In this document: positions 1 to 64,000 of the stretch, one piece after another
Position numbering within the stretch: position 1 is the stretch's first letter
How the letters are laid out: each line of letters starts with the position of its first letter
From: Muricea muricata
Lineage: Eukaryota; Cnidaria; Anthozoa; Malacalcyonacea; Plexauridae
DNA: 64,000 nt
Assembly: GCA_963855995.1 (NCBI GenBank)
Contig: OY979730.1
Location: 11,261,300-11,325,299 of the forward strand
Direction: 5' to 3'
Notes under the pieces: generated by a model
What the model saw: only the letters and a program-made list of their open reading frames with translations
What the model was told of the DNA's origin: nothing
Databases searched by the model: none
Made by a program: the position numbers and the translations under genes

Positions 1-479
1 TAATAAATTTAAAAAAAATGCCGAACAAACGAGAGCTTGGAAATTTATAAACAAAATATGTAATATGATATTCAATTTTGATTTTTCGATTGATATTGCG
101 TGTAAGTTGAAGCTAACAGAACTGCTTTGAACATTATGAAAATTCAATGCAATGAAAGATCGCTTTCTGTACAGAAATATTTTACAATAGTGTATTTTAT
201 TTGAATTAAATTAATGTCCAATCATTTGTAATGGCCTCAGATAGTACGTGGGATGTTATATTACTTATATACGTTTGGTTTGTTTTGACTAGCAATATTT
301 AGCCAATCCCACATAAAATTTCACAGAATGGTGTATTGTTGGAAAGGCGAACAGATGCATTAAGAATTTTTACTTTTAATTTGCGATATTGATGCAGTGT
401 CGACCATTGTGTCCGTTGTTGGACAAATATTAGTTTACTGTCCAGCATTGATTTACATATTCGTAAATGAGGGGGATTA

Positions 480-560
480 ATGAGCTTTGTTGAGCGAGAA
501 AATGAAAGCGTTTATAACATGCTGGTGAAATATTACTTGCTTTGCTCTGTGCAAGCCTAA
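480..560 (+). promoter_or_regulatory. Possible upstream ORF in the 5' leader of the coiled-coil gene
   Basis: An ATG at 480 opens a 26-codon frame (starts MSFVERENES) that stops at 558-560, ten bases before the main ATG at 570. If the transcript starts upstream of 480, this short frame could dampen translation of the main protein. The transcription start is not visible, so this is a candidate only. Confidence 0.3.
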
Positions 561-569
561 AGACAGGAA

Positions 570-3500
570 ATGGACGGTGTTGAAGAAGACGAACTACTTG
601 AAAAGGTAACTATAGGATTCCATCCTTACTACATCGAGAAATTTTGGGAAAGTTTTATCAGATATCTACGTAGTGGTCGCTAAATGTACATTTGTAAATA
701 TAGACTGCTTGCTTTCGCGTTTTCACAGACAAAACAAGAGTATTCCTACTAGTAAAATAGATCTCAAACTTTGTATTGTTGTTCTGTAATACGTGCCCAA
801 TAATAAACCGCTCTTAAACGCTTTCAAGAAATTTTATGTGGCAAGAAACGGTAAACAAATAAGGGGGTTATTATTTGTAGAAGTGTACAGACTTAGAGCT
901 GTCCCGTATAGTGATGGGGAAAGACTATCGGCAATTATATTCAATAGCCAATCGATTGGCTACGAGATCCTTGCGTTTGTTACATTGTTTATGTAATTTT
1001 TGTGTTGAAATATGATATATAATGTTCTCGACATAATGGCTTTGGTAGTATACACTCTGTAATATAAGGTATGCCAGATGTCAACGGGTTTGATGCAAGT
1101 TGATTCTCAAGACTTTTTAACCACAAGCTTGATGTATTGCAGCAAATCTGCAAAATGTAATTTTTGAGTTGAAATATGATATATAATGTTCTCGACATAA
1201 TGGCTTTGGTAGTATACACTCTATGATATAAGGTATGCCAGATGTCAACGGGTTTGATGCAAGTTGATTCTCAAGACTTTTTAACCACAAGCTTGATGTA
1301 TTGCAGCAAATCTGCAAATATCAAGTTGCATTAAGTTTTTCACAGACTTTATGCAACTTGATGAAGCCAACAGGCTTGGTGCAATTTGATGACAAACTTG
1401 CAACAAGCAATTAAAATCCGCAACTTGCATCAAGTTTTCGGATTTTTGGCTGTATGTGGATGTAAAAAAGTCTTCGATAAACTCCTCAAACACTGTGACA
1501 AGTTAACAATTGTTGGCAAAAATGTAGCCCAACTGGGAATTGGATTAACTAAAAAGACTTCTCTCAAGTGTGGAAGGCATAAAATAATGTCTACCGCTGG
1601 TCAAAGTATCGTATGACAAGCGTGCTTTCTTAATTATATTTCTTATAGCAGTTACCATAACAACACTATTAAATCCATTTAATCCCGGTTAATTTAGTCA
1701 TGATCCTTTTACAAATGTTTTTCAGTCTTCCTAATGCAGATTAGGTTGTATGGCTGAGTAGATTGTTTTTGAATTGAAGATAAAACTTCACATTTTTTGC
1801 ATATGTGAAGTTTTATAAATCAAAATCGAATATAGAGTATATAGTATATTAATATAGGATATGTAATATAGATTATTTCGGAGTGGATTGCTATTCGAAG
1901 CTTTTGTTGAAATTTTTCTGTTGCTACAGTAAACACTGTTTGAGACTGGCATGCGTTATTGCTTTTACGAGTAAGACTTGAGCCTGCGAGTACACTCTGT
2001 CAGAATACGCGTTTACTTCATGTCTATACTGAGTAAAATTACGGTAGGTTCTCGTCCCGATCAAACGAGAACAAGAGTTGCATGAGAGTTGATTAGAGTT
2101 GAGAAGCGAGAGTTTGTGTCAGAGTTTTGTCATCTCTCATGCCTTGGTCTTGACTGGACATTATTTCAGTAGCCAACTGTCATGAACTCTCAGCAATGCT
2201 CGAACTTGCATAATCTTGACCAGAATCATTAAGAAACACAAAAGATAGTTGAATCTCTTGACCCGTGTGTTATTCAATTTATCACTTGCTTACGATTTTT
2301 TGTTTCTCAGGGAAGCGAGGGTGAAAGAAACGTCTTGGAAAACGTTTTGTCTAAGCAAGACAACATCACTGCCGAAAAAGACAAGAGCAAGATTGCCGAC
2401 AAAGGAGTGACACAAAACCCAGAAATGATGTCTGAAAACCGTGCTGTCGACACAAGCTCCTCGAACTCGCAAGGAATTCTGGACGATTCGTTAGACGAGT
2501 GTGAAGATGTTGAAAACAAAGATGCGGACACTCTCGACCATAGCGTGAAAAACGATAGTTTTAGTTCAAAGAAAGATGACCTCTCAGAGTCTGAAAGCGT
2601 CAGGCCTGGCATTGAAAAAGATACGAATAACGATTACTTATCGTTAGACGATAAAGCTGAACAAAATCCAGGGGCTACTGTTAAAAATGTTTTAGTTGAA
2701 AAAACAGTTACTTCAAAGGTGATAACTTCCCGCTCGCGAAAAATAATAGTAGAACGCTCTTCGGGATCAAAGAAAGGCAAGCAATTCGAATTCGAAAGCG
2801 ATGTGAATCATGATGTGGGGACATCCAGACATTGGGTGCAGGTTGAAACCAACGTGACTTATGCTGGGAAAGATACCAACGCGCGACCGAAAGATGAGAT
2901 GGAGCAGGGTAAGGATATTGCAGTGTCAATGGAAAGCCGTGCAGGCGAAAACTCGCAGACAAACGTGGAAGACGGGTTGGTGGAAGATAAATTGGCTAAA
3001 ATTGATATCGAGGATGGTTTGAAAAGCGACGGATTGAGAAGAGTAGAACGCGGTCAGGTTGAAAACAACTATCAAGGAATCGAGGAATATCCAGAAATGA
3101 CATTTCTGGAGATTGAAAGCAACTTAGAGTACACTGGCGGTGATGACAACGGCGGTTTAAACGGGCAGCCATTAGAACGTAGCGATGAAATGGCAAAGAA
3201 TTCGGCGATTGAAAAAGATAGCGTGAGCACAATCGTGAAAGATGCTTCGAATACAAGCGAAATTGAAAAAGGCGAAAGTACGTTGACTGATACTGAAGAC
3301 GATTCAGAGAACGATGGACTGAGTTCCATTGAATGCAAGCTGATTGAAACTGGCATTCATGAAATCGACAAGAACCCAGAAATGACGTTTGTACAAATCG
3401 AAAGTAATTTGGCTTATATGGGAAGGGAACATCGTGACACAAATATGCTGCTGCAACATGGTAAAGAATTGGAACAAAACGCGGCAACAGCAACTGGAGA

Positions 3501-6500
3501 TGATTCCGTTAAAGATTCGAAAGTTCTTGAAGATGTTTTAAACACGACCGAACCGACAACTACTAAAAACAGCAATGCTGATATAAATAACGAGAAAGAT
3601 TTACAAAATAATGATGGGACATTTGACAATGGAGTGACGCGAAGTCCGGAAACGATATTTGAAAATCATTTGGAGGAAGACTCGACTATAGACACGCGCC
3701 GCCTAGAAGATGCTTTAAAATCTGGAGGATTTGAAAACGTCGAAAACAGCTTGCTCGACTTCAGTGGCGAAGATGAACTGAGAAATGACGAGTTCGCTAT
3801 GCAAGTTCAACACGAGAAAGAGATCCACGAACTTCGCTTAACTTTGCAAGATGAATATCAAAAACAGGTAAAGAAATGTTTTTTTCGTATGTTGTGGGTT
3901 TTCTCCGTGTGCTCTTTCTCCCAAAAGAACATAGACATGGTGTGTTGGATTGTTAAACTACATTACACACGTCAAAATCTCAATATCAACAAGCCGTTAA
4001 TAATAATAAAAGGAGTCGCTCTCTGACCAAAAATAATTTTAATTGACGAGATTTCGGCCCCTAGGCCGTCGTCTTCTACAAAAATAACCTGTCGAAGACC
4101 GCGGCCAAGTGGCCCAAAGCTCGTCAATTAAAATTATTTTTGGTCAAAAACGACACCTTCTATTATTATGCCTTTACCTGACCACGCTTCATCCATATTC
4201 AAGCCGTTAATAAGTTGCGTTCGCACTGCTTGTACCAAGCTGTCAACAAGTTGAAAGAACTTGTTGACAACTTGTAACAAACTTGACAGGAATATCAGAC
4301 TTGTTGCAAGGTTGTACCAACAACTCTGATACAGACCTGTTGTAACAAGATTGTCTCGAAGTTAACAACGCAAGACTGTAACAGTATTGTTATCATGATT
4401 GTATCAGTCTTGTTGGAACAACCTTGTAACAAGTCTGACAGTCGACGTCAAGTCTGTTACAAGTTGTTAACAGCTTGTTCCAAACTTGTTTCAACAACTT
4501 GGAACAAGCAGTCGAACACAATTTGTCAACAGCTTTTTTAAAGACTTGCTACGACTTGTTTCTTTTTTCATTTTAGGTTTCAAAAATTTCTGACGAATTG
4601 CGCGAACATTACCAGACCGAGTTGGACGAGAGAATTGCAAAAGTCGAAGAAGAATGGGAATTAGAATTTGTGAGACAGAAGCGAGAGTACGACGAGCAAG
4701 TATCCGCTGTGCAACGAGAACAGTCGACGCAGTGTCAGGAGGCCATCGAGAGAGTCACATTGGACGCTGAGGATCAGTTGAAGAACATGAAGTACGCGTA
4801 TGAACGTGAGACTGCTGAACAAAAGCAACGCATCAAGGAGCTCCTCGAGCGCGAGGAATTATGGGAAATGAAAGAAAAAGAGCTGGCCAATGAGAAGTCT
4901 CAAAAGGAAAACGAAAGTTTAGACAAAATAAAGAAATTGGAAAATCGACTGTCTTTCGAGCGTGAGGAAGTTGAGTCTCAGCTACACGGCGCCGAGGATG
5001 AAATTGAAGCGTTGAAGAAACAACATGCAATTGAGATGGGAAATTTAACGAATGAACTGGACAAGAAATACGGTGATATTGTGGATGATATGAGGAAAGA
5101 ATTGAAATCAAAATATCAGGTAAAACATGAAAGAAAATGTGAGTTTTCTCAACTCTCATGTCCTGGTCAAACGAGAACAAGAGTTGGATGACAGTTGATG
5201 AGAGTTGAAAAGCGAGAGGTTGTATGACAGTTTGTTTTTCTCAATTCTCATGTCCTGGTCAAACAAGAACAAGAGTTGCATGAGAGTTTATGAGAATTGA
5301 GAGTTTGTATGAGAGTTGAGAAGCGAGAGACTTTGCATGTGAGTTTTCTCAAATGTCGTGTCCTGGTCAAACGAGAACAAGAGTTAAAAGCTTTAGAATG
5401 GAGAAGCAAATGTAGGTACTTCATCAGGAAATAATTGTCAACTTGCCAACAAAGGAATTTTACTTATCAAAGTTTTCTTCGTAATATATTCTCGTAAAAT
5501 ACCCCAAACGTGCGCTCTTTCTTTAAGTTCATTTTTTCTCATTTCAGGATGAGATGGATCGCAAGGTGAACCAGTTAGAGAGCCACCTGCGCGAACAGTA
5601 CCAACAGCACTTGGAAAAGAACAAGGAAGAAATCCAAGAGAGCACATCGACGTTAAAAACAAAGTACGAGAAGCAAGTTGCAGAGGTTCTAGCTCAACTC
5701 GAAGAACTACACGAGCGCAATCAACAGCACGAGCTGCGGGAAGCAACGTTGAAGAAAAACTTTGAGAATGAGAAAAGAAAATTTGCCGAACTCTCCAAAG
5801 AAGCCGATGAAAAGTTGGAGACGGTTCGAGACCTTGAAAAAAACAAGAATGATTTGAAAGATTTGGAGGAAAAATTCAAGCTGTGCTTGCAAGAAAAGTG
5901 CATCTTGGAGGAAAAGGTGAAATTATTTCATAAATTGATTGTTTTTTACGTGTAATTTTCTTGATAGCATTGTAAAGAGCAGTTGGTCAATCGGATACAT
6001 ATAGTATAACATGTTTGGTTGAATTTTGGTAATAACACTCTTCCTTGTCAAAATATTTTCCATTATTCGACGTGAAAATAACAGAACTTATACAATTTGT
6101 AACTAACTACAAATAATACAATTTGTAATTTTATTTTTGTTAGATCTAAATACACTATCCAACCTATTTATTTATTTAACTATTTCAAAGGTCAAGCAAT
6201 ACTCAGAATCCACTACTAAGGATACAGATAAATTACAAGAAGAGTTAGCTAAAAAGTCTGACCTCATTCGTGAGTTGGAGCAACATGTGAAAGACTCGAG
6301 AATCAAGTGTGATGAGCTGCAGAAAAACTTGCAAAAGATAACCGAGGAAAAAGATTCTATGGAAAAGAAATTGAACGAAGAACTTGAATCGCAGAAAGTA
6401 AATGTAGAAAGACTTCAACAAGAACTTGTGACTAAGGGACAAGACGTTACAAGGTTAGGCTAAAAAAACTTCCTTGTTAGAAATATTTCAGAAATACTTT

Positions 6501-9500
6501 TTATTTGCCTAGAGGTCTGTGATGAAGATGATTAAATACGAATTGTATAAAGTTGTCACAAGTCTGTTCACAAGCTGTTGACAAGTTGTGTTTGCACTGC
6601 TTGTTCCAAGTTGTTGGAGCAAGTTTAGAACAAGCTGTTAACAACTTGTTACAGGCTTGATGGGACTATCAGACTTGTTGCAAGGTTGTTAATACAGTCA
6701 TGGTATAACAATATTGTTACAGCCTTGTTTCGTCAACTTTGTGTCAATCTTGTTACAACAGGTTTGTCTCTGAGTTGTTAGGAGAACCTTGTAACAAGGC
6801 TGATATTCCTGTCAAGGCAAACTTGTTGACAACTTAGGGCAAGCAGAGCTAACACAACTTGTTGAATATTATCGCTAACATAGCTAAATTGCTCTGTTTT
6901 AGATTGCAACAGAATGAAAAAGAATACAAAGAACTAGAGACGAAAGTACGTGAGATTTCGCAAGAGAAACTACGTTTGGAAGAAGCTTTGGTGACAAAAA
7001 CGAAAAATGTCGAAAATTTACATCAAGAATTGCCGAAGGAACTGGGAGAAAGGAAAGAGTCGACTGATGGAATGAACGATTTTAAAAAGAACGATGAGTA
7101 CAAAGAATTAGAAGTCAAACTACAGGTTATAACAACTGAGAAAGAGTCAATGGAACGACAGTTTGCGGACTCTAAATCAGTAATGAGTTCACTTCAACGG
7201 AAAGTGACGGAAGACGAAAACATAGTCAGTGAACTGAAGTCGAACTACGAGACGAAAATTTCTCAAATTACACGCAATTTTGAAGAGGAGGTGAATGCGC
7301 TCGAAAGCGAGTTAAAAAGAAGGAAAAATAGCGAAGAAGAAGCTTTGGGGCTTCAAAAAGATATTACTAGCCTCAAAGGAGAAATTTCAAAACTCAACGA
7401 CGATTTACAGAAACACAAAGCGACGATTTCCGAACTGGAGGAGACCAGTCATTCTCGTGAACTTGAGATTGCTAACTTGATTTTGAATTCCCCCTCGCCA
7501 CAGAGTTTGAACGAGAAGGAGTTTGATTTTAGTGCAAACCCCGCCGACAGGGCCCGAGAGTTAGAAACTGAACTGGCCCAGTATAAAAAGAAGGTGCAGG
7601 AATTAGAAGAAGAGGCTGAGGATAAATTTGAAACAACTGTATGTCCCAATTGCCAGGATCGCGAGAAAAGCGACGAAATCTTGCTTCAGACGAAAGCTTT
7701 AGTCGAGAAGATTCAGCTGGATTGTGAAAAGAAGGTTCAAAATGTCTGCAAAGATCTTGACGAGACCGAGAAAGCTCTACAGGAACAGCTCAATGAATGC
7801 GAAGACTTTAAAGTGAGGTTAAGGAAGGTGGAAGATGACCTGAGTGAAGAGAGAAAGAGAAGCTTAGAGATTTCGAAACTGGGGAAAAATTTTGATGTGA
7901 ACGGGAATGTGTTGGGACCTAAAGAGACTTCAATGGATATACCGGACACGGCAGGTAATAAAGGGCTACACACTATCCTGTATTAACATGCAGGCTTTGG
8001 GTTATGAGAATGAAAGATAATGTACTATACAGTAGAAATTGGTTTTATAATGAATTAATCACAAACAGTGGTGACTTTTAATGATTTTTTTGCATCTAAA
8101 TGTTATGTACTCATCTAAATGTTATGTACTCAATCGAATGTGATCTTTGACTCCCACCTTTGGTGTGGGTATAAATTCCGGGTAATACCACAAACATAAG
8201 TCGTGAGCTTTGTTTTGGAAAGGCCAATGACAAAGCCTAATCATTTTAGGTTGGTATTTACCCATTATGCATGAACATGCAACTTGATTTCTGAAAGAAA
8301 CTCTTATACGTCTGTCATTAGCATTAGGGTTTATTAAACAACGCCAAGCAGATCTTCCACAATCACCAGATTACAGCAAAGTCGCGAGCCTTTTCATCGC
8401 GTAGTACAAAAGTATACAAAATTTGCAAAGTTCACCAAAGACAATATTTTCCACATTTTGTAATATTTCGCAACCAACCTTTGCAATTTTATGAAATTTC
8501 GCGTTTTTCCCACTCATTTTCCAAGTTCAAACGTTTGTCTAATAGGGTAATAATCTGTTGTTTTTCATTCAACATATTGTTGTTTAGGTGAAGAAATAAA
8601 AGATGACCAAATAGGGCCATTGAATTCTCTACAATCTGAGCCTAGGCAAAATGTCATTCTTCAAGTACCGGAGGGAAATGCAACAGAGTTACCACAGAGC
8701 AAAGATTTTGCAAGTTTATTTGATGAGCAAGAAAAGTTTTATAAAAATGAAATCAGGAAAAAAGATGATGATATATTGCACTTGATGATTGAAAATGAGA
8801 AAATCCAGAAACAAGCTCAAGATTTGAAACAAAAATCTGAAGAAGGTTAGAACTGATAGAGATATCCAATATAAATAATGTTAGTTTAGTTTGAGTTTCC
8901 TCCTGTAGTAACAATAACACTAGATCAATAAGAGATGGTCCTTACTGGACCACTAGGAAGAACAGTTTATAACTTATAGAGCTACCAGTATAAATAAAAA
9001 TTAGTTTAGTTTAAGTTTCCTCCTGTAGTAACACTCGATCAATAAGAGATGATCCTTACTGGACCTCTGGGAAGAGCAGTTTAAAACTGATAGAGCTATC
9101 CCCAGAGAACTGATAGTAACATTAAATTAATTTTTATTTTCTTTGAAAGGCGAAAACCAACGCGAGCAGTTGAGAGTGCGGACATTGGAGCAAAAAACGA
9201 AATACGAAAACGAAATAAACTTGATGCAAAATGAAATAAAGGTTCTGATCCGTGAAAACAACGAGTTGAAAGAGCAACTGGAAGGATGTAAAAACATCCA
9301 AAAAGAAAATGAAAACCTTCGGTCCAAGTTGCAAGAATCCGAGAACTTAGTTCAGGCTACATTCCTAGAAACTAAAAGCGTTCAAGCAAATTTGCATGGA
9401 ACCGAGAATATGCTGAAACAGAATTCTAGAAAATATGAGCAGGACGTTGCAACTTTAAAAGGAGTTGTACAAGAGAAAGAAAGTTACATTGTGGATCTCA

Positions 9501-12500
9501 GAAATGCTTTGGAGTTATTGAAAAAATCGAGAGAGGGATTAGAATTAGACATATCCAACCAACAGGAACTATTTTCGGAAAGAGAGAGAAGTCTTGTCAA
9601 CGAAATCCAAGAAATGAGAGCTGCTTTCGAGAACGAGAAGGCGAAGAGCATGGAGGACAATTTCCTTGAAAAAGACGAAATAAAAACGAGTGATGAAATG
9701 TTCATCAACAAATATAATGATTTTGATGGGACTGAAATGGATACAGATGAGACGTCAGGGCTATTTGCGGATACTAGAGGAGACGACAGGGATAGTTTAC
9801 TAAATGAATCAATGGATATCAGAGGATACAAGGGAGTAAACATGGACAATTTAACCAAAGAACCGATTGACTTCCAAGGGTATGAGGGAGTCGATGGTGA
9901 TAATCTGCCTAAGAAACAAGAAGGGAACATGCGGAGTCATGAAAGGGTAAACTGGCCACGGGATAATTTACTTGGAGAGCAAGCAGAGGATGGTGATATC
10001 AGTTATATCAATGGATATGAACGAGCACCTCGAGGTAGAGATACAGTTCAATACGAAGAAAACGATTTTCTATTAAATGGTTTCAAAAGCAGCGAAGAAG
10101 CAATAACAGGTAAACTTACCACGCTGAGAATATTTTCTCTGTATGCTCTTTCATTTAGTACAGATCAAAGTACGTAGCTGAACCTTCTATTAATATTGAC
10201 GTGATAGCGACTAAAATCCGCTAGCTGTGGCATTTGATGACATTTTCTGCTCGATTACACAGACTGAAACCAAGTGCAAGTTGTGGATCTTTCTGACCTG
10301 ATGCAAAAAGTCGACTTGCATTAAGCCTGTTGACAAGTTGCGGAAGACTTGCTATCATCAAGCCGGAGCCAACGATGTGAACGCATCCTGATATCGGCTT
10401 GATAATAGCAAGGTAGCCTGCGGTAGACTTGCTGCAATTTGTGTGTTTCTGACCGTGTAACTAGCGACATCTAGTCAACTCTTATATCAACAACTCTCTT
10501 GCATGTTTTGTTCTCTATTATTCTCGTTGTTCCGAAGTGCTTATTATTATATGTTTGTTTATTTCCTCTAATTTACACAGATAACGAGAAAGGAATTACA
10601 AGAGCCGGACGAAACGGAAAGCGAGCATTTCAAAACGACGGCAAATACAAGCAAGGCCCGGAGGCATCTTGGAAAAGGCGGGACGAGAGATTGGATGATG
10701 CGCCCACAGGGAGTGATGATGAAGAATTTGATGGCTCGCTTCGAGATCGGTCGCGAGGAAGTTTGTTTTCTGATGGGAAATATAAAGAGATCGGATCTGA
10801 GGAGAATCTGGAATTGTTGAAACACGAACATGAGGTAGATATGTTGCTTGAAAGGAAAGAGAACGAGCGGCTACGAGAGGAAATAAGAACATTAGCCGAC
10901 TGCGTTGACGTTTTTCACGACGAGTGCGAAACCCTCAAAAGAAGTTTGGATAAAACCTTGAGCATTGTGAACATCTTGAGAGACGAGCGAGATAGTCTGA
11001 TGAAGGAACATGATTTGAACATGGCTGAACATTCTGAGCTTGTGTTAGATCTTATCAAGTACGAGGAAACCATTAGTCGATTGGAAAAAGGAAACGAGAA
11101 ATTGGAAGACGACCGAAAAATTCTTGAAGATTGTTTGATGGAAAAACAGGGAATAGCATCACTCGTTGGAGAACAAGCCGTTATGCCATATAGGCCGAAG
11201 ACTGAGTGTGGCCGTCCGAGAATAGATGAAAGATTTCACGGAAATGGCCACGCACCTCAAGAAGTTCTTAGGAGAAATCAAGCTTTGTTTTCAAGTTATT
11301 CCAAAGTTGATCATTCGATGGAGTTGGGTTCAGAAATGAACGAGTTCCCACGAAATGATACTCGATTTCTAAGAAAAGGTAATGAATATCCAAGAAATGA
11401 GGCAGAATTTCCAAGAAAGATGGATGAGAATCAAAGATATGGAACTGCTTCTCTGGAAAGAGGAAATGATCCTCAAAGAAGAGAGGCTGGATTACTAAGA
11501 AATGGGAACGAATTTCAAAGAGCGGACGCTGTAATTCTGGGAAAGGATCGGGATATTTTGAAAAGCGGAAAAGGTTTTGTGCTTGGGGATGGAGTGAAAG
11601 AGCACGAATTAGAAAGGCAGCGTTTTCTCGATAGAGATTATGAAGACACCGTGAGGCAACTACCAACTCGTGGCGAATTGCTCGACCCAGAAGAAAGAAC
11701 GTTTAAAAGTGACAAATATTATGAAACGTTTGATTCTTTGAAATCGGCCAGAACTGAAGACACGAATCACCGAAGGCAAGTTTGGAGCAGAAAAGACAAC
11801 GAAATTCTTCACAAAGAACGGGCAGATTTTGTTGGAACTGAGTCTGGTGTGGGCATTAACCAAGGAGGCACGCAAGGTTACCGCAGAGTAAGCTACGAAC
11901 AACCCCTAGTTTCATCTCAACTTTCAAAGTCGGAAAAGAGTCGGCTGGATTCGACATACCGATCTCAGACATCAATATCGCCAGAAATATGTCAACCGTC
12001 TGCGAGAGATTCGAGATCACAGCGAGACAGAAAAAGCCACGAGAAACCGAAATTTCAAATTAATTTTACCCCAGCAGATGTCCGAGAGAAAAGAAGGTTG
12101 CAACGAAAGGATAACGAAAAACAAACATCCAATTCTAAGACTGCTTTAGCTGTGCTACCAAGACATGAAGACGTTTCTCGTGAGGTCTTGGAAGTTCCGA
12201 GAAACACTACACCGCCCGGCAGATTTTCTAAGCGAACAACCATTAGTAAGATCGGCGAACATAAAAAATCCCGGAAATCTGATCCTAGAAACTTCTCACC
12301 GAATCCGAAAAGGGTTTCTAGAAGTTCTTTATCGAATGTTTCAACCCTCAATTCTCAGAATTTTTCAGGCAGCAGCATCCTGACAAGCACCAGGGCTAAT
12401 ATGACGACAAGCGACCGGTTAGTTCCGAATCTTTCCGGCCTGTCGCCCATCGTGTCGCCGATAGATCGCCATTATCATTCTGAGAAATTAAAATGGCAAA

Positions 12501-12802
12501 GTTCGGAGAAAGATCGTGGCAATATCGCGCCGACAAATTACGACAATACTACTTTCCTACTTAGCGTGAATCCCTTTCTACAAACTCCCGGGACAGAAAC
12601 TAGGAAAAAATCTCGCTCCAGGTCACGTACGGCCGACGCTCGTTTGACGTCATCAAGGGATTTAACTTTGTCACGTGATCTCTATGAGGAGAAACCGCTG
12701 CTTATAAATTTTGAAGATTTCATCTTCCGGCATCGCGTGAAGTCCTCGGCGGATGTGGCCAGTATACGAGATCCGTCCCCGGCAGAACTTTGGTTTTCGT
12801 GA
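570..12802 (+). CDS. Large coiled-coil protein, family not recognised (9 exons, ~2419 aa)
   Basis: Exons read by hand: 570-605, 2311-3867, 4577-5119, 5548-5916, 6191-6453, 6903-7954, 8588-8845, 9150-10109, 10581-12802; every junction has GT/AG ends and keeps the frame, giving 7260 nt including TGA. The first exon encodes MDGVEEDELLEK. Exon 2 is acidic and Ser/Asp-rich with degenerate repeats around 'PEMTFLEIESNLEY'. Exons 3-8 are nearly unbroken heptad-rich E/K/L/Q coiled coil with one Cys-pair motif (VCPNCQ, about residue 1168). Exon 9 adds a last coiled coil (ENERLREEIRTLADCVDVFH), a 'NEFPRN'-type repeat tract, then a basic Ser/Arg-rich tail ending PAELWFS. No signal peptide or membrane segment is seen. 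A cytoskeletal, centrosomal or golgin-like scaffold would fit, but this is inference from composition only. The gene model is firm; the identity is unknown. Confidence 0.82.
991..1318. repeat. Direct tandem duplication, 2 x 164 bp, in intron 1
   Basis: Two adjacent 164 bp units (991-1154 and 1155-1318) differ at only a few bases. Each contains 'GAAATATGATATATAATG' and ends in family-A repeat sequence ('TTGATGTATTGCAGCAAATC'). The near identity implies a recent local duplication. Family-A-like sequence continues to about 1430. Confidence 0.9.
2035..2165. repeat. Family-D repeat ('GAGAGTTGATTAGAGTTGAG')
   Basis: The core holds 'TCAAACGAGAACAAGAGTTG' followed by GAGAGTTG direct repeats and a CATGCCTTGGTC segment. 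It matches the arrays at 5138-5395 and 43600-43770, so this is a dispersed intronic repeat. The rest of intron 1 (606-2310) shows no gene. Confidence 0.7.
4024..4146. mobile_element. Hairpin MITE, 123 bp, terminal inverted repeats TGACCA...TGGTCA
   Basis: The left end 'TGACCAAAAATAATTTTAAT' and continuing bases (about 27 in all, through GACGAG) are the reverse complement of the right end, 4120-4146. The middle has a second, weaker GGCC-rich dyad. There is no coding capacity. It lies in intron 2 of the coiled-coil gene, just after the exon-2 frame reads through its donor, so the stop that ends that long ORF belongs to this element and not to the protein. Confidence 0.85.
4205..4565. repeat. 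Family-A palindromic repeat
   Basis: Dense alternation of 'AACTTGTTGACAACTTG' and 'CAAGTCTGTTACAAGTTG' motifs with internal dyad symmetry. The same family recurs in introns and spacers across the window (6540, 12850, 20027, 42690, 44800, 47060, 51480, 53395 and others). Confidence 0.8.
5138..5395. repeat. Family-D tandem array, about 3 units of ~90 bp
   Basis: Units contain 'TCTCATGTCCTGGTCAAACG', AGAACAAGAGTTG and one or more GAGAGTTG copies. The array starts just downstream of the exon-3 donor (5119/5120), in the intron before exon 4 (5548). Confidence 0.8.
6540..6870. repeat. Family-A palindromic repeat
   Basis: Same 'CAAGTCTGTTCACAAGCTG' and 'TTGTTACAAGG' vocabulary as 4205-4565, filling most of the intron between exons at 6453 and 6903. 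Confidence 0.8.
8370..8540. mobile_element. Family-B MITE remnant (one arm)
   Basis: Contains 'GACAATATTTTCCACATTTT' and 'CAACCAACCTTTGCAATTTT', matching one arm of the complete hairpins at 18519-18690 and 32850-33035. The 5' arm is degraded or missing. It lies in the intron between 7954 and 8588. Confidence 0.6.
8860..9120. repeat. Family-C ~114 bp repeat, two units
   Basis: Each unit contains 'TCAATAAGAGATGATCCTTA', 'CTGGACCTCTGGGAAGA', 'ACTGATAGAGCTATC' and 'AGTTTAGTTTAAGTTTCCTC'. The array fills almost the entire intron between exons ending at 8845 and starting at 9150. Confidence 0.85.
10249..10470. repeat. Family-A element with recognisable ends
   Basis: Left end near 'TTACACAGACTGAAACCAAG' and right end near 'TGTGTTTCTGACCGTGTAA' look like a terminal inverted pair of the form TACACAG..GAAA / TTTC..CTGTGTA, with GACTTGATGCAAGTTG-type interior. 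It lies in the last intron of the coiled-coil gene. Confidence 0.65.
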
Positions 12803-12849
12803 GCAAAGAATTGAGAGTGTATCTTGTTGTTGTATGTCGTTGAAGAAGT

Positions 12850-13145
12850 TTAAAGATGTTGTAGCTTCACAGCCAAAAAAGTTGCAACAAGTCTGTTGAC
12901 ATCTTGCAACAGACTTGTTATCAACAAGTCGATATCAGGATGCATTCGCATGGCTTGCGACAGCTTGTTGACGACAAGTCTGTTACAAGATGTCAACAGA
13001 CTTATTGCAAGTTGATTGTCAAAACTTGTTATCGACAGGCTTGCTGTAAGTTGTTTTAACAATTAAGTTGCAGCAGGTCTGCAAATGACAAGTTGCAACA
13101 AGCCTGTTAAATAAACAACTTATAACAAGATGTGCCGTTTTTGAC
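12850..13145. repeat. Family-A palindromic repeat downstream of the coiled-coil gene
   Basis: Begins at about 12866 with 'TTCACAGCCAAAAAAGTTGC', followed by repeated AACAAGTCTGTTGAC motifs, and ends near a CGTTTTTGACTA segment. An AATAAA at 13110-13115 lies inside it and could serve as the polyadenylation signal of the upstream gene, but that is uncertain. Beyond it, 13146-14653 holds no gene I can support. Confidence 0.7.
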
Positions 13146-14034
13146 TACGAACTAATCTGTAAAGCCTTGTAATGTCACAAGAGGGTAAACAAGCAGACTG
13201 TGCGATCATATTTTGATATCTCTTGAGAACAGTTCATCATTTTAAATGCCTTGTTCTGATACCATCTTTCACTATACTTATAGTATCATAGCATTTTGTT
13301 GTGTTGTGCATTGTGTACGTATTTACTATTTTAAAATATGTTTAGTGTTTCATCAATGTCGTTTGAATTGTTTGTTTATTTATTATCATGCAACGTTATC
13401 TGAGATTCTGAGTTTTAGTAAACATATGTACTTTGGGCAACTCGCCAGCGTCCTTCTAAATATAAAGTATTGTTCGTTAACTCGTTCATTCAATGTGGTT
13501 ATTTTGAAGAATTGACCCAGTTCAGCGTTGCTCAATCCACAAGCGTGAACAGTGCTGTTGGAAGAAGCGTCGACGACACTGATGAAAGAACAAGTGGTTT
13601 TTTAATTTCTCAAACAACCGTGAACAATGCTTGTCAACGCTGGGAGTAAATTTAAACTTGACGAAACATCGAAACCAAGTCTGATTCGCTGTTGTTAGGC
13701 ATGAAAATTTTTTCACCATGCATGGTTATTTTACCGTCCGTCGATCTTCGTTCTAGGCTTTTTTACTAGGTCGAAAAACACGCAAGGAACATAAATCTTT
13801 GCAATTCTTTGGTAATTTTCAAGAGTAAAAATGTTGAAATAAGGATTGGTAAGTGTCGTGCTTTAAAAAAAAAGTTTTATAACAAAAACATCGTGTAAAA
13901 ATGATCGCTTTTGAACAAGCTTGAAAAACAGTGCATTAGATGGCTTACCAAAAGAGTGAGGAATCTTTTAATCCAATAAATCTAAAAATACTGTGCTACT
14001 TTGATGAAATGTAAAGCTCTCAGGATCCTTTATG

Positions 14035-14120
14035 TGAATGGACCATTGAGATCATGGTACCCTATAATGGTACCACCATTACTGACCATTGTCCCGTCCC
14101 ATTCACCCCCCCCCCCCCTG
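14035..14120. repeat. Small imperfect hairpin and C14 run
   Basis: 'GTGAATGGACCATT' (14035) faces 'GTCCCATTCAC'-like sequence near 14093, with 'ATGGTACC' repeats inside, followed directly by a run of about 14 C. No coding potential. It lies in the RAB23 upstream spacer. Confidence 0.45.
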
Positions 14121-14653
14121 GTTATTTTATCAACTTCGCAAAGCAATGTGGGAAAGCGTCCCAAACGAACAACAAACAATAAATCAAATTAAACGAGTCG
14201 AAAGTACATCTTCTGAAGTACTGTTTATTTTCAGCGAAAAATCCTTTCAAAGGACTGCATTTTGTCGCACGGGGCTTCGAGGATTTTCGAGCTTTTTGGC
14301 CAACGATATTTACGTGCCGAATATCACGGCGGAAGCACATTATTAATAGAAAAGAATCGCCTGCATTGTCAATTTTTTTACAATTTCGAGGGTTTGATTT
14401 TGTGTTCTGTCAGTGTGTTCGAGCCTTTGTCAAATCAAGTTTAATACTCTGGCGTTTACAACATCGAGTGGTATTCCCCAGGACTGCATGACCAATCTTT
14501 ATGAAATTTGAAAGCTCTCGACATTGGAATTCGAATTTATTTATCGCGGTGTCATCTCAAATACGGGACAGTCGGGGTATCTGAAGTATTCCGATAGCTC
14601 CGCCAGTTCTGTGGTTGACAGCAGCAGATTTCGAAAGCATAGCTCAGTTCAAA

Positions 14654-17600
14654 ATGCGGGAAGAGGACGTGGAAACGGCAATAAAAGTTGTAGTTGTCGG
14701 CAATGGCGCTGTCGGGAAGAGCAGCATGATACAACGGTATTGCAAGGGGATTTTTACAAAAGATTACAAGAAGACGATTGGCGTGGACTTTTTAGAAAGA
14801 CAAGTGAGGTAACTTGATTTAATTGCCGCCTATATCCCCGCGTGATCGGCAGTACTTGAACTAAACAAAGCTGGTCTTTGATCTTCCGTTTTATATTTTA
14901 CCAAGTTCCTGCTATTTATTTTGCGACGTTCTAATTGCAAAATATTGAACAAATTGTAACATGGAATGCGCTTGGAATGTTCCTGCCGTGTTCTAATTTA
15001 TTTTAGAAATACTTTAGCCGCTTCTAATTGATATTAGAATATTTCTAAATGTAACATTTTACGAGGAAGCAGTCCGGTAGCTATTTAATAGTAGATTTTA
15101 TTATCTGCAATCAGTGATCAATGATTTCATTAAATTCCACATGAATGATTTGACTAAACCATTATTTGCTAATGTAACTTCTGTGCAAAAATCATTAAAC
15201 TCTGGTGTAGGATTAGCAGGTGATTCATATTTCCAACAAACTAACAAACTGGTTTGTCATTCTTCGACCCCTTTTAATGTATATTTTGTACTGATAGCCA
15301 GAAATATGTTGATTTGCCTCAACATTTATTGTAAAATTTAGCAGGGTGTGTTGCTTAAATAGCCCCATACTGAGCACACAGAAAAAGCACATTTTTCAAA
15401 CAATGATGTTTAGATTAAGCCTTGTTGTTAAACACAAAACATAATTATACTGCAATTTTAGTGGCTTTGTAGTGCACTGTTGCTAAGCTGGATTAGATGT
15501 AATTTAGTTGATAAGTGGCTTGTATTACTTGTAACCTGGTGATTTTATGGTAATGTTTTTTCTGCTAGTATTGATTCAGAGGATGTGAGGTTGATGTTAT
15601 GGGATACAGCAGGACAAGAGGAGTTTGATGCAATTACAAAGGCTTACTACAGAGGTTAGACATTTTTTAAACATCTTTAACTTGCATCATATTTTGTTTT
15701 GTCAAAGTGTTTCTGGCATTGTTCCTTTTTGCAATCCCTGCAACCAGCATGTTGCCATTTAGATACAGTTAAATGCACAATGTAGTTGGTATATTGACAG
15801 CATTATCTTTCTGACAGCAAAATATATTGTCAAGTTTTGAGGTTTGCTAATGTGTGGGGTTGTAGTGCATGAGAATTAACCAATTCATAGTTTTTAAACA
15901 AAAGCTTTATGTGTTTTCCATGAAGGAATCTAAAGTTAAATGTCTTCTAGGTGCCCAAGCATGTGTGTTATGTTTTTCAACAGTGGATAGAGAGTCATAT
16001 GATGCTATAGAACAATGGATGGCTAAGGTAAGAAGAAAAGTGGGGAGAAAAAAAGGGTTAAAACTTAGTGTGATAATAAGTGTAACCACATGAAAAAGAA
16101 TAGAACTCGTCAAAAGTTGCAAGCCTTTAGATAGACATGAGATATGAATAACAGAAATTATACTGTATATACATGACGTAGTGTGGTGTGTTTTACAGCA
16201 TTTATTTGTATTTCACCTCAGCATTAGAGAGCTGTTATACATGTTGTTTTATAGTGTTACATGCTTTGTAGGACCAATTTATTGGGTAACATTAATTTGT
16301 AACATTGTTACAAGCAAGGGGGTGTTAAATTCTGCAATTGTGTTCACTCTTAACCTTGCACCTTATGCAACAAATGATGCCTTTAATATATCTGTGGGTT
16401 TTCAAAGTAGCATTTTATGTTGAAGGTTTCTGAGGAGTGTGGCACAATACCATGTGTTCTTGTACAAAATAAAATTGATCTCATTGACGAAGCTGTTGTT
16501 CAACCGTAAGTTCGTACCATATTTGGCTAATCTTGATGAGGATTTAATTCATTAATAATTATTTGTAAAATCAAATCAAATACTTGTATAACTTCCATAA
16601 ATGGGAATGTCCAGAAGTGTTCATACATTAGACTGGTCCACTTAAATGATAATTACTAGTCTGTTTGGTTTAATGAATGATGTAAAAACTGGTGAAGCAA
16701 TAGCAGAAACAACTGCAGAATGTTCTTCCATTTCTTCAGAATGTTCAATCATTTCCTCTTCAATTTTCCTTTTAAACTTCCAGAGATGAAGCAGAGAGAC
16801 TTGCTAAGAAACTAAAAGTGAAATTTTACAGAACTTCAGTGAAGGAAGATTTAAATGTAACAGAAGGTGAGTCTTCCTTTTGTGTATTAACATTTCTGAA
16901 TTGGTTAGTTTTTCTCTGTAGAAAAAGGTTTACTAAATCTGCAAATTCGAGAATATTTGGGATCCCATGTGAGTCTGAAAATATGTACGATTCCCATGCA
17001 TCAACAAGAAATTCTGAGATGTTACTATCTAAATAAAATCCATAATCAGTAAGAAAAAAACAAAGTAAATCTATAATCTGATACAGTACAGCTGCTAAAT
17101 CTGCAATCAGTTATATTGAATACCTTGGACTACCTTAGCCTACCTTAACATACCTTAGACTGTCTTAGAATACCTTGGACTGCATTATTCTTCCTTAGAC
17201 TGCCTTAGCCTACTTTAACCTGCCTTAGACTGCCTTAACCTACCTTGGACTGCCTTGGACTACCTCAGACTGCCTTACACTACCTTAGAGAATTAATAGG
17301 CTTTGCCAAATGCGATAATCTGCAAGGGGGTAAAATCTGGATCCACGAGAATCCCAAAATACCCACAATTTCCATTCCTTGACAAGAAATTTCAACGCGT
17401 CCCTATCTGCACTATCTGAACAAAATCCATAATTAAGAAAAAACAAAGTAAATCCATAATCTTATACAGTACAGCTGCTAAATCTTCAATGCGTTATATT
17501 TTCACCATCGGCAACTTCGGCAAAAAACCGCGATTGATCCGAGATCCGAAAAAGTTATGGCTCAAATCCGCCGATCCGTAAGCCTATACATCCCCCCCCC

Positions 17601-18188
17601 CCCTTTCAAATACCACACAATCAAATTCGTCTACGGGACACAATATAACCAAGCCAATCTTCTAACCAATTCAAAAGGCTTCCAGGTTGCTAAATAATGT
17701 ATTTCATTGGTAATTTTTAAAAAATTGCTTCCATGTGTTTAGTATTTCAGTATCTTGCACGAAAATACCTGGAGAATTTGCAAAACGCGGACACCACAGA
17801 ACAACAGAACACGACGAAAAATTTTGGTAAGACGTTTTAGAAGTACAATTAACTCATTTCTTTAGAATTTGATTGCGTATACGGTCTTTTAACACAGAAA
17901 AATTTGCATGACCAAATGTTAGGCTGGCTTCGCTACTGCAATTTACTTTTACCATTAAGAGAATACTGAAAGAATTAAATTCAAAAATATCTTGTATAGG
18001 TTAGTTTCTAACGCTTAAACGACATGATTTTTTCGACTACAGATATGTTTCAAGGACAGTCAGCGCAAAGCCAAGCGAAGAACGGGAAGAGCAAAAAGGG
18101 CGAACAAGATACAAGCAACATCATAACCTTACGACCTAACAAACAACGGACTCAAGGCAAGAAAAATAAACTGTGTCTTCTGTTATGA
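14654..18188 (+). CDS. RAB23: RAB23-type small GTPase (7 exons, 236 aa, complete)
   Basis: Rab23 is a vesicle-trafficking GTPase known in vertebrates as a negative regulator of Hedgehog signalling and a ciliary trafficking factor. Exons: 14654-14808, 15569-15654, 15951-16027, 16426-16505, 16784-16866, 17743-17826, 18043-18188. Joined, they give 236 residues, close to the usual ~237. Visible motifs: P-loop GNGAVGKS (16-23), switch I KKTIGVDF (Thr41), DTAGQE (64-69), NKID (121-124), and the Rab23-typical 'FYRTSVKEDLNV'. The tail NIITLRPNKQRTQ is followed by CLLL, a CaaX prenylation box instead of the usual Rab CC/CxC end. The ATG at 14654 was chosen because MREEDVETAIKVVVVGNGAV aligns with the family start; the frame is open upstream but unlike Rab23. 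Identification is very secure. Confidence 0.96.
17110..17290. repeat. Minisatellite, ~10-12 bp 'CCTTAGACTG' unit, RAB23 intron
   Basis: About 15 degenerate copies of CCTTAGACTG / CCTTAACCTA in the intron between exons ending at 16866 and starting at 17743. A short C run follows at about 17590. Confidence 0.85.
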
Positions 18189-18518
18189 GGTAATACTCAC
18201 GGCCTAGGAGAATAATTCGCGGAAGGTAATTACTAATATATATGAAACAATTAAGTTCGATATCTCGCGCAAGCCAGCAAAATAGGGCGCCATTTTTATT
18301 TTTATGCAAAGGCAACAGAGGGAACACACGACTGGAAGTCGGCAACAGTACAGTAAATTTGACAATATCACGGTCTTAGTTGAAAAGAAATGGGAACTGA
18401 AATTTGAACATAACGAAGAACGGATCAGTTTAGAAGGTAGTTCTATAGAAATTAACTCAGTTTACTTCATATTTCGGTACAGACTGAATTTTGACGTTGG
18501 AAAAATTTATTAGCAGAG

Positions 18519-18690
18519 TAAAATTGCGAAGTTTGGCTGCGAAATGATGTAAAGTATGGAAAATATAACCTTGCGAAGTTTGCAAAAGTGGTAGGCTTTA
18601 TCCTCTCGTAATACGAAAGTATACAAATTTCGCAAGGCAATATTTTCCGTATTTTACAACATTTCTCAACCAAACTTTGTAATTTTGCTA
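18519..18690. mobile_element. Family-B hairpin MITE, complete copy
   Basis: The left arm 'AAAATTGCGAAGTTTGGCTG' with CGAAATGATGTAAAGTATGG is mirrored by the right arm CCGTATTTTACAACATTTCTC plus 'AACCAAACTTTGTAATTTT'. There is no ORF. Other copies lie at 8370, 32850 and 50605. Confidence 0.8.
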
Positions 18691-18889
18691 ATTTTAAGAC
18701 GCTCTTTCTAGCTGAGCTGTCAGATTTCGTTCTTCTTGCCTTAGGTCAAAATTTAGTGGATTGATAGAAAAATGGCAATATTGTTACGAGTAGTATACGA
18801 CCTATCCTCTGGGACATGACAAGTCTTTACGGTCTAGCTAGACAAGAAATATATTCACTCAAATCTCACTGATATAATGCAATGATAAT

Positions 18890-18908
18890 GGGGGGGGGGG
18901 GGGGGGGG
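18890..18908. repeat. Run of 19 G
   Basis: Uninterrupted G19 followed by AA and G5. It is a simple mononucleotide tract in the gene-free spacer and a possible G-quadruplex or slippage site. Confidence 0.9.
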
Positions 18909-20026
18909 AAGGGGGTATTGACATGCTACATGCACAAAAGGGGAATTATAAAAAGAACAATTTACAAAGGAAAAAGTTTATTGCATGCAAATTGTAATGT
19001 TTGGGTTTTTCTTCTGTAAGTTGTTTTTTGTATAACATTCATTTAAAAGTATGAACGTATAGCTAAGTTTTAAGTGGTTTTTCTCAACCGAGCGGAATCC
19101 ATTTTGTAATATTTTGAGAAAATATTTTGATTTTAATAAAACCTAATTTTACTGAACCACGAATCTTCTTGAAGGGGAAATGTTGACCAAAGCTTTTTTT
19201 TTGGAATGACTATTGTGATCCAATAAACCTAGAAACTGAGATAATACACTTATGCATTTTAACTCTATATTATATATTATCGAGTATATTGTACGACCTT
19301 CAACCTAGTCCGCCCAGCAACGGGTAAAATTTTCAGATTTAGCAAATTCTATACGTTCAACAATCACTGCAAACTGTTCTGGGGTAATGCAGAGCTAAAC
19401 AAAATTCAAAAGAAGCAACAGATGTTTTGGATCCGTGTTAAGCGAGCAAAAAAACAGGTTGGCCTTTTTATGTCAATAAATTGCTTCAAATCGGTGTTAA
19501 ATTGATAAGTAAATAAATTATTGCGTTTAATATAGGACAGAAACTTTAAACAATAAATACGAAGTTAATGGAAAATCGATCATGTATGAGTTATATAAGA
19601 TCACACCACCCTGGTTGCGACCACGTAACTGAAGACTTGATTGAAGGCCTTATACTTCATGGCAGATTTTTAAAACCAGCTAAATTGGCTAGGCAGTCAC
19701 ATATGACGATTGCTCCTTTGGCATTCAAAGATCATTTGTGATTAAATTATTGGCGGGTTCTTGCGTTCCTTCGCCTTCAATGATTTCTAATAAAGATATC
19801 GTCTGTTGCCATTTTCGTCACGTAAACAGTTCGACCATAACGTGATAGGAGTCTGAGACCGAGTTTTTTATAGAGTTCACTTTTCTTTTGATGTGTTGCG
19901 GAGAGTATTTCAGGTTCGTTTTTGTTCGTTGCCACAACGTTCGAGACGGAATGTAATATACGTCAATATCGTCGTTAAAACGTACCTGAAATTGATAATT
20001 ACGAAATATTATCATAAAATTATGCA
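18909..20026. other. Gene-free spacer downstream of RAB23
   Basis: AT-rich, with only short random frames. AATAAA-like motifs near 19134 and 19221 could serve a long RAB23 3' UTR, but nothing ties them to it. I see no further gene, RNA or structured repeat here. Confidence 0.5.
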
Positions 20027-20330
20027 CAGCCAAAAACGCCACAGACTTGTTGCAAGTTGTAAATTTCACCAGCTTGAGCAACTTGTCAACAAGTTGCAAC
20101 AAAATTGTCAATTTCATCAAGCTGTAACAAGTCATTCATTAACAGCTGCAAGTTGTCATTTGCAGGCTTGTTACAACCTGTTGAAACAATTTGCAGCAAG
20201 CCTGCGGATAACAAATTTTGACAATCAACTTGCAACAAGTCTGTTGACAACTTGCAACAAGTCTGTTGACAACTTGCAACAGACTTGTCGTCAACAAGCT
20301 GTCACAAGTCGTACCTGCCACACCTGAAAT
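20027..20330. repeat. Family-A palindromic repeat
   Basis: Starts with 'CACAGCCAAAAACGCCACAG' then ACTTGTTGCAAGTTG, and continues with AACAAGTCTGTTGACAACTTG-type units. It produces long spurious frames on both strands (the 144-codon frame at 19893-20327 is composed partly of it). Confidence 0.85.
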
Positions 20331-21210
20331 AGCTGGACGCCCCCCTCGAGTGTTATATTACTCTTTAAGTGGAATATTGCTCTTTAATTATTGGGAGAAT
20401 CTTTGTAGGTCGAGTGTCTCTGCTATATCTAGCTGGCTTTAGATGTGAGCACATGAAGACTGTTATCCTCATATTGATAATGACATGAAAATCGCGCCCA
20501 CGTAGGCTGGGATCTTCCATTTAGCTGTACTCGTTTTAATCGAAGAAATATACTCAAAAATTACAAAAGCGAGGGAGTATTTTGCTCAACTCTACCTTGG
20601 TACATTTTTTCAAACACATCTCGCCTGTTTATCGTACATACAAGCAGCGCTGGGCGAAACAAAACAATCCCACGGCAAAATCTAATTAACTTTTTTAACC
20701 GAGGTCATGAAGGCCGTGCTAAAATATGTGCGTGGGGGTGTTTCTCCTCAATCGCGCTGATTGACTTTGCGTATTCGCCCGTGGAGTAGTACGTCATTAG
20801 ACTTTTGGCTACTGACCACCTGTTGACGTGGGCGATGTTGAATCTGGCGTGTCCAACTAACTCGGCAACGCCTTGAACGATTTCAAAACCTGTCTCACTT
20901 CCGCAAGCGATTAAGGTTAGTCTGTGGGATATCTGGTGCGGTTTTTGAGAGTCAACTACTAGTGTGAGAATTATTCAAAAAAATGAATTAAGCCGGAATT
21001 GGGTGCACAAAATCACTAAACTCGCTACTGTAACTAAACCCTAAGTAAACCTTAAAAATTATACCCTTCACTCTCTACGTAAACTCAGAGTAACACCACA
21101 AACGTCATTTTCAGCCTAGTACATGATGACGACATGGCCAAAACATGCATAAATTTATGGTTGCTATAGACTCATATTAATCTGACACTGCAGAGAACAA
21201 CGAAAAGTTC
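20331..21210. other. Gene-free spacer
   Basis: AT-rich sequence without a supported gene, RNA or clear repeat. Short frames present are below what chance gives. Confidence 0.5.
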
Positions 21211-21213
21211 GTT

Positions 21214-21284
21214 GTCTCGAGCGGGATTTGAACTCGTATCTTCGGGTTTCTAGACCGCCGCTCTACCAATTGAGCCATCGTGAC
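21214..21284 (-). repeat. tRNA-like sequence (degenerate; probably SINE- or pseudo-tRNA-derived)
   Basis: Read on the minus strand, the 71 nt segment has a 7 bp acceptor (GTCACGA / TCGAGAC, six pairs), a perfect D arm with 'GGCTCAATTGGTAGAGC' and a T-loop GTTCAAAT. The anticodon stem pairs only in its middle three positions, and the T stem has two A:C mismatches. That much decay argues against a working tRNA. A second A-box-like piece lies at 21357-21402 on the other strand. Confidence 0.55.
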
Positions 21285-21356
21285 AAGGCGAGAGCTAAGT
21301 CGTCACGAAATTATTTCGTCCACCTAAATTCGATAAGATTCGCTACCAATCCCAGT

Positions 21357-21402
21357 TGGCTCGATAGTTCGATTGGTAAAGCGGCGATCTGCGCAGACCC
21401 AT
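21357..21402 (+). repeat. Second tRNA A-box-like segment
   Basis: 'GATTGGTAAAGCGGCGATCT' with flanking GGCTCGATAGTTC resembles the D-arm/anticodon half of a tRNA. It faces the tRNA-like sequence at 21214-21284, so the two may be halves of one rearranged SINE. The rest of 21403-23922 shows no gene. Confidence 0.35.
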
Positions 21403-23930
21403 TGCTTAAAATGCTTTATAAGTGTGTTGAACTTCAGAACAATATGCTGCCCAACAAGTTATTTGAACTGTCAAGAATCGCTTGAGAATTGAGATTTGAA
21501 GATATAACAAAAGAACCCGATCTAAAAATCGGCTAATGTGTTTATAATACGTCAGAGGATACCGCATGGCGTATTGTATGTCGCTGTGCGTGAGAGACAT
21601 GCCCAGGCAAAGTCGTTACTCAGTATTCGCCTTGAGGCAATGAGTTGAGGTAGCGAGGTTTTATATTGAGCCGACTGTGATGTACAGCTATCTTTTTAAA
21701 ATTTGCTGAACAGCATTTCAACAACAAAACTACATCTTTAACGTACGATATATACACGATAAAGTTTACAGGAAAATAAGTGCGCAAGTTTACATAAAGG
21801 TGGATAAATATAGGAAATAATCTTTGATAATAACCCTAAATAAACCTATTTTCCGGATTAATGTTGGGAAGTTTTCGGTTAAGCCCCGTTTCGTAACATG
21901 CCATGCCTTTTTCATGTCTGCGTGTATATTGCATTAAAAAATATACATAAGCTTGCCAGGATACTTGAGAAAAATATTTGACGCTTATATTAATATTTGA
22001 AGTGCCTGATTACGTCTTTGTCAGTGTTGCAAGAGGCAAAGAACGCATTGAGAAGATGTAGCTTAATAAAGGTGATGATAATGCACGGAGATTTTGCAGC
22101 AACTTAAAACGTAATTTCGAATGGAGTTATTCAGCTGATAACGCGCGAGGGACTAACACTGGCTTGTATTATGGATTTTACCGATAACTTCGCGATGCAA
22201 AGACGCAGAACCAAGTCAAAACTGGGATAATTAGGATGAAAAATACCAGAACGCAATGAAGAACATTTTGAAATCGTCTCTTTTTCAAAACAGGCCCCTC
22301 CCGGAATCTGCACACAAATTCCTGACAGCAAGCATGCATTTCTTACAGTTAAACATTTTCAATTTTTAAAATTCATTTTCAACACCTCTCTCCCGTTTGC
22401 GATTTGTCGTCCTAGCTCGTGCTATGAGGTGTGTTACCATCGCTGATAAGTTTTTAGTATGAGATTTTTAGTGAAACTGTAATTATAACTGGTAGGTTGA
22501 GAAAATCGTCGCAATGCCAAGGTAACAACAGTAAAGTTACCTCACGGAAACGAATCTGCATTGTCAAGGCTTCTAGCTGCTTCCCGGTTCGCCCATCGTA
22601 TCATCGATTTGGAAATTTTTTAAATAGTATTTTTATATTGTTGAGTGTTTGAGGCATCAACGTAGGTTTGCTTGCTAGGGGCGGCTACTTCGAACCTGCA
22701 GATCACAAAATTAGTGTGCCTTGTCTGCTGGCCATTGGATTATATGTGTCTCGTATTGTATAAGACTTGCTCAATCTAATGCAACAAGTTTACATTCAAC
22801 GCAATAACGTATTCAGGACTACTATGTTTCGATTGAAGGCTCTGCTAGCTTTGCGACGAAGTCCACTCGCTTATAAGGTCGAAAATCGGTCTGTGCTATT
22901 TAAATGCGGAAGTGTACTATGGTTTTGTTTGCTTTTAATAGCATCACCAACAATGGAAATGTTGATCTGATAACAAATTTGTTCATTTTGAAGACAGCGG
23001 CGAGCTTAGCTCCGATTCATTTACTGAATATTGTCTCAGCGAACTCTACAGCTCAACTATCTTAAAAATTGTCGCGCGGGCGGGCGCAATATTTTGCACG
23101 CCAAGCGTAAATTGAGCTGTGCGCCTGGAAAATTATGATAAGTTGTGTTTGTGTTTGTGTTTATGATGTGTGTGAGTGTTGCACGACTGCAGATTAATTT
23201 CAAATCCACACGAGCTAAAATAATTTGACATTTTTGCACAATAATGTGTGTAAAAGTGTTGTACCTCTTTTAAGTTGACTTCGTCGTGGTTTTCGTTTGA
23301 TTCAGCGTTCTGTGTCATCTCTTGTTGCACTGCCATATCACTTATTCAGAAAACTCAACGAAAATGGCTAGTTCCAAATTTACGCCCTCACTGGCTAGGT
23401 TCTTCGCACAGATATAAACTTGTCTTTTTTCTGCAAGAGACCAAACGATATCCTTAACTATGTCTTCGGTTTGTTGACGAATTCCAAAGCTTTCATCTGC
23501 TGTATTTATTCAGCAATGTGGTGTACAAAGATACCTTCCGCGTATTATATTTCAACTGGCTCAATACTCTCTATAAATAATTTACAGCAATTGAGTTATA
23601 TATATATGTCTCGAGTTCTTTTAACGCTACTGAAAAGCAAAACCAAAATAAGGTTAATAACCAGTGATTCACGTCGCAAATGATATCTAATGCACCAATC
23701 ATGCAATATACTTTGCCATTTATATTTGTGTGTGCTGAGTTTCTACTTCCTTATTCGGCTTATGAGGTTTTTAATTTGCATATCACTCGAAACCTTTAAG
23801 TATTTTCTATAATACTACCGACTTCATGACTATATACGCCTGCCGTCTTACGACTTTGATATTGAAAAATTTAATTTAATCTCTTAATTATTTTTTGTGG
23901 TTTACTGTGAAGACATCCGCGTATATTACT
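21403..23930. other. Gene-free spacer
   Basis: No supported gene. Frames reach at most about 87 codons without family resemblance, codon bias or convincing splice sites. Short GT-rich tracts occur near 23143-23175. Confidence 0.5.
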
Positions 23931-23956
23931 GTTGTTGTTGTTGTTGTTGTTGTTGT
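23931..23956. repeat. (GTT)n microsatellite
   Basis: About nine perfect GTT units. Simple repeat in gene-free DNA. Confidence 0.95.
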
Positions 23957-24289
23957 GAATGTACGCAATGTCTGCATGAAACCGTACGAACTAATAAGTC
24001 AGCCAGTGCCAAAAGTGCAATAAAAAGCGCATGAAGTCGGGCCAGGTTATAAGTTGTTTCGCTCCTTGAAACGAGAAAACACGATTTTCGAAGTTTCTTC
24101 GTCAAGAATTTGGAAGTACCTTCGGTAAAACGGTCCGTTTCTGTTTCTACCGTTTCAGGTTGTGAAAGGGCTCATATTTTGGGGTGCTTTTTGAACGTTG
24201 CAGTTTCAAAACAACCTGGTTGGCTTGTTTTGGCTGAATTTCTTAGGATAGTTTTATTCATGGGTTATTCTCATCACACGTTTTCACTT

Positions 24290-24410
24290 TTTGGGTCGGT
24301 TCTACGAAAGGTGAACAGCGCTATCCACCAGATAGTGATTTTCAAACTTTCTAAACATGTTCAGTAACTGGTAAAACCCATGTTAAAGATCAGCATTTTC
24401 GAGTTAAGTC
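24290..24410. repeat. Dispersed repeat shared with 32430-32625
   Basis: Contains 'GTGAACAGCGCTATCCACCA' and 'CATGTTCAGTAACTGGTAAA'. At 32430-32625 the same two blocks reappear, the first in the same orientation and the second as its reverse complement, as expected for arms of a hairpin element. Confidence 0.65.
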
Positions 24411-25807
24411 TCTGCTTATTTCTTGCGAGTTCAATTAATATCCCTAGTTTCGTACAACTAGCCGGCCCCGGTAGTTAAGCTAACCTGCACTCCAGTCAAG
24501 TAGAAAATTTAACAAAGGGAAAGGGAACTGCCCCAAACAGTGCTAATTATAGCTAGATTTTTTTGTCTTTTTTTTTAAACTAAAAACAGGTCTTCGGGCA
24601 GCTTTGATAAAGTGTAATTGACATACGTGCGTTGGCACACTCCTTTCAGCTGCCCTGCTTGATGCATTCATATATATCCCACGTAGTAGAGCGTGGCTTA
24701 AGCAGGGATCTGAGTATATGACCGACCGAACTTAACCCGATTACACTGTGTTAAACGAAAGAAAACATATACATTGGGAGTGGAAGATTTGTAAGAAAAG
24801 TATAGGTTCTTTCGCTACCTAAAACGGTAAAACAAGATTTCACTTTTCGAGCGAATGCTTAACTAAACGTCGAATTATATTTTTTATCGTTTGAGGTAGT
24901 GAAAGATCCTATATGATCCTTCGTGTACTTTTAACTGCGCTGCCTACACTGGCAACGTTTGCTATAAATGGGAAAATAGTAATTCGGGCCGTACTTTACC
25001 AAAACCAAACCAAGAATACGTGGCGTAAAGTTTTGTTTATTTCCTAAGCCTTGTTTGTGGTTTAACCAAACTATGTGTATCATAACTTATGTGGCAAAAG
25101 CTAAAATGCCTGAATTTGAAACATTTCATTTCCTTGAAAATAGCTACTATACTGAAAACACGTACCTGAAATTTCCAGAATAAATTCGCGGCTGTACAGC
25201 TATTTAAATTATTTTCTTCTGTCGTCTGCCTGTTGCGATAACTGGTCTCGAATCAGCTAGTGTGTCATGTTGTTTTCGGCTTGAGATGACGTGCCGGAAT
25301 TCCACTCGTGACATCTTCAAGTGACCTCTGCGTTGCGGAAACAGAATAAAGAAACCTACGTACAGTTTTATAGCTCTGCCCACAAAAAAAATTACTTCAG
25401 AGGGAAAACAATAAAATAAATTCGTTCTAGTAGAGATTTATGTGCGTTTAAAAACATCTTGACATGTTTAAAAACAAGATTTCATTATTGTATTTGGATT
25501 AAAATTGTGTTAAAGTATACGGTTGACATTGTCACGTACTCGTTGCACCTTTCTGTTGTACAAGGTTTATTTTCAGGCGGTTAGTATTACAGTTAAAAGA
25601 GTTTGATGATGAATTGCTTGCTCACTTTCAAAAGCTTAAACGCTATCTACATTCCTTTGGTCTTTGACTTTTTTTCTTTTTGGATTTCAGGTTTTCTTAC
25701 GGAAGATCGCCGGTATCTTACGTTGTTCGTGATCCAGGGGAGCTTAAACTCTCACCCTCTAAACCTTTACTACCAGACAATTTGATAAAATAATGCACAA
25801 AACATAC
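24411..25807. other. Gene-free spacer
   Basis: AT-rich, no supported gene, RNA or structured repeat. Confidence 0.5.
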
Positions 25808-26132
25808 TCCGAATAGTAACATCTTGTAAACTCAAGATATGAGCTATTGAAACAAGATAACACAAATCACGGTGATGTATATATTTACAAGTGTGACGCA
25901 TCTAAAGAGTTAGTTGTCTTTCCGTAAAGCATCACACTTGTAAATATATATCTTGTAACTTTATTCATTTCTCAGCTGTTTACGTCATCTTCCTGTTTTC
26001 GTGTGTATATAAGGTCTGAGCACGCTTGTAAATTTGACAATGACTTTGCAATAAAGTCGAAATATCACCGTGAGTTGTGTTATCTTGTTTCAATAGCTCA
26101 TATCTTGAGTTTACAAGATGTTACTATTCGGA
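25808..26132. mobile_element. 325 bp hairpin MITE with ~65 bp terminal inverted repeats, upstream of RPS7
   Basis: The left arm 'TCCGAATAGTAACATCTTGT' and following bases, through 'CAAGATAACACAAATCACGG', are nearly the exact reverse complement of 26067-26132. A second inner dyad (ATATATTTACAAGTGTGA / TCACACTTGTAAATATAT) is nested inside. There is no ORF. Its right end lies about 480 bp before the RPS7 first exon. Confidence 0.9.
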
Positions 26133-26611
26133 GATGTTTTGTGCTTTATTAAACTCTCATGCCTGTCAATTTGTGAAGTGCCCTGACTTGTAGCCGTGCT
26201 GTTAAACGTGATTTAGTCTTTCAGACGTGAGCTGTGATCCTCGATACTGGAAAAATATTTGAAAATAATAATTAATCAAAATGACAAAATCTGTGTAGCA
26301 TTATCACCATTTTGTTACGGATTTATCATTTCGTTGATTTGTAAGGCCTTTGCAGGTCGCTCGAAATATTGTTGTCCTCTTAATATTGGGAGTTTGAATT
26401 TAGTTTCAAATTCTTAGGGCCAGACAATATTTGCTAAAATTCAGGACTTTCTGTTTTGAATTTTTCACTCATTCTTGCGGCCATATTGACTTCTTTTAGT
26501 CATTATGTTCATGCTTACATGAATATATGATATTATTTGAGCCGGCATTATTGATGAAAGTATGACAGCGGGTGCCTAAAAATGGATGCGTGAAGCGTGC
26601 TCTGCGCATGT

Positions 26612-26650
26612 CTTCGTTCTCTTTCGGTTGTGTTCTAGACTTGAGTCAAA
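26612..26650 (+). promoter_or_regulatory. RPS7 non-coding first exon with a TOP-like pyrimidine start
   Basis: 'CTTCGTTCTCTTTCGGTTG' around 26612-26630 is the pyrimidine-rich kind of start seen in ribosomal-protein (5'TOP) genes. A consensus donor (CAAA|GTAAGT) lies at 26651, and an acceptor (TTTGAAG) ends at 26829, 14 bases before the ATG. The exact transcription start is not determined. Confidence 0.55.
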
Positions 26651-26843
26651 GTAAGTCAAAGATTTCTCAATTTCAACCCCAAATATTTACCCTAGAATTT
26701 AACAAATATCTCTAAATTCTATCGCAAATGAAAATTTAAAACTAGAACATTATGATTACTCATAGATTGAAAACCGATGCTTTGATATTCGGTGATTTTA
26801 TAAGACGTAAACATTTCCTATATTTGAAGGTCCTGCAACCAAC

Positions 26844-29800
26844 ATGGCTACATCAAAAATTATAAAGCCTAATAATGAAGCGCCTGACGATCTCGAGAAG
26901 GAAATAGCTGGGGTAAGGATTTCTGTTGGTAACACTCGAATTATGTGGCAAAAAATGACAGGATTCATTAGTTTTATGCATGAATGATGTTGCTCCTTTA
27001 TGTGAAATGAAACGACTGTTCACTTGTTGTTCGTTCTCGTATTTTTATGTGATTAGATTAAAACTGAAGGTACAAGGACACATCAGTGTTTCAAGCAACG
27101 GCTTTGTAACAGCTGATGAAGCATTGAAGTGTTCTGGTATCTTTTTGTGTAGTTGGATATTCCATATGATATGACAGAGTTTGTTCAAAACGCCTTGAAT
27201 TTCAACACACACTTCACCGTACGCTAGTAATTATGAAAAACATACCCATTTAAACACATTAGAAAATAGTGAGAAATGAAATATGTCATCACATGCCGAC
27301 ATTGTTTGGGTAGGGTGAAGTGTAAAGTACTGCAACACAAAAATGATCCAAATCATATGAATGCTATCAATAGTATTTCCTATGGTACCTGGGTCAATTT
27401 TTGTCACTTGGCACATCTCAAAATTGACTAAGACTTGACACAAATGATTGAATAGGTCTATCTTTTTTTGAGAAAAAATCTTTTTGAACTAACCTAACTC
27501 CTTTTTGCAAGTTTTCAAAATTTCACCTATGGTAATTTGAGCCAGTCAGTGTGCCATATGGTACTAAATTTGGAGGGCTGACATGATGTCTTAAAATCTC
27601 TTGGAATAGGCCTCCTGGGGTCATTCTTGACATGATGTCCTGAAATAATATCTTCTTTGACAATAAAGAAAATTCTTAACCACTGAAAATGCATTTCAAG
27701 AAGGTTTTGAAATTTTGCCTATGGTCCTCTTGTTTTTCCATTGGTATGTGGGTCAATCTTGGTGATTTTACATGATGTCTTGAAAACACTTGAGACTTCA
27801 CCCAAATCACCAAATGGATCTTCTTTGATAGAAAACAGTTTTTTATCACCTGTCTCCTTCTAATCTATTGCCTTTCAATTTTTAACCACTTGACCAGGCT
27901 ATTGCTGAATTGGAAGGAAGCAGTGACATGAAACAACAGCTCAGAGAATTGTATATCTGTGGTGCTAAGGTATGTTTAAACGCGATTGAGCCGATTATAT
28001 CCTCTTGAAAATTTCAAAACACGGGACTCTTTCAAAGTTCTACACATATATTTGTTGTTTTTTAATAGTTTTTTAAGTTCCACATTAATTTATGAATTTG
28101 TTTCCATTTCAAATGTAAACATTCCCACTTCACAAATCTTTCTCAAAATCTTTCTAGGAATTGGATATTGCCGGGAAAAAAGTTGTCATTATATTCATTC
28201 CTGTTCCTCAACTGAAATCTTTCCAGAAAATCCAGGTAACTGTGAATGGAAATTCCTAGAAATATTGTGGTTTGTGATGAAATTGATGTCGCCCCAGTCT
28301 GATGAAAGATGACTGATTGACTATGATTTCTGAAACTGCATGTTTTTTGCTAGGGTTACACAGCCAGAAATATGACAGACTTGATGCAAGTTGTGGATCC
28401 TATCAGCTTGATGCAAATTTGTCATCAAGCCTGTTGGCTTCATCAAGTTGCATTAGGTCTGTGAAAATCAGACTTGATGCAACTTGATACTTTGACAATT
28501 TACTGCAAGTTGTCAAAACAACTTACATCAAGCTTGTAGATAAAAAATCTTGACAATCAACTTGAATCAAGCCAGTTGGCTACTTTTAACAGGTTTGTTA
28601 TCATCAAGGCAGGGCAAGTGATGTGAAAGCATCGTAATATCAATCTTGCTGCAACTCTGGTGGTGTAATATTGATAGTGTGTAAAAATGTGTGGTCAAAA
28701 TGTTCCTTTAGTAAATGATGTTGAATGCTTGCAGGCTCGGCTTGTGCGGGAGATGGAGAAGAAATTTAGTGGCAAGCATATCGTGGCCGTAGCGCAAGTA
28801 TGTTGTTTTTAAGAATTCCAGTGAGGTGTCTGTATTAGAGAGATATCTATATAAAATAGGTTTATGCATTAGAGACACAAATAACTCTTTCTAAAAAAGT
28901 GCAAGTAGCTATGAATAAAAATTTCTGTAAACGTTGTGGTTTGTGATGAAAATGATGTCGCCCCAGTCTGATGCAAGATGACTGATTGACTATGATTTCT
29001 GAAACTACATTGGCTTTGCTAGAGTTAGATGAAGGTAGTGCTTGGTGCAAGTTTGCCTTGAAGTAGTTTCAAGCCAACTGAATTAAAGAGATGTCTGAAT
29101 TAGAGAGATATGTCTGAATTAGAGAGAGATGTCTGAATTAGAGAGAGATGTCTGAATTAGAGAGGGATGCCTGAATTAGAGAGAGATGTCTGAATTAGAG
29201 AGATGTCTGTATTAGAGAGAGATGTCTGTATTAGAGAGAGATGTCTGTATTAGAGAGAGAGGTCTGTATTAGAGAGAGATGCCTGTATTAGAGAGAGATG
29301 CCTGAATTAGAGAGAGATGCCTGAATTAGAGAGAGATGCCTGAATTAGAGAGAGATGTCTGTATTAGAGAGAAATGTCTATATTAGAGAGATGCTTGTAT
29401 TAGAGAGAGATGTCTGTATTAGAGAGATGTCTGTATTAGAGAGATATGTCTGAATTCGAGAGATGAGTCTGAATTAGAGAGAGATGTCTGAATTAGAGTG
29501 AGATGTCTGAATTAGAGTGAGATGTCTGAATTAGAGAGGGATGCCTGAATTAGAGAGAGATGTCTGAATTAGAGAGATGTCTGTATTAGAGAGAGGTGTC
29601 TGTATTAGAGAGAGAGGTCTGTATTAGAGAGAGATGCCTGAATTAGAGAGAGATGTCTGTATTAGAGAGAAATGTCTATATTAGAGAGATGCTTGTATTA
29701 GAGAGAGATGTCTGTATTAGAGAGATGTCTGTATTAGAGAGATATGTCTGAATTCGAGAGACGTGTCTGAATTAGAGAGAGATGTCTGAATTAGAGTGAG

Positions 29801-32133
29801 ATGTCTGAATTAGAGTGAGATGTTTGAATTAGAGTGAGATGTCTGAATTAGAGTCTGATGTCTGAATTAGAGAGAGATGCCTGAATTAGAGAGAGATGCC
29901 TGTATTAGCGAGAGATGCTTGTATTAGAGAGAGATGTCTGTGTTAGACAGAGATGTCTGTATTAGAGAGATATGTCTGAAGTAGGGAGAGATGTCTGAAT
30001 TAGAGAGAGATGTCTGTATTAGAGGGAGAGGTCTGTATTAGAAAGAAGTGGCTGTATTAGAGAGATATGTCTGAAGTAGGGAGAGATGTCTGAATTAGAG
30101 AGAGATGTCTGTATTAGAGGGAGAGGTCTGTATTAGAAAGAAGTGGCTGTATTAGAGAGAGATGTCTGTATTAGACAGAGATGTCTGTATTAGAGAGATA
30201 TGTCTGAAGTAGGGAGAGATGTCTGAATTAGAGAGAGATGTCTGTATTAGAGGGAGAGGTCTGTATTAGAAAGAAGTGGCTGTATTAGAGAGAGATGTCT
30301 GTATTAGAAAGAAGTGGCTGTATTAGAGAGAGATGCTGTTCCATGGCAGAGATTTAATATACTGTGTGTTTGCTCACCAGAGAAGAATTCTTCCCAAGCC
30401 TACAAGAAAAACGAGGAATCAAAAACAGATGAGGCCTCGAAGGTAATTCGAAAAAAAAATAATCAAAATTATCTCTTGTTATGAAACACTGATGTCATTG
30501 ATGACTTCAATTAAAATCCTGCAGCCGAACGTTGACGTCAGTCCATGATGCGATTCTCGAAGATCTGTGTTTTCCAAGCGAAATTGTTGGAAAAAGAATC
30601 CACGTTAAATTGGATGGCTCTAGATTGATTAAAGCGTAAGTGTAGAATCGTTTTCTACTTCATGGATCTGAATGAACATTTTTCTCTGAGAAAATTTTGT
30701 TGATAAAGTACTCACATATATTTGTTTACTTTCAGTTTCCTAGACAAAAGTCAACAAACCAATGTTGAACACAAGGTATTGTGAAGAATTTTCACACTTG
30801 GTTGTTTGTTGCCGTTTCTGTTCTTTGATAAAATTTGTGGCTTATTTTGGAAGGGGCTATGCATATACTGGCTGATAAAGGAGCAAATTTATAAAACTAT
30901 AAAGCATTTAAATCTAATTAATGTTCTTATTACCGCAACAAAATTACTGGCTACTGACTGGTTTAGAGGCGTACAATTATTTTAGTAATTGTACAGCAGT
31001 GCAATTAATGCTTTCAAAACAAAGAAAATGGCGGAAAGATATTTCAACACGCAGGACTGCTTCAGGGGAGTTGAGGCTATAAAGTACCGGATAAAGTACG
31101 AAGAGAAGCTCCAAAATTTTAATTCAAAGAGAAAATATACGTCACGACTACTATTAATCCCAAATTGTACTTGTCATCGCATGACCACCTGTACGGAAAA
31201 AAGTAAATTTTGAGCTTTAATTTTTCTTGTCTGTGATGAAAGAATTGTCGCCCTAGTCTGAATTTTTCGTGACTGATTGCTGTTTTATGAGACGGTTCGC
31301 TGAAGGTATGTTTTAAATTGGCAAAGATTTTTTGGTAAAGAAAAGTGTGGCACTGGGATTTTGTTGGAAAATATCGTTTGATTTGTTTTGAAAACTAATT
31401 TGATTACACGAATTTGAGAAATGATAACACATACTCAGTTTTTATGAAATAACAATCAGGATTAGAAGAGGCTCTTGCTTGGATGTTTTTTGTCCACACA
31501 ACCGACATCTTTTTGACAAGTCATCTATGTCGTTTTAGTAGCTTTCATCCATCAAGCTGACAATGCAGCTGTAAGTGACTAAATTCATATAACCACCCAG
31601 CATTCAATCGACTTCGTATACCTTTGTACTTCTTGTAAAGTTTTGAACTGTAGTTTGTACACGGCAAGTCATCAAGCCGATATCAGGATGCGTTCGCATC
31701 ACTTGCTGTAGCTTGATGATAACACGTCTGCTGCAAGTTGTCAACAGGCTTGACGTTGATTTTCAGGACTTTTTTTATCTACAAGCTTGATTTAAGTTGT
31801 TTCAACAAGTTGTACCAAGTCTGCAAGTATCAATTTCACAGACTTAATGCAACTTGACGAAGGCATTAAGCCAACAGGCTTGAAGGAGCTTAATGGCGAA
31901 CTTGCATCAAGCTGGCGAAATCCACAACTTAAATGCATCAAGTCTGCCGTTTTTCTGGCCGTGTTAAGTGTTGACACAATCTAATTTGTTTTCCTGTTTT
32001 GTCCCTCCCTCCTCTAAGAATTCTTCTCTTTAATTCTGTTCTATCTCATTCATTTCAGCTCGAGACGTTTTCTGGTGTGTACAAAAAACTGACTGGCAAA
32101 GATGTCGTGTTTGAGTTTCCCGCGTACGACTGA
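26844..32133 (+). CDS. RPS7: 40S ribosomal protein S7 (eS7), 8 coding exons, 189 aa
   Basis: eS7 is a small-subunit protein required for pre-rRNA processing. Exons: 26844-26912, 27898-27969, 28158-28235, 28735-28797, 30381-30442, 30525-30635, 30736-30775, 32059-32133. The joined frame gives 189 residues (animal eS7 is about 194). It shows the family blocks '[13 protein letters not shown]', [14 protein letters not shown], '[20 protein letters not shown]', [36 protein letters not shown] and '[20 protein letters not shown]'. The start [12 protein letters not shown] fits the family. A polyadenylation signal AATAAA lies at 32139-32144, within a few bases of the stop. The introns carry snoRNA-like sequences, a minisatellite and family-A repeats. 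Confidence 0.97.
28267..28339 (+). ncRNA. Box C/D snoRNA candidate 1 (SNORD31/snR67-like), RPS7 intron 3
   Basis: Box C GTGATGA (28274-28280), box D' CTGA (28299-28302) overlapping a TGATGA C'-like box, and a terminal CTGA (28330-28333). The flanks GTGGTT / AACTGC can form a short terminal stem with two G-U pairs. The guide before D' reads 'GATGTCGCCCCAGT'; its CGCCCCAG core complements CTGGGGCG, the 28S P-loop stretch targeted by vertebrate SNORD31 and yeast snR67 (from memory). The intronic place inside a ribosomal-protein gene is typical of animal snoRNAs. Confidence 0.7.
28363..28690. repeat. Family-A element, 'GACTTGATGCAAGTTG' subtype
   Basis: Begins 'TTACACAGCCAGAAATATGA' then CAGACTTGATGCAAGTTG. 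The interior has CATCAAGTTG and GATGTGAAAGCATCG blocks; the right end is degenerate near GGTGTAATA. It fills most of the RPS7 intron before the exon at 28735. Confidence 0.75.
28936..29008 (+). ncRNA. Box C/D snoRNA candidate 2 (SNORD31/snR67-like), RPS7 intron 4
   Basis: Nearly a copy of candidate 1: box C GTGATGA 28943-28949, guide 'GATGTCGCCCCAGT', box D' CTGA 28968-28971, terminal box D CTGA 28999-29002, flanks GTGGTT / AACTAC. The similarity extends over about 75 bases and includes some flanking sequence (TTTCTGTAAACGTTGTGG against TTCCTAGAAATATTGTGG), so the two arose by duplication. Confidence 0.7.
29070..30340. repeat. 1.25 kb minisatellite, ~19 bp unit 'TGTCTGAATTAGAGAGAGA'
   Basis: Roughly 65 tandem units varying as TCTGAATTAG / TCTGTATTAG / GCCTGAATTAG, with higher-order duplicated blocks (for example the runs near 29970, 30060 and 30190 are near copies). 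It lies wholly inside RPS7 intron 4, between snoRNA candidate 2 and the exon at 30381. Isolated units precede it at about 28831. Confidence 0.97.
31225..31310 (+). ncRNA. Box C/D snoRNA candidate 3 (diverged SNORD31-like), RPS7 intron 7
   Basis: Box C GTGATGA 31233-31239, guide 'ATTGTCGCCCTAGT' (one C-to-T change against copies 1 and 2, still able to pair by G-U), box D' CTGA 31258-31261, an internal TGACTGATTG block shared with the other copies, and a terminal CTGA 31300-31303. The second half differs and the end stem is weak. It may be a diverged paralogue or a decayed copy. Confidence 0.55.
31660..31975. repeat. Family-A element in RPS7 intron 7
   Basis: Contains 'GATATCAGGATGCGTTCGCA', the hallmark interior of the family, AAGTTGTTTCAACAAGTTG dyads and a right end 'CTGCCGTTTTTCTGGCCGTG'. 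Confidence 0.8.
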
Positions 32134-32429
32134 AAATCAATAAATATCTGAAAATTCAATTGTTGTCCGGTTTTGTTGTTTGCCATGCTTAATTCTTGCC
32201 ACTGTTTTGATGAATCAGTTTCGATTCCAAAGAACAAAATAGGGTTGAAATATTTTGGTGTTTTGTCTGTAGATAAAATTTGGTCAATTTCTCTGCTTAT
32301 ACATAAGGTTTTTTCATACGTTTTTTCCTCTGGAAGAAGTTTACCTTAAGGTCATACAAATAAGTACATTTCAAACCTAAAATTGGGGGAGAACATAAGA
32401 ACACTTAATCTTGGCAAAAGTTTACTAGG

Positions 32430-32625
32430 GTCGGTTTGTACGAGAGGTGAGTAACGCTATCCACTGGATGGTGACTTTTCCAGCTGTCGCAGAAAGGCAT
32501 AAATAGCAGTGACACAAGGGTATTGAACTCACAAGAGATAGAAAGTGATCTTAACTCGAAAATGCTGAACTTTAATATGGGTTTACCAGTTACTGAACAT
32601 GTTTAGAAAGTTTGAGAAAATCTCT
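32430..32625. repeat. Dispersed hairpin repeat related to 24290-24410
   Basis: 'GTGAGTAACGCTATCCACTG' at the left and 'TTTACCAGTTACTGAACATG' at the right are the two blocks of the earlier copy, the right one inverted. Confidence 0.65.
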
Positions 32626-32849
32626 ATCCGGTTGATATCGCTGTTAATCTTTCGTACAATCGCCCTCCATCAAAAATTGTTTACCTTATTAATAATGGCT
32701 CTAAATAAGAAAAATGTTAAGCAAAAGTTGCGTTTTTGTACTTGCAGAGGTACCTGTGTGGAAGTTCAAGCATTAATGACCATTCTCCAATTAGACAAAC
32801 TTTTAAATTTGAAAACAACTTTAGCCCAATTGGAAAGAGCTTCCTAAAT

Positions 32850-33035
32850 GTTGTGAAATTGTAAAGTTTGGTTGTAAAATATTGTAAAATGTCGAAAATA
32901 TAGTAATGTAAAGTTTGCGAATTTTGTAAACTTTTGTATTACGCGGGAAAAAGCGTTACCACATTTCCAACATAGAGCAAACTTTACGGGGCCATATTTT
33001 TCACATTTTACAATATTTTGCAGCCTAACTTGACT
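32850..33035. mobile_element. Family-B hairpin MITE, complete copy
   Basis: 'AAATTGTAAAGTTTGGTTGT' and AAAATATTGTAAAATGTCG at the left face TTCACATTTTACAATATTTTG plus CAGCCTAACTTGAC at the right. Same family as 18519-18690. Confidence 0.8.
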
Positions 33036-33040
33036 AACTT

Positions 33041-33166
33041 ATATGTAAACAACGAGTTCGAGTGTTTCATCAAAGGAACCAAACACGAGAAAACGGTATG
33101 AAACACTCGCGTGAAGGCGCGAGTTTGGTTCCCCTGATGAAACACCCGAACTCGTTGTTTACATAT
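33041..33166. mobile_element. 126 bp hairpin element with ~33 bp arms
   Basis: 'ATATGTAAACAACGAGTTCG' followed by AGTGTTTCATCA is mirrored at 33134-33166 (TGATGAAACACCCGAACTCG, TTGTTTACATAT). It adjoins the family-B MITE that ends near 33035, so the two insertions are neighbours or nested. Confidence 0.85.
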
Positions 33167-35805
33167 AACATCTCAAACGAAAACATTTCATTGGCTGTTC
33201 AATTTATTAAGCGCTAACGGGGGGCCTATGAAAGTAATTTGTTTTGTCTTTGTGACAATGGAGATAAGTATTCTATGAAATTTAGGATGCTCTTTCCAGC
33301 TGTGCTAATTGATTTTCCGAATTCAAAACTTTGTCTAATAGGGGGATGTTCCATTGCAATTAGTAGTGAAATGTTTGAATACGAAGTGCATTTAATGAGT
33401 TTTAAACTAGATTAAACATGGCATGTTTGAACTCGAAATTCAGCAATGTTAGTTGTCTTTGCCGGAAAATGTTTCAAAATTAAAAAATTTCTCATGAAAG
33501 TGGGTCGGAATGTGAGAGCACGTTGTGTCCTAATTGCTAATGTAATTATTTCATGTACACAACGGTGTCTTTAGAAGAATAAGTCGGTAAAATGCGATTC
33601 ATTTAGGCATAGTTTAATTTAGGTATGTGCTTCTCTTAATGACAAAGGTAACTCATGTAGACACGGTACAACCAAATGCTGTCCAACTGAAAGAATATGG
33701 GTCTTGAAGCAAAAATCGTCAAAATTTGGTGTCTGATTTGTACATTGAAGATTGTGAAGTAAAGCTCTGACTCGTAGTCGAGGAAAAAGCTACAAAGCGT
33801 GCCTCCTGAAAGTAATAATTCTTACAGAGACACCCTCAGTTTGCTCATTTTTGAACAGTCAATGCAGGGAATACACATGCTGAAGGAATAATTCAACTAC
33901 ATTACCAAATTTCCTATTTAATTTAAGACCGCCATTTTGAGTGTAGTTTAAAAACTCGCTAATGTTAATGCACCTGTTTTTCAAACATTTGAGTAAGAAT
34001 TGCAATTATTCATGCACTCGCACACAGGTATCCATGCATAATATAAAAACATAGACATTTTCCTTATTTATAGCCACTATGAATAAGGTAAACCATTTTT
34101 GATCGAGGCTTCTATTTTGTCTCCCCCCTGTGATTCTGTAATGAGATTGACAAGCTCATTAAATGATTGATCCATGGAATAAGATGGGTTGTTCCGGTTT
34201 ACTGAGCTGTCAATGCCTTTTCTACCTTATAAAGCAGCCTCAAAACTTGTCTAAAGTAAATATGAGACATATTCAGTCCATAGTAGCTGGAATTGTAAAA
34301 ATTAAAAAAGGAAAAATGTTCGTGACACAAATCAGCCATGTAAACAGGAAGTCTCGAACCTGTTTGCAGCAAATTGTTTCAAATTATCGAGCATACATCC
34401 ATGCAATTAAATTTCAATTTTCAAAAAATATGTATGTCATGTCACCGCGACAAAAATATCATGAATTTTGATGTTAAACTTTTTAAACGACGTTGAAAAT
34501 GAAATGTTTGCGGAAATAGCAGGTTGCATATGTGACTTATTTATTTTTGTCAGATAGGATTTACATAGAGTCAGTTTTAAATACTAAATAGGTTTTTATA
34601 AATACAATAGTGTTCTTATGAACTTAAACCTTTTCAAATTTGTTGTCATGAATACATATATACAGTTTTTGATGCTCATTTAAACTAAACGGGACAGCAG
34701 CAAGACTAATTTTAAGCGTTGTTTACATTACAATTTCTTAAAACTTTCGATGTGTTCTGACTTAGGTCGACGACTCGACGTTATTTGAAAAGTAATTGTC
34801 AGTCTGAACACAAATTTTGCTGTTTGAAATCCATTTCGGAGAAAAGCAGACAAATGTTGCTGGCATTTTAATTATAAACTACACGTGAAATGCTTCTAAA
34901 TGGCAGTTTTAATTTAAATTTTTATACTGTATAAACAATATATTAAATGAGAAAATACGAAATTGCAAGCCGCCAAACGTTTGATGAACTTTACGAAATT
35001 CTGCATTCCGTGTAGGTCGTGCCATATCTTTCAGCAAAAAATATCGAAGAAAATGCATAATATTTTTTGGTATTTTTGCTACCTGTCGATCTCTTACCTA
35101 ACATCCGGCAAGTATATAATAAAAGTATTTAAATATTAATTCGCGTAGATCGGCTTAGCAAGTCAAGCTGAGAAAATATTGTGAATTTAATAAGTTGGAG
35201 AGCAAGTAACTTATTGTTCATTGAAAATTATCCCGGGTAAACTTTGCCTTCGAAGTTTTTTTTTGTAGTACGGACTGAATTGCTCTGGTTATTGGCGCAG
35301 ATATCGTGTTCGTGGGGTAAGTCCTCTTGTTTGTTATGATTTTTAGCGGTTGTAATTTCCCACAGTTGTGCTAATATCACTTATTAAGAATGACGAAAGT
35401 TCATGATGAAACACAGTTTAATTACAAAAGAAGCTCTTAATCATTTCTCATTTTGCCTTCACAAAACGCGAATGTAATATTTGTCTATTTGGTTTGCCTC
35501 ATTAGCAGTGAGCTCGGAAGCACGTTTAAACGTGCACATTGCGAATTTGTGGTAAAGTACGTGTCAAGTTCATTGCTGTCTTGTTTGGGAAAGAAGAAGC
35601 TCGAACGTTTGTGAAGTTTTGGCTTTGGCAGGTAAACTATCCGGACGAACTGGTTAAACATATTTATAGAATATACGATGTGTTAATTGAATGCTGCAAA
35701 ACTGATGAGTTGAGGTATAATATGATGATTTTGATTTGGAGTTTCTGGAGGATTAAGTTTGTGCAAGATTTGACTTCATATGTACTTTGTGTCTTAATTT
35801 TCAGG
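33167..35805. other. Gene-free spacer
   Basis: AT-rich, with no supported coding exon. A frame at 35539-35841 has ordinary composition but no recognisable family. Confidence 0.45.
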
Positions 35806-35870
35806 GTTTTCTCTTTGAAGAGACGAAATGGACAACAATAACGTGGAATAGAACAGAACTCCGAAAAAAA
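35806..35870 (+). other. Possible non-coding 5' exon upstream of the TRPN gene
   Basis: A good acceptor (CTTAATTTTCAG) and donor (AAAAAAG|GTAAGC) bracket about 65 bases containing ATGGACAACAATAACG, which stops after seven codons. It could be a 5' UTR exon for the coding exon at 37778-38213. Only the splice signals support it. Confidence 0.25.
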
Positions 35871-36417
35871 GGTAAGCTTTTAATGAATTTTTTTGTATAA
35901 ATGTTCAAATGTACCGTATAAAAAGGAAAATTTAATCGCAATGGTACATACGGAAAAAGTGTGTACATTACAGATGTACTTGTAATGTTGTACAGTTACA
36001 CATATATCCAGCGGTTTACGTAAGGTTTTAATTGTAGTTGATGAGATTCGAATATTGAAGTAAAACTAGATAGATAATCCGTTTACTCAAATCATCTGGC
36101 AGCCATAATGCCGAATACATGATTTGTACAGTAGATATTGCATACAATATCAGTATTGAACTTAATGTTATAAAAGTCACCAATGGCCGACTTAGAATAC
36201 TATTTACAACTTATTTTAATATTTTTTTACAAATGTATATGGCTTGATATTATAAATGTGTCTCCAAACCCATTGGTACGATATTTTGGCATGTAAAAAA
36301 ATATATTATTCCTAACATTGTACGTATTAGACGTCATTTAGGTGACAAAAATTTGCGAAGTTTGTGTTCCTATTCATTTAAGTCCATGATATCTCATGTA
36401 TACTAGATATCCCACTC

Positions 36418-36672
36418 ATCAAAAAAATGCTACAGAAAACACTATACTTTTCTGCATTTGTGTATTAAAAACTTTTGCTGCATAAAAGAGGACTTATTGT
36501 CAACTTTGTCTATTTCCGCTATACAAAATGCACAAATTATCATGCTCCGTGTCAACTCCATGGAAACGACCAGCGCCTGCGATCTGGCTTCAATTTTCGC
36601 CTGCCCACTGTGTGGGATGCACCATCTAGTGTATATGAGATCTCTATGCTTAAGTCACATCTCCGTGGGTAT
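36418..36672 (-). repeat. Dispersed ~240 bp repeat, inverted copy at 58667-58910
   Basis: Blocks 'AATGCTACAGAAAACACTAT', 'GTCAACTCCATGGAAACGAC', AGCGCCTGCGATCTGGC and 'GGGATGCACCATCTAGTGTA' recur in opposite orientation at 58667-58910. It directly adjoins the LINE fragment at 36675-36945, so it may be that element's 3' tail. Confidence 0.75.
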
Positions 36673-36674
36673 AA

Positions 36675-36945
36675 AGATTGCAGTCGTAACGTGAGAGCTG
36701 AGGGTATAGGTAATACCTAACGCCCTTCTTTGAATTCTTTCAATTACTGCTAACAGATACTCTGGTAGACCATAGTGGAAAGCTTTATGTGAATACACTA
36801 ATGTCGATCTCATCGACGCATTATGAAAACACTTCAGATCACTAGCTTTAAGTCCAAACCTTTTAAGCTGTTTCGACGAAGTGTATGTAGAAGAAAGATT
36901 TTGATGTTTCTAGCGAGCTTATGGGCCTCTTCATATGGGGAGAAG
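36675..36945 (-). pseudogene. Decayed non-LTR (LINE) reverse transcriptase fragment
   Basis: Translated on the minus strand, the segment gives 'YEEAHKLARNIKIFLLHTLR', then after a frame break 'SMRSTLVYSHKAFHYGLPEY' and LLAVIERIQRRALGITYTLSS. This is the conserved C-terminal thumb region of LINE reverse transcriptases (pattern 'IRS.LEY...hh.LP.yL...iE.vQkRAL.I'). The frameshift and in-frame stops show that it is dead. The rest of the element is missing. Confidence 0.7.
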
Positions 36946-37082
36946 TTAATCAAGTTATCTGTGTTAGCGCAGAGGAAGGTTTGCAAAATAGGCGGTGCAG
37001 CGAGGAAAGTTTCGTGTCAACACAATGCATAATGTACTGCAGCTACCAAACACTAACACAACAAAAAATTTTTGGTAGAAAA

Positions 37083-37325
37083 TAGCCCATTCCAGAAATG
37101 AGGAATTGATATTTGCAGACTTGCTGAATTAACTTGCATCAAGCTTGTGGAGAAAAAGTCGTGAGAATCAACTTGCATCAAACCTGTTGACAACTTTCAA
37201 CAGACCTGTCATCATTAAGTCGGAGCAAGCGATGTGAACGCATCCTGATATCAGCTTGATGACTGCCAGGGAACAAGCCTGTAATTCACTTACGCGTCTT
37301 TCTGGCTCTGCAAAGCTTGGGGGGG
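37083..37325. repeat. Family-A element, 'ACTTGCATCAAGCTTG' subtype, ending in a G run
   Basis: Contains 'GATGTGAACGCATCCTGATA' and AATCAACTTGCATCAAACC, and ends at TCTTTCTGGCTCTGCAAAGC with a run of about ten G. Confidence 0.75.
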
Positions 37326-37777
37326 GGGGTTAATATTCGTATATCCATGCGCTGCCCGATATTTTCTTTTGCAATAAGGTCGATCTCAAAATACTAGTGC
37401 AGAACACAAAATATTCGCCCGTCAATTAGGAATTATGAATAATGAGCATACGCATTAAGATGCAGAGATGTCCTGCTATTTTTAGCGCCGTTAAGTGTTT
37501 ATTCAGTACAAACTTTGACTTGGAAAGCAGGTGACTCTGAACAGGTTGTTTTCAAATGAGAATTTGATTATTATTGTACAGAATTACTGTATATATAGTA
37601 TTCATGCTGCTTCGAAAAAATTGTATGATATTTCTTTGCGTAGAAGCTATCGCATGTGGTTCAGAAATTTACCGGGAAAAAAAAACAGAGTAGCTAGACT
37701 TTTTGTGTAATAATGAAAGCCATTTATGAGCGCGATGTGAACCGTTCCTTTACTTTATCGTATGTTTGTTTTCCTAG

Positions 37778-38213
37778 ATAATTTCCGTTCAAAATGTTTA
37801 AACGAAACCTTTCGCTGGACAAGAGGTTATTTGAGAAGAAACCTCATCCAAATTCAGCGAAACCCAACCTGAGTGCAGGCAATCCTCCGGGCGCAGGCAA
37901 ACACCCCGCGAATGCGGGCGAAGAGCACCTAGACGCAGGCAAACCAACCCTAAGTTTCGGCCAACCTGCTGCAGACGTCAGCAAACTACCCTTTACTGCA
38001 GGCAAAGATTGCCCGAACGCAGGCAAATCCGTTGAAGACGCTGTAACTGAGGAGAATTTGGACGTTTTTGATATCGAGGGTGGAAACATGGAACAAAAAC
38101 TCGTTATGCAAAAGGCAATGTCAGTATCGTCGATCTCCAGTGAGAAAGAGATTGACGAAGACCCGACGAGTGTTTCCGATTTGGAACGAAGCGGAAAACG
38201 GAAAAGTAAAATG
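37778..38213 (+). CDS. Probable first coding exon upstream of TRPN (alternative N-terminus or separate gene)
   Basis: A strong acceptor (TTTGTTTTCCTAG) ends at 37777, an ATG follows at 37794, and 140 codons run to a consensus donor (AAAATG|GTAAGT) in phase 0. The product starts MFKRNLSLDKRLFEKK and holds a Gly/Ala/Lys-rich tract with about seven 'AGK..' repeats, then an acidic Ser-rich end (SVSSISSEKEIDEDPTSV). All TRPN introns are also phase 0, so it could splice to TRPN, for example onto an internal acceptor at 40131 (CCGTCTCTAAG). No intermediate exon is obvious in 38214-39960. Whether it belongs to TRPN or to another gene is open. Confidence 0.5.
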
Positions 38214-38264
38214 GTAAGTTACCATGGAAGTTATGTATTTAGATCAAGAGGTATTGCTCATAAT

Positions 38265-38565
38265 ATAGGTTGAATAAGAGATGTCCTTGCTAGACCTCAA
38301 GGAAGAACAGTTTAGAACTGATAGAGCTATCCAGTGTAAAATAAAGTTAGTTTAGTTTAGGTTCCTCCTGTAGTAACACTGGATCAATAAGCGATGATCC
38401 TTACTGGACCTCTAGGAAAACCAGTTTAGAACTGATAGAGCTATCCAGTATAAATAAAGTTAGTTTAGTTTAGGTTTCCTTCTGTAGTAACACTGGATCA
38501 ATAAGAGATGATCCTTACTGGGCCTCTAGGAAGAACAGTTTAGAACTGATAGAGCTATGTGATTG
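38265..38565. repeat. Family-C tandem array, ~2.5 units of ~114 bp
   Basis: 'TCAATAAGAGATGATCCTTA', TGGACCTCTAGGAA, 'AGTTTAGAACTGATAGAGCT' and AGTTAGTTTAGTTTAGGTT, identical in layout to 8860-9120 and 47955-48475. Confidence 0.9.
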
Positions 38566-39960
38566 GCTGTTCTCATTTTTCACCAAAGCATCAGGGGAAT
38601 GTACGTTAAAAATCGAGGGATTTAATTAATCAGTTTTTGTCAATACAGCTGATCGTCCTTACTTATATTAATTAACTTCACGGGGCGAAATAACTAGCCA
38701 AAATTGCTATTTAATTCACCTCGTTATCCTGCACTAAGTTTCATTACATTCACTAATCATTTTTTTCCACAATACGTGATATTTTGAAGCCATAGCGACA
38801 ACAGAAAAAACCTAATTTAATTCTCCGCACGCGAAAAAGGGCTAAAGTTACATGTGATATTATTCTCGCCCACCGGTTCTTTGAGAAAACACAAAAGCAT
38901 AATATCAATTTAAATTGCCATTGACTCGAAATAAAATCTTTCATCGTAATCATCGGATGAGTTTAAAAAGGAATATAACTTGTTAATGTTTAAAATACAT
39001 TATTTTTCATCTGTCTTTTGATTATCGTACAAAGATGGCGGATTTGTCGTGCTTGGACAAATTGCAAATTTGGTTTTTTCTTCGGCTTTTAAATTGTGCA
39101 TTAAAAGCTCTAGAGTTCAACACTATGTTATCGAAAATTTCTCGAACTAACGTTGCCAGTGTGAGCATTGCAGAGTGAATTAAGGCCTTTTGTCGGGACA
39201 TTATTCTACTCCTAATAACTTTCCTTCATTCGAAACTTGGAATTCTGTTTATATCGTTGTTAACACGTTTCGACAACCAGATCCCCTCCCAATGCAATAA
39301 TTGTTTTAAAACTTGAGATATAGGCACTTGCAGAGCTTGGTTTCTCTGGAGCTAATGGACGAGCTTCAAAAAACACGTAACCCTAATAATGGAGTCTCGT
39401 TCGTAAATGGCTTTCATTATAATTACACAAAAACTGTACTCTATTTTTTGCCAGTGAATTTCTGCTAGCACACGCATGACAAAAAGACACAATGACATAG
39501 GTTGCAATGTTTTGAAAGTGTTTATTTTCTTAATTTTCAACGCACGTTTTTGAGCATTGCTAAAGTTATACTTTTTCACGATGAGCCGATAGGCAAACAA
39601 ACACGACCGTAAAAAGTTAAGTTGAACAGCTTTCGTGTTGTGTCGAATTAAATCGGCCTTTCGTTGACTCACACCGGGCCTGTGTCTACAAAAAGGAGCG
39701 ATTGACACTTGCTTGTTTGCATAGCGGAGAAGAAAAAATTACTTTCAAGTTGGCGAAATGGACGAATAGATGTTGATTTTCGATTCGGGGAAATGTGTTT
39801 TTACTTGCGAACCAGTTGGAGATCCATTCAGAGCCCTGGTGTAAAATGGCACAACATGTGTTTGTGTGGGAAGCATCAATTCTGTCGTGGTTTAATTCGC
39901 CATGTCGTGTACATTTGACAGTTTCGAACCGGACTTGATTAAGAATACGTGTTCAATTTA
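38566..39960. other. Spacer or intron before the TRPN start
   Basis: AT-rich, with no coding exon I can support. If the exon at 37778-38213 belongs to TRPN this is its first intron; otherwise it contains the TRPN promoter. Confidence 0.4.
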
Positions 39961-42900
39961 ATGATGCCAAACAATAAAACGAAACGAGCAGTATCTAAAC
40001 CTGCAGGACGCAAGGGTCAGTCAAATGTTGACCAGTCACAGAGCGACCAACGCGGTTCGAAGTTGTTACAAGCGAGACGAGAGCAGCTTCGATCATCTTC
40101 AATGCCAACTGTAGTTGAATCCGTCTCTAAGGTGGAAGAAAACGGGAAATCGCGGCCGCGTAGCGCCGAGAATAACGTCGATTCGAGAGATGAAAATGTG
40201 AAATTCAAGACCTTGTTGCATTTTATGATGGCCGGGGAATGGACGGGGGCTCTGGGTCGGATGTCTAACTTAGACGAAAAATCCCCAGAGCTTGGCCAGG
40301 CTAATGTAAATATTGATTGTTCATTTTTGAATAACGCAGAAAGAGGTTTAAGTATGTCAATGATGTACATTAAGCGCATCTTGTTGTCTATTGTTTTAGA
40401 AGGAGGAAACCTAAACTAGGTTTAACTCTTGTCTTATATCTGCTGAAACTATCAGTCGGCCAAGGTTTCTGAAACCTAAACTAGACTAACTTTATTTATA
40501 CTGCATAGCTCTATCAGTTCTAAACTGTTCTTCCTAGAGGTCCAGTAAGGATCATCTCTTATTGATACAGTGTTACTATAGGAGAAAAACTAAACTAAAC
40601 TAACTTTATTTACATTGGATAGCTCTATCAGTTCTAAACATTTCGTCCCAGAAAATGCAATAAAGTGAGTGTGATGTATTTTGGTTGACGCTTTTTGTTG
40701 CATTTTCAGGTGAATGGCTCAACTCCTATCATGGTCGCGTGTAAGGAAGGAAAATATGCTCTAGTGGAGAAACTATTAGAAAGAGGAGCTTCTGTATCTG
40801 ATATCGACCTGGTATGTTTACCTTTCGTTAAATCTAGTACGAACTTGCATTATCAGCCACCAATTATAGCTCTTAGCTTCAACAGCCAGGAACGTGCAAA
40901 GTCCGTTGCAGGTTTCTCACCTTGCAGTCATCAAGTCGGTATAGTTGATAACAAATCTACTGCAAGTTTTAAACAGGCTTGATGTAAGTTGATTGTCACG
41001 ACTTTATCCACAAGCTTGGTGCGAGTTGTTTCAACAACTTGTACCAAGTCTGAAGACATCAAGTTACCTGATTTTCACAGACTTGGTGCAACTTGATGAA
41101 GCCAACAGGCTTGATGCAACTTGATCACAAACTTGCCTCAAGCGGTCTTTGCGTGTTCTCTTCGTGTTGTCTGATTTAAAGATATATTTCTTTGAACTAG
41201 AATGGAATGACCCCCCTGCATTACGCCTCGCTCTCTGGTTCGGAATCCACAGTGAAAGTCCTGGTGAAGCAGAAAAGTGAATTGTCACTGACAAGAAACG
41301 TAAGTTTAGACAGAAGCACGAAGATGCTAAACTGTACAACTGGGGCCGGTTGAATCAAAGGCGTTTAGCTTTAACGGCGGATAAGAGAAATTTAAAAATT
41401 TTTACACCTAGTATGGAACTGAAATTATGAGTTTAATAGAACAAATATTTAGTTTTATATATAGTTGTTCTTCTCAGGTCAGATAACTTTAGCTGGTTTG
41501 TTTATACAGCATGCAAACTTGTTTTATATTTTTGACTTACCCACCGTTTAAGCTAAACGCCTTTGATACAACCCGCCCCTGACAAGCAGGGATAGGGATA
41601 TACCCATGTGTTTTCAGTCTGAAGTCATTTAGAGAGATTCGGAAAAGTGTTTAAACAGTTGTGTATTTTGTAAAATAGTATCAGCAATGTTTTGGAGTGC
41701 AATGTGGTGTGTCTAAGTCCAGACTAAAGCCTGGATCACACTAGTCGTAAGAATCGGGTATTTTCTACTTCTCTCGTATGTGAATGAATGTGTGAACAAA
41801 CTAAAGTATAGGACAAATATTAGATTGCTTTTGCAGTGGTATAGAATTCACTCAATCACATCGGCCAGAGGAAGCCATCCCCGATACTTACGACAAGAGG
41901 CAAAAAAGATGGCGGATGTCGATATTACCAGAATGCATTGGGGTCTGAAATCGTCTTGAAGAACAGACAGAAGAAAATTGGTTATTTTCACACTTGTGTT
42001 TAAATTTCAATCCATTAGCTTTGCTTCTTGTCATCTTTTCCCAGGTATTCTTGCTTGATTCTCGCAATGCATTCTGGTATGGTCGACATGTCGCCATCTT
42101 TTTTGTCGCGGTGAACTGCAAGTCGTTTTTCCAGTTTCGAGCGTTGTTTGTTATCGAATTATTTTCATCCAAATCATTATATGTCAACGAGCTCTATCTT
42201 TTACGAGAACGATTGTATTTTGTTCGCTTATAGAACGAAGGACAGACCCCTCTCCATTTGGCGTGCACACGTATCGCAGGCGCAGTTCCAGTTGTAAAAC
42301 TTCTGGTCAAGTCGATAGGAGAGGAAGCGAAACTCATGAAAGACAATGCAAGTGTTGACGATGTGATATAGTCCCCATCTATCTCCTTTTGTTAGCTTTA
42401 TTCAAATCAGGGATCGCTTGTATAAAGAGCGTTTAGCTTAAACGCTGGATAAGAAAAAAATTTAAAAGCGCTCCTATTCATCATGCAAATAATTGAACTT
42501 AAATTTTCTCAACTAAATATGTAGTTCTATGTGTATTTGTTATGTTCCGACCGAAAAGTTTAGTTTGCTTTCAGTCAATAGTTCATTGGCCTATTTGATA
42601 TTTTCGACTTATCCACCGTTTAAGCTAAACGCCTTTTATACAACCGCTCCCACAAGTGTAAATCTGTGTTGGTAACCCCACTGTCTCCCACTTTTGAACT
42701 GCTTGTCGGAAAAATACAGAATTTGTCTCTGGAAAAATGCAGACTTGTTGGTAAATTGATAACAAATTGTTGGTGAATTTACCCAAAAGTATTGATCGGG
42801 TCCGTGGATTGCAAAGTATGTGGAGGAACTCCCTCCGAACGGAATGGTATTGTTATGCCCCTGGTTTAAAGTATTTAACACAACTTGTGGCAAGTTTAGC

Positions 42901-45900
42901 AAAAAAGCCCTCAACAAGTTGTGTTTGCACTGCTTGTCCCAAGCTATCAACAAATTTGGAGCAACTTGCGTAAAGCTTAAGGTGACTTGTTGCAAGGTTG
43001 TCCTAACAACTCTGATATAGACCTGTTGTAGTAAGATTGTCACAAAGCTGACAACACAAAGCTCTGACAATACTGTTTCATCATGACTGTATCAGTCTTG
43101 TTGGAACAACCATGTAACAAGTCAGTCCCATCAAGCCTGTTACAAGTTCTTAACGGCTTGTTCTAAACTTGTTTCAACCAATGGGATCGAGCAGGTGGAA
43201 CATAATTTGTCAGCAGCTTGTGAACAGACTTGTTACAACTTGTAGTAGCCGCTACGTAACATTTTTTTTGTGCTTCTAGGATGGCAACACACCGCTGATG
43301 CTAGCAGTGGAGACTGGAAATCAGCTGGTTGTGCGAGAACTTCTGACAAGCAAAGCTAAAGAACAGTTGAAGATTGTTAAACCAGTGAGTAGGCTACTTT
43401 TGACTGTGAACTTGGTTTCAAGTTTGAAAACTGTTTCGAAGGTTGTTGTTTCAGGAGGTACTGTTATTTTCAGAATTCTGGTGACTCGGCGTTTCATCAT
43501 TGCGCTCGAAAAAAAGACGTTGAAATGGCGCGAATATTGCTTGACGCTGGATCTGCAGTAAATCTTAGGAATGTAAGAATATTGTTGTATTTCTCAGAAC
43601 TTCATTTAAACGAGAGTTGAGAAGTGAGATTTTGTATGAGAGTTCTCTCAACTCTCATGTCCTGGTCAAACGTGAACAAGAGTTGAATGAGAGTTGATGA
43701 GAGTTGACAAGCGAGATTTTGTATGAGAGTTTTCTCTCTAATGTACTGGTCAAACGAGAACAGGATTTCCAAATTATGTGGTTAGCTGTACATTTTCTTT
43801 CTTACAGAACGATGGTCAGACAGCATTTCATATCGCTGCGTATGAGGGTGATGAGGGGATGATTAAACTATTGGGCGCGTCGAACAAGCTGTCAGCAGAC
43901 ATTCAGGACAAGGTAAAGTGTGCCCTGTGGCTTTCTCTTATGAGACTTTTGTGAAAATAATCTTCCAATGCTCTAAACGCTGAGCCTCGTGGGGTTTTCT
44001 CCGGCTACTCTGGTTTCCTCCCACAGGGAGTGTTTACAGGGTGAGTTGAGATTAGCCCCTGACTGATCCTTCCATCGTAGCTGTGCTCCGTGATCAGACA
44101 TGAGTCATAAGCTGGCTGTCAGAGGCGCTCTTAGAAAGCCTTCGACTGGATTAGGTTGAGTTGCGTCCTTCGTAATTCAGCTTAGCCCTCAGCTGCAAGT
44201 AAGGAGGTCAAAGCACGTCTCGACTTTAATTAGCCGCCTTTAAACCCTGGCTCATGACTTGCGGAATTTAACTGATGAAATGCCTTAGATTTGAAGGGTT
44301 TTTTGTTTTAGCATGATCGCACTGCCGTTCATATCGCTGCAGAAAGAGGCTTTTCTGATATCGTGGAATATCTTGTCGACAAAGTTAAAGTAGATGTCAA
44401 TTTTAGAGCAAAGGTGAGATAGATTACCTCCTGAAAACACTAGTCTAAGTTGATTTCTTTTCCAAATGCTGTTTCGTATCCTCCACCAATTCTTTCAATT
44501 CAAACCACTTTTTCCGTTAAACTTTTCCTATATCGTTAGGAATTTTTACCTTTGCTCTTGCGTGTGTAAATTGTATAAAAGTAGGACAATTTTCCATAGA
44601 ATATCTGTCGGAGTGAAACTTACAAAACTAACGATTCAGTTATCCAGTTTCATCATCGTTTTAGTCTGGGGATACTCTTGTTCACATTGCGGCTCAAAAT
44701 GGTCACTCCGAGACCGTTCTTACTTTGTTGAAGAAAGGAGTCCCTCTGCATATGCCAAACAAAGTGAGTTAATGTGTTGCACGCAGTTTTGTACTGTAAC
44801 ACACCAAAAAACGTCACAGACTTATTGCAAATTGCCAATTTTACCAGCTTCTTGCAAGTTGTCAACAAGTTGCAATAAACTTCAATTTCATCAAGTTGCA
44901 ACAAGTCGGTTAAAATCAGGCTTGTTGCAACATGTTTTTTGCCAACTTTTTACAACTTGTTGAAACAATTTGCAGCAAGCCTGTGGATAGCAAGTTTTGA
45001 AAACCAACTTGCAACGACTTGATCAACAGGCCGATATTAAGATGCACGTGTTTGCATGGCCCGCGACAGCTTGTTGGCGACAAGACTGTTGTAAAGTTGT
45101 TGACAAACTTGTTACAAGGTGATTGTCAAAATTTGTTATCCACAGGCTTGCTGCAAGTTATTTCAACAAGTTGTAAGAAGTCTGCAAATGACAACTTGCA
45201 ACAAGCCTGATTTTAACACACTTGTTGCAACTTGATGAAATTGATAAGTTTGTTAAAACTTGCTGTCAAGTTGTAACAAGCCGATGAAATTGATAAATTG
45301 CAACAATTCTGTGGCGTTTTTAGCTGTGTACAAATGTATAAAGTGTTATATTTATTATTCTCAGTCTGGGGAGGTGTCACTTCACGCGGCAGTTCACTGT
45401 GGTCACGTTGGTGTTGTAAAAGCTTTGTTGAACAAAGGAGCTTCAGTAGACACGAAAACCAAGGTAGGATTTTGCAATTTATGATTTGGACATCTCAAAA
45501 ATGTAATATCAAACTGAATGAGGCGATATTTCCTAGGATATGTATACCCCATTGCACATCGCTGTACAACACCGCCAACCAAGAGTAGTGCAGACTCTCC
45601 TAGGGTATGGAGCAAATGTTCACCTCAAGGGAGGAAGTGTAAGTGGATTTTTACCACATGTAGTATTAGTTTGAACTATCTTGTTGGAGATTAAATCAAC
45701 ATCAACATTGTTAAAAGCCAAATGAACGTGTTTTTAAGGGCCAGGCCGCGTAGAGTGATTTTTTAGCAAACGCTTTTGTGTTCTTTATTTTTCATTCTTA
45801 AAAAGCTCGAAGAAACTCCTCTTCACATCGCTGCTCGTATTAAAGATGGTACTGCAGTTGCTGATATGTTATTGAAAAGCGGGGCGAATGTTGATGTTCC

Positions 45901-48900
45901 TCAAGAGGTTTGAATTATCTGCTACAGCTTGTTTCACCTATTCCTTTTAATTCACTTCTTCATTGTAGGCCGCTTTATTTCATTTCACGTCCGTCATCTT
46001 CATTCCACTCTACTTCACTTCAATTTATTTACAGCAGTTTACTGAAACCCATTACACGATCACACATCACATCACATTACACTACATCACACTACATCAC
46101 ATCACATCACACTACATCACACCACATCATATCACACCACATCACACTACATTACATCACATCACATAACATTACATCACACCACATCAGGCCACATTAC
46201 ATCAAACCACATCAGGCCACATGACATCATATCACATCACATCACATTACATCACACCGCTTCACATTTCATCACACGACACTACATCACATCACGCTGT
46301 AACATCGCATCACACCGTAACATCACATCACACCATAACATCACACGACACTACATCACATCACACTATAACATCACATCACACCATAACATCACATTAC
46401 ACAACGCCACATCCCACCACACATTTTATTACATTTCATACTCTCCTTTGTATCATAGAATGGAGAGACATCCCTTCACATTGCTACAAGAAACGACAAC
46501 ATTGCTATGGTTAAGTTGCTGCTCGCCGAGGGTGCAAATGCCGCCAGAAAATCGAGGGTAACATAATAATCAGGCTTTAAACAGCCTTGATGCTTCCAGC
46601 TTTGTTTTTAAAGCATCACCTCAAAGAACTCGGATGTAATCTTTTGCTTCATAGACTGGAGAAATCCCGTTGCATATCGCAATTGAGAAGTCGTTGGAAA
46701 AAATTGTTCTGGTCTTAATCGACCACACATTGACGTCATCACTCAAGGCATCCCATGGCGTGAAATTGATTATGAACTCTCCTAATAAGGTAGGACGTTT
46801 GCTGCTAGAACACGCAAAGCAACAAGAGTATCTTCTTTGAACACCATGTTTTCTTTAGAAAGGAGAGACGCCTCTGCATTATGTTTGCAAGTTAAGAAAC
46901 AACAACGAGATTGGTGAACTTGATTTGAAAACAGCGAAACTTTTGTTGAAGTATGGCGCTGATCCGAACGTGGAAACCGCCGAGGTGAGTGTTGTTTAAG
47001 CTGGAATTTTTAACAATACGTGAAAGTCTAGGATAGTGCATTAGATACAGCTTAACAGGTCTGTTAACATCTTGCAACAAACGTGTTACTCACAAGCCGA
47101 TATCAGGATGTGTTGGCATGGCTTGTGACAGCTTGTTGACGACAAGTCCGTTGCATTTGTCAACAGACTTGTTGAAAAGTTGATTGTCAAAACTTGTTAT
47201 CCACAGGCTTGCTACAAGCTGTTTCAACAAGTTACCATTGTGGTAGTGTTGATTTTCGACCGATTAAATATAAATTGCTGTTTCTGTTAATGTTTCTGTT
47301 ATAATTTCTGTTTCTTCCTCAGCCAAGGGAGACGCCGGTTCACTACTGCTCGAGACATGGCAACAATGAGATCCTTGTCGCCTTATTCAGCGCAGTCTCT
47401 GTTGAAGAAGTGCAAAGACTGGTGAACCAGAAAACAAGGGTGAGTATATCACAAGGTTGAATTAGTTTGATTATTTATTTACTATCATTTTTTCGAACTT
47501 GAAAGCTGAAACATTGGTAGTGAAGTCAAAAGCACACAAAAACATAGGATCTTTCACTACCATTTTCGCTACTTTGTACCCATGCGGTTTCACCATAGCT
47601 TCACCGCTCTTCAAAACCTTCCCAAGCACCCCCACGCGCTCGCTACTTTATTGACTGATCTCTCTATATAACTGTGTTTAAAGCACATAGGGTGCATTAG
47701 GCACGAGGCTGACCTGAAGCGATACAAATGGAATTTGAGGTTTTAAGCGAAGGTTCTTCCTAAAGTCACTACGACTAACTTTACGACGAAGGGCTTTGGC
47801 TTGAAATGTCGAATTTTTTTCTATTTTTATTTAGGATGGGTTGACGCCGTTACTTATTTCTGCAAAAGAAGGAAATTTGGACGTAATCAAATCATTGATG
47901 AGCCGCCAAGCCAGACTGGATGCTTTTGACGAGGTGCGTGATGTAACGAATTAGTTTAGGTTTACACTGGATCATTAAAAGATGATCCTTTCTGGACCTC
48001 TAGAAAGAACAGTTTAGAACTGATAGAGCTATCCAGTATAAATAAAGTTAGTTTAGTTTAGGTTTCCTCGTGTTGTAACACTGGATCAATAAGAGATGAT
48101 CCTTACTGGACCTCTAAGAAGAACAGTTTAGAACTGATAGAGCTACCCAGTATAAATAAAGTTAGTTTAGTTTAGGTTTGTTTCTGTAGTAACACTGGAT
48201 CAATAAGAGATGATCCTTACTGGACCTCTAGGAAGAACAGTTTAGAACTGATAGAGCTACCCAGTATAAATAAAGTTAGTTTAGTTTAGGTTTGTTTCTG
48301 TAGTAACACTGGATCAATAAGAGATGATCCTTACTGGACCTCTAGGAAGAACAGTTTAGAACTGATAGAGCTACCCAGTATAAATAAAGTTAGTTTAGTT
48401 TAGGTTTGTTTCTGTAGTAACACTGGATCAATAAGAGATGATGCTAACTAAGTCTCTTTTAAGAACAATTTAGAAGTCATGTATTTTAATTTCATTTTTT
48501 CTATTTTCCAGAAAGGTAAAACTCCACTTCATCTTTCGTGTGAGCACGGTCACAAAGATGTTGTACATTTCCTGCTCAACTCTAAGGCTTACATCAATGC
48601 GAAAACGAAACTTGGTCTAACTGCTCTGCATCTCGCCGCTCAGAAGGGATATAAAGACATCGTTGAGATGTTAGTTACTTCATTTAATGCCAGTATTGAC
48701 GCTTTATCTCTGGTGAGTTTATATCTGTTAATAGTTTGCAATAAGATAGATACTGTCGTGGTTTGTGTCTGAACTACCTGAAAAAGACATCTTAAACGTG
48801 TTGATCCAGTGTAGGTAATATTCTACAATAAGCTGTCGTGGTTTGTGTCTGAACTACCTGAAAAAGATATCTTAAACGTGGTGGTCTAGTGTAGGTAGTA

Positions 48901-51900
48901 TTCTACAATAAGCTGTCGTGGTTTGTGTCTCAACTAGCTGAAAAAGTCAAAGTAATAGTGTTTACAGGTTGTTCGAAAATCTTTCTCGTTACAGGAAGGC
49001 AAGACGCCACTACATCTGGCTGCCGAAGGTGGAAAATTAGAAGTGTGCAAAATTTTGCTCCATCTCAAATCAGACACTTCAGCAACTGATAATGTATGTT
49101 TTCAATTTCCAACAAAACTCTCAAATATTTCTTTCTTGGAAATTTCTAAATTCCAACTCTATGTTTTTCAGAAAGGAAGAACGCCACTGCATTATGCTGC
49201 GCAGATGGATCATTCTGACGTCATCGAGTTTTTCTTGGAAAACCGTCCTCAGTTAGTGAACCAGGCTAATGCGGTAAGTGACATCATCAGGCTGGATTTG
49301 TACCCCACTTTAGATCAGGTTTAAGGTTTGGATTGAGGTTTCTCTAAGGTTTCCATAATTTCCTGAATGCGTTGACAGAGTGGGCTGAAACTGGCTCCTT
49401 ACTGATCCTTCCATCGCAGCTGCGCTCTGTGATCAGATATTATGAGTCACAAGTGGCTGTCAGAGGCACTCAATTCCTACTTCTCACTCTTACACAACGA
49501 GCCATTAAACGCAAAAGTTACAGCAAGTCTGTTACCATGCAGTCATCAAGCTGATATCAGGATGCGTTCGCAGCGCTTGCTCCGACTTGATGATAGCAAG
49601 TCTGCTGCAAGTTTCTTACAGGCTCTATGCAAGTTGATTGTCAAGACTTTTTATCCACAAACTGTATGCAACAACTTGCAGCAAGTCTGCAAATATATGT
49701 CAAGTTGAATCAAGTCAAATTTTCACAGACTTGATGCAATTTGATGAAGCCAACAGGCTAGATACAACTTTATGACAAACCTGCAGCAAAAAACTTGCAA
49801 TTGCATCAAGTCTGAGACGTTTCTATCTGTGTAGCTTTACGCTATTTAGTCTATGCCTTACACGAACTAAGGTTGCCAGTGTAGGTAGTGCAGTTAATAC
49901 TACACGATGGATATTCTTGGGCTTCACGTGAGGTCATAAATTTCCCTAGGGGTCAACTCTAAATCGACACAGAATAATTATTCACTGTATGTGTTGACCT
50001 TGTGCTTGGCAGAAAATATGTGCAATTTCGTGAGATTCGTTCACTCCAACACAGCATAACCATCAGTACAGTTTGGGTTGACCCCCACTCAGATTTACTG
50101 CAAAATCCCCTAGTGAAACCCAAGAATAGAATTTTTTGCTACCTTGGTACTAACTTCCCGACAAAGGCTTCGCTCAAAATGTCGATTTTCACTTTGTCGT
50201 TTTGAGTATTGAAAGAACCCTATGCCTTTGATGTTCTATGATTATGATATGTTAGTTTTGCGCTCTGATGTGCTTTTAGGAAGGGGAAACGTGTGCCCAC
50301 ATCGCCGCGGCCAAAGGCAGTGTTGCTGTCATCAAAGAACTTTTGAAATTGAAAGACATTCACATGACAGAGAAGTTTACAACAGTAAGATCTCTACTTG
50401 TTTTTCAATGCATTGTCAAAAGCGTTGCGAGTTTTTCATGATAATGCGGTATTTTTGTATTTAGGGCAGCAATTCCACGCCCCTACATCTAGCGGCCAGT
50501 GGTGGTCACGCAGACGTGGTACAAGTGTTGTTGGAGAATGGTGCTGACCCTACACAGATGGATAAGGTAGGATGCCTTGGAATCAAGTCGAGTTGATGAT
50601 GAGTATATGGCAAGGCTATATTTTCCGTATTTTACAACATTTCGTAACAAAACTCTCTTAACTCTTACCGTACTCTTTGTTTGTAATTTAGCATGGCATG
50701 ACAGCGATACATTTAGCAGCTAAGAATGGTCACAACTTAGTCATTGAAATACTGAAAGAGAAAATTCCTTTGGATTATGCAAGTCCTAAGGTAAGAAGCC
50801 ACTCCTTGAAGCCACTCCTTGATGGGTAACATTGTCAAGAGAAAATTGCGTGTCCGTACGGGGCTTGGTGTTCTAAATTTGGTGCCTTCTTTCAGACTGG
50901 TTTGTCAGCCATACACGTCGCCGCACAATACGGACGCACTGAGGTCGTGCGAGAAATATTACGCCAGGCTGATTTTGGAGACCTAAGAAGTGAAGGATCG
51001 AAGTCAAAGAAAGACGAGGAAGTAAGTTGATTGTATTTTTGGCTCACCAAAAAAATTTTTCCTGCGAATATTTAGTCAAGTATGGGGAAAAATTTTGCAA
51101 GCATCAGCATCAGGAATATGCCTAATTTGTAGAAAACAGTCTTAGAAACACACGCAATAAAAATCTTAGAAGGTTTTTCTTTTCTGAAAGCAAATCTTGG
51201 TTTCGCAACAGTGTTCACGGAGTAGACAAGCGAGGTGGCGGACTAAAAAAGGTGACAATTTTGCCAAGAGACAGAAATGAAAATGCTATAGCCGACCCAG
51301 TAAGCGCCTCCTGGAATCACAAGGCAATGTTACTGTTTCTTCTCTTTTACTTCATTGCAGTATGGCTACACTCCACTCCATCTAGCGGCCAGATCTGGCA
51401 ACGATCAAGTTGTTCGATTGCTACTCAATTCCCCTGGCGTCCGAGTCGACACCTCCACTGCGCAAAATGTGAGTGTGTACCACCAGGGTCGTTGCAAGTT
51501 CATTGTCAAAATTTGTTATCCACAGGCTTGCTGTAAGTTGTTTCAACAAGTTGTAACAAGTCTACAAATGACATGTTGAAATAGGCCTGATTTTAACCGA
51601 CTTGATGAAATCGACAAGTTTGTTGCAACTTGTTGACAAGTTGCAGCAAGACGGTGAAATTGACAACTTGCAACAAGTCTGGCGTTTTTCGCTGTGCACA
51701 TCTTTAACATCTTGTGGTTGTTTATTTCCTATACGCAGAGATCGCTTCCTTTGCATTTGGCCTCGAGCAATGGACACGCGAATGTCGTGAGCTTACTGCT
51801 CAGTAAAGTTTCCCATCAAGTCGACACCAAAGATGCCAAGGGCCGCACTGCGTTCCATCTTGCTGCGGCCAGCGGTCACCACAATGTGCTCACGTTGTTA

Positions 51901-54900
51901 CTGGCACAGGGAGCCCACATCGACGCCGAAGATGAGGTAGACGTGTATTTGCATTGGTAATTCCTCGATTATCTTACAGCCGAGCGTGTGTTCTGATGTA
52001 TTCGTATTCTTTTTCAAGGATGGTTGGACAGCACTTCATTTTTCAGCTCATTCTGGCCACCTGCCTGTTGTGAAGCAACTCATCGAATCTGGAACTAACC
52101 TCGTGAAAGAAACTAACGTATGTGTAGTGTATATAGTACGAAATATTAAACAATTATTGAATGAGGTCGAGCAGGATATGAGGAATTATTAAGGCAGAGG
52201 TTTGTGTTATCTCCTCGTATCCTGCGTGAACCGAATTCAATAATTGGTTTCTTATTTTTTGAAAATATTTTAAACTCAGTTTAAACGCTTGCTTTGTAAG
52301 TAAGAAGACACAAGCTGCTAATAATGGAACAGCATGAAATTGTTCGGAAACTTGAATAAGCCAATCAGACTACGAAAAAATATTCTTAAAACAATTGTCA
52401 GATTACAAGGTCAGTAAATATGCGACGAAATGAGTCATAATGTCGTTATATTTGTTTTCGATATACGACGAAATTACTCTTAATGTCGTACATTTATCTT
52501 CAACCCAAATTTGGGCAACTATCAAGCGGATATGACCATTTCACCTTTAGCTCTTAACCAGTCAAAACTCCTGAAATATTTTCAATAAATAATAATATTA
52601 ATTTTCTAAAGATGTCACTCGATGATGGATGACACATTGGTGAATGTTTCTTAATCTCGAGTCCAAATCATACACAGGTCGAAACTCAAGCCGGGAACAG
52701 TTGAGAAAAATTCATCATCAACTATAGGTCTTCTGACAGGAATCGAACCTAAGCCTCTGCGATGCCGGTGCTATGTTGTCACCAATGTTTCATTCCTGCC
52801 TGAGAATCTATGGTTGGTGATGAATTTTTCTCAATGTTTCCGGCTCCAATTTTAACATGTGTATGACTTCCACTCCAGATTAAAACGCATTTACCCTTGG
52901 GTTAACTCAAAATTCGAAGCAAATTTTCCATGAACTCTTTTGTAGACTTGACAATATTTTTTCATTTTTCTCGTTTCAAGTTTTAAAACAAAGGGACATA
53001 TTGACATACCGAAACCAAAACAGTTGGTTAAATTTCAATCCAGGGTTAACGCTAAACCACCTTCGAACTATCGAGTGAAATGCCACGAAATTATAATAAT
53101 TTACCCAAAACAAAATCTGTTTTGTTGTTTAGGATGGCAAGGTCGCTGTATGCTACGCTGCTCATGCCGGTCACGTGTGTGTGGTGCGATATCTACTCAA
53201 TCTTAAGTTTGATGCATCTCACTTACTCATGGACAAAACGGTAGGACTCAACCTGATATTATTTTATTTTTTTTGGGCATGATAAGAGGGGATAGCGGAA
53301 GGAATCTCCGCAAGTCTTGGTAACGGGAGTGGCTGTAATGGAGTTGCCATTTCTTTACCATCTCCAGCTGTTTACGGGACCCCGATTACCTAACAAAATT
53401 GCCACAGATTAGTTGCAAGTTGTAAATTCTACTAGCTCGTTACAACTTGCAAAAAACTTATCAGTTTCATCGAGTTGCAACAGTCAAGCTTGTTGCAGCA
53501 TGTCATTTGCAGACTTGTTACAACTTGTTGAAACAACTTGCAGCAAGCCTGTGGATAACAAGTTTTGACGATCAACTTGTAACAAGTCTGTTGACAACTT
53601 GCAACAGACTTGTCGTCAACAAGCTGTCACAAGCCATGAAAGCGCATCCTGATAACAAATCGGTTTGTTGATAACAAATCTGTTAGCTGTGTAGACCAAA
53701 TATAAAACGATTCATGTAAAATGCTATTGTGGACAATTCTATCAAAGAAGTTGAAATATTAACTTTTATAAAAACACCATTTGCAACAGATAGTTAGTTT
53801 TCATTGCAATAACGTTTACACATACATTTTTAGTTCCTTTTCGACCTCATGGTTTGCGGCAAGGGAAATGGCAATGACTCCATCATGTCCTTTATTCTCC
53901 ATTCGCCCGCTCCATTGTACGCCGCAGTCAAACTCTCGCATCACTACAGAAGCGAATCGACCAAGTTTAAAGAAAGGAGCAAAGACCTAATAGCGGCCGG
54001 GGACGCGTGCGAGGAACTGGCACTAGATATCCTGACCTTGGCGTGCAACAATGATGCGAGCCAGCTGTTGAACGCCATGGATGACAGCGGTAAGCCATTT
54101 CTGGACGTGCTCGTCGAATGTGAACAAAAACATTGCGTTGCGCATACCTCTGTGCAATCGTACTTGGGAAGCAAATGGCGCGCCGGCCGCAACTGGAGGA
54201 TGTCAAAAGTACTGGCAATTTTTTTCGTCGCCTTTATTTTACCTCCAGTTTGGGCGGCGTTGTCGCTGCCGTGGAATAATAACTACAGTAGAGTACCTTT
54301 GGTGAAATTCATATGCCAGCTCATATCTCACTTGTACTTCATGTTGCTTTTTGTATTCATGCTGGTTATACCTTGGGGGAGATCGAGCACGGACTTAATG
54401 CCGGCATGGTATGAAATATTGTTACTGTTTTGGCTCTGCGGTCAGGTACTCACACAGCTCACCGACCCAAAGAACAGCAGAGGTCTCGGTCGGGTACCTT
54501 TGTTTGTCATATGTCTCTCGACATTTGGCATTCTGGTTCATCTCTCCGCGTTTGCTTTCGAGGGCGTCACGCGTGTCAACCTCCTTTACGCGCGCAATCA
54601 ACTTTTTGCGGTCGCCATGTTTTTGACGTTCATACAACTGCTGGATTTTCTCACGTTTCATCACTTGTTCGGTCCTTGGGGAGTCATCATTGGCAACCTA
54701 ATGCAGGACTTGGCTCGGTTCGTCGTCATTCTGCTCATTTTTATCCTCGGTTTTACCGTCCACATTGCTGCGGTGACAAAACCTGGATTTTACGACACCA
54801 TGGGCGAAGATCACTCCACGCATTTGCACAGGGCCGAGTTTGGAAAAGTGCGGGAAAACTTAATCGATATATTTAGGTTGTTGTTTTTCTCGCTGTTTGG

Positions 54901-55534
54901 GTCTGGCAACTCCGAAATATTGGACAAACTTACTGAACGGGACATTCCCTCATTTTCGAGGGTTTTGGTCTATGTGGTGTTTGGGTTGTATTCCCTGATT
55001 ACAATTGTAGTCTTGATCAATTTGCTTATTGCTATGATGAGCGATACTTACCAAAGAATTCAAGCTCAATCGGATTTGGAATGGAAGTTTGGCCGCGCCA
55101 AGTTGATCAGGAAACTGGAACGATCAACCCGCACGCCCGCGCCGCTAAACTTGCTGACGACAGCAGTGACGTATCTGAGGCTCGCCCGCAAGGTGAGGTG
55201 CAGGTGTTGCAGGCCTGACATCATGGAAATTTTACACGAGGAGACGGCGAGCGATCAATTGCCGATGACGAAATTCACGAGCACGAATAGCGTGAGTCCC
55301 GATTTCTCCAGTGGCGTCATCGCCTCTCGTAACAATAGCAACCATAGGATCGAGCACGTTGTGAACTGGGAACGAATCGTGCGCAAGTTTAAAGCTCTGC
55401 GCGGCATGGAGGATAAGGAAGAAATGACGGTACAAGAAGTGATCTCTGTGGATAGCGAGGGACTTAATGAGAAAAGTGTACGCGATATTAAGGAAATGGT
55501 AGAAGGGTTATTGAAAAAGATGAACCCTAGTTGA
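39961..55534 (+). CDS. TRPN1: TRPN (NOMPC) mechanotransduction channel, 29 ankyrin repeats, 29 exons, ~1698 aa
   Basis: TRPN/NOMPC is the ankyrin-spring cation channel of ciliary touch and hearing receptors. Exons: 39961-40305, 40710-40811, 41201-41299, 42234-42347, 43280-43384, 43474-43572, 43808-43912, 44312-44413, 44665-44763, 45365-45463, 45537-45638, 45806-45907, 46459-46557, 46655-46789, 46859-46984, 47323-47439, 47835-47933, 48512-48712, 48995-49093, 49172-49273, 50280-50384, 50465-50566, 50692-50790, 50896-51021, 51361-51468, 51739-51936, 52019-52117, 53133-53240, 53834-55534. All junctions are phase 0; one donor is GC. The order is a Ser/Lys-rich N-terminus with [17 protein letters not shown], 29 ankyrin repeats, a linker, six membrane helices and the TRP helix. 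The start at 39961 follows an in-frame stop at 39940; a longer N-terminus from 37794 is possible. Exact ortholog naming is by domain order. Confidence 0.93.
40430..40645. repeat. Family-C array, reverse orientation, ~2 units
   Basis: Reverse complement of the ~114 bp unit ('TAGCTCTATCAGTTCTAAAC', CCAGTAAGGATCATCTCTTATTGAT), in the first TRPN intron. Confidence 0.85.
40890..41155. repeat. Family-A element in a TRPN intron
   Basis: 'GTTGATAACAAATCTACTGC', GTGCGAGTTGTTTCAACAACTTG and TGATGCAACTTGAT blocks, between the exons ending at 40811 and starting at 41201. Confidence 0.75.
41341..41580. mobile_element. Family-E hairpin MITE, copy 1 (240 bp)
   Basis: The left arm TGGGGCCGGTTGAATCAAAG with GCGTTTAGCTTTAACGG is mirrored by CCGTTTAAGCTAAACGCC and 'TTTGATACAACCCGCCCCT' at the right. 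No ORF. Copy 2 is in the next TRPN intron. Confidence 0.85.
41901..42105. mobile_element. Family-F hairpin MITE, copy 1
   Basis: 'CAAAAAAGATGGCGGATGTC' then GATATTACCAGAATGCATTG is mirrored by 'CAATGCATTCTGGTATGGTC' then GACATGTCGCCATCTTTTTTG. Copy 2 lies at 62651-62880. A looser outer dyad (CGTAAGAATCGGGTA / CCCCGATACTTACG) flanks it on the left, at 41745-41895. Confidence 0.85.
42410..42651. mobile_element. Family-E hairpin MITE, copy 2 (~240 bp)
   Basis: 'GCGTTTAGCTTAAACGCTGG' near the left end and CACCGTTTAAGCTAAACGCC near the right. Same ends and spacing as 41341-41580. Confidence 0.85.
42690..43265. repeat. Family-A palindromic repeat (long or doubled copy)
   Basis: 'AACAAGTTGTGTTTGCACTG', CTTGTTGCAAGGTTGTCC and 'TGTATCAGTCTTGTTGGAAC' match 4205-4565 and 6540-6870. 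It ends just before the acceptor of the exon at 43280. Confidence 0.8.
43600..43770. repeat. Family-D repeat, ~2 units
   Basis: 'CAACTCTCATGTCCTGGTCA', AACAAGAGTTGAATGAGAG and GTTGATGAGAGTTGACAAG, as in the coiled-coil gene introns. Confidence 0.85.
43975..44215. repeat. Dispersed SINE-like repeat ('GGTTTCCTCCCACAGGGA')
   Basis: 'GGGTTTTCTCCGGCTACTC' style sequence followed by 'TGATCCTTCCATCGTAGCTG' and CTGGCTGTCAGAGGCGCTC. The second half recurs at 49380-49490. Related sequence is common in marine invertebrate genomes as far as I recall. Confidence 0.65.
44800..45335. repeat. Family-A element, near full length (~530 bp)
   Basis: The left end 'CACACCAAAAAACGTCACAG' and the right end TCTGTGGCGTTTTTAGCTGTGT are inverted counterparts. 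The interior contains GATATTAAGATGCACGTG and many CAACTTGCAACAAG dyads. It occupies the intron between exons ending at 44763 and starting at 45365. Confidence 0.8.
46055..46432. repeat. (CATCACA)n-type microsatellite, ~380 bp
   Basis: Degenerate 5- and 10-base units such as 'CATCACATCACATTACATCA'. It produces spurious Thr/Ser/His-rich frames on the + strand. It lies in the TRPN intron before 46459. Confidence 0.95.
47060..47240. repeat. Family-A repeat fragment
   Basis: 'CGATATCAGGATGTGTTGGC', GACAGCTTGTTGACGACAAG and ACTTGTTATCCACAGGCTTG, with the typical interior but no clear right end. Confidence 0.75.
47955..48475. repeat. Family-C tandem array, ~4.5 units of ~114 bp
   Basis: Successive units of 'TCAATAAGAGATGATCCTTA' to AGTTTAGGTTTGTTTCTGTAG, the inner ones almost identical. 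It fills the intron between exons ending at 47933 and starting at 48512. Confidence 0.95.
48752..48950. repeat. Short tandem repeat, ~80 bp x 2.4
   Basis: 'CTGTCGTGGTTTGTGTCTGA' recurs at about 48755, 48834 and 48914 with ACTACCTGAAAAAGA and AGTGTAGGTA blocks between. It lies in the short intron before the exon at 48995. Confidence 0.85.
49375..49490. repeat. SINE-like repeat fragment, related to 43975-44215
   Basis: 'TGATCCTTCCATCGCAGCTG' and GTGGCTGTCAGAGGCACTC match the second half of the copy at 43975. Confidence 0.7.
49505..49845. repeat. Family-A element in a TRPN intron
   Basis: 'GATATCAGGATGCGTTCGCA', GACTTGATGATAGCAAGTC and right end TCTGAGACGTTTCTATCTGTGTA. Confidence 0.8.
49846..50279. 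other. Remaining intron sequence, nothing recognised
   Basis: AT-rich intron between the family-A element and the exon at 50280. No repeat or RNA seen. Confidence 0.4.
50605..50672. mobile_element. Family-B MITE remnant
   Basis: 'GCTATATTTTCCGTATTTTA' then CAACATTTCGTAACAAAACTC matches the right arm of the hairpin at 18519-18690. The left arm is absent. Confidence 0.5.
51480..51705. repeat. Family-A element in a TRPN intron
   Basis: 'TTTGTTATCCACAGGCTTGC' to 'CAAGTCTGGCGTTTTTCGCT' GTGC; the left part is truncated near the donor at 51468. Confidence 0.8.
52118..52655. other. Intron sequence, nothing recognised
   Basis: First part of the 1 kb TRPN intron between 52117 and 53133. No coding or structured signal seen. 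Confidence 0.4.
52660..52880. mobile_element. Hairpin element with a tRNA-like core
   Basis: Outer arms 'CATACACAGGTCGAAACTC' / TTTTAACATGTGTATG and inner arms 'TTGAGAAAAATTCATCATCA' / TGGTGATGAATTTTTCTCAA pair over about 55 bases per side with small gaps. The loop, 52730-52785, read on the minus strand contains a tRNA-like GGTGACAAC..GGTTCGATTCCTGTCAG segment (a T-loop/B box). No ORF. A MITE that captured a tRNA-like piece, or a folded SINE, would explain it. Confidence 0.7.
53395..53705. repeat. Family-A element before the last TRPN exon
   Basis: 'TGCCACAGATTAGTTGCAAG' at the left, TTGTTGAAACAACTTGCAGC in the middle, and GCATCCTGATAACAAATC towards the right. Confidence 0.8.
53834..55534 (+). 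other. TRPN channel exon: linker, six membrane helices, pore and TRP helix
   Basis: A single 566-codon exon. The linker begins [11 protein letters not shown] and contains [12 protein letters not shown] and '[20 protein letters not shown]', which match the pre-S1 region of NOMPC. Hydrophobic segments include [17 protein letters not shown], '[19 protein letters not shown]', [34 protein letters not shown] and '[19 protein letters not shown]'. The pore-loop region is '[11 protein letters not shown]' (about residue 1484). S6 ends in the near-invariant [20 protein letters not shown], followed by the TRP helix [13 protein letters not shown]. No intron interrupts it, in contrast to the repeat region. 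An AATAAA polyadenylation signal lies at 55691-55696. Confidence 0.96.
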
Positions 55535-55734
55535 AAAGATGAATTTGTAAAATATACAGAGGAGAAAACAACATTGTTTTGTATATTTCTATGTTCGCAT
55601 TTGTACACGGCTGTGTGGTTGGTCGAAGATAAAATCAATATGCCGAAACCATGTTACCACTTAATAGCAAAAATCAAATTTGACTATTTAAATAAACAAC
55701 TGAAAATGATTTTGACTGAATTTTAGTGAACTCC

Positions 55735-56380
55735 ATCTAACTATACCTGGGGAAGATAACTTGGCCGCCATCTTTGAGGCCATTTTGAAGGATCTTTAAT
55801 AAGCAGTAAACTCTTTAACAACAAGTGAATTTTGGCTTGTAATCAGATGACTAATTGTTTTAGTATAAATTTCCAGGTGTTTACAAATAATAATCAACTA
55901 AACTTTATAAAAATTCACTTCAAATACGTTACTGTATAAAAACCCCAGCAAAATGCAAAAAGCTAATAGTCACTGGCCAGTGATAGCACTGCAAAGACAG
56001 TGAATCTTTACCGATCAGAATGCAGGAAAGTCACTAGTCACCTAGAAATTTATACTAATTATCCCTGAGACGACAACTTGGCTGCCACCTTTGAAGACCG
56101 CCATTGATAACCAGGACTGAGGAGACGGAATCAATAATCACCCATTTTCAAACGATGTTTTCAATCCTAGAATAGTGCCCTTTTAACCTTGTTTTGAGGT
56201 TAGAAGATATTTGACTTGAAACAGGATTAAAGGGGCGCTGTTCTGGGGTTGGAAACAGTGTTCGAAAATCGGTGACTTGCGACTAGTGATTATCAGTGGT
56301 GGCCTTCAAAGATGAAGGCCACGCTATCTTTCCAGGGATAGTTATATAAAGTCCACTGCTTATTAAAGATCCTTAAATTG
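55735..56380. repeat. Composite inverted-repeat region downstream of TRPN
   Basis: 'AACTTGGCCGCCATCTTTGA' and 'AAGGATCTTTAATAAGCAGT' near 55755-55812 reappear inverted near 56300-56376, with a third related block at 56055-56100 (AACTTGGCTGCCACC). The order of blocks is rearranged, so this looks like nested or partly duplicated hairpin elements. Confidence 0.6.
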
Positions 56381-57655
56381 TATTAAAATCTCATTGCGTT
56401 ACTATTTTATTTTACTATTTTTTGTACACAGTTTCTACAACAATTTCACGCCAATTCTATTGAAATTTAAGTTAAGTTCATTTTTAGTTGTTTAAATTCA
56501 TTTTTAGTTATGTGATTCTTGGCAGTCTTGTGCATGCTCAATGGACGTCCAAAGCGAATGTGCTATGAAATGTTACACTTGGTTTATGTACCTAGAGAGG
56601 CATTACATCTAAAATGAGGAGAAACTATTCCAGAACACCACAAGAAAGAATAAACGCGGAATCAGATGACTTGAACAGAGAGAAGTGGAGAATTATGTCA
56701 TATATAAAGAATAAAGAAGTTTAATGGAGAAGTATGTATGTTATAAATACGCCCGCCCTCCTGTGGAGGAAGCTTAAAATTTCAAAGGGAGGGCGTTGTT
56801 GGAAATATCACAGTAATTCCTGAAGGGAGGGTGACCAAATTCCACAGAAGGTGAAAGAGAATAAGGAATTCTTGAATTTCCAGGGGGGAGAGAGGAGGGA
56901 TTCTACAGGGAAGTATTAAAAATAGAATTTCTTAACAGAGACTTCCGCCTATACGTTTTCACAAAAGGTACATAGATGGCAAATATTACAAGCATAAACG
57001 TCCATGGGCAGGGGGCATTATAGCAGTTGGAAATTCTTATATATGGTAGGTGTTAGTTTTAGATATTTCCTAGCAGGGGGGTTATAAAACTAAGTTCCTC
57101 GACAGGGGATGCGGATTAAAATTGCATTAGCCTATGCAAGAGAAGGTTTACATAAAGGTAAGACATGCTTAACATTCCAATTTTGGGAATAAATGTGAAA
57201 GTTCACTACAATTTCCTGCACTGTTATCAAAACTGTCATGTTAGTGATATCAAGACAAAAACTCTATTTATATTTGTGGAATTAATGATTCCACAAAAAC
57301 AAGTAAATGCTTTGTTGGTCCAGGAGGCTAAGAATGCATCTACTTGACTTCATATATTTAACCATTTTAAAGCTAATACTCTGGGCTGGTAAGTCACTTA
57401 AACATTGATTTTTGGCCATCTTACAGGTTAACGATGCTGACTAAAATCTTCTAGATCACCAGCAGCTTCAAAACTTGTGTAAGTAAATATGAGATGTACC
57501 ATTAATGTTAATATTTGTTGCAAGCTTGTCTGTCTTTAGGTAATTCAAATTTGTCACTTTATGCACAAAAAGACCAATTTCCCATTGTAATTAAGCATAT
57601 TTTGCGTATGCATTTCATTTTTGGATATTTTGTTTAAAAAGTTGGCAATATTTAG
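56381..57655. other. Gene-free spacer
   Basis: No supported gene. Several short 'GGGAGGG'-type tracts occur at 56740-57100, with no clear repeat unit. Confidence 0.45.
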
Positions 57656-57860
57656 TCAATTCCACATTGTCAGTTTAATGAATTTTACATCTTTGTCAAG
57701 AACCAAACGGACAACCAAGAGATAGTAGAAATACAGCATACAGCAAGACTTTGGGTTAGTGATTTTTCCTCCGCTTCTCCTGACGAAACCAAGTAACTTG
57801 TCTGCTTTCGCACAACGTTCTAAGACATGCTTGGCCACTTGAGTTCACTGGCAATCCGAA
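57656..57860 (-). pseudogene. LINE reverse-transcriptase fragment
   Basis: On the minus strand, SELKW (about 57838-57855, one frame off) is followed by 'AKHVLERCAKADKLLGFVRR' SGGKITNPK and LYFYYLLVVRLVLD. This fits the LINE pattern 'SdLkW..Hv....KA.k.LGF.rR......K..LYl.LVR'. Only this piece remains, and the frame break shows it is inactive. Confidence 0.65.
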
Positions 57861-58666
57861 TCATGTGTTAAAACAACGAGGAAATATGACTTGACATACT
57901 AATTCCCGAACAATATACTATTTCTTGGTTTCTTACGTAGATAATTACAAAAAGAGTGCTCTCACGTGTTTTATCATTTAATCGACAGAAAATATTTATT
58001 TACAATCAGAATGACCATGCTTTTTAGCTTTCAAATGTCTGACCAATTTTGTCAAATGTGAATTGAAATTGAGCAAATACAAAAATAAAATAGCCGATCG
58101 ACTTTCATTTTTGAGGCAGCGAATAAGAAAAAAATACATTCATCACTAATGTCTCACGAGAAACAATCAGCGTGGCTAATAAGATGAATTTAATTGATAA
58201 ATCTAGACTTTACCCTTTTTTAAGGGCAGGAAGACGGAATAATGACAAAATACTTCAACTAACTAGCTTAATTATTACGAAACTGATTTTTGCAAAACGT
58301 TCAATCCAACCTTTTTTTCTTAGAAATATCCAAATCCAAATGTTAGAGGCCAAATTTCTAGGCGTGAAGGTATTGTCTCTTTAAAAATAATGTCAGCATT
58401 AGCCATTACATTTTTAAATAAAAGATGGTATTCCTGCATTTGCGGACGGAAAGCCTCATTTATATCATTCACGCGATGAATGGCTACTTCACCTATATGC
58501 AAAACATGGCTCAACGGAAAATAGTAAGATTTGAGTGGCTGTTGCATTAGATGTCTTGTATAAGCTTGTTGACCGTTGTCTTTCCTAGTTGACCGTTTTG
58601 TAATTTGCATGGTCAATATATGGAAATGTTAGGAAGGATGTCATTTTGACAGATTATGCCCATTTA

Positions 58667-58910
58667 TATCTCATATACACTAGATGGTGCATCCCACACT
58701 GTGGGCAGGCGAAAATTGAAGCCAGATCGCAGGCGCTGGTCGTTCCCACAGAGTTGACACGGAGCATGATAATTTGCGTATTTTTAATTGCGGAAATGGA
58801 CAAAGTTGACAATAAGTCTTCATAAAAATGCAACTAAAAAGTATTTAATACACAAATGCAGAAAATGATGGTGTTTTCTGTAGCATTTTTTTCATTAGTA
58901 GGAACGACCA
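58667..58910 (+). repeat. Dispersed ~240 bp repeat, inverted copy of 36418-36672
   Basis: 'TACACTAGATGGTGCATCCC', GGGCAGGCGAAAATTGAAGCC, AGAGTTGACACGGAGCATG and 'TTTCTGTAGCATTTTTTTCA' match the earlier copy in opposite orientation. Confidence 0.8.
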
Positions 58911-59690
58911 ATATGGCCGCCGCCTTTAGTTATGAAGGGATTGCGCTGAGATTTTTGGCTTCACTTTTTGATATGCAGATGCGCTATCTAGTGTATATGA
59001 GATGTGATATGTATGATTATGCCCCTTCCTAGCTGCCCTACAGCATGCGTACAAAGTTTATGCTATATATCGAACGATGCCGTTGGCCTCAATGATTATC
59101 TATTAAAATTACCTGATCCTTTCTAACGCTATTAACGTAGTTATCTTTGCTTGTCTTGATAACCGTTTTCTGAACATCGTAATTGTCTGGGGGTTTTTTT
59201 GCCAAGTGAATACACCAAGTGAATACACCAATTAATGACAGAACAAGATAGAAAATCACTAACCGTGTCCATCAAAAGATGTCAGGATGCAAATACTATA
59301 AATAACAATGTACGGTTTCTCAAAGTCATTGTCAATCAAATTTTTGTGTAGTTGGCAATATTTTGATATATAACATAATTTTTTTCTCATTTCATTTTAT
59401 GATGGTTGACTGGATATATGAATGAGTGGGCGCTTGTTGCCTACTGGACCGGCGTGATCTTCTATGAAGAGAGAATTGCAACCAGATGAAACCATAAACA
59501 GCGTGATATAACGAGACAACCGAAGCCACGAGGACCCAAAGATAGAGTGAAAGTAAATTTGTTGATTTTATTTTCTTTGTCAGTTTAGCTTTCGTTTCAA
59601 TACCGGTAATTGCAGTCAAAAGCACACAAAAACATCCATGTTTTGTTATGTTACCCCTGTAACTATATCACTGGAAGCTGCCCCTGGAGG
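58911..59690. other. Gene-free spacer
   Basis: AT-rich, nothing supported. Confidence 0.45.
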
Positions 59691-59694
59691 GGAC

Positions 59695-59760
59695 CTAATT
59701 AGAGTGGACCTAGTTAGGTTTCCAGGTTCAATTCCTGGAGACATATAGACGTCGTGCGCT
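59695..59760 (+). repeat. Isolated tRNA T-arm-like motif
   Basis: 'TCCAGGTTCAATTCCTGGA' forms a perfect 5 bp T stem with a TTCAATT loop, a Pol III B-box-like sequence. No cloverleaf can be built around it, so it is probably a SINE remnant. Confidence 0.4.
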
Positions 59761-59764
59761 AACT

Positions 59765-60023
59765 GATATACAGTAACTATACTTAGTATAGTTAGAAGAC
59801 AAAGGTAAGTATACTAAATATAAATTAGTACAATATATACTGTATATGTACTTGGTATAGTTAATAGACAAAGGGTAAGTACTAAATATAAACTTGTACA
59901 ATATATATATTATAGTTAGTAGAGGTAAGTCTTGTACAATATATATATTATAGTTAGTAGAGGTAAGTCTACCAAATATAAATAGTACTATGTAGGTACT
60001 TACAGTAAGTACCTACATAGTAC
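59765..60023. repeat. AT-rich tandem repeats ending in a perfect 37 bp palindrome
   Basis: Units with TATAGTTAGTAGAGGTAAGTC and AAATATAAA..GTACAATATATA recur about four times. 59987-60023 is a perfect palindrome: TACTATGTAGGTACTTAC, a single A, then its reverse complement. Confidence 0.85.
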
Positions 60024-60057
60024 CATTCACATTTAGTAGACTTACCTCTACATAAAT

Positions 60058-60348
60058 AGGTAGTTAAGTCTATCTGACATGCCCAGAAGGTAACTCTAGT
60101 TTACTATAGTTAGTATACTAGAGTTAACGTAGTTGACTAAGGTAAGTCTAGTCTACCTTGGTGGTAGAGTAGAGTTACGTTAGTTAACTAAGGTAAAGTC
60201 ACCGTGACTCTGCCTTAGTTAACTAACGTAACTCTAGTCTACCACCAAGGTAGACTAGACTTACCTTAGTCAACTACGTTAACTCTAGTATACTAACTAT
60301 AGTAAACTAGAGTTACCTTCTGGGCATGTCAGATAGACTTAACTACCT
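60058..60348. repeat. Near-perfect 291 bp palindrome (arms ~140 bp)
   Basis: From AGGTAGTTAAGTCTATCTG at the left to its exact complement ending at 60348, the arms match almost base for base around a centre at about 60203 (GTCACCGTGAC). The arms themselves contain GTTAACTA-type dyads. A further copy of the left-arm start occurs at 60625-60668. Confidence 0.95.
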
Positions 60349-60624
60349 AACAGTAACCGTAATAACTAGCTTGTTGTGAGAGCTATAAAGTTGTGAAATT
60401 CTATAGGGTGGTAAGGGTGGCGGGGCGGTTAGTGGGATTAGTTTAAACTGTAGGTACCCACATAGTACCATTCACGTTTAGTAGACTTACCTTTACATAA
60501 ATAGTACTATGTGGGCACTTACAGTTCAAACTAACCCCACTAACCGCCCCGCCACCCTTACCACCCCATAGAATTTCACAACTTTATAGCTCTCACAACA
60601 AGCTAGTTATTACGGTTACTGTTA
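60349..60624. repeat. Second ~275 bp inverted repeat (arms ~105 bp)
   Basis: 'AACAGTAACCGTAATAACTA' to 'GGCGGGGCGGTTAGTGGG' at the left is mirrored by 'CCCACTAACCGCCCCGCC' to TAGTTATTACGGTTACTGTT at the right. The spacer contains GTACCCACATAGTACC and CATTCACGTTTAGTAGACTTACC, the latter also at 60023-60048. Confidence 0.93.
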
Positions 60625-60668
60625 GGTAGTTAAGTCCATCTGACATGCCCAGAAGGTAACTCTAGTTA

Positions 60669-61317
60669 CTCCGCCTGCCGTAGGCGAGGCGGAGTTTTAA
60701 ATTCGCCCCGTTTCTGTTTTTTTTTTTTTTTATTATTTTTTTTCGGTGTCAGAAGTCGGTGCAGCGCTCATGGGTGATACCGCTGGCACAAACCGCGTGA
60801 GCCGACCTAAACACGGCGTTTAAACTCAATTTCTAGCGAAATGTGTCAACAAAACACGCATTTAAACGTGCATGCTAGAACATCGAAACCGCAAGAAGGT
60901 TTTACGTGCAAAGATTCTCATGCAAAATGCTTTAAAACGACAAATTCCAGCGATGTGTCGCGGTGAAGTTTTGAGAGCGTGTTTCCGTCATTTTCTGGTT
61001 TATTCCTACTTTTAAGGAAATTTAGAAATTTCTACACAAGAATCAAACGCAAATTCTACTGAAATATCTACATACATACAAAATGAAGATCGGTGAAGGA
61101 ACTTCGCAAAAATATTCATTTTTGTACTTTCGAACGGCGTTTTTCCTATGCTTTTGATTGAAAACACGACGAACGACACTTGCCAGAGCAATTTGCGTGG
61201 CGCGTGGAATGACGTGAGCACGGGGACACAAAAATTGAGGTTATTGAGTGCGAGTTCCCTATCTGTATATATCTGATCTGTGATACAGCTTCTTCTGAAT
61301 CAGGAACAAGGAACTTG
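60669..61317. other. Gene-free spacer
   Basis: A T-rich run at 60718-60745 and otherwise unstructured sequence. No gene supported. Confidence 0.45.
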
Positions 61318-61842
61318 CTCGGAGCATAGACAATCAATAGAATGGACTGGAAACGCAAGCTAAAGTGTCAATGTTGCTGACGCGACATCCGTGATACGGC
61401 CTGATATGCTATACTTTGGAACCCTGTTACTTCACTTTAAATATACTTCAGGACTTTCTATTTACATATTTTAAACAAGAACGGCAATCTCTAAGGAACT
61501 ATCGACTTTTAAAATTCTTTATGGACATAACAAAGCTAAAACCCAACGCTGAATGTTTGCATTCTTTTTGACTGCAGAAATGTCGCCATTGTTGTTGTTG
61601 AAAAAGGTTTACGGAAACATTAAATGGTGATTTTCCGCCTCGTTTATCTCTCTGGGAAGTTTTAAAAGCCGATAGTTCCATTCACATCTCTGTTCTTGTT
61701 TAAAATATGTAAATACGGAGTCCTGAAATGTATTTAAAGTGAAGTTACAGGGTTCCAAAGTAAAGCGTATCACGGATGTCGCGTAAACTTTAGCTTGCGT
61801 TTCCAGTCCATTCATTAGATTGTCTATGCTCGGAGCATGTCG
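61318..61842. mobile_element. ~525 bp inverted-repeat element, arms ~180 bp
   Basis: The left arm (CGGAGCATAGACAATC, 'GAATGGACTGGAAACGCAAG', CACTTTAAATATACTTCAGG, TTTTAAACAAGAACGG) is mirrored in order at 61670-61842. Arms differ by small indels. No ORF longer than chance. This is a large MITE or an inverted duplication. Confidence 0.88.
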
Positions 61843-62496
61843 ACACAAAGTGGTAGTTTCGGCGTTCCTCGGAATTCGTCGGTTTCCGACGCTGCTCGAA
61901 GATTTTCCGAATACTATTTTTTCAAAATTTTTCTCTAGCTCGAAGATTTTGCTCCTTGAAAGTCCTCTAAATTTTCATGCATCCTAACTTTGTTTTAAGG
62001 TAATATGCTTTATTTTCTATCATTATTTGTAGCAAAGTACTTAGATTGTGCATAGAGATCGATTTTTGAGAGATCAGACTGGAAATAAGTACAATTTTCG
62101 AGTATTGTAAGTTTGTGCTTTCCAAGCATGGCTATGGTCGCATGTAAGATTAAGGCTACCGTTTTCAGTTGAAGTTGGTTCGATAATAATACCATGAAAT
62201 CCGCTATAGAAACTGAATGAGGTCTTGAATTGTTGAGATTGTCGAAGAAAGTATGCTGAGACAGTTCTATGTATAGAGTTGGTTCTGGTTCAAATTTATT
62301 GAAAAAAGGCAATTTAATTTTAATTTTGTGAATTTCGATTACAAAACATGCCTTGGACTGTCGACCAATTGATTTCGTCAGGCGATTAAAGACTTGTGAG
62401 AGGAGGGGGGTAGCCTAATTACTAAAATGTAGTGAAAAAAGGACTTTCCATCTAATGGTGGGAGCAGGTTGGCGGGAACACTGGAGAATAAAGGTC

Positions 62497-62918
62497 CTGT
62501 CACAATGCAATTTTTCTTGCAACTTGAAATGCAATTCTACTATTGGGAGATGTAAAATTGGCAAATGCAAGTTTCCATCACAGTTTGCTGGGGTTTTTTA
62601 ACGTACCAAACATTTGTCACAAATTTACTTAAGAGTAGATTTTCCCTGTAGCAAAAAAGATGGCAAATGTCGATTTTACCAGAGTGCATGGTAGTCTGAA
62701 ATTGTTTAAAAAGGCAAATTAACGTCTTTTAAAGAACAGACAGAAGACAATAGGTTATTTTCACACTTGTGTTAAAATTTCAATCCAGTAGCTTTGTTTC
62801 TTGTCATCTTTTCCCACGTATTCTTTCTTGATACCTGCAATGCATTCTGGTAAAATCGACATGTCGCCATCTTTTTTGCTACGGTGAATGCAAGGAAAAG
62901 TGCACCGTGTGACAGGGC
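62497..62918. mobile_element. Nested element: outer TIR CCTGTCACA, inner family-F MITE copy 2
   Basis: Outer ends 'CCTGTCACAATGCAATTTTT' and GGAAAAGTGCACCGTGTGACAGG form an imperfect TIR of about 28 bp. Inside, 62651-62880 is the family-F hairpin (TAGCAAAAAAGATGGCAAATG / CATGTCGCCATCTTTTTTGCTA), also found at 41901-42105 without the outer ends being clear. Confidence 0.75.
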
Positions 62919-64000
62919 CTTGAGGGTGGGAGGTGGATAGGAGGAGACGGAGCAGGATGTGGGAGTCGTGCAAGGTCGGGAGGTTAAAAAAGAACAAGGA
63001 ATGTTATGTTTTTAATGCCTTTTAGACTTTTCTTGAGGCAATTAAAATTCAAACTGTCAAATCCAAACACTGTACAGAATGGCCGACTTTACGTGGTCTT
63101 TAGTTTTTACACAACCACTTGCATTGTTATCTTTTGCAGTTTGTTTACCATTTCAGTTATCTATCTTCAATAGAATTCTTTGAAATTTGTTTGTAGATCG
63201 ACAAAATGCTTAACCTCCTCTCAACAACTGGCAGATTATGAAAAATGAAATTGTTAAAGGTATTGGAATATTGCATGTACAATATTGAATATGGGACAAT
63301 TTAGTACGGTATAATTTTGGACATGACGGTTTCATTCTCACCTAATTTGACGATTATTTTGTGGGTACACATACCGTGGAATCTCATGTGCTCCAGAAGC
63401 ATTTTAATCTTAGAAAAAGTCAAATAATGATGAACTGTGTTTTAAAAGAAAGTTAGAATCTTATTTGGTTCAAATCAATTGAATTATGGCCCAAGAGTTC
63501 ATGAAAACACATACAAAAGGCTTTCTTAAAAAACTGAAATATCAAATCCAGCAATTTTATATGTTATGCCTCTAAACAACACAATTCTGTTTCTAAAAAT
63601 TGGTACCCTACTAGACCTATATGCATGATTATACTAATTTGGACATATTTATTTTTACCCATTAAAATATAAATTTGTGTTTAATCATTCGTGTTTGTCA
63701 TTATTTGACTTTGTAATGTTGGTTAAACATAAGGAGATTGAGGTGACTTTGCCAGAAACAAAAACATCCATTATTATACTAAAATTTCAATATATGTAGC
63801 AATTAAAACTAACCACAGGAAATATATTTCTACTTTTTAATTGAAATGTTTCTGTTATATGCACTATATCATATTTTTGATAAAAAATTACAACACCTAT
63901 GTTATTTCCTGGTTTACTATCTCAATCATCTTTTGTTTAAGCTGGCTTTGAGTGTTCATTTGAAAGTTTGGAAAGTTCATTTGAAAATCACAATAGTTCT
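62919..64000. other. Gene-free end of window
   Basis: AT-rich, no supported gene, RNA or repeat. Confidence 0.45.

Follow-up and report, generated by a model that had tools for sequence, protein, structure and literature searches.

A cnidarian TRPN gene carries its ankyrin spring on phase-0 exons of whole repeats, a layout shared with an ankyrin gene of the same genome

Introduction

Repeat-protein genes whose exons each span a whole multiple of the repeat form the second class of Street, Rose and Barrick (2006), for which, according to the review PMC4585158, an origin by duplication of intron/exon modules has been proposed. In the mouse Ank3 gene, Table 2 of PMC4449188 gives a length of 99 bp for 14 of the 20 repeat-coding exons, and in 17 of the 20 the first codon is followed directly by GG. 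Heart transcripts of Ank3 have been described that skip exon 16 or exon 18, each encoding a single repeat, although forms that include them are roughly four-fold more abundant. For TRP-N channels, Schuler et al. (2015, PMC4494053) report intron–exon boundaries that are highly divergent across animals, and cite an 18-residue motif as an example of stretches that are identical among orthologs. The same paper gives four TRPN copies for Hydra and two for Nematostella. A count of 26 exons has been listed elsewhere for the TRPN gene of a scallop. No description of a one-repeat-per-exon layout for TRPN was found in the literature listings and the main-text passages that were searched.

Results

The window, that is, the whole 64-kb stretch of DNA that was analyzed, contains a TRPN (NOMPC-type) channel gene on the forward strand (39961–55534). 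The exon model was derived from splice signals and reading frame, and its junctions are predictions from sequence. Among solved structures, the product of the last exon, E28, is matched best by fly NOMPC (PDB code 5vkq; E 1.6e-130), followed by TRPC5 (5.5e-28), and it matches the Pfam family Ion_trans (5.9e-13, 49 bits, with a cut-off of 25). With the full protein as query, a single collinear alignment of 1367 bits to NOMPC 5vkq was obtained (residues 112–1671 to 120–1704). The translation contains the 18-residue motif without a single change, whereas fly NOMPC, as printed in 5vkq, is one letter off. No Pfam family matched the N-terminal exon E0. By these similarities, the gene is an ortholog of the TRPN (NOMPC-type) mechanotransduction channels. 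The alignment of E28 to NOMPC (exon-product residues 1–539) predicts six transmembrane segments, and by orthology the predicted channel would be mechanically gated.

A search of the genome with the channel exon returned one strong match, the next two being TRP-like fragments that are 24–30% identical. TRPN is apparently single-copy in this genome, allowing that a copy with an intron-rich channel half could escape such a search; this differs from the four copies of Hydra and the two of Nematostella (PMC4494053). A single GFP-family match is compatible with a cnidarian, though it is no proof of one.

The sequence-only reading had proposed 27 consecutive exons encoding 29 ankyrin repeats at 40710–53240, and the rebuilt array reproduces this exactly, from the start of E1 to the end of E27 (Table 1). 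Its claim that all introns are in phase 0 also stands, at 28 of 28 introns in the model, those next to the N-terminal and channel exons included; 27 are GT-AG, and one, after E3 (42347), is GC-AG. Every array exon is divisible by three in length and holds a whole number of repeats (27/27 for both), with 25 single-repeat exons and two, E17 and E25, that hold two repeats each, which accounts for 29 repeats in 27 exons. The lengths and starts are less uniform than had been claimed. A length of 99–105 nt is found in 18 exons, but the remaining nine measure 108 (twice), 114, 117, 126 (twice), 135, 198 and 201 nt. Similarly, a common start residue holds for 21 of the 27 exons (20 located by regular expression, E20 by eye), which begin at position 1 (x-G-x-T-P-L-H) in the canonical numbering of the ankyrin repeat, but not for the other six, which start one codon before it (E1, E3, E5, E6 and E21) or one codon after it (E25).

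A repeat HMM, built from the repeats of this gene and those of NOMPC, was run over the six frames of the window and recovered 29 full repeats, each inside a model exon and scoring at least 21.6 bits; the best match outside the TRPN exons reached only 4.9 bits. Because the HMM was trained on these very repeats and on those of NOMPC, only the absence of matches outside the exons counts as independent. With the same HMM, neither strand of the TRPN introns showed any sign of a hidden ankyrin exon or of one that could be used in a mutually exclusive way.

Table 1. Predicted exons of the TRPN gene, in window coordinates
Feature	Position	Strand	Evidence
E0, N-terminal exon with 115 codons, assumed start	39961–40305	+	open frame, donor AAT/gtaaat
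E1, repeat 1	40710–40811	+	splice signals/frame, repeat HMM
E2, repeat 2	41201–41299	+	splice signals/frame, repeat HMM
E3, repeat 3, then GC-AG intron	42234–42347	+	splice signals/frame, repeat HMM
E4, repeat 4	43280–43384	+	splice signals/frame, repeat HMM
E5, repeat 5	43474–43572	+	splice signals/frame, repeat HMM
E6, repeat 6	43808–43912	+	splice signals/frame, repeat HMM
E7, repeat 7	44312–44413	+	splice signals/frame, repeat HMM
E8, repeat 8	44665–44763	+	splice signals/frame, repeat HMM
E9, repeat 9	45365–45463	+	splice signals/frame, repeat HMM
E10, repeat 10	45537–45638	+	splice signals/frame, repeat HMM
E11, repeat 11	45806–45907	+	splice signals/frame, repeat HMM
E12, repeat 12	46459–46557	+	splice signals/frame, repeat HMM
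E13, repeat 13 (long)	46655–46789	+	splice signals/frame, repeat HMM
E14, repeat 14 (long)	46859–46984	+	splice signals/frame, repeat HMM
E15, repeat 15 (long)	47323–47439	+	splice signals/frame, repeat HMM
E16, repeat 16	47835–47933	+	splice signals/frame, repeat HMM
E17, repeats 17 and 18 together	48512–48712	+	splice signals/frame, repeat HMM
E18, repeat 19	48995–49093	+	splice signals/frame, repeat HMM
E19, repeat 20	49172–49273	+	splice signals/frame, repeat HMM
E20, repeat 21	50280–50384	+	splice signals/frame, repeat HMM
E21, repeat 22	50465–50566	+	splice signals/frame, repeat HMM
E22, repeat 23	50692–50790	+	splice signals/frame, repeat HMM
E23, repeat 24 (long)	50896–51021	+	splice signals/frame, repeat HMM
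E24, repeat 25	51361–51468	+	splice signals/frame, repeat HMM
E25, repeats 26 and 27 together	51739–51936	+	splice signals/frame, repeat HMM
E26, repeat 28	52019–52117	+	splice signals/frame, repeat HMM
E27, repeat 29	53133–53240	+	splice signals/frame, repeat HMM
E28, linker, channel core, TRP region, C-terminus and stop, single unbroken exon	53834–55534	+	PDB and Pfam matches

The repeats keep the order of fly NOMPC. For 25 of the 29 (all except repeats 2, 3, 12 and 26), the best match is the NOMPC repeat of the same number; offset 0 is the sole register that stands out, reached in none of 1000 permutations, and repeat lengths correlate with r = 0.96. The NOMPC repeats were delimited by alignment to the TRPN exons of the window, and their number is therefore fixed by the method. 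This conserved order speaks against a recent enlargement of the spring in this lineage through tandem duplication of single exons, as does the count of about 28 repeats in every TRP-N that Schuler et al. could complete (PMC4494053). At the DNA level, matches between ankyrin exons at E<0.1 are merely 13–44 nt long, and no family of direct repeats of at least 40 nt pairs two of these exons. The one observation in favor of recent growth is a slight excess of similarity between neighbors in the array over randomly paired repeats (permutation p 0.0012; 0.0006 in a rerun and 0.0024 after centring), so that some local duplication may have occurred long ago. Recent exon duplication, contradicted by the register test and by the shortness of the DNA matches, was rejected as highly improbable.

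Intron phases were compared with those of other ankyrin-repeat genes, at loci that the analyst chose, non-randomly, from matches in the genome. The comparison covered the window, the stretches of the ankyrin gene, L040 and 16 of the 21 stretches L009–L029; the other five (L022, L023, L025, L026 and L029), each with its repeats in a single open frame, were left out, as were L001–L008. Splice sites of the comparison genes were picked mechanically with a scoring matrix trained on the TRPN introns, so that the TRPN phase-0 score of 46/46 is not independent. The other ankyrin-repeat genes examined mix phases (phase 0 at 9/16, 2/5 and 7/33 sites), lack the one-repeat phase-0 layout and have introns at many positions; the C6 gene is one that we take to be MASK/ANKHD1. 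Since all 28 TRPN introns share one phase while these genes mix phases, chance is not a serious explanation for the uniformity.

TRPN is not alone in having this layout, however, as an ankyrin gene of this genome, located on C11, carries its repeats mostly on one-repeat exons with the same codon cut and the same phase. Its product is collinear with human ankyrin (4rlv; 1–700 to 133–841, E 4e-220), and ZU5 matches follow the repeats (C11:2087130–2088063). Of the 19 listed single-repeat exons, 18 measure 99 nt and the remaining one 102 nt; they are accompanied by a 198-nt exon with two repeats and by a final 135-nt exon whose end is uncertain. Phase 0 is found at 31 of 33 scored splice sites, and position 1 of the HMM at 15 of 17 scored exon starts. 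The exon ends were picked by hand, the end of repeat 24 being unsure, and for repeats 3 and 5 an alternative in-frame donor (81 nt) scores higher than the chosen one. The exon start with one codon and then GG, known from mouse Ank3, is also common in this genome. In a hand-numbered comparison that assumes corresponding repeat numbers, the 22 boundaries before repeats 3–24 carry introns at 21 positions in the C11 gene and at 18 in mouse Ank3, of which 17 are shared, and the union covers 22 of 22. As every boundary bears an intron in at least one of the species, the double-repeat exons look like intron losses.

No common register was detected between the TRPN and ankyrin arrays (p 0.107), nor between NOMPC and ankyrin (p 0.199). 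In best-of-8 scores, TRPN repeats reach 52.9 against the ankyrin pool, as compared with 48.2 and 43.9 against the only other pools that were large enough, whereas the means are nearly equal (36.9 for ankyrin and 36.4 for the nearer of the others). A greater closeness to ankyrin repeats is no more than suggestive, because the means barely differ and because exon edges delimited the ankyrin repeats, whereas the HMM delimited the others.

In a different account, the array came first, and every repeat later received its own intron, always at the same codon, because all repeats carry the same proto-splice site. A strict MAG/R site is present at 3 of 26 TRPN and 5 of 17 ankyrin intron boundaries (one of the latter joins a donor to a non-adjacent acceptor, two exons being missing from the list), as opposed to none of 34 intronless boundaries in other genes. 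The site is nevertheless scarce even at TRPN introns, and an AG ahead of an intron may reflect splicing and not cause insertion. The other ankyrin-repeat genes of the genome, moreover, have introns at many positions and phases. Parallel insertion is also costly, requiring hits within one codon in 27 exons and then again in ankyrin, and we regard it as unlikely.

The arithmetic of exon lengths and phases bears out the claim that skipping could stay in frame at almost every junction, and does so for all 27 ankyrin exons; in TRPN, such skipping would be possible. The layout could have been kept for splicing, with cells skipping exons to obtain springs of different length or stiffness. Divisibility by three between phase-0 introns in 27 of 27 exons would fit such a role, as would the skipping of exons 16 and 18 in mouse Ank3 and the unusually weak splice sites of E11, whose summed score is the lowest among the 27. 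Against it, the number of repeats in TRPN is described as nearly invariant, at about one superhelical turn (PMC4494053), so shorter springs should often fail, and the HMM detected no alternative ankyrin exon in the introns. Retention for splicing seems quite improbable to us. With this layout, changes of spring length through splicing can be looked for one exon at a time, E11 being the first candidate.

Discussion

The explanation that we consider probable is that of an old exon module, comprising one repeat of about 99 nt with phase 0 on both sides and the cut at repeat position 1. Arrays would first have been built by duplication of such one-repeat exons, before the split from the fly and mouse lineage, and the layout would have been retained ever since, with the double-repeat exons E17 and E25 as later intron losses. 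Duplication of one-repeat exons is the likely original mechanism of growth, and a layout that ankyrin has, and that the other ankyrin-repeat genes compared lack, leans toward an origin by duplication of intron/exon modules, with parallel insertion as a less likely alternative. The TRPN protein is presumed to act like its fly counterpart, its repeat superhelix pulling on linker and pore, and the exon layout probably has no present role beyond preserving the frame when an exon is skipped or lost.

Between the duplication and the long retention that the sequence-only reading had offered as alternatives, recent duplication failed on the NOMPC order and the short DNA matches, while retention is supported for ankyrin, the closest comparable array, by the 17 introns shared with mouse Ank3. 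In TRPN itself, long retention is what we infer, and the divergent boundaries described by Schuler et al. (PMC4494053) count against extending it to other TRPN genes. The presence of the layout in ankyrin genes of this genome and of mouse makes it look like a very old pattern and not a recent invention.

More tentatively, and with some doubt, a single exon module may underlie both the TRPN spring and the ankyrin adaptor, having been multiplied into two arrays, in which case the spring would be a product of exon shuffling; one array would have been linked, with a phase-0 intron at the junction, to a single-exon TRP channel core. Schuler et al. propose instead that the spring grew from repeats already present in the ancestral TRP channel (PMC4494053).

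That one genome uses an identical exon layout for a touch channel's gating spring and for the repeats of an ankyrin helps to place the layout in time, and suggests a concrete way in which exons could have given rise to long ankyrin springs. The layout in TRPN is less surprising because a vertebrate ankyrin gene was already known to have it, together with skipping of single-repeat exons.

This TRPN resembles Drosophila NOMPC in the order of the 29 repeats, their nearly equal lengths, the linker, the channel core and the C-terminal region, a comparison made at the level of the protein. With the ankyrin genes ANK1-3, represented by mouse Ank3 (PMC4449188), it shares mostly one 99-nt phase-0 exon per repeat, the cut codon ahead of T-P-L-H and the presence of some two-repeat exons. 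Unlike the TRPN channel, ankyrin continues after 24 repeats into ZU5, UPA and death domains (PMC5135030). With exons that are all whole repeats, the TRPN array resembles the second class of Street, Rose and Barrick (2006; review PMC4585158).

A TRPN gene with an undivided channel half

The window lies at 11261300-11325299 of contig C15 in the 453-Mb genome. A gene of 29 coding exons on the forward strand was rebuilt from reading frame and splice signals (N-terminal exon E0, ankyrin exons E1-E27 and channel exon E28), with a predicted protein of 1698 residues. Residues 112-1671 match residues 120-1704 of Drosophila NOMPC (PDB code 5vkq) in a single alignment of 1367 bits; E28 alone matches NOMPC at 1.6e-130, the next channel being TRPC5 at 5.5e-28. 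The E28 product contains [18 protein letters not shown], which Schuler et al. (PMC4494053) give as an example of motifs identical among their TRP-N orthologs, and from which 5vkq as printed differs by one letter. Judged by its predicted protein, the gene at 39961-55534 is TRPN. By orthology with NOMPC, the repeat superhelix would serve as tether and spring, pulling on the linker to open the pore.

The entire channel half (566 codons) is uncut, while the repeat half occupies 27 exons. Possible explanations are that introns were lost from the 3' end, or that the array was fused to a channel core lying on one exon beforehand. The open frame upstream of E0 could be an alternative first exon; a Pfam search with it returned no match. 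Elsewhere in the window, the SNORD31 / snoU31b matches may mark a snoRNA host gene, and Pfam searches on three of the large open frames gave one weak match, DUF4164, below the cut-off.

Features of the window (positions in the window)
Feature	Position	Strand	Remarks
Several large open frames	2335-12802	+	coiled-coil-rich by eye
tRNA-Ser	21211-21285	-	anticodon AGA
SNORD31 / snoU31b	28267-28339, 28939-29005, 31226-31296	+	four Rfam matches, three places
Open frame upstream of E0	37794-38213		ends in good phase-0 donor AAAATG|gtaagt
Minisatellite, 114-nt unit	38284-38557		upstream copy
E0, N-terminal exon	39961-40305	+	start codon assumed
Minisatellite, same unit	40472-40652		reversed; intron after E0
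E1-E27, ankyrin exons (27)	40710-53240	+	from frame and splice signals
GC donor	42348-42349		after E3
Degenerate CATCA/CACAT satellite	46008-46402		much of intron before E12
Minisatellite, same unit	47964-48407		intron after E16
Intron after E18	49094-49171		78 nt, divisible by 3, no in-frame stop
E28, linker, channel core and C-terminus	53834-55534	+	one long exon

Exon layout of the ankyrin spring

The sequence-only reading had described 27 exons encoding 29 ankyrin repeats, separated by phase-0 introns throughout, and both the exon reconstruction and a scan of the entire window with a repeat HMM in six frames agree. Each of the 28 introns is in phase 0 (27 GT-AG and one GC-AG), and 25 exons carry one repeat each, with two in E17 and E25. 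The scan recovered the 29 repeats; elsewhere in the window its scores stay at or below 4.9 bits, and the introns yielded no alternative ankyrin exon. The further claim that every exon begins at the same residue holds for 21/27, which start at repeat position 1 (x-G-x-T-P-L-H); five start one codon earlier and one a codon later. Lengths of 99-105 nt, ascribed to most exons, apply to 18/27, the other nine lying outside this range. The description of the layout is thus right with small corrections. The short intron after E18, if retained, would add 26 residues in frame between repeats 19 and 20.

In-frame skipping, proposed for almost every junction, is arithmetically possible for each of the 27 ankyrin exons. 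Two exons of mouse Ank3, 16 (repeat 18) and 18 (repeat 21), are each present in some heart transcripts and skipped in others, the including forms being about four-fold commoner (PMC4449188). Functional short TRPN springs are less likely, because Schuler et al. describe a near-constant TRP-N repeat number and argue for a one-turn superhelix. E11 has the weakest splice signals (leave-one-out score sum 4.5, median 16.4), and is the prime place to seek exon skipping.

Age of the repeat order

Growth of the array by exon duplication was one of the two earlier proposals; if recent, it would predict neighbours that are near copies. None are found, DNA matches between exons at E<0.1 being only 13-44 nt long, and recent growth is not supported. 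Every TRPN repeat was scored against every NOMPC repeat; the window's exons guided the alignment that delimited the latter, which fixes how many there are but leaves the best match free. The best match lies at the repeat's own number for 25/29 repeats (misses 2, 3, 12 and 26), and for 25/29 in the reverse direction. Mean scores are 76.9 on the diagonal and 31.7 off it, and register offset 0 alone stands out, equalled by 0/1000 permutations. Repeat lengths correlate at 0.96, a fit that extends to the long repeats 13-15 and 24. From these alignments, the present repeat order predates the split of this lineage from the fly lineage. Neighbouring TRPN repeats resemble each other slightly more than random pairs do (p 0.0012 in one run and 0.0006 in a second, and 0.0024 once centred; p 0.075 and 0.128 in NOMPC), perhaps as a vestige of old local duplication or through contacts between neighbours.

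The same layout in ankyrin

The ankyrin gene of this genome was found on contig C11 through its ZU5 domains, and its identity was confirmed by a collinear match of residues 1-700 to 133-841 of human ankyrin (4rlv). Its exon list comprises 19 single-repeat exons (18 of 99 nt, one of 102 nt), cut at an identical place and in phase 0 throughout, with repeats 22 and 23 on a common 198-nt exon; exon ends were chosen by hand, an inner same-phase donor (81 nt) scores higher in repeats 3 and 5, and where repeat 24 ends is uncertain. When the splice scores are trained solely on TRPN intron bases, 31/33 scored sites are phase 0, and 15/17 exons start at position 1. TRPN and ankyrin thus have this exon layout in common. 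No common register between the two arrays was found (p 0.107), and any joint exon module therefore multiplied separately, or its order has since been lost. The proto-splice site MAG|R occurs at 3/26 intron-bearing boundaries in TRPN, 5/17 in ankyrin (one of the 17 a mixed pair) and 0/34 intronless boundaries.

Among comparison stretches picked by hand from the genome's ankyrin hits, with five set aside whose repeats occupy a single open frame each, phase 0 was found at 2/5 sites in two TRP-like genes, at 7/33 in nine further stretches and at 9/16 in a many-exon gene on contig C6, which we take to be MASK-like. Other arrays, on contig C3 (e.g., G000:C3:42712513-42715371) and elsewhere, lie in single long open frames of at least 1180 codons, the opposite layout to TRPN.

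Table 2 of PMC4449188 lists 20 repeat-coding exons for mouse Ank3, 16 with a single repeat (14 of 99 bp) and four with two (repeats 5-6, 10-11, 15-16 and 19-20). At the 22 boundaries before repeats 3-24, numbered by hand through the 4rlv alignment and assumed to correspond, introns are present at 21 here (missing before repeat 23) and at 18 in mouse (missing before 6, 11, 16 and 20); 17 are common, four occur here only and one in mouse only, the union covering 22/22. A simple reading is an ancestral ankyrin array with an intron at every repeat boundary, followed by scattered losses. E17 and E25 of TRPN would, by analogy, be fused exons. Long retention of the layout, the other earlier proposal, is thus favoured for ankyrin by the 17 common introns, but according to Schuler et al. 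the exon boundaries of TRP-N diverge strongly from one animal to another, an argument against universal retention in TRPN. For scallop TRPN a listing gives an exon count only, 26, which is close to the number here. Most likely, the layout would be a record of the array's making, kept for want of pressure toward loss. In mouse Ank3, 17/20 repeat exons in that table begin with one codon and then GG, a start likewise common in this genome.
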